Under the pieces are notes generated by a model that had not been told where the DNA came from, searched no databases, and saw nothing but the letters and a program-made list of their open reading frames with translations. Source: a virus. From it: a stretch of DNA of 44,256 bases. Location of the stretch: IMG/VR virus record IMGVR_UViG_3300033145_000171, positions 1-44,256 of that record; one strand, written 5' to 3'. Numbering within the stretch: the stretch's first letter is position 1; every line of letters starts with the position of its first letter. The translations under genes and the position numbers were made by a program. Below are positions 1 to 44,256 of this stretch, piece after piece.

Positions 1-275
1 CTAATAAAAACAGCTAATTTTATTTTGTAATAAATCAACCAGTCCTTTAAAGGGGCTCTTCGGGTCAACAATTCGGGAATCGAAGCCTTGTCATTCGTAT
101 CAAGGACGGTTTCTATGTAACTTGTCAGGGCATGGTTCATTTTTAGTTTTAGCTCTTCTTGGGTATCAGCTTCTATTGCTATGTTGAAATTTAGACATAA
201 TCCAAACCACTTACTGCCTTTTATTTTATGCCCGTAACACTTTAAAACTAACTTATCTGGCGATATATTGGCCAT
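1..275 (-). CDS. HicB-like small protein, cut by the left window edge
   Basis: A leftward reading frame starts at ATG 275, after an AAAGGGGG-type ribosome site, and stays open to base 1, so only the first 91 codons are visible. The translation contains GSKWFGLCLNFNIAIEAD followed by a helix-rich stretch and RRAPLKDW. This resembles the HicB/DUF1902-type alpha/beta fold in which a short beta-hairpin domain is followed by helices; many members are antitoxin-like or of unknown role. No HicA-like toxin is visible beside it. It has its own promoter just upstream and lies downstream of, and in the same direction as, the repressor gene. The assignment is by pattern only and the function is not established. 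Confidence 0.6.
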   Translation of the reverse strand, partial: MANISPDKLVLKCYGHKIKGSKWFGLCLNFNIAIEADTQEELKLKMNHALTSYIETVLDTNDKASIPELLTRRAPLKDWLIYYKIKLAVFI

Positions 276-297
276 AGCTTTATCCCCCTTTATAGAT

Positions 298-327
298 ATT
301 ATATCAGCATGATTTCCAGGAAGTCAA
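298..327 (-). promoter_or_regulatory. Sigma-70-type promoter for the leftward edge gene
   Basis: Read leftward there is TTGACT (327-322), an 18-base spacer and a perfect TATAAT (303-298). The predicted start of transcription is about 20 bases before the ATG at 275. It lies between the repressor stop and the HicB-like gene, so that gene can be expressed on its own. Confidence 0.65.
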
Positions 328-351
328 GGGGTTTTGTCGGTTACCTGTTAT

Positions 352-873
352 TTACGGGTTAATTTTATTTTTCTGTACCAATTCAGCGATACAACCTTGT
401 TCAGAGTTTTCTTTTTTGGCCCTTTCGGCTTTCTCTCTCTTCATAAATTGATCTTCCGCATGGTCGAGACATGCCTTCATATGTGCCAATATCTTCTTAG
501 GGTTGTTGTCTCTGATAGCGGCGTTTATCAGTATGATGTAGGCATCAATCTCTTTGAAATATGTCTCAATTTTAAGATCAATACAATAGCGGGAGTCGGG
601 TTCTTTGTTGTTTTGTGGAGACTGGTCTTTGTCACCTTCAAGAAACCATGTTTCCGTCTTTTTTACCAGCTTGCAGAATAACCTAAATCGTCTGGATCCT
701 GGAATCGATCTGCCTTCACACCACTTGTTAATCGCATCACGACTTTTATACTTTAATTCAGTTTGAATTTGCGATTTGTCATAATCACTTTCCTCAATGG
801 CCTGACCAAATCTTTTTCCTCTTTCCACGTCTTTTGGAGTCTTTTTCTTCATGCCGAATTTATTTCTTGACAT
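352..873 (-). CDS. CI-like phage repressor
   Basis: This 173-aa protein has a helix-turn-helix-like N-terminal half (about residues 20-80, with RFGQAIEESDYDKSQIQTEL and the INKWCEGRSIPG stretch typical of XRE recognition regions). A helical, charged C-terminal half (about 100-170) is probably for oligomerisation. It has no LexA-type S24 peptidase motif, so RecA-stimulated self-cleavage is not predicted. It is divergent from the Cro-like gene at 903. Its ATG lies inside the palindromic operator at 872-892, so binding there could block both the rightward promoter and its own translation-start region. No good ribosome site precedes 873; Met-8 is a possible alternative start. Role as the lysogeny repressor is inferred from position and HTH character. 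Confidence 0.65.
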   Translation of the reverse strand: MSRNKFGMKKKTPKDVERGKRFGQAIEESDYDKSQIQTELKYKSRDAINKWCEGRSIPGSRRFRLFCKLVKKTETWFLEGDKDQSPQNNKEPDSRYCIDLKIETYFKEIDAYIILINAAIRDNNPKKILAHMKACLDHAEDQFMKREKAERAKKENSEQGCIAELVQKNKINP

Positions 874-895
874 AACGAATTATATTCGTTATAAT
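867..895 (+). promoter_or_regulatory. Rightward early promoter overlapped by a palindromic operator
   Basis: TTGACA at 867-872, exactly 17 bases, then TATAAT at 890-895: a full sigma-70 consensus. Bases 872-892 form a perfect inverted repeat with 9-base arms (ATAACGAAT and ATTCGTTAT) around the trinucleotide TAT, so the operator fills the spacer and touches both hexamers. A dimeric repressor bound here would exclude RNA polymerase. The predicted start of transcription (about 902) coincides with the ATG of the next gene at 903. Confidence 0.8.
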
Positions 896-902
896 CCCTC
901 CC

Positions 903-1091
903 ATGAAAATTACAGCATTATCAAAGCAAATAGGTTATCACCCTGACACCCTTTTTAAAAACAAAAGTCGAAAAAGCAAACCATCGTCAAAATTAGCCAA
1001 AATCCTTGAGGAAGTTACTGGAATTCCTCGTTTGAAATGGTTGTTTCCTGACGAATTCGGAGACCCTTGGCAAGAACTTGAGCGTTTATAA
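903..1091 (+). CDS. Cro-like small DNA-binding protein
   Basis: This 62-aa protein has an HTH-like layout: ALSKQIGYHPDTLFKN, a lysine/serine-rich turn, then KLAKILEEVTGIPRLKWLFPDEFG, which matches the end of many XRE/Cro-type domains (helix 4-5 and 'tgip...WLFP'). It is the first gene of the rightward early transcript and is divergent from the repressor. There is essentially no room for a leader between the predicted transcription start (about 902) and the ATG, so it may be translated from a leaderless mRNA. Its place in the switch suggests a Cro role; this is inference. Confidence 0.7.
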   Translation: MKITALSKQIGYHPDTLFKNKSRKSKPSSKLAKILEEVTGIPRLKWLFPDEFGDPWQELERL

Positions 1092-1379
1092 TCGTGTACT
1101 ATCTCACCCAACATTAGTTGGTGGGGATTGGGAGGGGGGTTCCTTAAAGGCCACGCCCCCTCCGCACCCCGTGTTTGATGGGGTTTAGGGAGGTTCCTTT
1201 TGATTGGGTTCGTCTGGTATCCCGTTATATCGGGATAACGGGGCCTCCGATGACCTTCCCGAATGACAGGAAAGACGCTCAGCCCGATCCGGCGTTTCCC
1301 TGGTTCGGTACTGGCAATCAAAGGGCCACCCTCCCCTCGCCCCATAAAATATCTCATCCTAAAACTATAGAAAAGAGCT
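1092..1379 (+). other. Early leader region with overlapping hairpins, no gene seen
   Basis: This 288-base stretch between the Cro-like gene and the next gene has no convincing coding frame. It is rich in C and G tracts. It contains two mutually exclusive inverted repeats that share bases: TATCCCG (1218-1224) with CGGGATA (1231-1237), and CCCGTTAT (1221-1228) with ATAACGGG (1235-1242). A smaller inverted repeat, CCCAAC/GTTGG, lies near 1108-1122. It could be a regulated leader or hold an operator. No U-tract terminator follows either hairpin. Confidence 0.4.
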
Positions 1380-1634
1380 ATGAAAAACAACGATTTACGA
1401 AAACAAATCAAACACCTGATGGTGGATCTTGGACTTGATGGCCAGGGTTCGCAGAAAACCTTAGCGGCGGCTTTATCCACCCCGGATGATCCGATAAATA
1501 GCAATTCCCTTAATATGGCCCTCACGGGATACAGGGACGGCCCCGGTTCGATCCGGCTATTAGAGCAACTTTTGGCACACTTACAAACAAGGGCAGAGCT
1601 ATACATCCAGAAAGGAGGTGAAACCCATGGATAG
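1380..1634 (+). CDS. Small putative regulator (HTH-like)
   Basis: This 84-aa protein starts at an ATG preceded by AAAAGAG. The centre reads QKTLAAALSTPDDPINSNSL followed by NMALTGYRDGPGSIRLLEQL, which has the shape of a helix-turn-helix core (QKTLAAAL as the first helix, a serine-rich second helix and the LTGYRDGPGS loop, like the S-G-x-R-x-P loop of XRE proteins). Its position right after the Cro-like gene fits a CII-like or secondary regulator. The specific role is not established. Confidence 0.5.
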   Translation: MKNNDLRKQIKHLMVDLGLDGQGSQKTLAAALSTPDDPINSNSLNMALTGYRDGPGSIRLLEQLLAHLQTRAELYIQKGGETHG

Positions 1635-1675
1635 AATCAATTTTCCCAAAGGACCCCAGGGGTCTGATGTAAAAA

Positions 1676-1945
1676 TCAACAATCCTTTGTTACTTCGTGC
1701 CACTGGATATCTATATCGAAAAGCGCATACTTATAATCCATACCTGGTAGGCAGTCCAACGCCTCCTTTAAAGCAGTCAGTGAGTTTTGTAGCGTCAGCA
1801 GTAGAACATTTTCACCTAACACTTTCAGATTTGTATATTGCCTGGCGATTTTTGCTATTTTTTCTTTGCACGCATTCCATTTTATCTCGTTTTCGGGGAT
1901 GCTTAAGTCGGGCCTTTCAACGACCAAGAGAATTGAATGTGCCAT
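1676..1945 (-). CDS. Hypothetical protein on the opposite strand to the early genes
   Basis: An 89-aa frame starts at ATG 1945 after GAGGATTA and reads as a well-behaved soluble alpha/beta protein (DLSIPENEIKWNACKEKIAK, then LGENVLLLTLQNSLTALKEA, ending FDIDIQWHEVTKDC). The complementary rightward frame is much less protein-like, so I favour the leftward gene. It is unusual in being inserted against the direction of the early operon. The alternation of a beta strand with long helices recalls small antitoxin-like or MNT-type partners, but I do not recognise the family. Confidence 0.5.
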   Translation of the reverse strand: MAHSILLVVERPDLSIPENEIKWNACKEKIAKIARQYTNLKVLGENVLLLTLQNSLTALKEALDCLPGMDYKYALFDIDIQWHEVTKDC

Positions 1946-2029
1946 GATTAATCCTCATTGTTAGATGGAAAATAATAACCCGGGACGAACTATTGTTCCC
2001 AGAGCTATATGCTCAGAAAGGAGAAAACA

Positions 2030-2191
2030 ATGACTATTTCCACCGAACAAAGGTTTGAGCTTTTGAAAGAGGCGACCAAAAACGCAACTCTTTTCGCACA
2101 AGACAAAGACCAATATAAAGAAGAGGTTCGTGAAATGTTCAACTTCATGGTCTCTCTAATTGATTCGCCAGAACAAGAGCGAAGCGATTAA
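2030..2191 (+). CDS. Small early protein of unknown function
   Basis: The ATG at 2030 follows AAAGGAGAAAACA, a strong ribosome site. The product is 53 aa, wholly helical in appearance and acidic, with KEATKNATLFAQDKDQYKEE near the middle. No family recognised. Its 3' end overlaps the 3' end of the leftward gene at 2145-2318 by about 47 bases, which makes one of the two less certain; the strong Shine-Dalgarno supports this one. Confidence 0.5.
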   Translation: MTISTEQRFELLKEATKNATLFAQDKDQYKEEVREMFNFMVSLIDSPEQERSD

Positions 2192-2318
2192 TAATCTCGT
2201 TCATGTAGGTTTCTTCGTTGGACGGCCTATTGTCCAGCTTCTTGCTGATCCTGTTTGCCGACATAGCCAGAGTAAGTATTGATGCTGCAATTAGTTTTGC
2301 ATCGTCAGATGTTTTCAT
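2145..2318 (-). CDS. Small leftward hypothetical protein
   Basis: The frame starts at ATG 2318 with AGGGGTG about seven bases before it. The 57-aa product begins MKTSDDAKLIAASILTLAMS and ends FALVLANQLERP; the composition (a helix of Ala/Ile/Leu followed by charged residues, then another helix) is protein-like. It converges with and overlaps the end of the rightward gene at 2030-2191. Function unknown. Confidence 0.4.
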   Translation of the reverse strand: MKTSDDAKLIAASILTLAMSANRISKKLDNRPSNEETYMNEIINRFALVLANQLERP

Positions 2319-2361
2319 GGTTTTCACCCCTATGGTCCTTTGGACTGTTGGATTTTAACCG

Positions 2362-2395
2362 TTCTCCCAGGGTAGCACCACCTACCCCAGGAGAG
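2362..2395. other. Strong hairpin upstream of an XRE gene
   Basis: Arms 2362-2375 and 2382-2395 pair over 14 positions with one 2x2 internal mismatch around a CACCAC loop. No U-tract follows on either strand, so a simple intrinsic terminator is unlikely. It sits between the divergent genes at 2318 (leftward) and 2464 (rightward), so it could be a structured leader or a protein-binding site. Confidence 0.45.
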
Positions 2396-2463
2396 AGCCT
2401 AACTGTTTGAATTGAGACGGCTTTCCCCTTTCAAAACCTTTAGACCCATTTTCTTATACCATA

Positions 2464-2706
2464 ATGGTTACAAAAGTAACAACAAATAAAAATATTACAA
2501 CTTTTAAATACCTTATCCGTGAGGGATACCTGCCGTCACACATCATTTCATTTCTATTAAATTCTACCGAAACCTCCAAGTCAGACATTGCCAGAATGAG
2601 TGGGGTCAGCCCGCAATACGTCACTATGGTTATTTCTGGCCGCCGGAGGTCTGAGAGAGTCACACAGGCCATTGCAAAAATTCTTGGATTTAACCCTTTC
2701 CAGTAA
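2464..2706 (+). CDS. XRE-family HTH regulator
   Basis: This 80-aa protein carries a clear lambda-repressor-type HTH at about residues 33-72: the helix TSKSDIARMSGVSPQYVTMV followed by ISGRRR and a last helix QAIAKILG. Small single-domain XRE proteins of this size usually act as phage regulators. The start codon lies within a GTTAC/GTAAC inverted repeat (2465-2480), which could be a self-binding site. The ribosome site is weak. The gene runs directly into the ribbon-helix-helix gene (11-base gap), suggesting a two-regulator unit. Confidence 0.75.
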   Translation: MVTKVTTNKNITTFKYLIREGYLPSHIISFLLNSTETSKSDIARMSGVSPQYVTMVISGRRRSERVTQAIAKILGFNPFQ

Positions 2707-2716
2707 AGGAGCCATT

Positions 2717-2983
2717 ATGCCTGAGCAAGCATCGGTCACGTTTAAACTGTCAGAGGAAATGGCTGACTGGGTCAGCCGTACCGCTTTCGATCTTGATAAA
2801 AATAAGTCTGAGGTTATTCGCTGCTGCATTTTATTAAGCCTTGACGCAATTATCGCTGTTCCGAGTTTGACTAATCGTATCCAATTTGAGGACCGAACGT
2901 CAATAAGACAAAAGGAAGATTTTTGTCTTACCCAATATATTGAGGATAGAATTATTGACACTACAACATACAGTTTTTCATGA
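2717..2983 (+). CDS. Ribbon-helix-helix (Arc/CopG-like) DNA-binding protein
   Basis: The ATG at 2717 follows AAAGGAG. In the 88-aa product, QASVTFKLSEEMADWVSRTA followed by FDLDKNKSEVIRCCILLSL matches the ribbon-helix-helix plan: a short beta-strand (VTFKLSEE), helix A, a turn containing K-S-E-V-I-R, and helix B (residues about 4-45). Such proteins bind DNA as dimers and act as repressors. The C-terminal 40 residues are unassigned. It is 11 bases downstream of the XRE gene and probably cotranscribed. Confidence 0.7.
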   Translation: MPEQASVTFKLSEEMADWVSRTAFDLDKNKSEVIRCCILLSLDAIIAVPSLTNRIQFEDRTSIRQKEDFCLTQYIEDRIIDTTTYSFS

Positions 2984-3075
2984 CTCACTCCTACATTGAC
3001 GGCCAAAAATCAAGCCCCCCGCCTGCCCCGGTATCGGGAGCCTTCGGGTTTGCAAAGAGGGGGCAATTTTAAATC

Positions 3076-3282
3076 ATGAAACTCACAGTTATTAAAACAG
3101 GCAATATGGTTGACATATTCACTGATGGTAGCGAGGGCGACGATGATTTCAATTACGGCAATATCGAGCGTATGTACGCTACCGGCCCTGGCATTGGGTT
3201 GCAGTGCAACAATGAGAGTAAGCGAAAAGCGTTGCTGGAAATGTGTGGCAAGATTGCTGAGGCGGTGAGAGGTTTTGAGTAA
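3076..3282 (+). CDS. Small early protein of unknown function
   Basis: This 68-aa protein begins MKLTVIKTGNMVDIFTDGSE, a beta-hairpin-like start, and ends in a helix with KRKALLEMCGKIAEAVRGFE. The ribosome site is weak (GGGGGCAATTTTAAATC before ATG). It lies in the run of small early genes, all rightward. No family recognised; coding character is good for its length. Confidence 0.55.
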   Translation: MKLTVIKTGNMVDIFTDGSEGDDDFNYGNIERMYATGPGIGLQCNNESKRKALLEMCGKIAEAVRGFE

Positions 3283-3391
3283 CACCCCCGGCCATCAAGC
3301 AAATGAACAACCCTGTCCCCCGGTCGCCAGGCCGTCTTTCAGGGCGCCTTCCTGGGTAAACGGTTGGGGGCCGGGTCTATAAGGAGACACC

Positions 3392-3562
3392 ATGAATGAG
3401 AAATATCAAGCAAAGTGCACGCGAGACCATGACTATTTGTATTTGTCCGTCACTCACAACGGTTATCAATGGTCATCCATCAATATCAGGGATTCTAAGC
3501 GGGAGATTCCGCTGATTATTGCAGCGTTGGAAAAAGGTTTAAAACAGGAGCGCGGAAAATGA
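3392..3562 (+). CDS. Small early protein of unknown function
   Basis: ATG 3392 follows AAGGAGACACC, a strong ribosome site. The 56-aa product contains DYLYLSVTHNGYQWSSINI, which looks like two beta strands, then a helix (PLIIAALEKGLKQERGK). The stop codon overlaps an ATG (ATGA at 3559-3562) that opens a 20-codon frame ending at 3621; that frame may only carry ribosomes to the next gene at 3608. Function unknown. Confidence 0.55.
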   Translation: MNEKYQAKCTRDHDYLYLSVTHNGYQWSSINIRDSKREIPLIIAALEKGLKQERGK

Positions 3563-3607
3563 TTAACCGCCTACGATGGCGTATGTGGCCTGGCGTCGGG
3601 GGGGATA

Positions 3608-3817
3608 ATGTCAGGACGTAGAGTCATACGCAACCAAAACAGCATAAGGCTATCAGACGAAAGAATGTTAGCGCTTATGATGCGATTAGACAAATTAACC
3701 TATCCAGAAATAGGAGCCAAGTTAGACATTGCACCACACAATGCTTTTCGGCGTGTGCAATCAGCTATCACGATAATCAGGAAGGCCCGTGAGGGTGAAA
3801 TGAGGCTGTGTAAATGA
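3608..3817 (+). CDS. Sigma-region-4-like HTH protein
   Basis: In this 69-aa protein, LSDERMLALMMRLDKLTYPE followed by IGAKLDIAPHNAFRRVQSAI reads as a classic sigma-70 region-4 or TetR-type helix-turn-helix (residues about 16-56): an L-T-Y-P-E-I-G-A-K-L first helix and turn, then a recognition helix with AFRRV. It is too short to be a sigma factor, so it is more likely a small DNA-binding regulator or antiterminator-like protein of the early operon. Confidence 0.55.
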   Translation: MSGRRVIRNQNSIRLSDERMLALMMRLDKLTYPEIGAKLDIAPHNAFRRVQSAITIIRKAREGEMRLCK

Positions 3818-3856
3818 CCACCTACAATGTACGCAAGGGGAGAAAATCAAAGAGGA

Positions 3857-3877
3857 AATAGAAAGGGGGAAACTATG
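3857..3877 (+). repeat. Translation-start cassette, copy 1
   Basis: Bases AATAGAAAGGGGGAAA followed by two variable bases and ATG; the same 21-base module appears before the genes at 4100 and 4599. The GGGGG core is an unusual G-rich Shine-Dalgarno. Confidence 0.6.
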
Positions 3878-4075
3878 AGCTGGCAAGATTTTCCGATGAT
3901 AGAGTGTCCACACTGTAAGCAAGAGTTTCAAGTGGATGATTATTATAACCTCGAAGCTGGAGATTCTTTTGATTGCGGAAAGTGTGAAAAAGAAATCCAT
4001 ATATGGGCCACAGATATTACTTTAAGTGGAGATATCCAGTCTGAACCAGAAATGCAGCCAGGGGAAAGGCATTAA
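3875..4075 (+). CDS. Zinc-ribbon protein
   Basis: The 66-aa product has two CxxC knuckles, IECPHCKQEF at about residues 9-18 and FDCGKCEKEI at about 32-41, spaced as in a zinc ribbon. Such small phage zinc ribbons usually bind nucleic acid or a host protein; the target here is unknown. The start was chosen because it is carried by the repeated AATAGAAAGGGGGAAA cassette and because residues upstream of it are unlike protein. Confidence 0.65.
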   Translation: MSWQDFPMIECPHCKQEFQVDDYYNLEAGDSFDCGKCEKEIHIWATDITLSGDIQSEPEMQPGERH

Positions 4076-4081
4076 ACGGGA

Positions 4082-4102
4082 AATAGAAAGGGGGAAATCA
4101 TG
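4082..4102 (+). repeat. Translation-start cassette, copy 2
   Basis: AATAGAAAGGGGGAAA, then TC and ATG, the same as copy 1 apart from the two bases before ATG. It carries the start of the gene at 4100. Confidence 0.6.
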
Positions 4103-4282
4103 GCGACACAACCAACAGTTAGGGAAATGCAGAACGCATTAATGACATTGCGACGTTTTGCAGAGCAGGATGATTATAACCTCTGCCGCGGGTGGCAGAA
4201 AAACATGATTTTAGCATGTGCGGATGTGATCGAAACGCTTTTAGTTGCGCGGGATTGGGAACCAGTTATGCCGGATGAATGA
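4100..4282 (+). CDS. Small early protein of unknown function
   Basis: The 60-aa product is helical (QPTVREMQNALMTLRRFAEQ, then ILACADVIETLLVARDWEPV) with no recognised motif. It is translated from the repeated G-rich start cassette. Position between the zinc-ribbon gene and the recombination-like genes suggests an accessory early role, not a structural one. Confidence 0.5.
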   Translation: MATQPTVREMQNALMTLRRFAEQDDYNLCRGWQKNMILACADVIETLLVARDWEPVMPDE

Positions 4283-4365
4283 AAGGGTAAGATAATGATC
4301 TACATATGAGGGATGCGTAGTGAGGGAGGAAGTTTTGCAAGTATGGAAATGAAAGGAGGAATACA

Positions 4366-4566
4366 ATGTTAAAAGGATTTAAAGTGATGGGTATGGACGG
4401 AAGTTATCTTGAGTTTTATGAGACCATAGACAAGCAAACGCTCAAGGTCAGTATCAACCACGGGGATTCAGTGTCAACCATTGAGCTTGATAAGAACGGA
4501 GTGGACGATGTGGCCAATGTCAATTACAAGCTGGATGTGAATTACCCGGTAGAGGGAGGGGAGTGA
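4366..4566 (+). CDS. Small early protein of unknown function
   Basis: ATG 4366 follows AAAGGAGGAATACA, an excellent ribosome site. The 66-aa product looks all-beta (FKVMGMDGSYLEFYETIDKQ, then LKVSINHGDSVSTIELDKNG) and may be a small beta-barrel or sandwich. No family recognised. It is followed 32 bases later by the recombination-like gene. Confidence 0.55.
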   Translation: MLKGFKVMGMDGSYLEFYETIDKQTLKVSINHGDSVSTIELDKNGVDDVANVNYKLDVNYPVEGGE

Positions 4567-4580
4567 TGGAGCTAACTAAT

Positions 4581-4601
4581 AATAGAAAGGGGGAAATTAT
4601 G
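4581..4601 (+). repeat. Translation-start cassette, copy 3
   Basis: AATAGAAAGGGGGAAA, then TT and ATG. It fixes the start of the next gene at 4599 rather than at any upstream in-frame codon. Confidence 0.6.
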
Positions 4602-5501
4602 AACGAGATTGTTGAGTACCAAATGCCATTGACAGCAAGCCAGGTCAAAGGGCAAGTCCAACTAATTCAAGAGGTTATGGCCGCTGTAATGGTCAAAGGT
4701 GTCCATTACGGCACAATTCCCGGAACGGACAAGCCTACACTTTACAAGCCTGGATCTGAAAAAATCCTATCAACTTTTCGCATTGCTGCATACCCGAAAG
4801 AAATCGAAGACCTGTCCAGTCCTGATGAAATTCGGTACAGGGTCAAGGTTCATGGTCTATCAATGGATGATGGCCGGTTGATCGGTGTTGGCATCGGAGA
4901 ATGTTCCTCAAGTGAGGGAAAATATAAATGGCGGAAACCTGTCTGCAATGAAGAATATGACGAAACCCCGGAAGACCGGAAACGTGAAGTGTGGAAGAAA
5001 TATGACCAGAAAACCTACCAGCAAAAACAAGTTCGTATGAATCCATCTGATGTGGCCAATACAATCTTAAAGATGGCAAAGAAACGGGCGCAGATCGACC
5101 TAACTTTAACGGCTACGGGTGCCTCTGATGTGTTCGACCAGGATTTAGAGGATATGTCCCAAGAGGTCAGGGAGAGTGTTGTCAACGGTAAGAAAAAGGA
5201 AGGGCCTCCATTAAAACAACCGGCCAAGAAAGCCGAAAAAGGTAATACTGTTGAAACCATCGAGACCCTCATTGTGGATATTAAGGAATCGAGCGGTGAA
5301 AAAGACGGTAAGCCGTGGACAAGATGGGGAGTGAAGGGAGAAGACGATATCATTTATGGCACTTTCTCCGAAACCTTTGCAGACTTGGCACTTTCAGCCG
5401 CCAAAGCCGAACAAAGGGTTAAAATCACATTTAAGAAAAAGGGTAAGTTCACCACGATAACCGACCTGGAGATCATCGAAGGAAGTGAAGAAGGGTTGTG
5501 A
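4599..5501 (+). CDS. Phage recombination/DNA-binding protein with C-terminal OB-like domain
   Basis: This 300-aa protein carries the signature HYGTIPGTDKPTLYKPGSEK at about residues 37-56 and the stretch YKWRKPVCNEEYDETPEDRK around 112-131. Both mark a family that is very common in phages beside RecB/Cas4-like exonucleases and is often left unnamed. A helical part with NPSDVANTILKMAKKRAQID follows. After a Lys/Pro linker, the last 80 residues (IETLIVDIKESSGEKDGKPW onward) read as an OB-fold like that of single-strand-binding proteins. The next gene, overlapping by four bases, encodes a PD-(D/E)XK exonuclease. I infer a single-strand annealing or binding partner; this is not proven. Confidence 0.6.
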   Translation: MNEIVEYQMPLTASQVKGQVQLIQEVMAAVMVKGVHYGTIPGTDKPTLYKPGSEKILSTFRIAAYPKEIEDLSSPDEIRYRVKVHGLSMDDGRLIGVGIGECSSSEGKYKWRKPVCNEEYDETPEDRKREVWKKYDQKTYQQKQVRMNPSDVANTILKMAKKRAQIDLTLTATGASDVFDQDLEDMSQEVRESVVNGKKKEGPPLKQPAKKAEKGNTVETIETLIVDIKESSGEKDGKPWTRWGVKGEDDIIYGTFSETFADLALSAAKAEQRVKITFKKKGKFTTITDLEIIEGSEEGL

Positions 5502-6052
5502 CCCTCACCTTTGACTCCGAAACACATATCTATAAAGTCAATGGCGAAGTGTGGCCGTCTGTAACCCAAATTCTAAAAGACATGGGATTTATTGACAGCC
5601 GGTTTTTCACCGAATATGCCCGTGAGCGCGGATCTTTAGCCCACCTTATCATCAAGTGGCATTGTCAAGGTGTATTGGATGAGGACACTGTAGACCCCGC
5701 CTTGAGGCCCTACCTGGACGCCTGGCGGCTGTTTGTAGCTGATACAGGGTTTGTATCTAAACAAGTTGAGATACCCCTATGTGACACCACATACCGCTTC
5801 GCCGGAACCCCGGACAATATAGGGGAGTTATACGAAATCCCATCAGTAATTGATTACAAAACAGGAGCTATGAGCCCGGTTGTAGGACTACAGCTTGCCG
5901 GGTATGAGCTCCTAACGGGTAAGCGGTTGAAACGGTATGGCCTACAACTAACCGACACGGGCAAATATAAACTAACACCATTTAAGGATCGAAACGACCG
6001 GCAGGTATTCTTAGCGGCTTTGGCTTGCTGGAATTGGATTAGGAATCATTAG
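5498..6052 (+). CDS. PD-(D/E)XK exonuclease, RecB/Cas4-like
   Basis: This 184-aa protein shows the core of a RecB-type nuclease: ARERGSLAHLIIKWHCQG near residue 42 (the His motif), FAGTPDNIGEL near 109 (the metal-binding Asp), and IDYKTGAMSPVVGLQLAGYE near 125 (D-x-K, with the Q-L-x-x-Y motif typical of this exonuclease class). It probably degrades or resects double-stranded DNA in phage recombination. Translation starts at GTG, overlapping the previous stop (GTGA), so it is coupled to the possible annealing protein. Confidence 0.8.
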   Translation: MTLTFDSETHIYKVNGEVWPSVTQILKDMGFIDSRFFTEYARERGSLAHLIIKWHCQGVLDEDTVDPALRPYLDAWRLFVADTGFVSKQVEIPLCDTTYRFAGTPDNIGELYEIPSVIDYKTGAMSPVVGLQLAGYELLTGKRLKRYGLQLTDTGKYKLTPFKDRNDRQVFLAALACWNWIRNH

Positions 6053-6065
6053 GAGGGGTTTTGTT

Positions 6066-6305
6066 ATGAGAAAAGAAGATATTTTAGACGAACAACACTG
6101 GGTATATCCAGACTATCGGCAACGGCTTACAACGAGGCTATGGAAAGAGCTACTATTGAACGATGACGATAAAATCATATTTCGTGGGAGGGTTACAGGG
6201 CTTGTCTGTAAAAAACTCGGATACGGAGTTGTTGAAATCACAAAGAGAAAGGAGAAATATGGATCAAATACAAGAGGTAGACGCAAGGGCATTGAGCGTT
6301 ATTGA
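6066..6305 (+). CDS. Small early protein of unknown function
   Basis: ATG 6066 follows AGGAGGGG and a T-rich spacer. The 79-aa product has an acidic start with a WVYPDYRQR stretch, then VTGLVCKKLGYGVVEITKRK and a basic tail. Its last 47 bases overlap the start of the next gene, in another frame. No family recognised. Confidence 0.55.
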   Translation: MRKEDILDEQHWVYPDYRQRLTTRLWKELLLNDDDKIIFRGRVTGLVCKKLGYGVVEITKRKEKYGSNTRGRRKGIERY

Positions 6306-6888
6306 AGAGGCTAATCTGGTAAGCATTGTCAACCACGGCACCTATGCAAAGGCTGGGGTATTATGGAAATCCATTAAGGACATGAGAAAGCAGGTTAAGA
6401 ACACATTCTCACCAATAATCACGAAGGCTCACCAGGCCCATAAGGAAGCCATCGCACAGAGAGATAAGATCATGGTCCCGCTAACCAAGACCGGAAAAAC
6501 AGTCAAATACGCGATGGAAAAATACGACTCCATCCAGGAAGAAATGAGGAAAAAAAAAGAGGCCAAGCTCCGTGAAATCGCCCGCAAAGAGGAAGAAGAA
6601 CGACAACTCGCAGAAGCCCTCGAAGCTGAACAGAATGGAGAGAAAGAGGAAGCGGAAACCATCTTAGAGGCCCCTGCCTATGTCCCGCCGGTAGTAGTTG
6701 CAAAGACAACCCCTAAATTGCAAGGGGGCCCGGTCTACCGGACGGTTTGGAAATTCAGAATCATTGATAAGCGCAAGGTACCTAATGAGTTTCTGATACC
6801 GGATCAGGTGAAGATCGGCCAGATAGTCAGGGCAATGAAAGAGGCTACTAATATACCGGGCGTTGAGGCATATTCTGAGAGGGTTTAG
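6259..6888 (+). CDS. Phage coiled-coil replication/recombination-region protein
   Basis: The start at 6259 is preceded by AAAGGAGAAAT, which fixes it over upstream codons. In the 209-aa protein, an N-terminal helical region is followed by a highly charged coiled coil (about residues 85-140, rich in KKKEAKLREI and EEEERQLAEA). A compact C-terminal domain (about 150-209) carries VWKFRIIDKRKVPNEFLI and ends IPGVEAYSERV. Proteins with this W-x-F...P-x-x-x-x-x-P...PGVxxY ending are frequent in phage early regions and still unnamed. It lies between the exonuclease and the replication initiator, suggesting a part in DNA metabolism. Confidence 0.65.
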   Translation: MDQIQEVDARALSVIEEANLVSIVNHGTYAKAGVLWKSIKDMRKQVKNTFSPIITKAHQAHKEAIAQRDKIMVPLTKTGKTVKYAMEKYDSIQEEMRKKKEAKLREIARKEEEERQLAEALEAEQNGEKEEAETILEAPAYVPPVVVAKTTPKLQGGPVYRTVWKFRIIDKRKVPNEFLIPDQVKIGQIVRAMKEATNIPGVEAYSERV

Positions 6889-7634
6889 TGGAGCGAGGGT
6901 ATATTAAATTGTCTCGGCGACTCTTAGATAATCAAATGTGGTGCGCTGAGTCTTTCACCCGAGGGCAGGCATGGGTTGATATGTTGTTATTGGCTAACCA
7001 TAAAGACGGTTACATCCTAAAAAGAGGCATTGAGGTTAAGGTTCAAAGGGGACAAATAGGATGGTCTGAATTGGCACTTGCTAAACGGTGGGGGTGGTCC
7101 AGGGGAAAAATTCGGCGCTTCTTCGAGACGCTCGTGAGAAAGGAAAAAATAGTACAACAGAAAACAAACATAACTACCTTAAATGAGATAGTAAATTACA
7201 ACCTATATCAAGCAGGTGGTACACCAAGCGGTACACCAAACGGACACCAAACGGACACCAAACGGTACACTAACAAGAATGATAAGAAGGGAAAGAAAGA
7301 AAAGAATAAGAGATATACGTCTGATTTTGAAACTTTTTGGAAGGCATATCCTGAAAAGATAGGAAAGCAGCCATCATGGGAAAAATGGCAGAAAATAAAT
7401 AACTCAAGACCACCATTAGAAACCATATTGAAGGCAATTGAAAAACAAAAGCAAAGTGATAAATGGAAAAATGGCTTTATCCCTAATCCCTTAACATGGC
7501 TCAATCAAGCACGATGGGAAGATGAAACAAAGGAGATTATAGGAGATGGAAGTATATACGACCGACTTATTGCAGCAAATGAAAAGGCTGACGCGGTGGT
7601 ACAACAGGAAGGATCTCACACAGGACCAGCTTGA
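6888..7634 (+). CDS. Replication initiator-like protein (winged helix plus DnaD-like C-terminus)
   Basis: The GTG start overlaps the previous stop by one base. The 248-aa protein begins with a winged-helix-like domain (residues 1-105), opening GYIKLSRRLLDNQMWCAESF and containing WGWSRGKIRRFFETLVRKEK. This is the form seen in phage replisome organisers and DnaD-like initiators. A low-complexity Lys/Asn/Thr linker (about 110-145) follows, then FWKAYPEKIGKQPSWEKWQK and FIPNPLTWLNQARWED, the C-terminal module often found in phage O-like replication proteins. It most likely binds the phage origin; the linker sequence 7215-7270 with repeated ACACCAA units could include the origin. Confidence 0.7.
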   Translation: MERGYIKLSRRLLDNQMWCAESFTRGQAWVDMLLLANHKDGYILKRGIEVKVQRGQIGWSELALAKRWGWSRGKIRRFFETLVRKEKIVQQKTNITTLNEIVNYNLYQAGGTPSGTPNGHQTDTKRYTNKNDKKGKKEKNKRYTSDFETFWKAYPEKIGKQPSWEKWQKINNSRPPLETILKAIEKQKQSDKWKNGFIPNPLTWLNQARWEDETKEIIGDGSIYDRLIAANEKADAVVQQEGSHTGPA

Positions 7635-8112
7635 AATGTGGGACGATCAGATCGGCAGTATCCCAAGGTCGATATTAAGCCAGCTCGTGAATCAGATAAT
7701 TGACACCAACAAGTTTATGCCCACACCTGGGGAAATCAAGAAGCTATACGGAGAATTTAAGCGTTATCATCCTGACCAGTTCTTGCCGACCGATCAGGAA
7801 AAGGAATCTTGCCGGGCGTGTAGAGGTGCCGGTCGAATCATTGCCTGGAAAATTACAGAAGCATTTCCTTATGAATATTCTTTAGCTTGCGGTCATTGCA
7901 ATAATTGGCGAAGGGTATTTCCTACCAGGCCGAGTGGTCCACCAGCCAATACTATGCCTCCAAAACTAATGAAAATCGAAGATATCACGAAGGGCGGCTA
8001 TGTTTTGGAAGATCCTTGGCAGAAAGAAAGCTCAACTCAAGGGGAATATAAGAACATTGACGATATGGCGGAGGCTGTAGGGTCGAGCTTTCAGGATGAA
8101 ATACCCTTTTAG
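7546..8112 (+). CDS. Helicase-loader-like protein with zinc finger
   Basis: The start overlaps the end of the previous gene by 89 bases. Residues about 8-75 (LLQQMKRLTRWYNRKDLTQD, and later NKFMPTPGEIKKLY) match the helical pattern of G39P-type loaders that deliver the replicative helicase to the initiator. The middle holds a zinc-binding module with CRACRGAG (about 88-95) and a CGHCNNW (about 114-120), like the DnaJ-type CxxCxGxG. The acidic C-terminus ends FQDEIPF, resembling SSB-tail-like ends. Pairing with the initiator supports a P- or DnaC-like job; the helicase itself is not visible. Confidence 0.55.
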   Translation: MEVYTTDLLQQMKRLTRWYNRKDLTQDQLEMWDDQIGSIPRSILSQLVNQIIDTNKFMPTPGEIKKLYGEFKRYHPDQFLPTDQEKESCRACRGAGRIIAWKITEAFPYEYSLACGHCNNWRRVFPTRPSGPPANTMPPKLMKIEDITKGGYVLEDPWQKESSTQGEYKNIDDMAEAVGSSFQDEIPF

Positions 8113-8120
8113 GAGGCGAC

Positions 8121-8309
8121 ATGACAACAATAACGATACTATTAGCCGGGATACTTTTTTTAAACGTGATCCGACTATGTTTAGCACTCAGGCAGGCGGT
8201 GAAATTGGGTCAACTTGAAAAGCGCCAACAATGTGTGGGGGAGATAAACGAGGAATGGCAAAAAATGGAGGCCGGGTTTTTAGCTGATGAAATATCTAAG
8301 GGGGTATAA
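8121..8309 (+). CDS. Small membrane protein with N-terminal transmembrane helix
   Basis: The 62-aa product starts MTTITILLAGILFLNVIRLC, a single hydrophobic span, followed by a charged amphipathic helix rich in Gln, Glu and Lys. The ribosome site AGGAGGCGAC is strong. It stands inside the replication operon; membrane-anchored early proteins of this kind may exclude other phages or tether replication, but no family is recognised. Confidence 0.55.
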   Translation: MTTITILLAGILFLNVIRLCLALRQAVKLGQLEKRQQCVGEINEEWQKMEAGFLADEISKGV

Positions 8310-8311
8310 TC

Positions 8312-8470
8312 ATGTATCTTGTATTTTTTGAAGATTTTTCAGTAAGCCGAGTTGATGAAATTTCAAACGATGACAAACTAATGTCTGATGACGGATATTT
8401 GATCATCGTTGATATCAGCGATCCAGGAGACCCGCTGGAATATATCAACGGGAAGTGGGAGGCAATATGA
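8312..8470 (+). CDS. Short acidic protein, unknown
   Basis: The 52-aa frame starts three bases after the preceding stop (TAATC-ATG) and ends in an ATGA overlap with the next gene, which supports real translation. The product is strongly acidic, with SNDDKLMSDDGYLIIVDISD, and looks like a small beta-hairpin with helices. No similarity recognised. Confidence 0.5.
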   Translation: MYLVFFEDFSVSRVDEISNDDKLMSDDGYLIIVDISDPGDPLEYINGKWEAI

Positions 8471-9144
8471 CAGAAACAGTAGCGAAGTATGAAGTAGAGA
8501 AGCGGCCCGATGTCGAGATCATGGTGATCCCGGATGTTGAATTTCAATTCAATGCGTTGAGATTCCATAGGCGGTTAGATGACGCAACGATTGAGCAGTT
8601 ATTCAGTGGATTGCGGAAATTCAAAGAGGGGTACCAGTGGTTTTTTAGCGATGCGTGGTGGGAATTAGAAAACCTCGGCTATGAATGGACTGACTGGATA
8701 CCTGAATCAATAGCATTAGGGACTGCACAAACATGGCGTAAGGTAGGCAATATGTTCATACCGGATGATCGGAGATACAGTCAACTGCAATTCAGCCATT
8801 ATGCGGCGACTCGAAAACTCGGTATTGTGGATGCCCATAAAATCTTGGAAGCGGCAAACGAAAACGGTTGGCCTGAGAAGGCGGTTAGGGAGGCGGTTGA
8901 CCTTGTATTGGGCAAACCCGAGAAGGCTAAGAAACCAAAAGTCGTACAATGCAAACACTGTGATCGATGGATTGCGGATATCGAGGATGAGGTGTGCCCA
9001 TTTTGTGCTCTGGACGTGGCAGAGGGCCGGGTAAAAGGCCTGCGAGACGTACTGCGGGCTATCAGGGACAGCGAAGAAAATAATTTAGGACTATATGCCA
9101 AGTTTACCGTTGAGTTAGCAGTTAAGGCACTGGAGGGGATATGA
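8467..9144 (+). CDS. Putative DNA-binding protein with zinc ribbon
   Basis: ATG overlaps the previous stop (ATGA), giving 225 aa. Residues about 110-145 (YSQLQFSHYAATRKL, then HKILEAANENGWPEKAVREA) follow the KorB/ParB-like helical pattern 'FSHy...A...L..A...gW....lRe.v' seen in phage DNA-binding proteins. A zinc ribbon follows at about 159-179 (CKHCDRWIADIEDEVCPFC), then a helical tail. It may regulate or mark phage DNA. Tightly packed with the two nuclease genes downstream. Confidence 0.5.
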   Translation: MTETVAKYEVEKRPDVEIMVIPDVEFQFNALRFHRRLDDATIEQLFSGLRKFKEGYQWFFSDAWWELENLGYEWTDWIPESIALGTAQTWRKVGNMFIPDDRRYSQLQFSHYAATRKLGIVDAHKILEAANENGWPEKAVREAVDLVLGKPEKAKKPKVVQCKHCDRWIADIEDEVCPFCALDVAEGRVKGLRDVLRAIRDSEENNLGLYAKFTVELAVKALEGI

Positions 9145-9581
9145 GATGGTCAGAAGACGAATATTCAGCTTTCATAAAGGGCAAAGAGGAAAAGGTGGTT
9201 GAAGCTGTGAGATCCGGCAAAACAACCCCACGGCCTATAATACCACAACCACAAATGACCAAGACCGAAGCTCGGTTTTATGAATTCTGCGAAATGCGGA
9301 AACACCTGAAAGAAATTATGGATTATGTTTATGAACCATGCCGGTTGATATTGTCGCCGAACGTCAAAGAAAAGCGAAATGCTGTCAGCTATTTACCAGA
9401 CTTTCTTGTAATCCATCCTAGGTATTTTGAATTTGTTGAGATCAAGGCAAGGCGGGGGAGTTGGTCAAGTATGAGGGATGACGCACGGGCAAAAATCAAT
9501 ATTGCGGCTGATAAATTTCCGTGGTTTAAATTCACGGTAGCGTACCTTGAAAAAGGGAAATGGACGTTTGAGAACGTTTGA
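9141..9581 (+). CDS. PD-(D/E)XK nuclease, DUF1064/resolvase-like
   Basis: The 146-aa protein contains the layout of small phage PD-(D/E)XK nucleases: MTKTEARFYEF (conserved Glu in the first helix, about residue 42), YLPDFLVIHPRYFEFVEIKA (catalytic Asp, Glu-x-Lys at about 86-105), then a conserved basic helix and FTVAYLEKGKWTFENV. DUF1064-type relatives often act as Holliday-junction or structure-specific endonucleases. Together with the exonuclease and annealing-like genes, this fits late replication or recombination. It overlaps the previous stop (ATGA). Confidence 0.65.
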   Translation: MRWSEDEYSAFIKGKEEKVVEAVRSGKTTPRPIIPQPQMTKTEARFYEFCEMRKHLKEIMDYVYEPCRLILSPNVKEKRNAVSYLPDFLVIHPRYFEFVEIKARRGSWSSMRDDARAKINIAADKFPWFKFTVAYLEKGKWTFENV

Positions 9582-9604
9582 CCCAATGTCAAGAAAGGAG
9601 AGGT

Positions 9605-9760
9605 ATGAAAATTATATTCAAATCGTGGTCATGGCTAAACGGTACAATCCGCCGAACAGTCAACATCTACGAAACAAAAGGTGGCTACTGGAGAAAACGG
9701 ACGCAGAAGGCGTTAATTGCGGCACTGAAGGATCACAGGGGGGTTGAGGTTGAGGAATAG
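9605..9760 (+). CDS. Small basic protein, unknown
   Basis: ATG 9605 follows AAAGGAGAGGT, a strong ribosome site. The 51-aa product is basic with aromatic residues (IFKSWSWLNGTIRRTVNIYE) and ends in an acidic tail. Its 3' end overlaps the HNH gene. Function unknown. Confidence 0.5.
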   Translation: MKIIFKSWSWLNGTIRRTVNIYETKGGYWRKRTQKALIAALKDHRGVEVEE

Positions 9761-10097
9761 CACTCGGATAAAAGTACATGAAAAATATAACGGTCATTGT
9801 GCATACTGTGGTCGCGAAATCACGGTAAAACAAATGCAGGTAGATCATTATTGGCCTCAGTTTTTAAGCCATCTTAGACCAGATGATAATAATGATTTCG
9901 ATAATCTAATGCCATCGTGTGCTAAATGTAATAATCACAAACGCGGTATGCGGCCGGAAGTATGGCGTGAAGAATTAACATTACAAATTGCACGGCTAAA
10001 GAAAAACGCACAATTTAACAGGGCGTTACGGTTTGGACAACTAAAAATTACAGAAAGCCCAATTATTTTCTATTTCGAGAAAGGAGAAGAAAAATGA
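9744..10097 (+). CDS. HNH endonuclease (early operon)
   Basis: This 117-aa protein has a complete HNH core: CAYCGREIT (about residues 19-27), VDHYWPQFLSH (His of the first motif, about 34), DDNNDFDNLMPSCAKCNNHK with the Asn and the second CxxC pair, then RGMRPEVWREE. It starts at TTG within the previous gene, so coupled translation is likely. Unlike the late-operon HNH genes it has no promoter or leader of its own. It may be a packaging-associated nuclease or a homing endonuclease; context does not decide. Confidence 0.75.
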   Translation: MRLRNSTRIKVHEKYNGHCAYCGREITVKQMQVDHYWPQFLSHLRPDDNNDFDNLMPSCAKCNNHKRGMRPEVWREELTLQIARLKKNAQFNRALRFGQLKITESPIIFYFEKGEEK

Positions 10098-10306
10098 AAC
10101 ACCAAGTTATCGCTATGAAGGTTCATAGTGGGGAAAGTCGGATTGTAGAAAACGGGGGAGTGTCCAAACCCATGCCAATGAGACTACCGAAGGGGTGTTT
10201 TGGTTTTATGTTTGTTTTCGAGACCAAAAAAGCGGCGCGGGAATATTGGGGAAAAGATGTTGGATTACTTAGAATTGAATCGAAGGGGGTGAAAAAAGCG
10301 AAATAG
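10094..10306 (+). CDS. Small last gene of the early operon, unknown
   Basis: ATG 10094 overlaps the HNH stop (ATGA). The 70-aa product contains KPMPMRLPKGCFGFMFVFET and AAREYWGKDVGLLRIE, likely a small alpha/beta protein, with a basic lysine tail. It is the last rightward gene before the convergent late operon. No family recognised. Confidence 0.55.
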   Translation: MKHQVIAMKVHSGESRIVENGGVSKPMPMRLPKGCFGFMFVFETKKAAREYWGKDVGLLRIESKGVKKAK

Positions 10307-10324
10307 AAAAAGCCCCAATGGGCA
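10306..10324 (-). terminator. Weak intrinsic terminator of the leftward late operon
   Basis: On the leftward strand GCCC-ATTG-GGGC is followed by TTTTT. The stem is only four GC pairs, so strength is doubtful, but it is well placed to stop late transcripts before they run antisense through the early operon. Confidence 0.4.
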
Positions 10325-10444
10325 TGTCTCTATCTGAGATATGGATTGACCTCCTGACGCGCTTGCATCAGACCCGTGGAGGGTAACACCCTGGATGTTA
10401 TTGTGCAAACTGGACGTTAGTTAGTCCGGGCTAAATACCCCACC
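10325..10444. other. Convergence region, no gene seen
   Basis: This stretch between the last early gene and the HNH pseudogene has no convincing reading frame. It has short inverted repeats, for example AGGGT-AAC-ACCCT (10382-10392) and GGAC/GTCC around 10412-10427, but none with a clear function. No tRNA fold is apparent. Confidence 0.3.
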
Positions 10445-10695
10445 TTAACCAAACAACCTGAGTTGATCGAACTTTCCAACAGATCCTTTTTTAATATTAC
10501 ATTCATGACATAAACATTGTGAATTTACCTTAGTGTGATGTCCTCCATGGGCTAATGGGACTATGTGGTCAACTTCCGGATGTAATGAGTGGTATTGGTT
10601 GTAATCAGGTCGAGTTTTTCTTCCTTGCATTTACTGCAAAATTTAGATATTGGTTGATTTGTCTCAGGTTTTCGTGAAACACTCTTGTCAGTCAT
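10445..10695 (-). pseudogene. HNH homing endonuclease, cassette A, frameshifted
   Basis: From ATG 10695 the first frame gives MTDKSVSRKPETNQPISKF, then CSKCKEEK (the first zinc knuckle). It then continues sensibly only after a -1 shift at a run of five T on the plus strand (10615-10619). The second frame gives RPDYNQYHSLHPEVDHIVPL, then AHGGHHTKVNSQCLCHECNI, the HNH core with the second C-x-x-C-N. The joined product would be about 83 aa. One additional base in the run would restore the frame, so it is a recent mutation, a sequencing error or, less likely, programmed slippage. The downstream frame has its own ATG at 10630. It has its own promoter and hairpin leader. Confidence 0.65.
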
Positions 10696-10730
10696 GGCCT
10701 CATATTCTCTATATATGGGTTCATGGTTAG

Positions 10731-10760
10731 AGCTGGTAAGGGGCTAATCCTTTACCAGCT
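10731..10760 (-). other. 5'-leader hairpin of HNH cassette A
   Basis: Two 12-base arms (AGCTGGTAAAGG and CCCTTACCAGCT on the leftward strand) pair at 11 of 12 positions around a 6-base loop. It lies just after the predicted transcript start and before the HNH ATG. No U-tract follows, so it is a leader structure rather than a terminator. Confidence 0.6.
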
Positions 10761-10766
10761 TGTTGT

Positions 10767-10795
10767 AATATAGACCATTTAAATGGAAGTGTCAA
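10767..10795 (-). promoter_or_regulatory. Consensus sigma-70 promoter of HNH cassette A
   Basis: Leftward TTGACA (10795-10790), 17-base spacer, TATATT (10772-10767). It begins five bases after the stop codon of the upstream membrane-protein gene. The spacer holds a perfect 12-base palindrome, CCATTTAAATGG (10775-10786). Confidence 0.75.
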
Positions 10796-10800
10796 CCTTA

Positions 10801-10947
10801 TTAATCATTGTTTTTTGATAGGTAACCGACCAACCCACCCCCAATGGCCGACACGATCTCTTTACTGTCTACCCCCATGATTACCATTGCCATACCTGCA
10901 ATGACCACCAGGGCAATTACAGTGAGTGGTTCAGATAGATTCTGCAA
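10801..10947 (-). CDS. Small membrane protein, holin-like
   Basis: A TTG start at 10947, eight bases after GGAGG, gives 48 aa. The product has a hydrophobic span (LTVIALVVIAGMAMVIMG) and a second glycine-rich hydrophobic stretch (IVSAIGGGLVGYLS), so probably two membrane passes. It overlaps no other gene, follows the conserved lysis-region gene by three bases, and is the last intact gene before HNH cassette A. Size, topology and neighbours suggest a holin or antiholin candidate; no sequence family is recognised. Confidence 0.55.
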   Translation of the reverse strand: MQNLSEPLTVIALVVIAGMAMVIMGVDSKEIVSAIGGGLVGYLSKNND

Positions 10948-10950
10948 GGC

Positions 10951-11205
10951 TTAGTCCTCCGTATCCAAAACTGCGTCCTGACCTTCATCCTCTTCAATAG
11001 CATCAATGCTGTGATTCGGGTCAATCTGATCCAATCCCCAATCAACAAATTTTGACATTGGCCGATACCACGGGATCTTGCCACCATGACGGATCTTTAA
11101 TTTCCCCAGGCGGCTTGAAATGGTCTCATCGGGATCTCCTCCGAAAAGAGCATTACCGAACTGGTCTAAGCTGATTAATATGTTAAGGCAATATTTTAGT
11201 ATCAT
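10951..11205 (-). CDS. Conserved lysis-region phage protein
   Basis: This 84-aa protein has the form of a small family common near phage lysis genes: a hydrophobic N-terminus (ILKYCLNILISLDQFGNALF), the motif GGDPDETISSRLGK at about residues 22-35, and an acidic C-terminal part with IDPNHSIDAIEEDE. The molecular role of the family is not known to me. It lies between a small basic protein and the holin-like gene, within four bases of each, all leftward. Confidence 0.65.
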   Translation of the reverse strand: MILKYCLNILISLDQFGNALFGGDPDETISSRLGKLKIRHGGKIPWYRPMSKFVDWGLDQIDPNHSIDAIEEDEGQDAVLDTED

Positions 11206-11208
11206 AAT

Positions 11209-11361
11209 TTACCCCTTTAATCGTTTAATCTGTCGTTCCCTGCGTGATAATAAAGATTCCTTGTACGCCGCTTGCTTTTCTTCTCGGATTCGATTAGCCT
11301 TAACCCGGCGTCGAGCTTTACGCCGTTTCCAGCATTGCCATAGTTCGATTTTGATTTGCAT
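11209..11361 (-). CDS. Small arginine/lysine-rich protein
   Basis: ATG 11361 opens a 50-codon frame that begins inside the end of the preceding gene and stops three bases before the ATG of the next one. The product (MQIKIELWQCWKRRKARRRV at its start) is extremely basic and probably one long helix. Tight packing supports it as real. It might be spanin-like or bind nucleic acid; no family is recognised and there is no strong ribosome site. Confidence 0.45.
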   Translation of the reverse strand: MQIKIELWQCWKRRKARRRVKANRIREEKQAAYKESLLSRRERQIKRLKG

Positions 11362-11572
11362 ACTTGCGCTCCTGAACCGTTAGCTCATTAAAATGCCGTC
11401 TTGGATTTCCGCAACACCAGCAGCTACAGGGTTTACCATGCACATTAGCCATAACTCCAATATCTCTTGCGCTGATAGTTTCACCTGTCCAGCCCCACCA
11501 TCGGGTCAACACCTTAACGGCCCTCTGCTTGGCTTTTATGGCCTGTGTACGTCTATATGCTCTGTCTCTCAT
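11318..11572 (-). CDS. Small cysteine-rich phage protein
   Basis: In this 84-aa protein the segment HGKPCSCWCCGNPRRHF (about residues 45-61), followed by NELTVQERKYANQNR, matches a recurrent small phage/plasmid family with a CxCxxCGNPR knuckle, likely zinc-binding. The function of the family is not established; similar genes often sit near lysis or late accessory genes. Its ATG overlaps the stop of a 21-codon hydrophobic peptide gene (ATGA). Confidence 0.6.
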   Translation of the reverse strand: MRDRAYRRTQAIKAKQRAVKVLTRWWGWTGETISARDIGVMANVHGKPCSCWCCGNPRRHFNELTVQERKYANQNRTMAMLETA

Positions 11573-11634
11573 AACGACCTCATCCCCACGGGCATGGCAA
11601 ACATTAGGATTAGGATTGCGATTAGTGTTTTCAT
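11569..11634 (-). CDS. 21-residue hydrophobic peptide
   Basis: AAAGGAGACAAACC precedes ATG 11634, a near-ideal ribosome site. The frame MKTLIAILILMFAMPVGMRS plus one residue ends in an ATGA overlap with the next gene. It looks like a membrane peptide or a bare signal sequence. Either it is a lysis-module micro-protein (holin, spanin or inhibitor like) or a leader that couples translation to the cysteine-rich protein. Confidence 0.5.
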   Translation of the reverse strand: MKTLIAILILMFAMPVGMRSL

Positions 11635-11649
11635 GGTTTGTCTCCTTTG

Positions 11650-12051
11650 TTATAATTTATAAAACCAATGCTCCCCCATCCTAAATACCGGGTGCCTGCC
11701 TTCTGCCCAATAAGGAGGGTCAATGGATATTGCATAATAGTGATTAGAGCCATTACTAATATCTTGAATCCAATTATTATACACTCCGAAAGCCGCAAAC
11801 TTACACTCACGCCACCAGGGTTCGGAATAATTACGCTTAAAAATTTCAGGTCTGAGAAATGCAGGTAGAAAACAGGAGAATTGTTTAGGTTGTAAGAGAA
11901 CGTCTTTGTAATTATCAGGCCAGCGGGGATCGGACACTCGATTACGCACTACGCAAGCGACTGCCAGCTTTCCGAATAATGGCTCACCCTCACTTTCGCC
12001 AAGCACACAGGCGAGAAGGAGGTCAAACTCGTCTTTTTTGTAAAGGTCCAT
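11650..12051 (-). CDS. SleB-type cell-wall hydrolase (endolysin)
   Basis: The 133-aa protein is a single Hydrolase_2/SleB domain: LLACVLGESEGEPLFGKLAV near residues 12-31 with the catalytic-type Glu, AVACVVRNRVSDPRWP, then QFSCFLPAF and the terminal region with YYAISIDPPYWAEGR. SleB enzymes act on the glycan strand of peptidoglycan, so this is the likely phage endolysin. It lacks a signal peptide and so should need a holin; several small membrane proteins nearby could serve. Start chosen at GAGGTATCATT-ATG. Confidence 0.8.
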   Translation of the reverse strand: MDLYKKDEFDLLLACVLGESEGEPLFGKLAVACVVRNRVSDPRWPDNYKDVLLQPKQFSCFLPAFLRPEIFKRNYSEPWWRECKFAAFGVYNNWIQDISNGSNHYYAISIDPPYWAEGRHPVFRMGEHWFYKL

Positions 12052-12060
12052 AATGATACC

Positions 12061-12267
12061 TCATTTCCACAACATCGCTTTCCCGGCTATTGCCGCAAAG
12101 CCCCCAAGAAATCCACCGGCAATAGAAGAGGCTTTGTCAATTTTCTTTCGTTTATTTAGTTTGCAAAGCTGCTTATGTGTATCCTGAGACAGATCAAACA
12201 AGACACTCAACTTAGAATCTGAGTTCATGGCTTCAAAAGTATCTTTAGTTATTGCAGTGCCGTTCAT
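12061..12267 (-). CDS. Small membrane-anchored lysis-region protein
   Basis: The 68-aa product has a soluble helical N-terminal part (SDSKLSVLFDLSQDTHKQLC) and a short basic turn (KLNKRKKIDK). A C-terminal glycine-rich hydrophobic span follows (ASSIAGGFLGGFAAIAGKAM). This arrangement recalls XhlA-type hemolysin/holin-associated proteins. It lies directly upstream of the endolysin gene. The role in lysis is inferred from position and topology. Confidence 0.6.
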   Translation of the reverse strand: MNGTAITKDTFEAMNSDSKLSVLFDLSQDTHKQLCKLNKRKKIDKASSIAGGFLGGFAAIAGKAMLWK

Positions 12268-12277
12268 CGTCTACACC

Positions 12278-12373
12278 TCAGTTAAAGATTTTCCTTATCA
12301 ATATCAAGACACACAAAAGTACAATTCCTGCGATTATGTAGACATCTTGCGTGTCAAATAGTTGAGCGATCAT
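12278..12373 (-). CDS. 31-residue membrane protein
   Basis: ATG 12373 opens a 31-codon frame, MIAQLFDTQDVYIIAGIVLL followed by CVLILIRKIFN, with one transmembrane helix and a basic end, the topology of many tiny phage holin-like or pinholin-like proteins. It ends ten bases before the next gene and lies between the adhesin and the lysin genes. The ribosome site is poor, which lowers confidence. Confidence 0.45.
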   Translation of the reverse strand: MIAQLFDTQDVYIIAGIVLLCVLILIRKIFN

Positions 12374-12396
12374 AATGTCAAGGCTTTGGCAGTTCA

Positions 12397-13341
12397 TTAC
12401 TGAAACTTATATCTGATTATTATTACGCCGGAGCCGCCAGCCTTACCAGCTCTTACGGTAGAATTATCAAGATACCCTGCACCACCACCACCACCACCAG
12501 TGTTAGCAGTTCCGGCTGTTGCAGCTATCGTATTGTCCGATCCATCGCCACCACCGCCAGTTCCACCACTTGCAACAGACACCCCATCGGTATCTACACC
12601 ACCACCACCCCCACCTGCACGGGTTACTGACACGCCTGTGATTGAGTTTGCTAATCCATTTCCTCCAGGTCCACCTTCCTCTTCTGGATTAGCGCCAATG
12701 CTACCTGCTGCGCCAGCACCTCCACCACCACCACCGCCTGATCTTTTGTCAACAGGGACTTCGGTGCTATCACCACCATCATTTCCATACGCACCACTTG
12801 TTCCGCCAGTATAACCTCGACTACCTGCGCCACCACCAGAACCATTAACAGATGCAAGTCCGTCAACTGTAATTACCGCTCCACCCCCACCACCATTTGC
12901 CGTAATGGTATCAAACACAGAATCTTCACCATTACTACCACTTGCATCTGCCCCATATGCCGCTCCAGCCCCACCGTCACCGACTGTAATGCTATACGCT
13001 TGTTTTGTCACAGGGTGGTCATAAGCACCGTTTGTTCTATGGGCTCCACCTCCACCACCCCCCGCAACCTTATTTCCTGAACCTCCCCCACCCCCAACGA
13101 CTAAATACTCTACCAGTCTATCAATAATCTCAAAATCACCAGATGACTGAACATTGAAAGTGCCAGACGAATTAAAGGTATGAATCTTATAATCACCGTC
13201 CGTTGTGACAGACCCATCAGTTGAGAGAGCATACAAAGCACGAAACGCCTTCCTTTGATGCATTAAATAATTTCTATCTGCATAGCACCAAGTGGCTATT
13301 AATGCTAAAACAATAACTAAAGCAAATATTCGACTCTTCAT
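12397..13341 (-). CDS. Glycine-rich tail adhesin with signal peptide
   Basis: The 314-aa protein begins with a Sec-type signal (MKSRIFALVIVLALIATWCY, with A-D following at about 21/22). Next come a short region with FNSSGTFNVQSSG and the hallmark LVVGGGGGSGN (about residue 75). The remainder is glycine-rich, with GGGGGA blocks, and ends SGVIIIRYKF. This matches the glycine-rich adhesin domain of phage fibre tips, which folds as polyglycine-II helices and binds receptors. A secretion signal on such a protein is unusual; see also 14274-15263, 18029-20425 and 20438-21205. Confidence 0.75.
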   Translation of the reverse strand: MKSRIFALVIVLALIATWCYADRNYLMHQRKAFRALYALSTDGSVTTDGDYKIHTFNSSGTFNVQSSGDFEIIDRLVEYLVVGGGGGSGNKVAGGGGGGAHRTNGAYDHPVTKQAYSITVGDGGAGAAYGADASGSNGEDSVFDTITANGGGGGAVITVDGLASVNGSGGGAGSRGYTGGTSGAYGNDGGDSTEVPVDKRSGGGGGGGAGAAGSIGANPEEEGGPGGNGLANSITGVSVTRAGGGGGGVDTDGVSVASGGTGGGGDGSDNTIAATAGTANTGGGGGGAGYLDNSTVRAGKAGGSGVIIIRYKFQ

Positions 13342-13550
13342 TATGAACTCCAGTCCTGACGTTTTAAGATTGCCAGCATTAACTTTGTCAGCTTCTTGAT
13401 AACTACTTTAGCACCCGCAAGGTCAGTTACATTATTGTCAATGTATTTGTCTACCTGAGCGTAGGTTTTGTTTGCCAGGACTGAGGCAATCATCTGCGCT
13501 TTTGCGTCTGCCTGTTTTGCGAATACATCTGCATCAAATTGATGATCCAT
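13341..13550 (-). CDS. Small fibre-cluster protein
   Basis: The 69-aa product is helical (DADVFAKQADAKAQMIASVL, then AKVVIKKLTKLMLAILKRQD). It lies between the fibre-related gene at 13560 and the adhesin, with its stop overlapping the adhesin start region (TGAACTCC / ATG). Short helical genes at this place are usual in phage fibre operons and may be assembly partners. Good ribosome site AGGAGGGT. Confidence 0.5.
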   Translation of the reverse strand: MDHQFDADVFAKQADAKAQMIASVLANKTYAQVDKYIDNNVTDLAGAKVVIKKLTKLMLAILKRQDWSS

Positions 13551-13559
13551 AATACCCTC

Positions 13560-14261
13560 CTATTCTACCGGCCAATCTGGAGTTACGTTCCTGACTGCCG
13601 CTACTGTTTCGGCTGCGTCTACTGTATCTTCACAAGAGTTAGATTCTATGATTATATTTGCGATATGGGTTTTTATCGGGTTACCAATCTCTGAACCATA
13701 GATAGCATTAGCGACATTGGTCTGCCTCCAAAGTGGATACTCTGCAAGGATGGCTAAACGTGCGCCATTCCTAACATCTGCTAACTTTGCGATCTTGGCA
13801 TCTGCAAGGGGCTTGTCAGACACGGCATACGTCCGCACAATCTTAGTTTCTTGAATGTCATAGGTCGGGTCAGTTGTACGGGTCTGAGTAACCGGGTCAT
13901 AGCTGCTATCACCATCCTCGATTATCAGATAGCCATTATCTGTTAGCCACGTGAGTTGCTCCGGGAAAGCGGGACATGGATAGGTCTTGACATCTGTAAC
14001 CTCGGCCTCAACCACCTTGCCGTAATCGGTCGAGGCCCGGTCCTTGATGGCGTAGGTTCTGACTATTTTCTCCGCCTGGATATCGTAGGTCGGAGCTGAG
14101 GTTCTTACCTGAGTAGCGGGATCGTATGAACTGTCGCCGTCCTCTCCTATCCGCCAATCAGTCCCGCCTTTTGTCATTTTCGATAATAGCAATGGATCAG
14201 GAGTTTCAAACACCCGTATCTCTGCTACTTGATTATTTTGTATCTTTCCGTACCATTCCAT
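13560..14261 (-). CDS. Fibre-associated protein with internal duplication
   Basis: The 233-aa protein has a duplicated module. EDGDSSYDPATQVRTSAPTY at about residues 40-59 and EDGDSSYDPVTQTRTTDPTY at about 116-135 are each followed by DIQ-x-x-KIVRTYA. The DNA of the two copies has diverged, so the duplication is old. The C-terminal part, LADVRNGARLAILAEYPLWR onward, resembles DUF4376-like tail accessory domains. It is probably a fibre assembly or attachment component. No signal peptide, unlike the genes at 12397 and 14274. Confidence 0.55.
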   Translation of the reverse strand: MEWYGKIQNNQVAEIRVFETPDPLLLSKMTKGGTDWRIGEDGDSSYDPATQVRTSAPTYDIQAEKIVRTYAIKDRASTDYGKVVEAEVTDVKTYPCPAFPEQLTWLTDNGYLIIEDGDSSYDPVTQTRTTDPTYDIQETKIVRTYAVSDKPLADAKIAKLADVRNGARLAILAEYPLWRQTNVANAIYGSEIGNPIKTHIANIIIESNSCEDTVDAAETVAAVRNVTPDWPVE

Positions 14262-14273
14262 AATAACCTCCTA

Positions 14274-15263
14274 TTACCAGGCAGAAACTGTATTATCTTT
14301 CTTATACTGAAATAAAACACCAAACAACCAGGCATCATCATCCATATTATCCGTCCCATCAGTATTGCGGAAAACCTCAAACACAATCATATCGCCAAGG
14401 GCCTGAGCTTGTGCTACAACAATAACCGCCGTAGCGGAAGTAATGTGCATATCCGAAGATGCTAACACGGTATCGCTAATAGTTACGGCAGTACCTAAAG
14501 CTGTGTCAATAGCAACGTCATTAGCTAAAGCCCCTGCCTTAATACCCCATTCGACTGTTTCAGCCGCTGAGCCGGTTGTGTCGTCTGCCCAATAAAACTT
14601 AGCTTTCATAGTAGCATCTGACCTGTCCCAGTCTTCCGGCATGACGAGCTTGAACTGCACCCGTTCTTCTGTCACGCCCGGATCAAAAGCGAAATAATCA
14701 AAGTCAATATCATTAGTGCCATATTCGTTAGTTCCTGCTGCAGCCCCATTTGTCGTGCTGGGAACCATCGCACCGGCGTCAATGTAGACAGTGCCATATT
14801 CTGCGAGGTTGTCAGCAATCAAAGCCTTATTACAGGTCACAGCCGTTGCACTACTGGTTAGGGTTACGCTCTGGTCATTTTGAAAATAAAGAATTGCACC
14901 ATCCGCATAGTATGCATCGGACCATTCTTTTGATGCTGAGCCTTGAGTTGCCCCATCTGCCGTATCCGGGTCAATGGATGTCTCCACAGTAGGTGATCCG
15001 GTCAGGGCGGGAGATGCTAATGGGGCTTTTGCATCAATTTGGCCTTGTACACCAGACGAAACCCCGCTAAGATAACCAAGCTCTGTAGCTGTCGTGGCAG
15101 AGGAAGCAAGGTCTTTTTCCGCATCTGTTACAACTGCTTTGGAAGCCGTCAAATCCGTAACCCGCAATCCAGTGAACTTTGTTTCATGCGCCGCATATCC
15201 GATACCCGCAAAAAGCAAGCTCAAAATTACAATTTCAATAATCCATCGTTTTAAATTCAACAT
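14274..15263 (-). CDS. Tail-fibre-like protein with signal peptide
   Basis: The 329-aa protein opens with a signal-like segment (IEIVILSLLFAGIGYA, cleavage expected after GYA near residue 24). A phage-fibre stretch follows, TGLRVTDLTASKAVVTDAEK then ELGYLSGVSSGVQGQIDAK, where the last is the common 'tail fibre Q-x-Q-I-D-A-K' linker. The rest is beta-rich (about 130-329), with a jelly-roll-like look. Fibre proteins normally lack export signals, so its location in the cell is unclear. Confidence 0.65.
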   Translation of the reverse strand: MLNLKRWIIEIVILSLLFAGIGYAAHETKFTGLRVTDLTASKAVVTDAEKDLASSATTATELGYLSGVSSGVQGQIDAKAPLASPALTGSPTVETSIDPDTADGATQGSASKEWSDAYYADGAILYFQNDQSVTLTSSATAVTCNKALIADNLAEYGTVYIDAGAMVPSTTNGAAAGTNEYGTNDIDFDYFAFDPGVTEERVQFKLVMPEDWDRSDATMKAKFYWADDTTGSAAETVEWGIKAGALANDVAIDTALGTAVTISDTVLASSDMHITSATAVIVVAQAQALGDMIVFEVFRNTDGTDNMDDDAWLFGVLFQYKKDNTVSAW

Positions 15264-15274
15264 TATAGCCTCCC

Positions 15275-15727
15275 TTATAAAACCATTCTCTGACTTCGTA
15301 CCGTCCAGTTATCGCTACCTGCTGTTGCTCGTAGCCGTACAGTGTTGGTGTCTATATCTACAGCCAAAGTAAGGTCAGATGTGTCACCAACGTCTAACGT
15401 GCTGACCTCTGTATATTCAATCGTGTCGTTTGTGGCATCCCACGCAGCCATAATTTGACCTGTGCGTCTGTTAAGAGCACTATCATTATCTATAACAACA
15501 TAAAACCAAACAACCCCTTCACCTAAAGTATCTGCGAAACTGTCAACTGTTTCCGTACCTATGTCAATGTCTATGTTGCTTGCGATAGTAAAGGAAGCAC
15601 CTAATGAAACTTCATCTCCAGTGTCATCCTTCTTGTAAATTCCCCCCCCGGCTTTCGGGTAGAGCGCCACTTTATTCGCTGCTGGTGTATCTGCTGCGGC
15701 CTGTTCTTCAAGAATTATCTTTCCCAT
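15275..15727 (-). CDS. Fibre-cluster virion protein
   Basis: The 150-aa product starts MGKIILEEQAAADTPAANKV and contains ALYPKAGGGIYKKDDTGDEV. This is a phrase typical of phage fibre and tail proteins, where 'P.aG..~lY.kd~~G~e~' forms a small beta module. A beta-rich domain follows. It follows the short anchor protein by eight bases, with AGGAG before ATG. The exact role, perhaps a minor fibre or receptor-binding part, is inferred. Confidence 0.55.
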   Translation of the reverse strand: MGKIILEEQAAADTPAANKVALYPKAGGGIYKKDDTGDEVSLGASFTIASNIDIDIGTETVDSFADTLGEGVVWFYVVIDNDSALNRRTGQIMAAWDATNDTIEYTEVSTLDVGDTSDLTLAVDIDTNTVRLRATAGSDNWTVRSQRMVL

Positions 15728-15735
15728 GAGTTCTC

Positions 15736-16023
15736 CTAATAAACAGCGATTAAACCGTTACCATTAATAGTGAGAATTCCCGTCCCTTCTATGATATATT
15801 CGTGAGCCAATAAGAGTTGTTTATAGTCTCCAATAGTAATGGCTTCACCTGTAGCTATGCGATAGTCAACAATATCATCCCCCGCAGAAAGGGAGATCTC
15901 GTGATTAGCAGCGCCGTCTCCCACATATAACTGGTGCGTGTCAGTACTAAACCCGAACTCACCCGCATTGAGGGTCGGAAGTGAGGCGTTTGCCCCGCGC
16001 CGGACTTGGATAGTGTTCGCCAT
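15736..16023 (-). CDS. Short fibre anchor-domain protein (paralogue of 16477-17553)
   Basis: The 95-aa product consists of MANTIQVRRGANASLPTLNA, a hinge of about 20 residues, and a C-terminal beta part. The N-terminal 45 residues are close to those of the 358-aa fibre at 16477-17553. This 'TIQVRRG...LPTL..GE.gf..dt..lyiGdG..n' module is known from hyaluronidase-like and other fibre proteins. The gene therefore looks like a duplicate of the anchor domain joined to a different short tip. Confidence 0.65.
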   Translation of the reverse strand: MANTIQVRRGANASLPTLNAGEFGFSTDTHQLYVGDGAANHEISLSAGDDIVDYRIATGEAITIGDYKQLLLAHEYIIEGTGILTINGNGLIAVY

Positions 16024-16026
16024 CGG

Positions 16027-16413
16027 TTACTTTCTCTTCTTTACGGCCTTTTTCTTTTGCTTTAACCGTTCTATTTCTTCATTTTTCCGGGTAAGACCAT
16101 TTGTTAAACTTGCAATTTCTTCCCCGAGCCTTACAATCTCAGCGTCCAACTTCCGGTTGTTTTCCTGATAAAGGGCGTTGGATTTCTGAAGCTCCTGCTT
16201 TTCGGCCTCCACGTTTGACTTTGTCTGGGCAACTTCCGATGTTGCCGCGCTCAAGGCCTGTGTTTTTTGGACCATGCTGTTCAACAGTTTTTCGTAATTG
16301 ATTCTTTTGACTGTCTGGTTCCCTAACTCAAAAATCAGGTCGTCAGTGTCCACAATCGAGGGAAACCGCTCTTTGATCAAAGGTTCTTCCTGTGTGATCG
16401 TTGCATCTTCCAT
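16027..16413 (-). CDS. Coiled-coil protein in fibre cluster
   Basis: The 128-aa protein has an N-terminal segment with FPSIVDTDDLIFELGNQTVK and then an uninterrupted coiled coil (about residues 40-120, with NNRKLDAEIVRLGEEIASLT). It ends in KKKAVKKRK. Between two paralogous fibre genes, it may be a fibre assembly chaperone or trimerisation helper. Ribosome site AAAGGAGCATC. Confidence 0.55.
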   Translation of the reverse strand: MEDATITQEEPLIKERFPSIVDTDDLIFELGNQTVKRINYEKLLNSMVQKTQALSAATSEVAQTKSNVEAEKQELQKSNALYQENNRKLDAEIVRLGEEIASLTNGLTRKNEEIERLKQKKKAVKKRK

Positions 16414-16476
16414 GATGCTCCTTTTTATGAATTCTTCCGATTAAAACTCCACACTTTAGGCACTTAAAACTTTCGT

Positions 16477-17553
16477 TTACGCAAAGGCTCCGCCGTCAAT
16501 TGTGCTGGCAGAATGCAACAACGTATTTGCCCCCGCCCCATGAACCCCGGTTGCGGCCGCGTCATGGTCAAAGGCCCAGTCGCTGTTCGGGGCCTTTTCT
16601 GTCTCGCCATTAGTCGGGGAGGCCTCAAGATAAGTAGCAGCAAAACCGACAAACTCAAGGGCTGTCTCACCTGCGTTTACCCTGGCAATCTTCAACGTGC
16701 TTCCGGTAAAATTGGCAGGGGTATCGCTCAATCCGACAAAAGTGGATACGGGAGCCGCGGCGCTTGAAAACTGGGTAAAGGTAAGACCGGTTGTATCAAC
16801 AGTGATCGTATCATTCGTGGTAAGAATCCATCCCTCATCACCGTTAGCGGTACCCTGCTCGATAAAAGTAAAGGCTCCGGCGGTGACCTCTGCGTCTGCA
16901 TCAAAGTCCGTTGCCCTTGTCAGGATAAAAGCAACCCCTGCTGTTCCCTCGGTCGTGACTTTATAGATGCCATTATCTGCGCCCGCGGCCTGGTCTTTAA
17001 CGAGGATGCGGTCATTTAGCACGGTAGCTATGCCGTCAACAGTCAAAACATCGACTGCGTCCGCTGTCAGCGTTTTTCCCACTCCTGACCCTGCCGCAGT
17101 ACATGCGGGCAATGCCGCGGCCGTGGCCAATTTACACGAAGCATGGAGATCGAGGCCGCTTAATGTAGCGTCAACATAATTCTTTGTTGCCACGTCCTGG
17201 TTAGCGGTCGGATCAACAACCCCTGTGATCTTATGTGTATTCATGGCAAAATCTGCACCGGATTGACCTGACAGAATCGCCATAATCTCCGCACCCGTAA
17301 GGGCAGCGATGTTCCCTGCTGTCTTGCGGCCGACAATCCTTTGCTCCGCAATCGTTACCGCGACAGGCGTGTCATCCGAAACCGCTGCCAACAGAGACTG
17401 TGCGTCAAACAGCTTGTGCATCACCATCTCGTGATTAGCTGCACCATCCCCGATATGAACCTGCTTGGTGTCCGTGCTGAACCCGAACTCACCGGCCGCT
17501 AAGGTCGGCAACGATGCAAAAACTCCACGTTTTACCTGAATTGTATTTGCCAT
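16477..17553 (-). CDS. Tail fibre protein
   Basis: This 358-aa protein has the anchor MANTIQVKRGVFASLPTLAA with FSTDTKQVHIGDGAANHEM (residues 1-45). A middle part contains HKITGVVDPTANQDVATKNY (the widely shared 'K-I-x-x-x-x-x-P-x-x-x-x-D-A-x-x-K-x-Y' fibre repeat, about 105-125). A beta-rich domain with DNGIYKVTTEGTAGVAF follows. It ends STIDGGAFA, a C-terminal DGGxF tag shared with the 17681-18025 gene. It lacks a signal peptide and so probably joins the virion. Confidence 0.75.
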   Translation of the reverse strand: MANTIQVKRGVFASLPTLAAGEFGFSTDTKQVHIGDGAANHEMVMHKLFDAQSLLAAVSDDTPVAVTIAEQRIVGRKTAGNIAALTGAEIMAILSGQSGADFAMNTHKITGVVDPTANQDVATKNYVDATLSGLDLHASCKLATAAALPACTAAGSGVGKTLTADAVDVLTVDGIATVLNDRILVKDQAAGADNGIYKVTTEGTAGVAFILTRATDFDADAEVTAGAFTFIEQGTANGDEGWILTTNDTITVDTTGLTFTQFSSAAAPVSTFVGLSDTPANFTGSTLKIARVNAGETALEFVGFAATYLEASPTNGETEKAPNSDWAFDHDAAATGVHGAGANTLLHSASTIDGGAFA

Positions 17554-17680
17554 GATTTATTCTCCCTTGGAATTTGTTATTGGTTATCAGTTATCAGCTA
17601 TCTGACTTCGTTTCGCGTGTTATTTGTTTATAGCTGACAGCTTATGGTTTCTATGAGCTAAGAGAGAGCCATTAACTATC
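17554..17680 (-). other. Low-complexity spacer between fibre genes
   Basis: The 127 bases hold degenerate short repeats of the type AGCTGATAACTGATAACC and related TTATAGCTGACAGCTTA, like junk spacers of some bacterial chromosomes. No gene is visible apart from the ribosome site (AAGGGAGAA) of the fibre gene. Confidence 0.5.
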
Positions 17681-18025
17681 TCAAAAGCTTCCGCCATCAA
17701 CGGCTTCCGCTTCATCTACAATGTTGGTTTCATCTGCGTCATACACCGACTTACGCATCATTTCATCATCCATATCAGCTTCAAGATTGTCCATCCGTGT
17801 ATCCAACTCAGCCATAGACAGGCCATCCTCCGTCGCTATGTCAATTACTGTTCCCGTTGTAGGCGGAAGGACCTGCATGGTGCTGTCTTTAAGCAACCAT
17901 GCGCTGTTAGTCAGCCTATTCACCCATATAACTGCATAATCATAGTCAGCGTCCGCAATCGTCGGAGCACACTCTCTGATTAAGGTCGTTTTAGTTGGTA
18001 ATAGCAGGTCCCACCGTAGAGTCAT
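17681..18025 (-). CDS. Small fibre-cluster protein with DGGSF end
   Basis: The 114-aa protein is beta-rich at first (ADADYDYAVIWVNRLTNSAW), then a helical acidic part (ELDTRMDNLEADMDDEMMRK), ending IVDEAEAVDGGSF. The DGGxF ending is shared with the fibre at 16477-17553 and many short fibre proteins, perhaps a sheath or trimer-closure element. It starts three bases after the stop of the S74 fibre gene. A minor fibre part is likely. Confidence 0.55.
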   Translation of the reverse strand: MTLRWDLLLPTKTTLIRECAPTIADADYDYAVIWVNRLTNSAWLLKDSTMQVLPPTTGTVIDIATEDGLSMAELDTRMDNLEADMDDEMMRKSVYDADETNIVDEAEAVDGGSF

Positions 18026-18028
18026 TAT

Positions 18029-20425
18029 TTACCTTGCTTCCAGTTCTTTCACTCTTGCCGAGAGTTCTTGAACTGCCTTGATTAACGGTATAATCAGACT
18101 TCCATAGGTAATGCTCTTTTTACCATTTGAAGCCGTTTTAACAACCTCCCAATCTAAACCGTTTTCGACTAAAACCTTTTCAACATCCTGTGCAATCAAG
18201 CCAAGATACGTCCGGTCATCCTCTTTAGCGTCTTCAACTCCAGCAGGTCGGATTTCTTTCGGCCAATCTAATGCTTTAATGCGCTGGTAGGTGATAGGGG
18301 TGAGAGAGTTAATAAAGTTTAAGCCAACGGGTATGTCAGTGACATTTTTTTTAATCCGTTCATCAGAATCTACAGTAAGGTCAACCTGGCAATGCAAGGC
18401 CGAAATAGAGGTATTGCCAAGGGTGGCAGTGTTTGAACCGTTTCCAATCGCGTTGTATCCGATAACGATTTCATTGGTTATTGCATCTTCGCCGCCAGAT
18501 GGGTCCGAGCCGGATTTAGTATTAGCCCCAAGATACACAGAATACTCAGGCGTTTGAAGCCAATTTGTGCCATCATTTTGATATGCTCCAGCCTCGTATC
18601 CTGCGCCAGTGTTATAAGAACCGGTTGTATTTCCCTGTAATCCGGCGCTTCCAAACCCCGCATTATATTGTCCTTCAGTATTATAATAGAGAGCACTAAC
18701 CCCAGTTGCAGTATTTATTGATGCAGTGGTATTAGACCGCAATGCGTATTTGCCTAATGCAACATTATTGTCCCCTCCTGTATTTTCATTCATGGTCTGA
18801 TAGCCAAGTGCTATATTAGAGCCACCAGTTGTATTTTTGTATAGGGCTGAAGTGCCAATGCCAACATTGTAATCGCCTTCTGTGTTAGTTACTAATGCGT
18901 TTATTCCAACTGCAACATTGCCATAACCAATAGTATTTTCATATAAACCACGATATCCAATGGCAATATTGCCATAACCAGTAGTGTTGTCATATAGAGC
19001 TTGATATCCGATTGCACTATTCTGGGAGCCTTTCGTGTTTGAATACAAACACTGATACCCCATTCCGTAATTATATGATGATTCTGTAACTAAAGTTGCA
19101 GTGCTTCCCATTGTAAGGTTGCCACAAGCAACCCCTAAAAAAGCATTGTACCCTTCAGGCTGCACAGATCCATTATGTGCCGGATTAAAGTCATACAGCC
19201 ATCTACTACCATTCTTGTAAATAATTCCAACACCAGTGCCGACATTTGCATCAACACTAATGTTTAAATTAGTTCCATCATAATTTATATACTTGTTCGA
19301 CCCGTCGCCTACATAAAAACGTGGAGTTCCACCATTGTACTGAAGTTGTATTCCAGCATTACCAAAAGTGGTGTTATTAACAGATATCGCTTTATTAGAA
19401 GCATCAAAAACAATATCAGTTCCATTCGCAAGAGTTGTCGAACTCAGAGTAAAGCCCCCGATCGTTCCCGAAGTGGCGGTCAAGGCCCCCGCCTCAGTAA
19501 CCCTAAAGGGCGCACTCGCGGGCGTAGCGTTACCTGCCCAGAACCTTACATCGTCTCCACCAGTGACATTACAGTTCATTCCTGTGGTACCGGCAGTATC
19601 TTTAATTTCATAAGTGCCAAGGGTCCAACCGCCTATCTCCCCCGATGCGGCAACAACGGTTCCTTTCAAGTAAACACTATCGGAGTACAGACCCCATACG
19701 TCCGTTGAATCCAGACCCACATCTGAGTCTATAATCCCTTGCAGCCAGCCAAGACGAGCTTTAAGGCTATAATCTGAATATGTGTTGGAGTTCCGTGCGT
19801 ATATGTCAATAAAAGGACTGTTTGCGCTTGAACTGTCTAATGTGATAAATCCTGTTTTAGAGCCTGTTCCTACGCCCATAGAAACAACAGCAGTTCCCTT
19901 TGTCCAAATCGGATTAGTGTCTGCTGTGTAATCTGCGGCCAAATCACGGGTTACGGTATATGTCGGCGCACTTCCGGCGTTTGTAACCAATAGCCATTCG
20001 TCATCTGTTCCGTCCTTTATCCTAAGCACTTCATTAGCAGAGAAGGTTGTTTCCCCTGATATTGTAAGAGTAGAAGCGTCAAGTGCGGTCATGTCAGCAT
20101 CAAGCACATCGGCACTTGAAACCATAATGAGACCGTTTACAGCGGATATAGTGTCTTTCTCGAAAACACTTGTCCTTATAATGCCCCTCGCCGTAATGTC
20201 CTGAAACTCCGCGCTTCCGTCGCTTAATATCCGCCAGCCTTTGCCAAGCGGTCCTGAAACAAAGGAATCCGTGTTTATCGAAGTACTGCCGAGCGAGTTC
20301 TTTTCACCACTACCGCAAACATAGGTTTCCTCATTATCAGCCCCAGCGCCACCTCTCTGAATAGCCCACGCAACCGGGACACTGAAAAAGATTAGTCCTG
20401 CTAATATCCATAAGAGTTTTTTCAT
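18029..20425 (-). CDS. Large tail fibre with S74 chaperone domain and signal peptide
   Basis: The 798-aa protein has four parts. A Sec signal is at 1-21 (ILAGLIFFSVPVAWA end). A region with several beta-strand fibre repeats (about 40-430) follows. Next is a block of about 11 short YadA/fibre-like repeats of type G-x-x-A-L-x-x-N-T-x-G-x-x-N (about 455-615). The last part is a C-terminal Peptidase_S74 intramolecular chaperone from SDERIKKNVTDIPVGLNFIN at about 688 to the end. It carries the Ser and Lys expected for self-cleavage. S74 domains trimerise fibres and are then removed. Receptor-binding function is inferred. The signal peptide is unexpected for a cytoplasmically assembled virion part. 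Confidence 0.8.
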   Translation of the reverse strand: MKKLLWILAGLIFFSVPVAWAIQRGGAGADNEETYVCGSGEKNSLGSTSINTDSFVSGPLGKGWRILSDGSAEFQDITARGIIRTSVFEKDTISAVNGLIMVSSADVLDADMTALDASTLTISGETTFSANEVLRIKDGTDDEWLLVTNAGSAPTYTVTRDLAADYTADTNPIWTKGTAVVSMGVGTGSKTGFITLDSSSANSPFIDIYARNSNTYSDYSLKARLGWLQGIIDSDVGLDSTDVWGLYSDSVYLKGTVVAASGEIGGWTLGTYEIKDTAGTTGMNCNVTGGDDVRFWAGNATPASAPFRVTEAGALTATSGTIGGFTLSSTTLANGTDIVFDASNKAISVNNTTFGNAGIQLQYNGGTPRFYVGDGSNKYINYDGTNLNISVDANVGTGVGIIYKNGSRWLYDFNPAHNGSVQPEGYNAFLGVACGNLTMGSTATLVTESSYNYGMGYQCLYSNTKGSQNSAIGYQALYDNTTGYGNIAIGYRGLYENTIGYGNVAVGINALVTNTEGDYNVGIGTSALYKNTTGGSNIALGYQTMNENTGGDNNVALGKYALRSNTTASINTATGVSALYYNTEGQYNAGFGSAGLQGNTTGSYNTGAGYEAGAYQNDGTNWLQTPEYSVYLGANTKSGSDPSGGEDAITNEIVIGYNAIGNGSNTATLGNTSISALHCQVDLTVDSDERIKKNVTDIPVGLNFINSLTPITYQRIKALDWPKEIRPAGVEDAKEDDRTYLGLIAQDVEKVLVENGLDWEVVKTASNGKKSITYGSLIIPLIKAVQELSARVKELEAR

Positions 20426-20437
20426 GTCGTTACCTCC

Positions 20438-21205
20438 TTAATTATCTGAACGATTTCTCTCATACCAAATACTTGAACCTGCATCCCACACCAGTTCTAA
20501 AATGTCTCCAACACCCAACGTAAAGGCTACATTCCCTGAAAGTGCCGTATTGCAGGCATCGGCAATCTGAACCGTATTGGAATCACTACATCCCTGTATT
20601 ATGAGAAGTTGCCCGTCATACGTTCCGTTTGCTATTGCAGGGTCGGTATCGAGAACGACCGCCCCGCCATTGCCAGCTACTCGCATTATGGAATTTGTGG
20701 TAGCTATCGAGGCGTCATTCGCATAGGTTGTGGGGGAGGCTGTTGTGGTATTTGGGGTTGTTGTGATAGTCGCACCTTCGACATTCCCCGTACCGGTTAC
20801 GCTGGTAAATGTAGGGGAGTCCCCCGTGCCTAACCCAAGACTTGTCCGGGCTGTATTTCCTGATTCATACGCAAAGACTCCTGCACCCGTAGCCACAATA
20901 AATTGACCGTCTGAGGCTGAGGCTCCAAGAGTGTCAAGGTCTTCGAGTACGCCATCTAACACTGCGATTTCTTCCCAAATAGCCGCCCCCGCCGTGTTAT
21001 CAATCAGCAGATAAAATTTATCGTTGGTTTCGTCTACCCACAGGTAAGGCACTCCGAAATTGTGATCATTTACAGTAGGCGCGGCAGTCTTTTTAATATA
21101 GGGAATTTTACTGGTGTCCCACCCAGACGAATCCCAAGCATAAGATCCACCTGCGAAAACGAACAGGCAGACAACAGCTATCAATATTAATAAGAACTTT
21201 TTCAT
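20438..21205 (-). CDS. Fibre-like protein with signal peptide
   Basis: The 255-aa protein starts with a strong Sec signal (LLILIAVVCLFVFAGGSYA, cleavage after SYA near residue 23). The next part, SKIPYIKKTAAPTVNDHNF with VPYLWVDETNDKFYLLID, is a typical phage-fibre 'aPt.ndh.~GvP.lWvde' module. A beta-rich C-terminal domain follows. It precedes the large S74 fibre and, with it, forms a secreted pair. Its location after HNH cassette B suggests that the cassette promoter could also transcribe it. Confidence 0.65.
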   Translation of the reverse strand: MKKFLLILIAVVCLFVFAGGSYAWDSSGWDTSKIPYIKKTAAPTVNDHNFGVPYLWVDETNDKFYLLIDNTAGAAIWEEIAVLDGVLEDLDTLGASASDGQFIVATGAGVFAYESGNTARTSLGLGTGDSPTFTSVTGTGNVEGATITTTPNTTTASPTTYANDASIATTNSIMRVAGNGGAVVLDTDPAIANGTYDGQLLIIQGCSDSNTVQIADACNTALSGNVAFTLGVGDILELVWDAGSSIWYERNRSDN

Positions 21206-21222
21206 AATTATACCTCCAATAT

Positions 21223-21972
21223 CTAAGATGGAAAATTTAGTGGGTGCCCAGCATCCAGTTTTTTGGCAGCTCGGTCATATGCTCTTGCTGCTTCTATTGG
21301 GTCAGAATAAGTCCCAAGGTGGTAACGCTTACAATCGCTTTCTATTCTTGCCACCCATTTCTTATCACGTTTGTTAAAAGACAATCCTCGGAACCCGCTT
21401 GTATTGCTTGCCGTTAATAACCTTTTGTTTCTTGCACTTAAACCAGCATCAACAAAACGACAATTTGACGGAGAATACCCATCATTTACGTCAATTCTAT
21501 CAAGCAAAAGACCTTTTCCCCATCCATTAGATTCTGCCCATTCAATGAAAGCACTTGGATCGTTTAGCCATTCATCACAAACGGTTATTCCTCTGTCGCC
21601 CCAATCTTTAAAGCGATCATATTCAGAGTTGTTGCATCGTCGATTCATATTTGCCCATATATGATAAAGGGGATGCCCACGCAACCCGTGGGTTTTGCAT
21701 CTACAAACTGTTTCCTCTTTTCTAAGACACCCGCAAGATCTTGTGGTCCCTCTCTTCAGGCACTTCCATAAGGTTTCAGTGATATCGCCACAATCACATT
21801 TAAGTTTTAGCTTCCTACCTGTTTGCCCTGAGGGGTCAATGTAAGGTTCCACTTCTCCAATCACGGTTAGCCTACCGAATCGCATACCGATCATATCTTC
21901 AGTCTGATATTTGCGTTTTTTGTAATTTGGTTGATATTCTTTCTTTGATTCTGCTATACTGGATTTAGCCAT
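21223..21972 (-). CDS. HNH-type homing endonuclease with AP2 domain, cassette B
   Basis: The 249-aa protein (start chosen at GGAGGTAGGTATC-ATG) has three parts. A zinc-binding N-terminal part (about 22-95) contains MRFGRLTVIGEVEPYID and CDCGDITETLWKC...SCGCL. The nuclease core (about 105-175) has LYHIWANMNRRCNN, GDRGITVCDEWLNDPSAFIE and LLLDRIDVNDGYSPSNCRFV. A C-terminal AP2/ERF-like DNA-binding domain (about 185-240) has GFRGLSFNKRDKKWVARIES and EAARAYDRAA. Enzymes of this family cut DNA at or near their insertion site to copy themselves. It has its own promoter and hairpin leader and lies between two virion genes. Confidence 0.8.
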   Translation of the reverse strand: MAKSSIAESKKEYQPNYKKRKYQTEDMIGMRFGRLTVIGEVEPYIDPSGQTGRKLKLKCDCGDITETLWKCLKRGTTRSCGCLRKEETVCRCKTHGLRGHPLYHIWANMNRRCNNSEYDRFKDWGDRGITVCDEWLNDPSAFIEWAESNGWGKGLLLDRIDVNDGYSPSNCRFVDAGLSARNKRLLTASNTSGFRGLSFNKRDKKWVARIESDCKRYHLGTYSDPIEAARAYDRAAKKLDAGHPLNFPS

Positions 21973-22007
21973 GATACCTACCTCCACAAAAGGTGGTTGA
22001 TTGGTGA

Positions 22008-22041
22008 GAAGCGGTATAGGGACACCACCCTGTATCGCTTC
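22008..22041 (-). other. 5'-leader hairpin of HNH cassette B
   Basis: Fourteen-base arms (22008-22021 and 22028-22041) pair at 12 of 14 positions around a 6-base loop, just after the predicted start of the cassette B transcript. A second short hairpin (CCAC-CTTTT-GTGG) lies immediately before the GGAGGT ribosome site and could modulate it. Confidence 0.6.
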
Positions 22042-22045
22042 GTTA

Positions 22046-22074
22046 TGTATAGCTAAATTTAGCATAGTTGTCAA
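22046..22074 (-). promoter_or_regulatory. Sigma-70 promoter of HNH cassette B
   Basis: Leftward TTGACA (22074-22069), a 17-base spacer and TATACA (22051-22046). It starts about four bases after the stop codon of the gene at 22079. The spacer ends with a perfect 12-base palindrome, GCTAAATTTAGC (22052-22063). Confidence 0.7.
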
Positions 22075-22078
22075 CCTT

Positions 22079-22462
22079 TTATTGAAGTGCGAGGATCGCT
22101 GAGACGGCTATATCAGCCGCCGTGCCTGTTTCCGTACATTTGATTGCCATTCTTTGCACCAGGTTTATATTGAACGGATAAATATGTTCTCCGTCAGCCT
22201 CCGGCCCACTCGTTTTTGTAAACGCAGTGACAATATCGTTGGCATTATTTACTTTGATAAAATTCTCCACGAGAGCATCTTCATTATTCGACCCTACCCA
22301 TTCAAACTTACAGGTTCCATCCCCGGTCAAGTCCGTTATGTGAAGAGAAGCATTACCCGCCAATTTCTTCACATCGAATATGTCAGAATATACCGTTGTG
22401 TTTTTTACAATCGCTTTCGCGTCAAAGATTTTCACTATTGTGGTTGATCTGTTTAAGTCCAT
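22079..22462 (-). CDS. Small virion protein, unknown
   Basis: The 127-aa product is beta-rich (ASLHITDLTGDGTCKFEWVG at about 38-57, then PFNINLVQRMAIKCTETGTA). This kind of small all-beta protein is common among phage decoration or fibre-collar proteins. It is preceded by a terminator (22487-22519) and the ribosome site AGGAGGCTAAA. After its stop codon HNH cassette B begins. The specific role is not established. Confidence 0.55.
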   Translation of the reverse strand: MDLNRSTTIVKIFDAKAIVKNTTVYSDIFDVKKLAGNASLHITDLTGDGTCKFEWVGSNNEDALVENFIKVNNANDIVTAFTKTSGPEADGEHIYPFNINLVQRMAIKCTETGTAADIAVSAILALQ

Positions 22463-22486
22463 TTTAGCCTCCTGTTTGCGGCCAAT

Positions 22487-22519
22487 AAAAAAGCCGGTAT
22501 GGTTGCTGCCATACCAGCT
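22487..22519 (-). terminator. Intrinsic terminator T1
   Basis: Leftward strand: an 11-bp stem (AGCTGGTATGG with CCATACCGGCT, one G-U pair) around a 6-base loop, followed by six T. It lies after the giant-protein stop and before the next virion gene, so late transcription past it must be partial or antiterminated. Nearly the same element recurs at 38495-38529. Confidence 0.85.
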
Positions 22520-22564
22520 TCTTAAAAAAGTGTGTCATTCAGGGGATCAGTCTGAACGGGTTTG

Positions 22565-25500
22565 TTATTCGTTTAGCTTCGCTCTTCTTCTTAACTCTCT
22601 CTTTGTTGGTTTGAAACTACGCCTGATATTTGTCCTAATAGATTTCTTAGCAATAAAAGGTATAATTCCAACCAGTTTCATTCTCTTAATACGCTCATTG
22701 TACTCCCGGATGTCCTCTAAAATATCTGCCCAATCCGCTTTGTTCCGGTCCTCTACAGGTCTAAGCATGAATTTCATAATCTTGCTATTAATGTCGGACC
22801 TTCGCTCTTTCCATCTTCGTTCCTGTTGTCTCTCTGCCCACTTCTGTTCCCGGATTTTGGCAATAGCCGCAGGGTTAAACGATAATCCCCTCAAGATTGC
22901 ATCTGTCATATCCGCTTTTACCCTGTCCCTACCATAGAAGATAGGCACGTTTCTACGGGTTGTAAGGCCTTCCGTGGCCTCCCTGTACGCTTTTAAGGGT
23001 GCAGCAAGGGCTAAGGGTGCAATCTTCTCTAAACCCTTGCTTATGTCGCCTTTAAGGAGATTCTCACCGCCATAATAGAAATCGGTAATTACACTTCCGG
23101 GAGCGCCTAATATATCTTTCCATGTAGTCGGAAGGTCTGTTATCCCTATTTCAAGGGAGCCTTTTAAGTTCATGCCTATAAGACCAAACCCGCCGAACCT
23201 GGCAAAGTTTTCAGCATAAGCACCTATATTCGCTTCAAGCCAATTATACATATCCTCTTCAGGGTCATCAAGATCCCTAGCCATCCCGATGGCCTTCATG
23301 ATTAAATCCCATCCTACCACTCCGCCTGCACCTGCAAGAACAGCAGGGGATAAAGCCATATAACTAAAAGCCTTGCCATGTTTAGGTGTCCACCCCTCCC
23401 CCCAAAGGTCTTTCATTGTTAGCATGTAGTTATGAGAGAATGTCCTGAACACATAAAACGCTTTCATCACTTGTGCCGCGGGGTGCGATCCCCTGGCAAT
23501 CGAGGGCCAGTTTGCCTTTCCGTAAGTAGCATGAGACTGATCTGATATCTTTTTAGCAAGGTTTAACATTGCATCATGGTCTGTCTGGCCTTGTGCTTTA
23601 AGGCCAAGATAGGCCCCTGCAATCGTGGAAACACGGTTTAATTGTTCTGTGACCCCAAACGCTACCATGCTCCAATCAATCGCTTTATCCCATCCACGGC
23701 CTGCTTTACCTCTTAGAACTGCCAACGCTTCCCTATTATATTGGGCGTTATGCCAGCCTTTGTTGTGGATTTCGTCAAACAGGAGTTGAATATCAGCCGG
23801 AAGTGATTCTTTATTGCCAAACTTGTACGTCCCGTAAAGCTTACCAGCTTTAGCGAGATGCCCAAAGGTCTTATGGAGGGGAATGTTGCCAAATCCGTGC
23901 ATAGAGGCCGGTACACTGGTCAGGAGAGCCGTTAAGTTGACGAGGGGAGCTGATACCCTGCCTCCGAGATACTTGAGGACAGCAATACCCTTTATGGTTC
24001 CTGTAAGTCTGTCTATGGCCTCATCGTTTCTAAGCATGTGTTCTATATAGGATTTACCCTCTTTGAAACCGTTTTCCTGATTCACGGGGTCAACACGTCT
24101 CTCCTCTACAAAATCAAGATAATCCTCGTAGGTAACATCCTCACCCTCTAAGCCTTGAAACTCTTTCCAGCTTATATCGGTTCCAGTGAAATGAGCCAGC
24201 ATATCACGAGCCATGATCTTCTTGGCTTCTCCCGCAGATACGCTTCTGGCGTACTTGGCGAGGGCGATTCCGGGATCTTCCTCGTACCCCTCCCAAACCT
24301 CTAACCCTTTAGCGTCAACTCTCTGTATCATGTGAGCCCTGACCCCACGGCCTTTAATGATATTAGAGACCTGTTCGACTAAGGCCTTGGCGAATACGGC
24401 GCGAGTTTGCGTATCCACGTCCACGGCGGCCTGTTCAAAGGCTATGACTTTAGCAAGACGATTCTCGAAATAAGAACCTGGATTCTGAAAATGCCACACC
24501 TTAGGGCCAGTCTTTCCTTCCCCTTCTGAGGGATACCACTTACCGCCCATTTTTTTAAAGATAGGGGTTAAAGTCTTAGGTGCGGGGCCTGTAACCATAA
24601 AGTCCCGCTTTCCAGGTCCTAACTTCCGATCTACTACCGTAAGACCAAAATCCTTTAGCTCAAACTTCCTTGTCCGTATCCGCTTTAAAGCCTCGTTGAT
24701 AATGGCCTCCTGCGCCACTACCTGCCCGGCCATCTCAAACACATCTTCGATCATACGCTTTTGAGGTTCTACGGTAGTCGTGTAGCCCTCTGTTCGTTTA
24801 CGGGCCGCCCACCCATCAGCCAATATTTTAAGTTCAAAGTGTTCCCTTCTGGGATGCGCCCCCCTCTTCTCGGCAAACACCACAAAACGCCCCGGCTTTC
24901 TTATACGAGGCATATAATACCCTCTTATGCTTCCCATCTTAGCGAGGGCGAGTTTCAGGTTTACAGTGACGGCCTTACCGTCCACATTTACTGTTTCTGT
25001 AGGAAGCTCCTGCTCTATCTCTTTATAATGAGCCTCCAAGTCACGCATGGCCTGAAAGAGAATGTCAAAACCGTTGTTTGTAATTCTACGCCCGGCTATC
25101 AAAGCATTGACCGCTTGATCTGAGACTCCGGTCTTACGGTAGTCCTTGGCCTCTGCCTGTATCATGGCTTCAACGGCTTGCTGTTCCGCGCTTATGCCAG
25201 CTTCCTCCGTAAAAGTAGCAATAGGGAGATCTCCATCTTTAGCCTTAACCGCAAACAGATCCCATGCGTTAACACCTTCAATATCTTGATTCTTGGCTAT
25301 ACTGTACCCTATCCCGTTCTGGTCACGGTATTTGAGGTATTTCTTGTATTTACGGTATCCGGCCTTGTCCTGCTTCCTGAAGTTGTCTATTTCAACAGTG
25401 AAATAATGACCATCATTTGCCATTGTGATACCATCTAAGATGATATGCCGGTTATCTACGTTTTTAAGTCCATCCATGAACACCCGGCCAAGGGCTTCAA

Positions 25501-28500
25501 TCTTATGAAAGAAGTGAGCAGGCACAGATAACAACCTCTCCCATGATTTAACATCCGTTTTGGTCGTTTTCAATCCCTGTTTACGGACTGCCATGAACTG
25601 TCTGACAACATCCCATGTGTTGGTGGCGTCTTTCAGGTGTTCCTTGTCAAACGTCTTCTCTTCCCTCCTAACCTTCTTCTCGACATCGGGCCGCTTACTT
25701 TTGGGCTGGGCGTCAAGGAAGGATTTTATGTAGGCCTTGGCAAACTCTTCGGGGGATTGTGTGGGCTTGCCTTCAATCGTTATAGCCCCTGTCTCACTGG
25801 TCAGAATCTTCTTAGCGGTAGCATACAGGTCTTTCATGACCGCCTTGATCTTATCCCACACTTCGGCAAAAACTTCTTTCATCCTTGCGGTGAACTGCTC
25901 AAGAGTGGTATGCCCCTGGTTTATCACGTCCTTTGCAGTGGTTAGGACTCCATCGTATATTTCAGGTACGCTTTGGAGGGCTTCGAGGGATATGAAACCT
26001 TCTTGATCTTTGAGTAGGTCTGTGGCCTTACGGGGTTCAGCTTCCCCCGACTTATCAACTACAACCATTCTACCTGCAACACCAGTTTGTCGAATAGCCT
26101 GATCTATTTCAATGAGACGTTCCCGGGGAACTGTAAGCTGTTCTTCTGTAAATGCTCCACTTGCGATGTTTCGTTCAATGAGCTTTTTTTGCTTTTCGAG
26201 TTCTTTGCGTTTGGCGGGTGTTAGTTTAACGTCACCAGAAAAGAACTTATCTATGGCGGCTTCCATGCCCTGTTGTGTGATTTTCTCTTGGGCGGGGGTG
26301 GGTTTCGCCTTGGGAGCCTTGGTGGGGGGTTGGTCAAACATATCCAACGTCTCACCCTTTTCAGGGCCAAACAATTTCTTTTGTTTACCTGGTACGGTCT
26401 TGATTCCTTCACCGGCAGGGAATATAGTTTTGGTGGGTTTCTTCTCAGGACGCTCGACTACGCCTTCTTTTTCAAGTAGTGCAACCTTTTCGTGTGCGGT
26501 GGGTTCTTCAGGGGTTAGCTCGAAGGCTTTTGTTTCTTCTCCGGTTTCCCAATTGAATCCTTTTTGGTCAACTGGATCTCGGCCACTCGTTCTCTTTTCA
26601 GCTTCCTCATTTGCCTTTTGTATGCCAGCTCTTTCAGCTTCGCTAACGTCATTTTTCGACACTCCTTTTTCAAGTTCCTGTGCCTTATAGAAGTCTATCT
26701 CATCTTGTATTAATTTGTCAAGGGATTCGTCAGTCACCCTCTCACGCGGATTAAGTTCAAGCGCCCTTATAAAATCATCTTCAGTGGCCCCTTTAGGCAA
26801 CCAGCCTGCCTCAACGGCTGCTAACGTCATTTCGTCAATGCCTAATGCAGAGTTTTTGAATATCCCCGGTGGCATACCTTTCATGCCTGCCCTGCCGACA
26901 ATATCCCTGATTTCACCTGCCCATGTTTTGTCTTTACGTTGGATGCCGCCAGCGTATTTAAGCCACATCCTGAAGGACTTGGCTTTATTGGCCTTTTCCC
27001 TTTGCTTAACTATTTGTTTTTCTTGGGCGAGGATCTTTTGTGCTTCCGCTGTGGTGGGTTCAACCTTCTCCCCTTCCTTAGTGGGGGGTTGCATTTTCGC
27101 TACTTCGCCAATTATCGGCTTGTCGTATAGTCCATCTATCTTTTTCTTTATAATGTTTTGTGCCGCAGGTGATAAGTCTTCCCATTTAGATTCTGCAATC
27201 TTCTCACCTAACTTGCTCAATTTACCTTTCTTCGTTACCCACTGAGCGTCAGTAACTATTGCAACTTTTCGGCCTAACTTGAGCTTCTTGTCCCATGTGT
27301 ACTGGTATTTCGCTTCCCCCACACCCTTCTCAACCTCTGCGGGTTTCTCCACGACGTCGGAACCTTTAACCCCCGGCGCAAACTCTTCCAGTTTTCCGTA
27401 GTCTTTCTCGTGTAGGTCTTTGTATTGTTCAGGGGCGAGGGCGCCGGATTCGAGAGCTTGTTTGACAGCTTCTCGGTGCATCTTCTTTACCTCTCCAATT
27501 CCAGCACGGATTTGAACATCTTCTAAAACTTTCCGGTAAGGCTTGTTCCATATTTTAAAAGAATCAACCCAGTTTGAAGCAGCAATAAGATGGGTTCTCA
27601 ATATAGATTCCCGCGCTGTTTCAGGCAACGAAGCTAAAACACGGGCTGAAATATTTGTATCTCTTGGGGAATTAGTGATAGAAGCTATGTGGGATTGTTT
27701 CCACATTTTGAGTTGGTTGGAGTCAATCTCAGATTCGTCAACACCTTGGCGAACAATGTTTTGCTTTTTGGCTTCAATCGCCTCATCAATCGTCATCTCT
27801 GACGGCTGTTTAGCCTCAACCGGCAAGGATTTCTTGTCAGTTGGCTCGACGTCGGGAGTGGGTTGCTGTGGTTTCAACTGCTGCACTAAGTCATAGACTT
27901 CTTTCGGAAAAGACCTTAACTTCTTCCCATCAAGGTATGCTGTATATGCACTCTTTGTCTCCCCTAAAGGCTTATTTGTATCAATCGGAACTTTTTCTTC
28001 TTTAAACTCAATGTCTTTATCCTCGGCTATTTGCTCGGCTACTTCTCTATGGGTAAGCCTCTGTTTATTGTCCCAGTTTTCAGGTTCAACAAACCACGCT
28101 CTGACATTATTTTTATCAGAAGATATCGGTTTGTCCAAAACATCAACAGCCTTGCCCTTCTTTACTTCTATCTCACCTTCTACAGTAGGCTCTACGACAC
28201 CAAGAGCGACCTTCTCAGGCTCAGGCTTAGTAGGGGTAGGCTTTACAGGCTTGGCGATTGTGGGGGGTTCTGTGGCCCCTATCGGTTGCTGCACAATGTC
28301 CATAAATTCAATAACCTGCTCAACCTGATTCCTGACATTCGCGCTTAATATCTCGTTTAGGTCTAACTTTAGTTCAGGGTACTGATCTTTTATGGCGTCA
28401 ACCTGGTCTGTAGTGAGTTTGCCGGTTGAGAGGTCTTGGCTAACTTGGGCAATAATGTCTACTCGCGCCTTCTCTTCTATCTCACCCTTTAAGTCATTAA

Positions 28501-29542
28501 CGGCATCGCTTACCTCTTCATCCGTAACCCCGACATCCTTGGCTTTCTTGCTCACTATTTCGAGCTTTGACATAACCCCGCCAGCGATACCACCAGCCCC
28601 GGCACCGCCTATCAAGGCCTCAACAATACCCTCTGCAAGATCCCGAGTAGGCTCATATCCCATTTTTGCAATAAGGTTTTGCCATATCTGCTGAGAGCCT
28701 TCCTGCATACCCTCAATTCCCATGCCTTTACCAGCGGCTTTGACGGACGGCAAACGCCCTGCCGCCTTACCCGCTTTTGTTCCAATACGTAAGAATCGAC
28801 CAATGGCAAGCGATTCAAGAATTGCTGTTCCTGCTGTGGACGCTAACCCTGATACCGATGCTTCTGATATGCTTTTCCCGGCTTCCCTGGCTTCCTCGTA
28901 TTGCCCACTACCCTCAAGAGTAGCAAGGGCCGTACCGGCTAACCATGACGCGGCTGTACGGCTTAATCCCGCTGCCATACCCGCGCCACCTGTCATAAGA
29001 GCCGCGCCTAATGACGGTAATGCTTCTGAGATAATCCCTACCGCCCTCTTGAAAGACGGAGTTTCCATGAAGGTTCCACGGTATAGGCCCTTATCCCCTG
29101 CGAATACCCCTTCTTGTGACGCCTTTCTCCAATACTCAGACGCTTCTTTTCCAACCTTTGCAAGGGGGTCAATACCTGTAACATCCCCGGCCCATCGAAC
29201 AATAGACCCCACACCACCTGCAAGGCCCATAGTTCCGCGTACAAGACCCTTGCCGACAACTTCACCATAGCCCGGTTCGTTTGCCTCAATCCACTCTTTG
29301 CCCGTCTGCTCAAGCTCATCAATCGTAGGCGCATTATAAGGGGCAATAGGATCACGTCTTATGGCTTCCATACCCTGTTCAAGCACATACGAATCCCGGT
29401 CAGGATTATCAGTTTTCAGCTTTCCATACTCGGTTTCAAGCCAACTAAACCGTTGCGCTGACTGTTCTTCCTCTGTCGGCTTAGGAGTTGAAAGCTGTTT
29501 GTAATAATCTATGGTTTTTTGATATGGGTCAGTTTGAGACAT
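22565..29542 (-). CDS. Giant LPD38-like polyvalent/ejection virion protein
   Basis: This 2325-aa protein (alternative start 29584, 14 residues longer) seems to be an injected virion protein. After a soluble start, residues about 96-326 are glycine/alanine-rich and hydrophobic (VVGKGLVRGTMGLAGGVGSI, LPSLGAALMTGGAGMAAGL), able to enter membranes. A very long charged linker follows (Lys/Glu/Pro-rich). From about 1350 comes a folded part with IRGYYMPRIRKPG near 1540. A C-terminal LPD38-like part (about 1870-2040, LTALLTSVPASMHGFGNIPL, FGVTEQLNRVSTIAGAYLGL) is followed by further hydrophobic stretches. Polyvalent proteins with LPD domains are carried in the virion and enter the cell with the DNA. 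I see no lytic-transglycosylase motif. The exact activities are unknown. Confidence 0.7.
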   Translation of the reverse strand: MSQTDPYQKTIDYYKQLSTPKPTEEEQSAQRFSWLETEYGKLKTDNPDRDSYVLEQGMEAIRRDPIAPYNAPTIDELEQTGKEWIEANEPGYGEVVGKGLVRGTMGLAGGVGSIVRWAGDVTGIDPLAKVGKEASEYWRKASQEGVFAGDKGLYRGTFMETPSFKRAVGIISEALPSLGAALMTGGAGMAAGLSRTAASWLAGTALATLEGSGQYEEAREAGKSISEASVSGLASTAGTAILESLAIGRFLRIGTKAGKAAGRLPSVKAAGKGMGIEGMQEGSQQIWQNLIAKMGYEPTRDLAEGIVEALIGGAGAGGIAGGVMSKLEIVSKKAKDVGVTDEEVSDAVNDLKGEIEEKARVDIIAQVSQDLSTGKLTTDQVDAIKDQYPELKLDLNEILSANVRNQVEQVIEFMDIVQQPIGATEPPTIAKPVKPTPTKPEPEKVALGVVEPTVEGEIEVKKGKAVDVLDKPISSDKNNVRAWFVEPENWDNKQRLTHREVAEQIAEDKDIEFKEEKVPIDTNKPLGETKSAYTAYLDGKKLRSFPKEVYDLVQQLKPQQPTPDVEPTDKKSLPVEAKQPSEMTIDEAIEAKKQNIVRQGVDESEIDSNQLKMWKQSHIASITNSPRDTNISARVLASLPETARESILRTHLIAASNWVDSFKIWNKPYRKVLEDVQIRAGIGEVKKMHREAVKQALESGALAPEQYKDLHEKDYGKLEEFAPGVKGSDVVEKPAEVEKGVGEAKYQYTWDKKLKLGRKVAIVTDAQWVTKKGKLSKLGEKIAESKWEDLSPAAQNIIKKKIDGLYDKPIIGEVAKMQPPTKEGEKVEPTTAEAQKILAQEKQIVKQREKANKAKSFRMWLKYAGGIQRKDKTWAGEIRDIVGRAGMKGMPPGIFKNSALGIDEMTLAAVEAGWLPKGATEDDFIRALELNPRERVTDESLDKLIQDEIDFYKAQELEKGVSKNDVSEAERAGIQKANEEAEKRTSGRDPVDQKGFNWETGEETKAFELTPEEPTAHEKVALLEKEGVVERPEKKPTKTIFPAGEGIKTVPGKQKKLFGPEKGETLDMFDQPPTKAPKAKPTPAQEKITQQGMEAAIDKFFSGDVKLTPAKRKELEKQKKLIERNIASGAFTEEQLTVPRERLIEIDQAIRQTGVAGRMVVVDKSGEAEPRKATDLLKDQEGFISLEALQSVPEIYDGVLTTAKDVINQGHTTLEQFTARMKEVFAEVWDKIKAVMKDLYATAKKILTSETGAITIEGKPTQSPEEFAKAYIKSFLDAQPKSKRPDVEKKVRREEKTFDKEHLKDATNTWDVVRQFMAVRKQGLKTTKTDVKSWERLLSVPAHFFHKIEALGRVFMDGLKNVDNRHIILDGITMANDGHYFTVEIDNFRKQDKAGYRKYKKYLKYRDQNGIGYSIAKNQDIEGVNAWDLFAVKAKDGDLPIATFTEEAGISAEQQAVEAMIQAEAKDYRKTGVSDQAVNALIAGRRITNNGFDILFQAMRDLEAHYKEIEQELPTETVNVDGKAVTVNLKLALAKMGSIRGYYMPRIRKPGRFVVFAEKRGAHPRREHFELKILADGWAARKRTEGYTTTVEPQKRMIEDVFEMAGQVVAQEAIINEALKRIRTRKFELKDFGLTVVDRKLGPGKRDFMVTGPAPKTLTPIFKKMGGKWYPSEGEGKTGPKVWHFQNPGSYFENRLAKVIAFEQAAVDVDTQTRAVFAKALVEQVSNIIKGRGVRAHMIQRVDAKGLEVWEGYEEDPGIALAKYARSVSAGEAKKIMARDMLAHFTGTDISWKEFQGLEGEDVTYEDYLDFVEERRVDPVNQENGFKEGKSYIEHMLRNDEAIDRLTGTIKGIAVLKYLGGRVSAPLVNLTALLTSVPASMHGFGNIPLHKTFGHLAKAGKLYGTYKFGNKESLPADIQLLFDEIHNKGWHNAQYNREALAVLRGKAGRGWDKAIDWSMVAFGVTEQLNRVSTIAGAYLGLKAQGQTDHDAMLNLAKKISDQSHATYGKANWPSIARGSHPAAQVMKAFYVFRTFSHNYMLTMKDLWGEGWTPKHGKAFSYMALSPAVLAGAGGVVGWDLIMKAIGMARDLDDPEEDMYNWLEANIGAYAENFARFGGFGLIGMNLKGSLEIGITDLPTTWKDILGAPGSVITDFYYGGENLLKGDISKGLEKIAPLALAAPLKAYREATEGLTTRRNVPIFYGRDRVKADMTDAILRGLSFNPAAIAKIREQKWAERQQERRWKERRSDINSKIMKFMLRPVEDRNKADWADILEDIREYNERIKRMKLVGIIPFIAKKSIRTNIRRSFKPTKRELRRRAKLNE

Positions 29543-29544
29543 TT

Positions 29545-30516
29545 TTACATTCCAGCTTGATTTGGTCTGTTCTTTAGTAACCATTCACGGACAAACTTTT
29601 CCAAGGCTTTAGGTTTCTTTAATATATCTGTAAATGCTTCTCCAATAGTTGCCTTATCAGGCTTATTTTTAGGCCCGGCAAAAAAAGTGCTTTTCTTGGT
29701 TGGCGTAGTAGTTGTGGTTTTCGTTTTGGTTGTAGATCCCAACCCTTTACGTTTCTTTTTCACTTTCTCTGCTTGACTTTTCGTACTTGTAGGAGTTGTG
29801 GTTGTCTCTGTCACAGTTTTTGGCCTTGTTTCAGTTTTTATTTCAGTTTGTTGACTGGGAGGTGTAAACCTAATGCCACCTTCCCTGTTCATCCCATAAG
29901 TCCCTGCTGGAGCTATTTTTCGGCCAAACATATTTGGTTTTCCACCCGATTCTTCAGGCACGGTAATTCTTCCAGACCCTTTTGGCATTTGAGACCAAGG
30001 CTGTTCTTCCCTGGTTCCAGGAAAAGGTGAAGGTGTTGTGGGTGCCGGAGCTTGTTGTGCTGGAGACGTGTATGGTGTCCCAGTATAAGTCTTTGGCTGT
30101 CCCGGTTTCTGACCTGGCACTGTACCCCCGCCACCTGTTGGTGAATCTCCAACGCCCCATTCACCGCCACCACGTTTCCATTTCCCCATTCTCTCTTTTT
30201 CTTCAATCTCTCTTTGTTTAATGCTGTCTTGCCATGTTTCCCTTGCTTTTTTCGCTAAGTCTTCTTTTTGCTTTTGTTTAAGCCTCTCCCTCTCTAACCC
30301 TCCCTTGCCATACTTCCCATACAAGGCCCGGTTCTTTTTCTTTTCTTCAAAAGCCCCTGATTCACCAGCGGAAAAACTCCTACTGGACGATATCCCAAAC
30401 TGCCCCCCGGTAGGCCCGCCCATGTACCCGCCGCCTTGACTTCCGCCCATACGCTTTAACAGCATATTCCGGGCTCTTGTCATAAACTGTCTACGTTCTA
30501 ATTCTTCTATTGGCAT
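29545..30516 (-). CDS. Disordered Gly/Pro/Thr/Lys-rich virion-region protein
   Basis: The 323-aa protein has a short helical start (MPIEELERRQFMTRARNMLL), glycine-rich runs, then a long low-complexity region rich in Pro, Thr and Lys (TETTTTPTSTKSQAEKVKKK). A C-terminal helix follows (ALEKFVREWLLKN). It reads as largely disordered. The ATG overlaps the previous stop (TAATG) and the stop precedes the giant gene by two bases, so it may be a partner, scaffold or linker of the internal virion proteins. Confidence 0.55.
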   Translation of the reverse strand: MPIEELERRQFMTRARNMLLKRMGGSQGGGYMGGPTGGQFGISSSRSFSAGESGAFEEKKKNRALYGKYGKGGLERERLKQKQKEDLAKKARETWQDSIKQREIEEKERMGKWKRGGGEWGVGDSPTGGGGTVPGQKPGQPKTYTGTPYTSPAQQAPAPTTPSPFPGTREEQPWSQMPKGSGRITVPEESGGKPNMFGRKIAPAGTYGMNREGGIRFTPPSQQTEIKTETRPKTVTETTTTPTSTKSQAEKVKKKRKGLGSTTKTKTTTTTPTKKSTFFAGPKNKPDKATIGEAFTDILKKPKALEKFVREWLLKNRPNQAGM

Positions 30517-31787
30517 TATGCACCTCCTACGCTACTACCTGAATTGTAAAACCCGGCTGGCACAATTATCCATGTTTCAGTAAGGGTCGCCCCGGTATTT
30601 AATAGACTTAAATTCTGCCAGTTGAACCCGCCTGTACCGCTACCGTCCCGCCACGTCTTGAGCAGGCCCACACGTTCATCAACCTCATATTCCAGAAAGT
30701 CACTTGATTTAACAATGATTTCCTCGTTCTTGACCCATATTTTATACCTGTTTCCGACCTCTCCATCACCGGGTGTAAAGTCCTCATCAATGACCTGCAC
30801 TTCCTTAACAATCCCGGAAGTATAAAACTCGGTCTCCAACCAGTGCCCGGAATACAGAAAAGGCGAAGTCTCCTGAAACCACCAGCAATGTAAAGGCCAT
30901 GGCCTGCAAAGCATCCCCACAAACTCACCGGGTACTATCTCGGTATTACCCTCAGTAATCCAGTACCTAAGCCACTGGTGTAAGGGCGGGTTATCAAGAC
31001 CGTCAAAGTCTTCGGCAAACAGTTCAACCCTGATATCGTCCTCTACAAGATACCCCTTGCTCATGAGCTTTTCACCGGCCACCTCAGAACGGCTTACCTC
31101 AAAAGGCGGCAGCAGTTCTCCGCCCTGTACTGTGCCGTTCTCATAGTCAACCGGTTTCATGCGGCCGCTTGTCCCTCTGGACAAAGAGCTTTCAGTTGTG
31201 AGAGAGATATTAAACATAACTCCCAAGGGTCCCACAGGGAAGGCGATATACCCCACGTAGTCGCATGTGTTCTGCTTAGGCCTGTTAGAGGCATAGTTTA
31301 TACTGCCCCCGGTCTGCATGACCTCATACCGTGCCTCTTTGACTGTATATTCTTTAGTCCCAAAGCTATCAAATAATACGCCGTTACCGCCGCCGCCGGA
31401 TAGAGAATAGACTCCTGGAGTCGGTTTCGACTCGGGAGAGAGTAGAGGTTTCGCATCATCAATCTCCGAAAAGAAGTCAGCCATCTTAGCCATGGTTTCT
31501 TCTTTAGTCTTCCCGCCGAACTCAAGGATATTCCCGGCATCAAACAAGTACCAGATGTCATAGGCGGTACTTATACCCAACCCAACCCGCATAAGAGCAT
31601 CATCAGTACCGTAATTAAGAGTCCTGTCTCCTGGCGTAAAAACCAATCTATCAGCCAGCTCGCTCAAACCAGCAACGTCCCAAAGGGCTTGTACCCTTGC
31701 GAGAATACCACCAACAATGTTAGTCCCTGGAGGAAAGCCCGTCCTTATTCTGTATAAGTATTGAAGATATGGATTATCCTTAGCCAT
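30516..31787 (-). CDS. Virion protein downstream of HNH cassette C
   Basis: The start at 31787 (MAKDNPYLQYLYRIRTGFPP) gives 423 aa. It overlaps the end of HNH gene C: the last codons GAT GGC TAA contain the ATG. The N-terminal part is helical (GLGISTAYDIWYLFDAGNIL); the rest looks beta-rich with many aromatics (PLHQWLRYWITEGNTEIVPG, and CRPWPLHCWWFQETSPFLYS). It lies between the coiled-coil proteins and the disordered protein, so a tail or ejection-complex part is likely. No family recognised. Confidence 0.55.
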   Translation of the reverse strand: MAKDNPYLQYLYRIRTGFPPGTNIVGGILARVQALWDVAGLSELADRLVFTPGDRTLNYGTDDALMRVGLGISTAYDIWYLFDAGNILEFGGKTKEETMAKMADFFSEIDDAKPLLSPESKPTPGVYSLSGGGGNGVLFDSFGTKEYTVKEARYEVMQTGGSINYASNRPKQNTCDYVGYIAFPVGPLGVMFNISLTTESSLSRGTSGRMKPVDYENGTVQGGELLPPFEVSRSEVAGEKLMSKGYLVEDDIRVELFAEDFDGLDNPPLHQWLRYWITEGNTEIVPGEFVGMLCRPWPLHCWWFQETSPFLYSGHWLETEFYTSGIVKEVQVIDEDFTPGDGEVGNRYKIWVKNEEIIVKSSDFLEYEVDERVGLLKTWRDGSGTGGFNWQNLSLLNTGATLTETWIIVPAGFYNSGSSVGGA

Positions 31788-32445
31788 CGGGGATCTCATT
31801 CAAGTAAGCGAATTTTCCAAAATATTTTAGGGCGGCTTTATTGTAAGCCCGAGCCGCGTCTACCCTATCTTCAAACATACCAAGATGGATTTCACCACCC
31901 TTATATCCAATTCGAGCCCGATATTTCCCGGACTGCTTATGAAAATGGACACCTTTGAATCCAGTCTCACTACAAGGTCGGATAGATAGATTAGCTTGAT
32001 TTTGTAATCTCGTAGCAAAACGAAGATTGCAACGCCTGCTATCGAGACGTTTTCTGTTTATATGATCAACTTCCAAGCCTTCAGGTGGGTGACCAAGTAT
32101 AAGATGGTATATATATAAACTCGTTTTGTTATCAAGACGTGTTGAAACAAGATTATCCTTGTTCACACCCCATTTATATTGCTTAACAAGAGACAAGTCA
32201 GCGGTATCTATTAAAGCAAAGGTTTTGAAATGCCCCCTCCGGTCTCTTAACTCAATCTTGCAAATATCGCCTTCTATCCTAAATCTATTCTTGTCCTTGT
32301 GACTATAGAACGAATTTCCGAATATCTTCCCTTTCATGCGAAACTGCTCATAATGCCTCTTGCAAAAATCCTTTGCATAAAATTTACGAGGACATCCTTC
32401 AACTTGACAAACTCTCTTTGATTGTGTTACAGACTTGATAGTCAT
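31780..32445 (-). CDS. HNH homing endonuclease with AP2 domain, cassette C
   Basis: The start was set at 32445, after GGAGGTATGACGCC, because upstream codons precede the predicted transcript start. The 221-aa protein has an N-terminal zinc-binding part (CQVEGCPRKFYAKDFCKRHY, about 13-32) and an HNH core (YHLILGHPPEGLEVDHINRK, LDSRRCNLRFATRLQNQANL, about 115-155). An AP2/ERF-like domain follows (GFKGVHFHKQSGKYRARIGY, ARAYNKAALKYFGKFAYLNE, about 165-215). It ends over the start of the next virion gene by 8 bases. Own promoter and hairpin leader. Confidence 0.85.
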   Translation of the reverse strand: MTIKSVTQSKRVCQVEGCPRKFYAKDFCKRHYEQFRMKGKIFGNSFYSHKDKNRFRIEGDICKIELRDRRGHFKTFALIDTADLSLVKQYKWGVNKDNLVSTRLDNKTSLYIYHLILGHPPEGLEVDHINRKRLDSRRCNLRFATRLQNQANLSIRPCSETGFKGVHFHKQSGKYRARIGYKGGEIHLGMFEDRVDAARAYNKAALKYFGKFAYLNEIPDG

Positions 32446-32478
32446 GGCGTCATACCTCCTGTGTATGATGTTATTGAT

Positions 32479-32514
32479 GAGGGGCTGTTGGAAGTTACAC
32501 CTTCCTTCAGCCTC
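32479..32514 (-). other. 5'-leader hairpin of HNH cassette C
   Basis: Leftward strand: GAGGCTG, then AA, GGAAG, loop GTGTAA, CTTCC, AA, CAGCCCCTC. The inner 5-bp and outer 7-bp arms pair with a symmetrical 2x2 internal loop and a 2-base bulge. It begins next to the predicted transcript start and has no U-tract after it. Confidence 0.6.
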
Positions 32515-32519
32515 GTTAT

Positions 32520-32548
32520 ATTCTAATTGATTCAGCATAATAGGTCAA
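32520..32548 (-). promoter_or_regulatory. Sigma-70 promoter of HNH cassette C
   Basis: Leftward TTGACC (32548-32543), a 17-base spacer and TAGAAT (32525-32520). It begins eight bases after the stop codon of the coiled-coil gene at 32557. Confidence 0.65.
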
Positions 32549-32556
32549 CCACTTTC

Positions 32557-33918
32557 TCAAGCCGCTCCGACTGAATGAGTCAAAGTGTTAATAATATCCG
32601 CATCGGCCACCTGCTGAGTAGCATCTATAGCGGCATCAGCCTTATCCCAGGCCGCCCGGCGTCTTTCAAGGTTAAGGTCAGTCCTATCGTCCGCGTCCTC
32701 TACCCTCAGTTCCTTTTCATCGTCTTCAAACCCTTTCCTGGAGTCAAAGGCGCCTAATCTGATAGCTTTTATCAGGTCGTCTGCAATAGTCTGTTTCTGG
32801 CTCATCCCTATTTCAGCCGCAGACCTGGAGTCCTCATGCTCAATCTGCTTTGCGCTTAAATCTTCTTGTGTCGTTGTCTGCTCGTCAATCAATGCCGTTT
32901 CGTCAATTACATGCTCTCCCTTAGAGTCGATTAAGACTTTTTCCTGTACCAGCAGCTCGTTTTCCGCCCGCATAGCCCGTTTGTCAGCTAAGGCAATAGT
33001 GTGTTCACTATCTATAAGCCCTAACTTAACTGTGTCGGCCTCAATCCCGGCGGTCTGTGCTTCTAATTCATATTGCCGTGCCTCTGTCTCTACGATCTGA
33101 ACATCAACCTCTGCTACTCTTACGGCCACTCCCTTTGTGTCCCGCTGTATCTTCTTGCCGTCTACCTCTGCCCTGGTCTTGGCAATCCCGGCGTTGGTAA
33201 TATCAAGATCCACCCCGGATTCCTTAACCTCAGTCTCAGACTTTCTTATACCTATTTCGTCAACCTCGTTTCCGGCCTCGGTAATCTGAAGGTCGGTGTT
33301 AGTCTGGTCAATCCCCGTCTGGGTAATTGCTAATTGAATATCAAGACCCTTCAGCCCTGCTTCTATAACCGCAAGGTCGGCCCTGGCCGCTCTAAGCTCC
33401 TGCTCTGTAATGTCAACATCTACAAGCTGTTGCGCCACGTCCTCTAACTCAACCCGCATTTCAAGGTCTTTTATCTTTTGTGTGGCTTTATCCCAGGCAA
33501 GTTGTACTTTTGCCACCATCGTTGTAATGGCCGCCTCATCAGCCTCAAGCGCGGCAGTCCGGGCGTCATACTCATCGTCTAAGGCGTCTATCTTCTGGCC
33601 TCTTGTCACTATGTTCGCATCGTGAATCTGATTGTCAATCTTTTCAATATAATATTTGGCAGCTGCTTCTAAAGCATACTGAGTCTCTTCATTGGTAATC
33701 TGAGCAATAGCGACGGTATAGGTATCAACCAGCTTTGCAAGGTCTTCTGTCTCGATTTCCTCAAGATAGTTGTGGCCGTGAAGGTAGGTGTTGGCATACA
33801 GACCAAAGACAATGGTTCTTTCGACCTCTTGAGTGGTATTGAAAGGCCCGTTATGCTCAAACGGGTTCCAGATTATTGATTCCCGGGTCGCACCACGCTC
33901 ATAAATTGTTGATGTCAT
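32557..33918 (-). CDS. Long coiled-coil virion protein 2
   Basis: The 453-aa protein has a short folded start (residues 1-65, with VERTIVFGLYANTYLHGHNY). Then it is almost all one amphipathic helix with many Ala, Asp, Glu and Ile (LAVIEAGLKGLDIQLAITQT; DLDITNAGIAKTRAEVDGKK). The rhythm is short imperfect repeats of I-D/A-x-T. No transmembrane segments. It is paired with 34041-35453, similar in size and composition, suggesting an old duplication or a hetero-complex such as ejection-complex or internal-core proteins. Membership in a known family is not recognised. Confidence 0.55.
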   Translation of the reverse strand: MTSTIYERGATRESIIWNPFEHNGPFNTTQEVERTIVFGLYANTYLHGHNYLEEIETEDLAKLVDTYTVAIAQITNEETQYALEAAAKYYIEKIDNQIHDANIVTRGQKIDALDDEYDARTAALEADEAAITTMVAKVQLAWDKATQKIKDLEMRVELEDVAQQLVDVDITEQELRAARADLAVIEAGLKGLDIQLAITQTGIDQTNTDLQITEAGNEVDEIGIRKSETEVKESGVDLDITNAGIAKTRAEVDGKKIQRDTKGVAVRVAEVDVQIVETEARQYELEAQTAGIEADTVKLGLIDSEHTIALADKRAMRAENELLVQEKVLIDSKGEHVIDETALIDEQTTTQEDLSAKQIEHEDSRSAAEIGMSQKQTIADDLIKAIRLGAFDSRKGFEDDEKELRVEDADDRTDLNLERRRAAWDKADAAIDATQQVADADIINTLTHSVGAA

Positions 33919-34040
33919 TTTTACCTCTCACGCAATAGACTATGGACAATGGACCTTGGACTTTCCCTTAGCCTTTCGCCCTTAGCCTCTTGTCCGCCGT
34001 CTGTCTGTCTGGCGGATTCGCCCTTAGCCCTTTTCCTTCC
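33919..34040 (-). other. Spacer of degenerate bacterial-type repeats
   Basis: The 122 bases between the two coiled-coil genes carry GGCTAAGGGCGAA twice and a third variant, plus an inverted repeat TCCGCC/GGCGGA around AGACAGACAGAC, and GTCCATTGTCC-type stretches. There is no coding frame. Such spacers are common in some environmental bacterial genomes. Confidence 0.55.
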
Positions 34041-35453
34041 CTACCTCAGTAGGTGCACCAACTGACTTGTTATCTCCGTCTCAGACGCTATATCCGCAGT
34101 CTCTTCTCTTTCATGTATCCAGGCATCGGCAAGACGCTGTATCTCTGCAATCCTGGCAGGCAACTCAAGAGCATTGACCTCTCTCATAGTCTCTAAGGCA
34201 ATCTGCTTGGCATACATCTCCAAATCTATCTGAGCACTGGTCAAGGCACTTTCCTGCGCAATTTGAGCAGTCAAGGCTGTCTCTCTCTCGGCAAGCCACT
34301 CAGCCGCGTTTTCAATCTTGGCCGTTAAGAGGTCTGTCTGTCCTACCATTCTGGCAGTCCGTAGGCCTAACTTTGCCTCCCTGAGAGCTAATTCCAGGAT
34401 GTTTAAAGCCACCCTTGAATCTATAAGGTCTCCCCGCTTGTCTACCCTTTCCTCTCTGAGGGTCGCCATATCCTCTTTAATGACTGCAATCACTTCTTTT
34501 ACCACTATCCAGGCATCTATCTCCGCAGCATGAGCAATCAAAGCCGTGGACTTGTCGTTGATATACGGAATCAAGTTTTTCTTGGCCGTGATAAGGTCCT
34601 GCCTCACATCGTCCAATCCGCTCAAGGCTAATATGTACTGTTCCAGGTATCCGACATTGATCAATTCAACATCCGATATCAGCTCCTTAGCGGTTATCAA
34701 AGCTTGACGTTTGACAACTAAAGACTGTTTGGCCGCTATCAGTTCTATTATGGCATCGGCTATCAACTCCCTGGCGTCAACCAGGTCTTCCCTTTTGTCG
34801 TTTAAAATCTTTTTTTCAGTGATAAGAGCGTTCTTCCGGTCTGCATTATCCTCTTCCGCGTCTATGACAAGCTGCTGTTTCTCAAGGACGGTCTCAATAT
34901 AGGGTATAACGTCGAGCTTCTTCCGTGCAGTGGTAAGCCTGGCCGCGAGTAAGGCGTCTTCAGCCGGGAAGGTAGACTGATCCACTAATGTCATTTCCTG
35001 CCTGTACCCTTCCATCTCGACATCGAGGGCGGTCTTACTTGCCATAATAACGAGCTTTCTAAGGTTTGTGGTGATCTCAAGACGGTTAAGCTGTTGGTTG
35101 TCAAGATCCCTGACAGCCTTGTTGTCGGCAAACTCCTGCTGCATGGTAGTTAAGAGCGTAGACTTTTCTAATTCCCAAGTTATTATGGCCTCTTTGACTG
35201 CGATATCGTAGTCAAAACCTGTTTGAGCGAGTTCGCGGGTGATTGCCTGCTCTACAATCTCGTAGTTGGCCTGTGACAGATCAAACTTGGCTTTGCGCTC
35301 AAGGCCGGTAATCATCTGACCTAAATAGCCGGGACGGTAAAGCAGGCCTTGACCACCTACTTGATCTTCAATTTGTTTGGCTGTGACAAGATAGCTGTCC
35401 AAAATGGGCCGCTTCTTTTGAAACCATAAATTCTGTTCAGCCGTTTGGCTCAT
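34041..35453 (-). CDS. Long coiled-coil virion protein 1
   Basis: The 470-aa protein is nearly all helix. After a start containing YRPGYLGQMITGLERKAKFD (about 39-58), heptad-like repeats run to the end, such as KILNDKREDLVDARELIADA and IIELIAAKQSLVVKRQALIT, with an approximately 22-residue rhythm. The ATG overlaps the stop of the small protein at 35450 (ATGA). Such all-helical proteins beside a giant ejection-like protein are usually internal core or tail-needle parts; this is inference. Confidence 0.6.
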   Translation of the reverse strand: MSQTAEQNLWFQKKRPILDSYLVTAKQIEDQVGGQGLLYRPGYLGQMITGLERKAKFDLSQANYEIVEQAITRELAQTGFDYDIAVKEAIITWELEKSTLLTTMQQEFADNKAVRDLDNQQLNRLEITTNLRKLVIMASKTALDVEMEGYRQEMTLVDQSTFPAEDALLAARLTTARKKLDVIPYIETVLEKQQLVIDAEEDNADRKNALITEKKILNDKREDLVDARELIADAIIELIAAKQSLVVKRQALITAKELISDVELINVGYLEQYILALSGLDDVRQDLITAKKNLIPYINDKSTALIAHAAEIDAWIVVKEVIAVIKEDMATLREERVDKRGDLIDSRVALNILELALREAKLGLRTARMVGQTDLLTAKIENAAEWLAERETALTAQIAQESALTSAQIDLEMYAKQIALETMREVNALELPARIAEIQRLADAWIHEREETADIASETEITSQLVHLLR

Positions 35454-35713
35454 TTCTTCTTCCTCGAATAATACCGTCCATCTTTACCTTTATAAATTTC
35501 GTACCCTGCTTGTCGTTCACCTTGTTCTGTTAAATTCCACGTTTTATGTTTTCGCCCTTTCAGTAATAGACCACTCCTGGCATCCCTACTCGCCCAATGG
35601 CCTGTTTTATCAGGTTTAATCCCTGCTTTTTTAGCACTTTCATAATCATATTCATCCCCCTCGGGGTTAAACAGGCGTTCCCTTTTTTTCTTATTGTAAT
35701 TGATAATAGGCAT
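35450..35713 (-). CDS. Small conserved phage virion-region protein
   Basis: Start at 35713 after GAGGTAAAT gives 87 aa. The sequence KAGIKPDKTGHWASRDARSG followed by LLLKGRKHKTWNLTEQGERQ is a conserved phrase in small phage proteins near ejection or tail genes (GHWPSRdprtGl.LKgr.H.T). Its ending GRYYSRKKK is basic. The function is not established. Confidence 0.65.
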   Translation of the reverse strand: MPIINYNKKKRERLFNPEGDEYDYESAKKAGIKPDKTGHWASRDARSGLLLKGRKHKTWNLTEQGERQAGYEIYKGKDGRYYSRKKK

Positions 35714-35715
35714 AT

Positions 35716-37743
35716 TTACCTCGCCAAAATCACAGGGCATAACTCTATGAAATCCAAATCATCGAATGATTGCAATTTAAGAGTCCATTGTCGGCCATAG
35801 AGGTTTCTTGTTACGTTCGCTTTCGAGTTTGTAATAGTATATGTTTGACTTCCACTGTCAGTCTCCATGCGGATACTCGGAGAACTCCCCGATATGCCGA
35901 AGTACGCCTTCCTAAAACGCTTCTTCTTATCAGTCCCGAAATAAGTCTCCGGCAATACGATTCCTGCCTTGAATGCACTCTCATCATCCGTAGTACCTGA
36001 GAGCTTATAAATCCCATCAGTCTTGCAGCCAAAAGCCGTGTCGCTATAAACCGCAAACGAATTAAAATCATACCCGCTATACACTGACACGTTGAATTGA
36101 TTGGTATTCAGAACCCAACATTCCCAAAATTCATCGTCAAACTTAACTGTAATCCCAAAGTCAAGCGTATCCTCAACCGTACTCGTTAAAATCTGCTGTA
36201 AGGCTAAGGTTGTGGCAAATTCGATCGTGTCTAATACGCTCTCGCTAATCTGAAACTGATGTGTAATTGTTTCCGAAAACTCTAACGTATCGGCTATGGC
36301 GGCCATGACATAAAAGGTCGGTGTAGCCACATCGACAAAGGCCAAGGTATCCTCAATGGTCTTACCCCACCCTGCGCCTATCGTGTCCGTCAGGGTAAGG
36401 GTCTCTGCATTGGTGTTATGAAGGTGTGCAAGGACCTCCACAAGGCCGGTTATGGCAATCGCTTCGACAATGGCAGGGTTAAACGTAGCCTGAGATGACA
36501 CAACCTCAGTCAAACCGAGCGTGTCCGCAATGGCCGATATCATCTTATGCAGGTAGGTTGACACCTCAGTAAAGGCGAGAGTGTCGGCGCTGGTCTCGTT
36601 GAATATCTCCCCAATAACGAGATAGCCTATCATCTGCAATGTGGATTCGACTTCTTCCGTGCCCGTCCAGTTACATGTAAGGGTTTCCTCTAAGGTCAAG
36701 GGATCGTCAGCAAGAATGGCAAGGGCCTTTGTCACCACTTCGACAAACTCCAGGGTATCTTCAATGGTCTTGCCCCAGGCCCAGCCGATGGTGTCGTGGA
36801 TTTCGATGGTGTCTTCTATGGTCTTGTAATATGGCAGGTTTGGGTTCTGCGGTGTGATAGTTAGAGATTGGCTGGTAACTGGAATATTAACCGTTGCAGC
36901 CTGTGGTGTGATGGTCAAGGATTGACTGGTAGCGTAAGCATTGGCAGCACCAATAACCGTTGCGGCATACGGCGTAATGGTCAGAGATTGGCTGGTAGCA
37001 TAAGCATTAGCAGCACCAATGACCGTTGCGGCATTTGGTGTAATGGTTAGAGATTGGCTGGTTGCTGAAACATCAAAACCGACAATAATTGTGGTAGCCT
37101 GTGGTGTAACGGTCAGAGATGCGGATGTGGCAAGAACTTCAATGTCGAAAGAAACCGTTGCAGCTTTTGGAGTAATAGTCAGAGATTGGGATGTGGCAGA
37201 GACAGATACATTTACCATCCATTCAACATGAAGTTCGGCTTTTTCACTTCCTCCATCAAAATCAAAAGCTGAAAATACGCGATATCCGGTACTTCCGTCA
37301 TCATAAATCATTGCCATTACGGCGTTACCACTGGCAAAACCTCCCCTGTTTACAACCTCCTGTAATTCATCAACAAGGCTTAAAGTATCGTATTGAGTGC
37401 CATCTGTCCATGCGACGATGTCATCCCAAGCCGTAAAAGCAGTCGTATCTACTAAGTTATCAAATTCAGTGGCGTTGGTGGGAGCAACTGCGTTATCATG
37501 GTCGTTAAAATAGATATTTGTATTAACTGGCGTGTCCGATTGACTTATATGGCAGGTCAATCTAATAAAGGCCGCTGTTATTGTAGATCCTTGAGGGATA
37601 GTTACATTGGCAAACCGAATATATGCGTGAGTGGCACTTCCAGTATCTCCAAAATTAACATTATCGATAGCTGGATACAACGATGATGATTTCTCGTGAC
37701 CATCATCACCTGATGCTGCCGGGTAGAATGTTCCACTTGCCAT
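35716..37743 (-). CDS. Large repeat-containing tail fibre/spike
   Basis: The 675-aa protein has three parts. Residues 1-175 read as a DNRLRE-type beta-sandwich, a carbohydrate-binding-like module (AYIRFANVTIPQGSTITAAF; VNRGGFASGNAVMAMIYDDG). Residues about 180-305 hold about six copies of the repeat ATSQSLTITPxAATV. From about 310 to 560 comes a second, about 32-residue repeat built around IEDTLEFxExV. The last 110 residues are a compact beta domain (tip). ATG directly follows the stop of the HNH remnant. Host-surface binding is likely. Confidence 0.7.
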   Translation of the reverse strand: MASGTFYPAASGDDGHEKSSSLYPAIDNVNFGDTGSATHAYIRFANVTIPQGSTITAAFIRLTCHISQSDTPVNTNIYFNDHDNAVAPTNATEFDNLVDTTAFTAWDDIVAWTDGTQYDTLSLVDELQEVVNRGGFASGNAVMAMIYDDGSTGYRVFSAFDFDGGSEKAELHVEWMVNVSVSATSQSLTITPKAATVSFDIEVLATSASLTVTPQATTIIVGFDVSATSQSLTITPNAATVIGAANAYATSQSLTITPYAATVIGAANAYATSQSLTITPQAATVNIPVTSQSLTITPQNPNLPYYKTIEDTIEIHDTIGWAWGKTIEDTLEFVEVVTKALAILADDPLTLEETLTCNWTGTEEVESTLQMIGYLVIGEIFNETSADTLAFTEVSTYLHKMISAIADTLGLTEVVSSQATFNPAIVEAIAITGLVEVLAHLHNTNAETLTLTDTIGAGWGKTIEDTLAFVDVATPTFYVMAAIADTLEFSETITHQFQISESVLDTIEFATTLALQQILTSTVEDTLDFGITVKFDDEFWECWVLNTNQFNVSVYSGYDFNSFAVYSDTAFGCKTDGIYKLSGTTDDESAFKAGIVLPETYFGTDKKKRFRKAYFGISGSSPSIRMETDSGSQTYTITNSKANVTRNLYGRQWTLKLQSFDDLDFIELCPVILAR
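36838..37200 (-). repeat. Tandem repeats coding ATSQSLTITP units
   Basis: About six copies of a roughly 66-base unit within the fibre gene. The two inner units are nearly identical at DNA level (with GCTAATGCTTATGCTACCAG motifs on the coding strand), while the outer copies diverge. High identity suggests recent copy-number change in the fibre. Confidence 0.65.
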
Positions 37744-38070
37744 CTATTTACGCCTCGGCTTTTTCATAACAGGTCTTTCAAGTGCATCTTCCAGTTCCCA
37801 TTTCATATTGTAAAGCCTGTGCCATAATACACCACGTGAGAGACCATATTCTCTGGCCCAATCAGTCATAGTTTGAGTTTTGCCGTTGAATGCTATCATC
37901 CTGGTATTCCTTCGATTACAAGCCTGCTCTTTTTTCGTTGCCCATTCGCAATTTTTCTTGAAATATCCTTCATCATTATCAAGACGCTCAAGCGTTCTTC
38001 CTTTTGGGCGTTTCCCCATGTCTTCAAAGAAGGCTTCTATGATATTGTAAACAGGCCCGAAGCATTCCAA
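37744..38070 (-). pseudogene. 3' remnant of an HNH homing endonuclease, copy E
   Basis: From about 38040 leftward the frame carries only the C-terminal two-thirds of the same family as cassette B: FFEDMGKRPKGRTLERLDND, CEWATKKEQACNRRNTRMIA, GKTQTMTDWAREYGLSRGVL, and a final helix. The usual zinc and RCNN-containing N-terminal parts, promoter and leader are missing. It joins the end of the upstream virion gene, whose stop (38037) lies inside it. It may still be translated from ATG 38070. Its stop is one base from the ATG of the fibre at 37743. Confidence 0.75.
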
Positions 38071-38474
38071 GTCACAGTCAAATCACCAGCACTCATATCC
38101 ACAGGGCCGTCTAAGTCAATGAAACACAGACAATCTTTCCCGGCATCCGTGTAGTTGTAAACAATCGCCCAGTACGCATCAACATCATTGCTGGCATTCT
38201 GCGCCCAGGTAGGATTGGTAGCGGAATCGAATGTCATAGTCCCGGCTGCTTCAGCCACCAAATCTGCAAGCGTTCCAAGATCAGTCCCCCCGGCCACATA
38301 TGTTCCTGCCGCGTCTACTTCCGTAAAATCACCAAGAACCGGAGTTGCGGTAGCTGCTGCCGGTGTTGCGGTATTATCGCATATCGCACAATAAAAATGA
38401 TCTGTGCTGGCCCAGTCCCCATCAAGCATCTTAGCCAGTGCTTCCTCAAATATTACTAAGTCTCCCCTTGCCAT
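38037..38474 (-). CDS. Virion protein, unknown
   Basis: Start chosen at 38474 (GGGGAGAGATATC-ATG) gives 145 aa. The product has a helical start (LVIFEEALAKMLDGDWASTD) and a beta-rich body ending DLTVTWNASGLFTIS. The C-terminal phrase (AYWAIVYNYTDAGKDCLCFI followed by DLDGPVDMSAGDLTV) is frequent in phage head or tail decoration proteins. It is preceded by terminator T2. Confidence 0.65.
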   Translation of the reverse strand: MARGDLVIFEEALAKMLDGDWASTDHFYCAICDNTATPAAATATPVLGDFTEVDAAGTYVAGGTDLGTLADLVAEAAGTMTFDSATNPTWAQNASNDVDAYWAIVYNYTDAGKDCLCFIDLDGPVDMSAGDLTVTWNASGLFTIS

Positions 38475-38494
38475 GATATCTCTCCCCCGGCCAA

Positions 38495-38529
38495 TAAAAA
38501 AGCCGGTATGCTTAGCCGCCATACCAGCT
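38495..38529 (-). terminator. Intrinsic terminator T2, copy of T1
   Basis: Leftward: AGCTGGTATG, 9-base loop, CATACCGGCT (one G-U pair), then six T and ATTGGCCG. The right arm and the flanking T-tract and ATTGGCCG match T1 base for base. It sits just 21 bases upstream of the ATG at 38474. Confidence 0.8.
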
Positions 38530-38619
38530 ATGCTTAAGTTGACCAAAGAAGGGATCAGGTTCTTTGGGGGTTATGTTTTTGGGTTTACATGCGCTCTTAC
38601 TCGGTTAAAGGGTTAAGGT

Positions 38620-39471
38620 TTATTCCAATTCAAATCTCAAATAATCCATTGAATATTCAGCAGTGACAAGTCTTCTTGTTCTTGTTCGTATCCCTGTTAC
38701 TGCACCACTCTTGCTAATATCTACGGGATCTCCCCCGTCAAGCAAAATGTTATACTCAATCCCTGGAGTATAAATTGTAGGAGACCCTGAACCTTCATAG
38801 GCTACATAATAGGGATGCACCCCCCCATTAAAATAAAGATCTATCCTAATATATCTGTCATCGTAATCATATTTAGGTGTTCCGGTAAGAGTGGCTAAAC
38901 TAAATTTAAAAACAACTCGGACTTTATTGGTAAGATCTCCAGTGTCAGACGCATGTATATTTATTAAATGAGTGTCGGGATCTCTATTGGTGGGGCCTGC
39001 ATTTTCATGTGAATGATTAAGAACACCACCACTTACACTGGTCTCAATAGTTGGTGCTGTATCACAATAATAAATACCATTCATACCTTTCCAATCATTA
39101 TAATAGCTTACTCTTTCTGTCCAAATATGATTACCGCAAAAGGAACTATCCCATTCTTCCACCCAATCTTCCCCACAACTCTTTATCCCATCCACAAACC
39201 CCACAATCCGCACAGGAGGGCCGCCTACCTCAAGCATAACTATCACTTCATCGTCTACGCTGAACGCAGCCGCAGCACCCGCGATAGAACCATTCGGCTG
39301 CTCTTCACTGTCGGAGGTACAATGATAAAAAAGAGGCGTCCCAACGCCGTTTTGATACCCCTCTACCGTTACATCTGCAAGGTCGTTGTCGCTGTCCACC
39401 GCCGTTATGACGCCCTTGGCAAAGATATGGCCCATCACGTCGCCGAAGTTGTCATGTTGATATTTAGGCAT
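38620..39471 (-). CDS. Spike-like protein with N-terminal OB domain
   Basis: The start at 39471 lies inside the end of HNH gene D (its final codons GAT GCC TAA contain ATG). Of 283 aa, residues about 12-95 (GHIFAKGVITAVDSDNDLAD, DDEVIVMLEVGGPPVRIVGF) resemble the OB-fold of gpV/gp5-type spike proteins. The rest (about 105-283) is beta-rich with aromatics (GNHIWTERVSYYNDWKGMNG; YIRIDLYFNGGVHPYYVAYE), possibly a carbohydrate-binding tip. I infer a tail spike or baseplate-like part. Confidence 0.55.
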   Translation of the reverse strand: MPKYQHDNFGDVMGHIFAKGVITAVDSDNDLADVTVEGYQNGVGTPLFYHCTSDSEEQPNGSIAGAAAAFSVDDEVIVMLEVGGPPVRIVGFVDGIKSCGEDWVEEWDSSFCGNHIWTERVSYYNDWKGMNGIYYCDTAPTIETSVSGGVLNHSHENAGPTNRDPDTHLINIHASDTGDLTNKVRVVFKFSLATLTGTPKYDYDDRYIRIDLYFNGGVHPYYVAYEGSGSPTIYTPGIEYNILLDGGDPVDISKSGAVTGIRTRTRRLVTAEYSMDYLRFELE

Positions 39472-40291
39472 CAATTAATCCTGAAGGGTTATATTGTTTT
39501 TCCCATGCTTTGCGCTGGGCTACGGCTTCCTCAAAAGTCTTGAAATTTTTCCTAAGTAGCTTTTTCTCGATTTGAATATGTGCAACCCATGAATACCTAT
39601 CCCTTGTAACACCCGTTCCCCACGTTGTATTTTTCTGCTCACGCTTGTTATGATGATTCTCGGATCTGGTACAAAACCTCAAATTCTTTCGCCTATTGTC
39701 GCTCTTAATCCGGTTAATATGGTCAATCTCATCGCCTGGTTGCGCTTTCATTAGAAGCCTATGGAGATATATTGTTTTACTATCCTCACGGCCTTCTCTG
39801 GTCATTGCTATAATATATCTGGTTTTACGATTAATGTTCCATGTGTATTGAGTAACCAGGTCAAGATCTTCCAGATCAATAATAAACTGGTCATTGGTTT
39901 TTTTGCCTTGCTTGTCGGTAATCCAAAAAGTAACTTCCCCTGAACTGATATAGTGAGGATTACCTTTTAAATTCACACCCCTTGGCCTATTCCTTTTTGC
40001 CTTTTCAAGTGGTTTTAAATTGTCGCGCCGAAAGTCAAAATGATCTCCATTTTTGAACTCAACAAATCTCGATCCGGTTATCATCTTGTGAAGAGTTGGC
40101 GCAATCAGTTTTCCATCTTTCCGAAAACTGCACGTTACGTTTGGCGTCGTCTTATGACGCATTGCCCAATAATGGCTTTGTAAAAGCTCAAGGTCTTGCA
40201 AGTTTGCCTTAACTTCAAATGTTTCGCCTGTTTGAAATTGGGTTACTTCCATCAAAACAACGTTCTCTTTAATTCTGATCTTGTTTTCCAT
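39464..40291 (-). CDS. HNH homing endonuclease with AP2-like domain, cassette D
   Basis: The 275-aa protein has an N-terminal half with two incomplete HNH/AP2-like stretches (about 50-100, for example LHKMITGSRFVEFKNGDHFD, like a degenerate HNH). A full HNH core follows at about 175-220 (IYLHRLLMKAQPGDEIDHIN, RKNLRFCTRSENHHNKR). The C-terminal AP2-like domain (about 225-270) has VTRDRYSWVAHIQIEKKLL. GGAGGCATAAGG precedes the ATG. It has its own consensus promoter and ends over the ATG of the spike gene. Confidence 0.85.
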   Translation of the reverse strand: MENKIRIKENVVLMEVTQFQTGETFEVKANLQDLELLQSHYWAMRHKTTPNVTCSFRKDGKLIAPTLHKMITGSRFVEFKNGDHFDFRRDNLKPLEKAKRNRPRGVNLKGNPHYISSGEVTFWITDKQGKKTNDQFIIDLEDLDLVTQYTWNINRKTRYIIAMTREGREDSKTIYLHRLLMKAQPGDEIDHINRIKSDNRRKNLRFCTRSENHHNKREQKNTTWGTGVTRDRYSWVAHIQIEKKLLRKNFKTFEEAVAQRKAWEKQYNPSGLIDA

Positions 40292-40327
40292 TCCTTATGC
40301 CTCCTATAAAAAGGTTGATTTGACCTT

Positions 40328-40356
40328 ATTATATAAAGAACATAAGGAAATGTCAA
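40328..40356 (-). promoter_or_regulatory. Perfect consensus promoter of HNH cassette D
   Basis: Leftward TTGACA (40356-40351), exactly 17 bases, TATAAT (40333-40328). It begins 12 bases after the stop codon of the virion gene at 40369. CCTTAT in the spacer and ATAAGG at the -10 region form a further inverted repeat. Confidence 0.85.
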
Positions 40357-40368
40357 GTGTTAATGCAC

Positions 40369-40977
40369 CTATGAGACGGTAATCTGATAAAGGACGTACA
40401 AAATATCATTATCTATAACCGACCTTGACGCCGAGAACTTCTTAGCCGCGAGTAAATGACCCGCCGTGCCTGTAGGATCACTGTCGTCACCTAAGAATGC
40501 CCCATAAACAGTCCTGGTGGCCGCAATGGTAAACTCTGCCTTGTTTGCCGTATTTGTTGCGACCCTTGCCCCGGATATTTCAGCAGCGGTATACTCAGGG
40601 TAGGTTAATTCATCCATTTCAGATGTAGCCTGAAATGCGCCATACGTCCCGGTTGCGCCAAGATGCACTGCCGCAGTATTGCCCACAGCAGGCGTTACGT
40701 CCAGATCATAGATCCCCACGTACCAGATACGGGCCGCAGACTTCGATGTAGTGTAAAACAGGATATTAAGAAAGTAAGCAACACCCTCAGTCGTAAAAGT
40801 GTTAGGCGGCTCAAGGTATCCGCCGCTTATCAGCTTGCCGTCCCGGTACTGGTCACATCCCCAGATACCGGTGAGTTTTATTCCGCTTTCAACCATGTGC
40901 TTTGCCCTGTACTCGATGTCCGGGGCTTCTCTCAACTTCTCAAACATATCGTTAGTTGGTATTAGTATTCTGTCCAT
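40369..40977 (-). CDS. Virion protein, unknown
   Basis: Start chosen at 40977 (AAAGGAGAATAACC-ATG), giving 202 aa. The product has a polar start (RILIPTNDMFEKLREAPDIE), then an internal region with YFLNILFYTTSKSAARIWYV and a later EFTIAATRTVYGAFLGDDSD and HLLAAKKFSASRSVIDNDIL. This last pattern recurs in phage tail-fibre-like or collar proteins. T3 lies upstream and HNH D downstream. Exact role unknown. Confidence 0.6.
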   Translation of the reverse strand: MDRILIPTNDMFEKLREAPDIEYRAKHMVESGIKLTGIWGCDQYRDGKLISGGYLEPPNTFTTEGVAYFLNILFYTTSKSAARIWYVGIYDLDVTPAVGNTAAVHLGATGTYGAFQATSEMDELTYPEYTAAEISGARVATNTANKAEFTIAATRTVYGAFLGDDSDPTGTAGHLLAAKKFSASRSVIDNDILYVLYQITVS

Positions 40978-41006
40978 GGTTATTCTCCTTTGTTTGTTCG
41001 GGGCGT

Positions 41007-41049
41007 AAAAAAAGGCCTGCATAGAGGGTATGGCCTCCATACAAGCCTT
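41007..41049 (-). terminator. Intrinsic terminator T3
   Basis: Leftward: AAGGCTTGTAT pairs with ATGCAGGCCTT (two G-U pairs), followed by seven T. The loop region can form a competing small hairpin (GTATGG-AGG-CCATAC). It lies 30 bases before the ATG at 40977, as T1 and T2 lie shortly before virion genes. Confidence 0.7.
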
Positions 41050-41098
41050 AATTTCTTCTGAAGATGATCAGTCCTAAGAAGTGCCCCGATATTTATGG

Positions 41099-42352
41099 TT
41101 AAATTACTTCGCCGTTCCTTATGACCTCCACTGTTGCTTCATCACTCATCCCAAGGCCGCTATCTACCCCGCCCTGCGGGAATGAGGTCAGAAATTGAAA
41201 CTGTCCGTCCTTCTTTCTATACAGGCTTGCCCCTACGTTCCCTGGGGTAAACTTGACTTTCTGTTGTGATAAGCTGAACAGCCTTCCCGCAGGGTTCCCG
41301 GCTACTATGCCCTCTTGTGACACCCACACGGGCACACTGGTATGTTTCTTTTCAGGGGGACTAATGGTATCCCCGAGTTCAATAATGTCATTACAGTAGG
41401 CTAAGGTTCCTGGTACGGCCCCAGCGCCTACGTCTAACTGCTGCATTTCTTCGGGTTTTGACCCGGCCATAAAGTAGGTACGGTCATCACATCCTACGAA
41501 AAGTCCGGTCTTGACCTTGGCAATAAGGGTAATATCTGTGGCAAACTCAAAGCGGTTCCCGCCTAACTTAAACCAATCAAGATGAAAGGGTTCTGAATAA
41601 TAGAGAAGATTGTCCCGAGAACCCCACATCCGACCAAAGGCATGTGTGATATGTTCCATGTAGGGAGGTGGCGAGCAGAATAAAGACGGTAAAGGCTCAA
41701 CGGTCGTAACGCTGGTAATGGTATCCACTTCACCTATCCGGTAGAATATGTCGCCATTCGGGTCAGTACACCACACAACGGCCCCTGAAGGTCGGTTGCT
41801 TATGGATATCCCGCCCTCGCTTGACAGTACGATTTGAGTTATAGGCCCATTACCGCTTATGTCGTCCCCTGATGTCTGGGTTAAACAGACGTGATATGTT
41901 CCCGCTGGCAGGCTTCCCGACGTCGAGCTTATCATCGGCCCTACGGGTAAAGTTATGCCCCAGGCTGATATGGTGTCAGTCTCAGGGTCGAAAATTCCGT
42001 TGTAATGATTATTGCTGATGTAAACTTTGTCGGCTACCTCTGAGTAATACATTGTGGTTACATGGCCGCCGATGTTCTCTATAGTGGTCAGGGTTTCGCC
42101 TGTAAGACGCTTGAGAGTGGTGCTGTCCATGACGAGGTGGCATGTCGAGCCCGACCACATGGAATGGCCGTCGGTTAGGGCCGCAACCTCTTCATAGCCG
42201 TCTCGCTTCGTTATACGGCCTTTTTCACTGCAATCGGCGTTAAGGATAATGCGGGGTTGTGCCACACCCTTCTTGACAAAAAGACCCTCTGAGGCCTCAA
42301 TGTTCTGCATACCCGTGAAGGAATTTATTTTGATTTCACTGCTCAATCGCAC
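41099..42352 (-). CDS. Beta-rich tail nozzle-like protein
   Basis: The 417-aa protein (GTG start, overlapping the adaptor gene by 10 bases) is beta-rich throughout, with motifs like GRITKRDGYEEVAALTDGHS, LFCSPPPYMEHITHAFGRMW and YYSEPFHLDWFKLGGNRFEF. The repeated propeller-like blades and 'G.lf..r..vaa.~gr' phrases resemble P22 gp10-like nozzle proteins, which close the tail of short-tailed phages. Placed directly after an adaptor-like gene, which fits. Recognition is by pattern only. Confidence 0.55.
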   Translation of the reverse strand: MRLSSEIKINSFTGMQNIEASEGLFVKKGVAQPRIILNADCSEKGRITKRDGYEEVAALTDGHSMWSGSTCHLVMDSTTLKRLTGETLTTIENIGGHVTTMYYSEVADKVYISNNHYNGIFDPETDTISAWGITLPVGPMISSTSGSLPAGTYHVCLTQTSGDDISGNGPITQIVLSSEGGISISNRPSGAVVWCTDPNGDIFYRIGEVDTITSVTTVEPLPSLFCSPPPYMEHITHAFGRMWGSRDNLLYYSEPFHLDWFKLGGNRFEFATDITLIAKVKTGLFVGCDDRTYFMAGSKPEEMQQLDVGAGAVPGTLAYCNDIIELGDTISPPEKKHTSVPVWVSQEGIVAGNPAGRLFSLSQQKVKFTPGNVGASLYRKKDGQFQFLTSFPQGGVDSGLGMSDEATVEVIRNGEVI

Positions 42353-43062
42353 ACCCCCAGATCCGCATACGCACCAGTTCCATACAGTTGTGGCACCGCA
42401 TCGATCCCAATAAAGTCTATAAAATCGGTCATAGCCTCAAGGAACTTCGCCGTCCAAATTTTATATCCCACGCCTATATTGTCTTGGCCGTCTTCGAGTT
42501 CAGAATAGATTTCCTTTGCCACATAGCTTTTTATTAATTTTGTCGCAAATTGATCGGGGATTCCGTCAACCGTGTCAGTGTCTTCGCTCATGTCTACGGG
42601 AGCCCGGTAAAAATGAACCGTCAAGTCATAGGCCGCGCTTGGAATCCCCTGGTAGTAGAGGTTGTTCCCACGTAAGGCCACAGACGAAACAGACCCCGCC
42701 TGTGTCAGATCCTTCTTTGTGGCATGTTTGAGGAATAGGGCGAAAGAATAGTAATCTCCCCCTTGAGGTGGATATATTTGATTGCCGTTCTCATCTGCTA
42801 CCATGAATAAACCCCGCTGGTAGTCAGAAGGCATAGCTTTATAAGCGGCATCTGTGGCAGTTGACACTGTATCGGTATCGTACAAGAGTGGAGAAGGCGG
42901 AGACGTGATCCCGTTTGGGAGCCTGATGCCCCCAGCAATAGCCGTTACAGCATCATTGACCCTTGTGGTAGCCTCCGAATAATAAGAAGAATCCTGGATA
43001 ATTCCCTGATCCCCGCCAGACCCAAACAATGCGGTTTTCAGCGTTGCAAGCGTTGTTGACAT
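42343..43062 (-). CDS. Head-tail adaptor-like protein
   Basis: The 239-aa protein starts MSTTLATLKTALFGSGGDQG and contains YYSEATTRVNDAVTAIAGGI, AAYKAMPSDYQRGLFMVADE and LTVHFYRAPVDM, then IPDQFATKLIKSYVAKEIYS. Such 'Rvn.av..iaggi' and 'YR.Pv.M' phrases recur in phage adaptor or connector families of short-tailed phages. It is followed (overlap 10 bases) by a nozzle-like gene. Assignment as adaptor is inferred. Confidence 0.6.
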   Translation of the reverse strand: MSTTLATLKTALFGSGGDQGIIQDSSYYSEATTRVNDAVTAIAGGIRLPNGITSPPSPLLYDTDTVSTATDAAYKAMPSDYQRGLFMVADENGNQIYPPQGGDYYSFALFLKHATKKDLTQAGSVSSVALRGNNLYYQGIPSAAYDLTVHFYRAPVDMSEDTDTVDGIPDQFATKLIKSYVAKEIYSELEDGQDNIGVGYKIWTAKFLEAMTDFIDFIGIDAVPQLYGTGAYADLGVCD

Positions 43063-43074
43063 AAGACCCTCTTT

Positions 43075-43131
43075 AAAAAGGCCCCCGGTAGAGACCCGAA
43101 AGGAGGTTAAAAAAGCCTCTCCCCGGGGGGT
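43075..43131 (-). terminator. Possible GC-rich terminator
   Basis: Leftward: CCCCCCGGGGAGAGGC can pair with GGTCTCTACCGGGGGCC with a bulge, followed by CCTTTTT. A second T6 run occurs inside. The pairing is imperfect, so it is less certain than T1-T3. It is situated 13 bases before the adaptor gene. Confidence 0.5.
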
Positions 43132-43152
43132 TAGGGTTAATAAGAAAAGGGC

Positions 43153-43539
43153 CTACGCTTCCGACGCGTCCTGAGCTACAGCACAGGACGGGTCATATTC
43201 GATGGTAATCCCGACGACAGTATTTTCGGTCTCAAGTTCTGAAATTACAATCTTCAGCATCTTGTATGCCTCTGTATCGCTGTCAGGATCGAACACAAGG
43301 TCTTTATTTGTGGCGTCCGGTGTACCTTCTTTGATTACCCCAGCAGTTACAACCGTAGTGGTAGCCAGATTGACAGACGTACTGCCCCTCTGAATATCAA
43401 CGGTATCACCAACCGCCACAGTAGTATCAAACACGACTTTCAGAGATTTTACAATCCCGCGACAAGGTACCGGGAAATAAAAGGTTTCTATCCCAGCAGC
43501 TACCGCCCCGGCAGTAATAAGAAAATTCAGATTTTTCAT
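43153..43539 (-). CDS. Small virion protein, decoration-like
   Basis: Start at 43539 (CGGAGGACTTTTATT-ATG) gives 128 aa. The product is beta-rich (VKSLKVVFDTTVAVGDTVDI, VNLATTTVVTAGVIKEGTPD). This size and fold type match small head-decoration or fibre-stabilising proteins. It is placed between the edge virion gene and the adaptor. No family recognised with certainty. Confidence 0.55.
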   Translation of the reverse strand: MKNLNFLITAGAVAAGIETFYFPVPCRGIVKSLKVVFDTTVAVGDTVDIQRGSTSVNLATTTVVTAGVIKEGTPDATNKDLVFDPDSDTEAYKMLKIVISELETENTVVGITIEYDPSCAVAQDASEA

Positions 43540-43591
43540 AATAAAAGTCCTCCGTTTGTGGGGGCTTGGAAGCCCCCAGAGTATAAAAAGT

Positions 43592-44256
43592 TTATAGTGC
43601 CCCGCCAGCACCCGCAGCAACCGCGCCAGTAGCATCAAGTGGCGTCCAATAAATATGGAATGTCATTGAACCACCAGATAGGGCATTCGTGCCCACGGTA
43701 TAACCAATGTCTTTACCATTGCAAACAGCAAATTCCACCGCATTCAACTGGGTCCTGGTTAGGATTGTCCTGGTAAGCGTGGCATCCACCCATAGTTCCC
43801 CGGTCGCCATGGCACCCGCCCCAATGGTTGAAGCGGCAATAATACTTGCGCCCGTGGTTTCATCGCCCAGCGTCATCGTGCCGGTATCAGAAATAGATGA
43901 CACCCCAGCCGTACACTCGGCTATGATCAGCATCCTAACGCATCCGGTTACGGTGGCTATTTCATGTGATGCCGCAGTGCTCCACGTTCCGGTCGTATCA
44001 AACGTCCCGGTTGCCACAGCGAGGTAATTGGGGTGGCTGTAAGACGATCTGGCGGCGGCATCAATGGCATCAATAGACGCCTGTGTAGCAGTCAGCAAAT
44101 TCGCACCGGTTGCGCCTGTGAGAATATCCAAATCATTCTGTACTGTGGTTATGGTACCTGGAATAGTCGTTGAAGTATCAGTCTCAATAGCATCTATTGA
44201 CGTTTGAGTAGCAGTCAAGAGATTTACCCCGGATGCACCAGTTAATATGTCGAGAT
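43592..44256 (-). CDS. Repeat-containing virion protein, cut by the right edge
   Basis: The frame is open through base 44256, so the N-terminus lies outside. The visible part has at least two tandem copies of the repeat LDILTGATGANLLTATQASI, with SIDAIETDTSTTIPGTITTV between (unit about 38 residues). A beta-rich domain follows (about the last 150 residues: ATGTFDTTGTWSTAASHEIA; SGGSMTFHIYWTPLDATGAV). Such 'LTGA.GaNLLt.tqasid' linkers are typical of phage head or fibre proteins. The C-terminal glycine/alanine-rich end may be a tag. Confidence 0.6.
   Translation of the reverse strand, partial: LDILTGASGVNLLTATQTSIDAIETDTSTTIPGTITTVQNDLDILTGATGANLLTATQASIDAIDAAARSSYSHPNYLAVATGTFDTTGTWSTAASHEIATVTGCVRMLIIAECTAGVSSISDTGTMTLGDETTGASIIAASTIGAGAMATGELWVDATLTRTILTRTQLNAVEFAVCNGKDIGYTVGTNALSGGSMTFHIYWTPLDATGAVAAGAGGAL

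Follow-up and report, generated by a model that had tools for sequence, protein, structure and literature searches.

The DNA analyzed here (the window), a virus record of 44,256 bases, is a fragment in which one gene is truncated at the right end. The late genes include, on the minus strand, an SU10-type adaptor (42343-43062; PF24175, 8e-11), a head closure (Hc3) or nozzle-like protein (41099-42352; phrog_8040, 4e-39) and an endolysin of the SleB-type cell wall hydrolases (11650-12051; PF07486, 1e-16), none of which has a signal. A holin candidate (12061-12267, minus strand) was assigned from the adjoining endolysin gene and its own C-terminal hydrophobic segment. The late genes also comprise a fibre block, several HNH genes and a gene whose 2,339-aa product weakly matches virion RNA polymerase. 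HNH or homing-endonuclease-like genes lie among the structural genes at 21223-22074, 31780-32538, 37744-38070 and 39464-40291.

Four open reading frames in the fibre block begin with a predicted Sec signal peptide. P1 (12397-13341) encodes a 314-aa glycine-rich adhesin-like protein, P2 (14274-15263) a 329-aa fibre-like protein, P3 (18029-20425) a 798-aa fibre or tail spike with a C-terminal S74 chaperone, and P4 (20438-21205) a 255-aa fibre-like protein. All four lie on the minus strand and start with ATG, and rereading of the upstream sequence identified a plausible ribosome-binding site in front of each (CTGGAG for P1, GGGAGG for P2, AAGGAGGT for P3 and TTGGAGGT for P4). The signal peptides, delimited from sequence and scorer, span 13279-13341, 15192-15263, 20363-20425 and 21137-21205, with predicted cuts at MKSRIFALVIVLALIATWCYA/DRN in P1, MLNLKRWIIEIVILSLLFAGIGYA/AHE in P2, MKKLLWILAGLIFFSVPVAWA/IQR in P3 and MKKFLLILIAVVCLFVFAGGSYA/WDS in P4.

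Signals were called with a rule-based scorer that combines a basic n-region, an uncharged hydrophobic core, the (-3,-1) rule and the absence of charge between core and cut site. It was calibrated on three E. coli K-12 regions, with a score of at least 8 taken as a call; at this threshold it called 20 of 24 known Sec signals, all six lipoproteins, 8 of 30 N-terminal membrane proteins and none of 62 cytoplasmic proteins of E. coli. When 58 window ORFs were scored, P1 to P4 reached 14.2, 12.0, 12.6 and 16.0, and the next-highest ORFs reached 9.7 and 8.7. These results confirm an earlier note on this DNA, which had described four fibre-like proteins with Sec signals at the same coordinates and proposed a predictor check; the scorer called all four. 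The probability that all four signals fall inside one 11-ORF fibre block of 58 ORFs is P ~8e-4.

The signals have the features of Sec/signal peptidase I substrates, with a basic n-region, an uncharged hydrophobic core, alanine at -1 in all four and an allowed residue at -3 (CYA, GYA, AWA and SYA in P1 to P4). The weaker two are P1, with cysteine at -3, and P2, with glycine at -3 and a glutamate between the n-region and the core. A lipoprotein reading was rejected, as no lipobox with cysteine at +1 occurs in any of the four. The cores are strongly hydrophobic (KD 2.4-3.5; LIVFM 50%-60%, AGST 24%-30%), and on this composition a signal-arrest-release (SAR) segment was also rejected. No later membrane segment was found in the mature parts of the four proteins, where the highest 19-aa hydropathy is 0.85-1.7. 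The rule-based nature of the scorer and two weak calls elsewhere in the window would leave room for N-termini that are hydrophobic by chance or for misplaced start codons. However, shuffled window N-termini scored 12 in only 7 of 17,400 trials (0.04%), and the signals are kept in relatives (see below). Wrong starts were rejected because a ribosome-binding site precedes each start, and chance, already strongly disfavoured, is given a very small probability. That P1 to P4 carry Sec-type signals on fibre proteins is, at the level of prediction, well supported.

Assignment of these proteins as fibres varies in strength. The clear fibre modules that had been claimed for all four were recovered in P1, which matches Gly_rich_2 (2e-27), and in P3, which matches Peptidase_S74 (3e-11) and the tail-spike family phrog_4636 (2e-51). 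P4 has a weak phage depolymerase C-terminal module (Phage_depo_C, 1e-4) that falls under the Pfam cut-off, and P2 has weak matches to fibre PHROGs only. About half of the window fibre block has no signal. Two genes on the minus strand that had been described as signal-less fibres lying among the four are indeed without a call, and both contain an Mtd_N domain: a short protein at 15736-16023 (8e-13) and a fibre at 16477-17553 (4e-11). Further signal-less ORFs of the block start at 13560, 15275, 16027 and 17681. The first of these (13560-14261, minus strand) encodes a 233-aa protein that had no family match in profile searches, including PHROGs, and that contains an internal repeat (GEDGDSSYDPATQVRT / IEDGDSSYDPVTQTRT). 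A small signal-less protein is encoded upstream of P4 (22079-22462, minus strand; E value of 2e-19 to L033 7606-7980), and one of the HNH or homing-type genes sits between the two. In several phages a small signal-less protein of 110-135 aa is encoded shortly before the first signalled fibre: this one in the window, L105 7565-7909, L101 1009-1416 and 1427-1825, and L026 4969-5304.

Since the scorer also calls some N-terminal membrane proteins, relatives are what decide between a cleaved signal and an anchor. A search with a 62-aa piece of the predicted mature N-terminus of P4 retrieved homologs in the contigs L105/L106 and L033. The L105/L106 protein starts with a different signal, MIKRFFLMTFAICLLWTSAFA, followed by WNGPWSVDGVPYIKKAAAPTV. 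The L033 protein (7992) has no signal, and its ORF starts with MTWNSGWNYGVMPYTKKTAAP at the predicted mature residue, so that the P4 cut site coincides with its start. When the junctions are aligned, SYA/WDSSGW in the window and AFA/WNGPW in L105 stand at the same place as MTWNSGW in L033. No hidden signal was found in frame upstream of the L033 copy as far as its stop, and the gene directly upstream of it is a relative of the window gene at 22079. Conservation of the signals in relatives, suggested earlier as a check, was found only in part. Two signalled P4 relatives were present among the 45 matches listed (L026 and L069) in addition to L105 from a later search; most P4 relatives, all 26 relatives of P3 and all 25 relatives of gene 16477 have none. 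The signal is thus dispensable, because most relatives of the fibre modules do without it. No P1 relatives were found in viral contigs or phage records. P4 relatives were also searched for in 155 genomes from the class to which the genome carrying L126 belongs (see below), and none was found, an uninformative result.

A second protein family, encoded beside the capsid gene, provides the same comparison in phages related to the window. The Hc3 protein at 41099-42352 was used as the query for finding these phages. The nearest relatives are L114, L115 and L116 (75%-80% identity, 75% for L116), and the more distant are L126, L128, L130, L129 and MetMV (45%-48%). L116 encodes a 636-aa protein (1353-3263) between its terminase and portal genes that starts with the signal MKKLFAFILTLSIAVMFMAPGAFA. 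The ORF at the right end of the window (43592-44256, minus strand), the C-terminal part of a protein truncated at the contig end, matches part of this protein with 86% identity over 66 aa. Judging from this homology, the phage probably carries a fifth signalled surface-protein gene at the truncated end of the window. In L128, the homolog directly after the capsid gene has the signal MKKITSLLIGLFLSVLFAFPVLGA and then continues with ERVLTVGG. The predicted cuts are VLGA/ERVLTVGG in L128 and AFA/GEKVVTIGG in L116. Signal-less homologs in L130, L118, MetMV, L129 and L126 start with MSERxLxVGG or MAERILTVGG at the cut site, and G087, a genome from the class to which that of L126 belongs, encodes a homolog that is also signal-less and starts there with MERVVTVGG. 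The L128 and G087 proteins are 57% identical over residues 24-328, their genes follow the capsid gene in the same order, and the only large difference between their starts is the signal, which lies exactly ahead of the conserved N-terminal motif. No hidden signals were found upstream in frame in L130, L118, MetMV, L129, L126 or G087. Family members show strong conservation of the N-terminal motif, and their genes remain in the structural module. Between its capsid and adaptor genes, L128 also encodes a small protein (7346-7732) that resembles lysozyme and has a Sec signal of its own.

These relatives suggest a host group for the phage family. L126 is a prophage in a delta-proteobacterial MAG, with bacterial housekeeping genes around it (neighbourhood L138), L128 is a contig of Deltaproteobacteria RBG_16_44_11, L130 is from Syntrophaceae UBA6255, and L129 is a contig of a Methanoperedens MAG. 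We infer that the host group is likeliest Desulfobacterota, which are diderm bacteria. An archaeal host was not assumed because the Methanosarcina host of MetMV is an in silico prediction only (PMC7164591). Integration of a relative of the MetMV family in a delta-proteobacterial MAG (L126/L138) is an uneasy fit with that prediction.

Because signal-less relatives begin at the predicted cut, trimming would restore the normal N-terminus of a virion protein, and on this agreement it is very probable that the signalled proteins are exported and cleaved by signal peptidase. The earlier note had offered a membrane anchor as an option. An uncleaved segment would tether the fibres at the inner membrane for assembly or would insert during infection. 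Cores of this hydrophobicity (KD 2.4-3.5) and the 8 of 30 N-terminal membrane proteins called in calibration are compatible with such a tether, but alanine at -1 in all four proteins, helix breakers ahead of the site in P2, P3 and P4, and the coincidence of the cut sites with the starts of signal-less relatives make it improbable. Misbinned host genes were also considered and rejected, as the genes belong to the late operon and related phages encode signal-less versions of them.

We searched for similar signals in other phages, using loci fetched through fibre modules on uncultured contigs, and several uncultured phages unrelated to that of the window have them on structural genes. In L101, almost every tail or fibre gene has a signal, among them those for a nozzle-like protein and a fibre with a collar domain; the adaptor, the two small upstream proteins and putative internal proteins have none. 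Two further signalled proteins encoded among the tail genes of L101, near the nozzle-like gene (7553-8209 and 8844-9305), resemble outer-membrane beta-barrels, end in F and have no Pfam match. The nozzle-like protein belongs to a family of ~810-830 aa encoded beside an SU10-type adaptor (PF24175), and a signal is present in all six distinct complete members, which are 44%-76% identical to the first. The family matches a 'phage stabilization protein' profile (hhalign, 96%). Direct comparison of profiles with P22 gp10 and with the window Hc3 gave no match, no PDB relatives were found, and the AlphaFold2 model is unusable (pLDDT of 31), so its identity as a nozzle rests on adjacency to the adaptor and the profile match. 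L026, L084, L105 and the metagenomic genome MW202898 also each encode one or more fibres or fibre-like proteins with a signal. No signalled structural proteins were called in P22, KPP25, MetMV or MW202497, and none was called among 21 genes for fibres or tail proteins in 10 further phage records, mostly from cultured phages. As most fibre relatives and all 21 comparison genes lack a signal, such signals are a minority trait concentrated in particular phages.

We propose that the four fibre or adhesin genes, and likely a fifth surface gene, encode proteins with cleavable Sec/signal peptidase I signals, which would be exported to the periplasm after translation and then trimmed. The trimmed N-termini would be those of the signal-less structural-module proteins in related phages, and the fibres would join the particle outside the cytoplasm. 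In the simplest timing, holin and endolysin would open the cell and cytoplasmic particles would meet periplasmic fibres; the signal-less endolysin and the holin candidate in the window imply that the two compartments would mix at lysis. The comparisons establish the predicted signals, their position, their exact junction with signal-less homologs in two families and their recurrence, and they give moderate support to an assembly route outside the cytoplasm. Less weight attaches to the trimmed proteins still belonging to the virion, for which the conserved N-terminal motif of the capsid-side family and the place of its genes in the structural module argue; were they virion proteins, addition outside the cytoplasm would follow. 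The full chain, in which fibres are exported, trimmed and then, perhaps during lysis, added to the particle outside the cytoplasm, has in our estimate an even chance of being correct. We know of no mechanism by which periplasmic fibres find virions.

Exported fibres could instead stay on the host cell and act as decoys, receptor blockers or adhesins, with signal-less fibres forming the virion. Such a role would account for signalled and signal-less fibres together in one phage, for the adhesin-like glycine-rich domain of P1, and for signal-less fibres being the rule elsewhere. However, trimming would leave the N-terminal motif that is also found in the signal-less structural-module proteins encoded next to the capsid gene, a place on the cell surface is difficult to reconcile with the signalled nozzle-like protein of L101 and its relatives, and P1 to P4 have no lipobox or anchor to keep them on the cell. 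We consider this role unlikely, if somewhat less so than the tether. Export might also serve folding, through oxidation or by separating sticky fibres from glycan precursors in the cytoplasm, with no new order of assembly. P3 and P4 do contain cysteines, including a pair in QGCSDSNTVQIADACN that also occurs in the signalled fibre of L026, but after the signal P1 has no cysteine and P2 has one, and the signal-less neighbours are similar; a folding role is rated quite improbable, below the tether. Assembly outside the cytoplasm is the best fit among the options first raised for these genes, given that signal-less relatives start at the predicted cut. In its general form, assembly of some tailed phages would be split between two compartments: head and internal proteins would remain in the cytoplasm, and outer appendages, in some phages even the tail nozzle, would pass through Sec, be trimmed and attach outside. 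We put this forward tentatively, at slightly below even probability.

Assembly of tailed phages is taught as a cytoplasmic process. The open-access papers searched contained no account of tailed-phage fibres or virion proteins with secretion signals and no description of a two-compartment route for Caudoviricetes. Two-compartment assembly would, if confirmed, be a new mode of tailed-phage assembly. If export of appendages is routine in some uncultured lineages, the order of assembly, the timing of lysis and the biology of superinfection would differ there, and signals on fibre genes would be a marker of exported assembly that can be read from genomes. The question can be tested directly on natural pairs with and without the signal, such as L128 and G087 (57% identical).

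Several known systems share parts of this arrangement. The S74 fibres and spikes of cultured phages (HTVC111P, CampHawk, P-SSM2 and others) have homologous modules, but those examined start without a signal. MetMV (MK170447) and the prophage L126 belong to the same phage family as the window by Hc3 (46%-47%) and encode the same capsid-side protein, but without a signal, and no MetMV protein was called by the scorer. SAR endolysins have an N-terminal Sec-directed segment that is weakly hydrophobic and uncleaved, whereas the cores of P1 to P4 are strongly hydrophobic and are followed by AxA-like sites. Llp of phage T5, a superinfection-exclusion lipoprotein, is a phage protein exported by Sec; proteins of this type are dedicated lipoproteins, whereas P1 to P4 have fibre modules and no lipobox. 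The coat proteins pIII and pVIII of filamentous phages are virion proteins with cleavable Sec signals that are assembled outside the cytoplasm, and at the sequence level P1 to P4 share with them the cleavable Sec signal. The second membrane anchor that holds the mature filamentous subunit is absent from P1 to P4. Filamentous phages are inoviruses whose membrane-anchored subunits are extruded without lysis, whereas the window is from a tailed phage with a lysis region of the holin-endolysin type.

Follow-up and report, generated by a model that had tools for sequence, protein, structure and literature searches.

What does a phage gene that fills 15.8% of its record encode, and how might the product contribute to infection? 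The DNA analyzed here (the window, 44,256 bases) is a single IMG/VR virus record that may be a fragment of its genome. An earlier note on this sequence had described a 2325-residue protein taking up about one-sixth of the window; the open frame is confirmed, but it lies on the minus strand, where it runs uninterrupted from the ATG at 29542 to 22565. An alternative ATG at 29584, on the same strand, would yield a protein of 2339 aa. The start at 29542 is better placed, directly after the stop of the upstream gene and with a GGA 8 nt 5′ of the ATG. Residue numbers run from the ATG at 29584 (the 2339-aa version), and the features are collected in Table 1.

Table 1. Features of the giant ORF and its upstream neighbor in the window
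Feature	Residues	Coordinates	Strand	Basis
Giant ORF, without a Cys codon	2325 aa (or 2339 aa)	22565..29542	-	Frame reading, codon count
PLxRFG/tail-700 C-terminal module (includes 1350-1860)	~1306-2336	22577..25669	-	Alignments, NF032893, model matches
NCBIfam NF032893 match (profile 188-665 of 681)	1858-2322	22619..24013	-	HMM
Small alpha/beta insert domain within the module	1634-1716	24437..24685	-	Alignment, model
Variant PLxRFG motif, YMPRIRKPG	1557-1565	24890..24916	-	Alignment
Helical module	~1178-1309	25658..26053	-	57% identity to part of the 3694-aa giant P0002
Polyvalent-associated module	~840-1085	26330..27067	-	Common to L009 (39%), L104/L105 (35%), P0002 (34%)
Charged, poorly conserved linker	~441-839	27068..28264	-	Composition; no relatives found
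Gly/Ala-rich amphipathic N-terminal domain	~66-440	28265..29389	-	Composition, relatives, weak PHROG 2206 match
Upstream ORF, Cys-free, low complexity, adjoins the giant gene	323 aa	29545..30516	-	Composition

Neither Pfam nor the PDB sequences gave a meaningful match to the giant protein, nothing matched it in a plasmid search, and none of 50,697 phage records came close at the DNA level to positions 18001 to 43000 of the window. Unlike its relatives, the protein has no recognizable enzymatic or DNA-binding domain above the Pfam cutoffs, and a motif scan along its whole length found no Walker A, HExxH, DPPY-type, or Cys nucleophile motif.

The C-terminal ∼1,030 residues, on the other hand, belong to a known family, as a divergent PLxRFG/tail-700 module. 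The NCBIfam profile NF032893 ("tail-700, PLxRFG domain-containing protein") matches with 125.5 bits (E = 2.3e-36), above its curated cutoff of 100, as it does in all 21 aligned module members; the match is confined to the second part of the module, where tblastn also found weak matches (residues ∼1864 to 2249) in F116-like Pseudomonas and other giants. In close relatives, ∼1,000 C-terminal residues are colinear at 32 to 62% identity, which argues against a chance resemblance. An AlphaFold model of residues 1140 to 2339 (pLDDT, 69.5; pTM, 0.61) was compared with BFVD using Foldseek and gave 58 matches at an E value of ≤1e-3, extending over ∼1,100 columns (best E = 4.2e-22), several of which carry the name "Large polyvalent protein-associated." Matches to the predicted fold of the module also include the giants of ICP2 and P12053L, and weak matches were found to "Internal virion protein D" of CRP-4 and CRP-5 (E = 4e-7 and 7e-7; TM, 0.30 to 0.37). 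Fold searches of the PDB with the module models returned no match at an E value of ≤1e-3, VIA-align yielded short helical or small-domain matches alone (Z < 7), and hhalign found no sequence similarity between P12053L gp42 and the module (probability, 0.8%; E = 0.073). The LPD38-like C terminus proposed earlier did not hold up: hmmscan gave no match to LPD38 (PF18857) at an E value of ≤1, and a family search was likewise empty. As the positive control of the family search also gave no match, hmmscan is the stronger of the two tests.

Residues 1350 to 1860 had been said to match nothing and to be a possible site of an unrecognized enzyme. Both statements give way to the reading that this stretch is most likely the first half of the same known, little-studied tail module. 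Residues 1306 to 1868 align with the stretch upstream of the NF032893 match in seven distant members, at an identity (14 to 16%) low enough that the alignment is possibly forced, but it is backed by weak colinear HMM matches at the module start (L058, E = 4e-4; L018 and L060, E = 4e-3) and by the long BFVD matches of the model. The literal sequence P-L-x-R-F-G is absent, and P1559-R-I-R1562-K-P-G1565 aligns in its place; all 21 aligned rows have its P and R, and the distant members have PLxRFG (6/7) or PFSRFG (1/7) at this position. Because the literal motif is missing, we filed the giant protein as a divergent variant and not as a typical tail-700 member. A separate enzyme hidden in this stretch would agree with its own model, which is of a mixed alpha/beta type and fairly confident (pLDDT, 72; pTM, 0.65), and the lack of any PDB match to that model at an E value of ≤1e-3 is compatible with an unknown fold. 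We nevertheless hold such an enzyme to be very unlikely given the colinearity with the first half of tail-700 in PLxRFG-bearing members, the coverage by long BFVD matches, and the protein-wide absence of the catalytic motifs listed above. In addition, the positions conserved in 17 or more of the 21 rows (Y1557, P1559, R1562, G1565, G1575, I1753, R1755, G1766, and D1770, among others) form no obvious catalytic set. The supposed enzyme is thus replaced by a defined module that many genes for giant phage proteins share; a single scan of virus contigs yielded 143 relatives.

Within this half of the module lies the small insert domain, which is present in 8 of 14 close rows (the window, L007, L009, L010, L013, L090, L098, and L099) and which 6 of the 13 close relatives lack or carry in reduced form (L011, L012, L014, L095, L100, and L101). 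L007 carries a second copy elsewhere, at residues 140 to 203. The insert resembles eIF1 and a GyrA subdomain (Z, ∼5 to 6.6), a similarity within the range of common arrangements.

The relatives were collected using a small alignment of the tblastn matches as a profile, which gave 143 confirmed IMG/VR loci, of which 80 were retrieved and eight are close (46 to 68%). A second profile gave 13 virus loci, some of them on contigs already collected, together with four MAG contigs of Desulfobacterota. Among close relatives the N-terminal part varies while the C-terminal ∼1,000 residues stay. Upstream of the module, L007 carries Eco57I/SNF2/ResIII/Helicase_C and ART-PolyVal domains, L010 carries AAA_34 and Helicase_C_4, L013 carries ART-PolyVal and RadC, and L011 carries a subthreshold ART-PolyVal, and the front parts of L090 and L009 have ParB-like or polyvalent PHROG matches. 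The fronts of relatives thus hold a methylase-helicase, a Strawberry-notch helicase, an ADP-ribosyltransferase, or RadC, none of which is recognized in the window protein. A constant tail with exchangeable N-terminal modules is also the arrangement of polyvalent proteins and DarB-like giants, the former described by Iyer et al. 2017 (PMC5512222), and the giant protein shares modules with other polyvalent proteins (L009, L104, L105, and P0002); it differs from the class in having neither a recognized catalytic domain nor LPD38. Compared with tail-700/PLxRFG proteins of the F116, H66, ZX1, and YF1204 type, it has the same C-terminal module position, a module score above the cutoff, and giant size, and it departs from typical members in having PRIRKPG for PLxRFG, the alpha/beta insert, no recognized upstream enzyme, and ∼14 to 27% identity to PLxRFG-bearing members. 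PLxRFG is mentioned in 4 open-licence PMC papers, two of which call its function uncharacterized or guess at it, and the available portions of the AH14a and SU10 phage papers hold nothing on this class of giants. In L102 and L096 the giant gene is interrupted, by either assembly error or real decay. A Cys-free giant of 3694 aa in L002 (positions 5945 to 17029) combines RadC with a Zeta-toxin-like kinase and a region matching a portal-associated PHROG; it has two linker modules in common with the window protein, and no alignment to the tail module of the latter was found.

Toward the other end of the protein, Gly and Ala make up 28 to 38% of residues 101 to 350, and hydropathy over 19 residues peaks at only ∼1.5, so the region is amphipathic and not clearly transmembrane. 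The "membrane-like" N terminus of the earlier note therefore stands as to its composition, and a clear transmembrane segment does not. The domain recurs in other giants (L090/L106, 39% identity; L104, 53%; L105, 49%; L107, 45%), including L104, whose frame ends at the contig end, and L107, both with no detectable tail-700 match. Among named phages, no relatives of the domain were found beyond a chance match. The charged linker that had been noted between the two ends is borne out, with D, E, K, and R mostly at 28 to 46% per 50 residues across residues ∼440 to 1340.

Not one of the 2325 codons of the gene specifies Cys. The 37 other window ORFs taken as genes have 91 Cys in 9,698 aa, a rate that predicts 21.8 for the giant protein (P = 3e-10). 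The other five frames of the gene hold 39, 100, 98, 74, and 69 TGT/TGC triplets and the gene itself has 39 TGG codons, so the exclusion acts on the amino acid and not through base composition. Among giants of >2,000 aa from the retrieved IMG/VR loci, read stop to stop, 44 of 73 lack Cys and the maximum is 6. We also cut 87 proteins (each ≥1,800 aa long) back to their first Met and merged them at 70% identity; the resulting 38 representatives hold 24 Cys in 121,788 aa (29 have none), alongside 1.2% Trp, 1.4% His, and 2.6% Met. The tail-700 members counted are Cys-free or nearly so, including the giants that carry a methylase, helicase, ART, or RadC.

Proteins of named phages served as controls, those that are ejected being assigned partly from record notes and partly from general background. 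Cys is rare in gp14, gp15, gp16, gp6.7, and gp7.3 of T7 (2/2448, versus 15/2424 in five other virion proteins; gp15 and gp16 together have 0/2065), in gp7, gp20, and gp16 of P22 (0/1309, versus 21/2693 in other virion proteins), and in N4 gp50 (0/3500, versus 8/2992 in other virion proteins). It is likewise missing from JC1 gp69 (0/4515) and from giants of VS-ABTNL-3 (0/1790), Y11 (0/3372), and P12053L (gp42, 0/1487). The exclusion is not absolute, as gp15, gp16, and gp17 of epsilon15 contain 4 Cys in 2394 aa, and Cys is present in proteins of contractile-tailed phages (P1 DarB, 9/2255; P1 DdrB, 2/995; T4 Alt, 3/682). Low Cys is also partly general to virion proteins, since at the rate of other N4 virion proteins the absence from the giant protein has a P value of only 0.002.

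Passages in papers on N4-like virion RNA polymerases (vRNAPs) tie Cys absence to passage through the tail or periplasm (PMC3715699, PMC2784036, PMC3915230, and PMC4837373), some of them citing Kazmierczak 2002, and another paper counts Cys absence among its grounds for proposing vRNAPs in StenR_269 and Zobellviridae (PMC10747016). Among open-licence PMC papers, we recognized none that links Cys absence to polyvalent or PLxRFG proteins. A feature that we found in print only for N4-like polymerases and similar giants is extended here to a whole class of giant phage proteins, which gives a cheap and testable signature of injection with the DNA and questions vRNAP assignments that lean on Cys absence. 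We see evenly balanced chances that large proteins which phages eject through the envelope of Gram-negative cells, and not by way of a contractile tube, generally bear near-total Cys exclusion as a mark of their transit; this would hold for the whole PLxRFG/tail-700 class regardless of the enzyme carried. If the mark is general, sequence alone would suffice to tell which proteins are injected, and the giants proposed as vRNAPs in StenR_269 and Zobellviridae may instead be ejection proteins of the module's fold, a reassignment suggested by the fold matches of the ICP2 and P12053L giants.

Taken with the homology and the relatives bearing polyvalent enzymes, the complete Cys exclusion supports the earlier proposal of an injected polyvalent protein, and we infer that the giant ORF probably encodes a member of this class that is packaged in the capsid and ejected. 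The gene lies among structural genes, after two medium-sized ORFs and upstream of the tail spike genes. A P22-type head-closure homologue in the window (phrog_8040) and the lack of any match of the giant protein to tape-measure families together suggest a short tail. The virion evidence comes from analogues, because neither JC1 gp69 nor T7 gp16 matches tail-700. According to PMC9144972, JC1 gp69 was found in virions with 51 unique peptides; considered as a virion-proven homologue, it was missed by both the module HMM and NCBIfam and is an analogue only. Epsilon15 gp17, considered as a tail-700 protein, gave no match. T7 gp16 resembles the giant protein in its slot before the tail fibers and in being Cys-free, and the weak match to CRP-4/CRP-5 internal virion protein D hints at a fold that the two may have in common; it differs in that no lytic transglycosylase domain was found in the giant protein by Pfam and there is no sequence match.

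In the mechanism that we propose, the protein would be packed in the virus head, where the C-terminal module may act as a constant chassis that docks it in the head or portal and permits exit through the tail. The chain would leave via the short tail, largely unfolded, and enter the cell together with the DNA or before it. On emergence of the chain, the N-terminal Gly/Ala domain, as a mobile module, may insert in or pass through the inner membrane, with the polyvalent linker modules lying between this domain and the chassis; as no enzyme is recognized in these linker modules, the giant protein probably serves mainly DNA entry. Avoidance of Cys would allow the chain to cross the tail and the oxidizing periplasm unfolded, without disulfide traps.

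Other identities fit parts of these data. Many relatives are annotated as DarB-like antirestriction proteins or DNA methylases, as would suit a nonvirion antirestriction or host takeover protein made after infection, yet the giant protein has no methylase or helicase, its gene sits in the structural block, and Cys exclusion would have no evident reason in a protein confined to the cytoplasm; we regard this reading as improbable. The tape-measure protein of a long-tailed phage, which we consider highly unlikely, would likewise be large, helical, and Gly/Ala rich, and some relatives stem from records named as siphoviruses (VS-ABTNL-3 and Y11). Tail-700 membership without a tape-measure family match argues against it, as do the methylase/helicase and ART domains of relatives and the head-closure homologue, which fits a short tail.

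Least probable of all, and extremely so, is a vRNAP like N4 gp50. The N-terminal domain weakly matches PHROG 2206 "virion RNA polymerase" (E = 1.5e-9, residues 66 to 385), as do L104, L105, and L107 (E = 1.5e-4 to 2e-8), and the injected N4 gp50 is similarly giant and Cys-free, with large noncatalytic N- and C-terminal regions. The match is, however, limited to positions 193 to 597 of a 3406-position profile, and no T7-like RNA polymerase core was found in Pfam, in PHROGs beyond the N terminus, or in PDB sequences. There is also no sequence similarity to gp50: an HMM of the N-terminal domain, which gave 0 matches to reversed control sequences, scored N4 gp50 negatively, so homology of the domain to N4 is not shown.

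The 323-aa upstream ORF is a possible partner ejection protein. Two further Cys-free ORFs, of 453 and 470 aa, lie on the minus strand at 32557 to 33918 and 34041 to 35453, and all three are candidates for additional proteins of the capsid or the ejected set. The two medium-sized ORFs upstream of the giant gene showed no similarity to the ejection proteins gp7, gp20, gp14, and gp15 and no homology in the records of 14 relatives. Directly after the giant gene, a 127-aa ORF (22079 to 22462, minus strand) has counterparts at the equivalent position in L102 (43%) and L013/L093 (35%). Spread across the structural block are three ORFs for homing endonucleases of the HNH type, one of which has an AP2 domain (21223 to 22074, 31780 to 32538, and 39464 to 40291, minus strand). 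Two adjoining minus-strand ORFs (18029 to 20425 and 20438 to 21205) encode a tail spike or fiber with a Peptidase_S74 chaperone end and a protein whose depolymerase-type C-terminal beta sandwich falls just below the Pfam cutoff.
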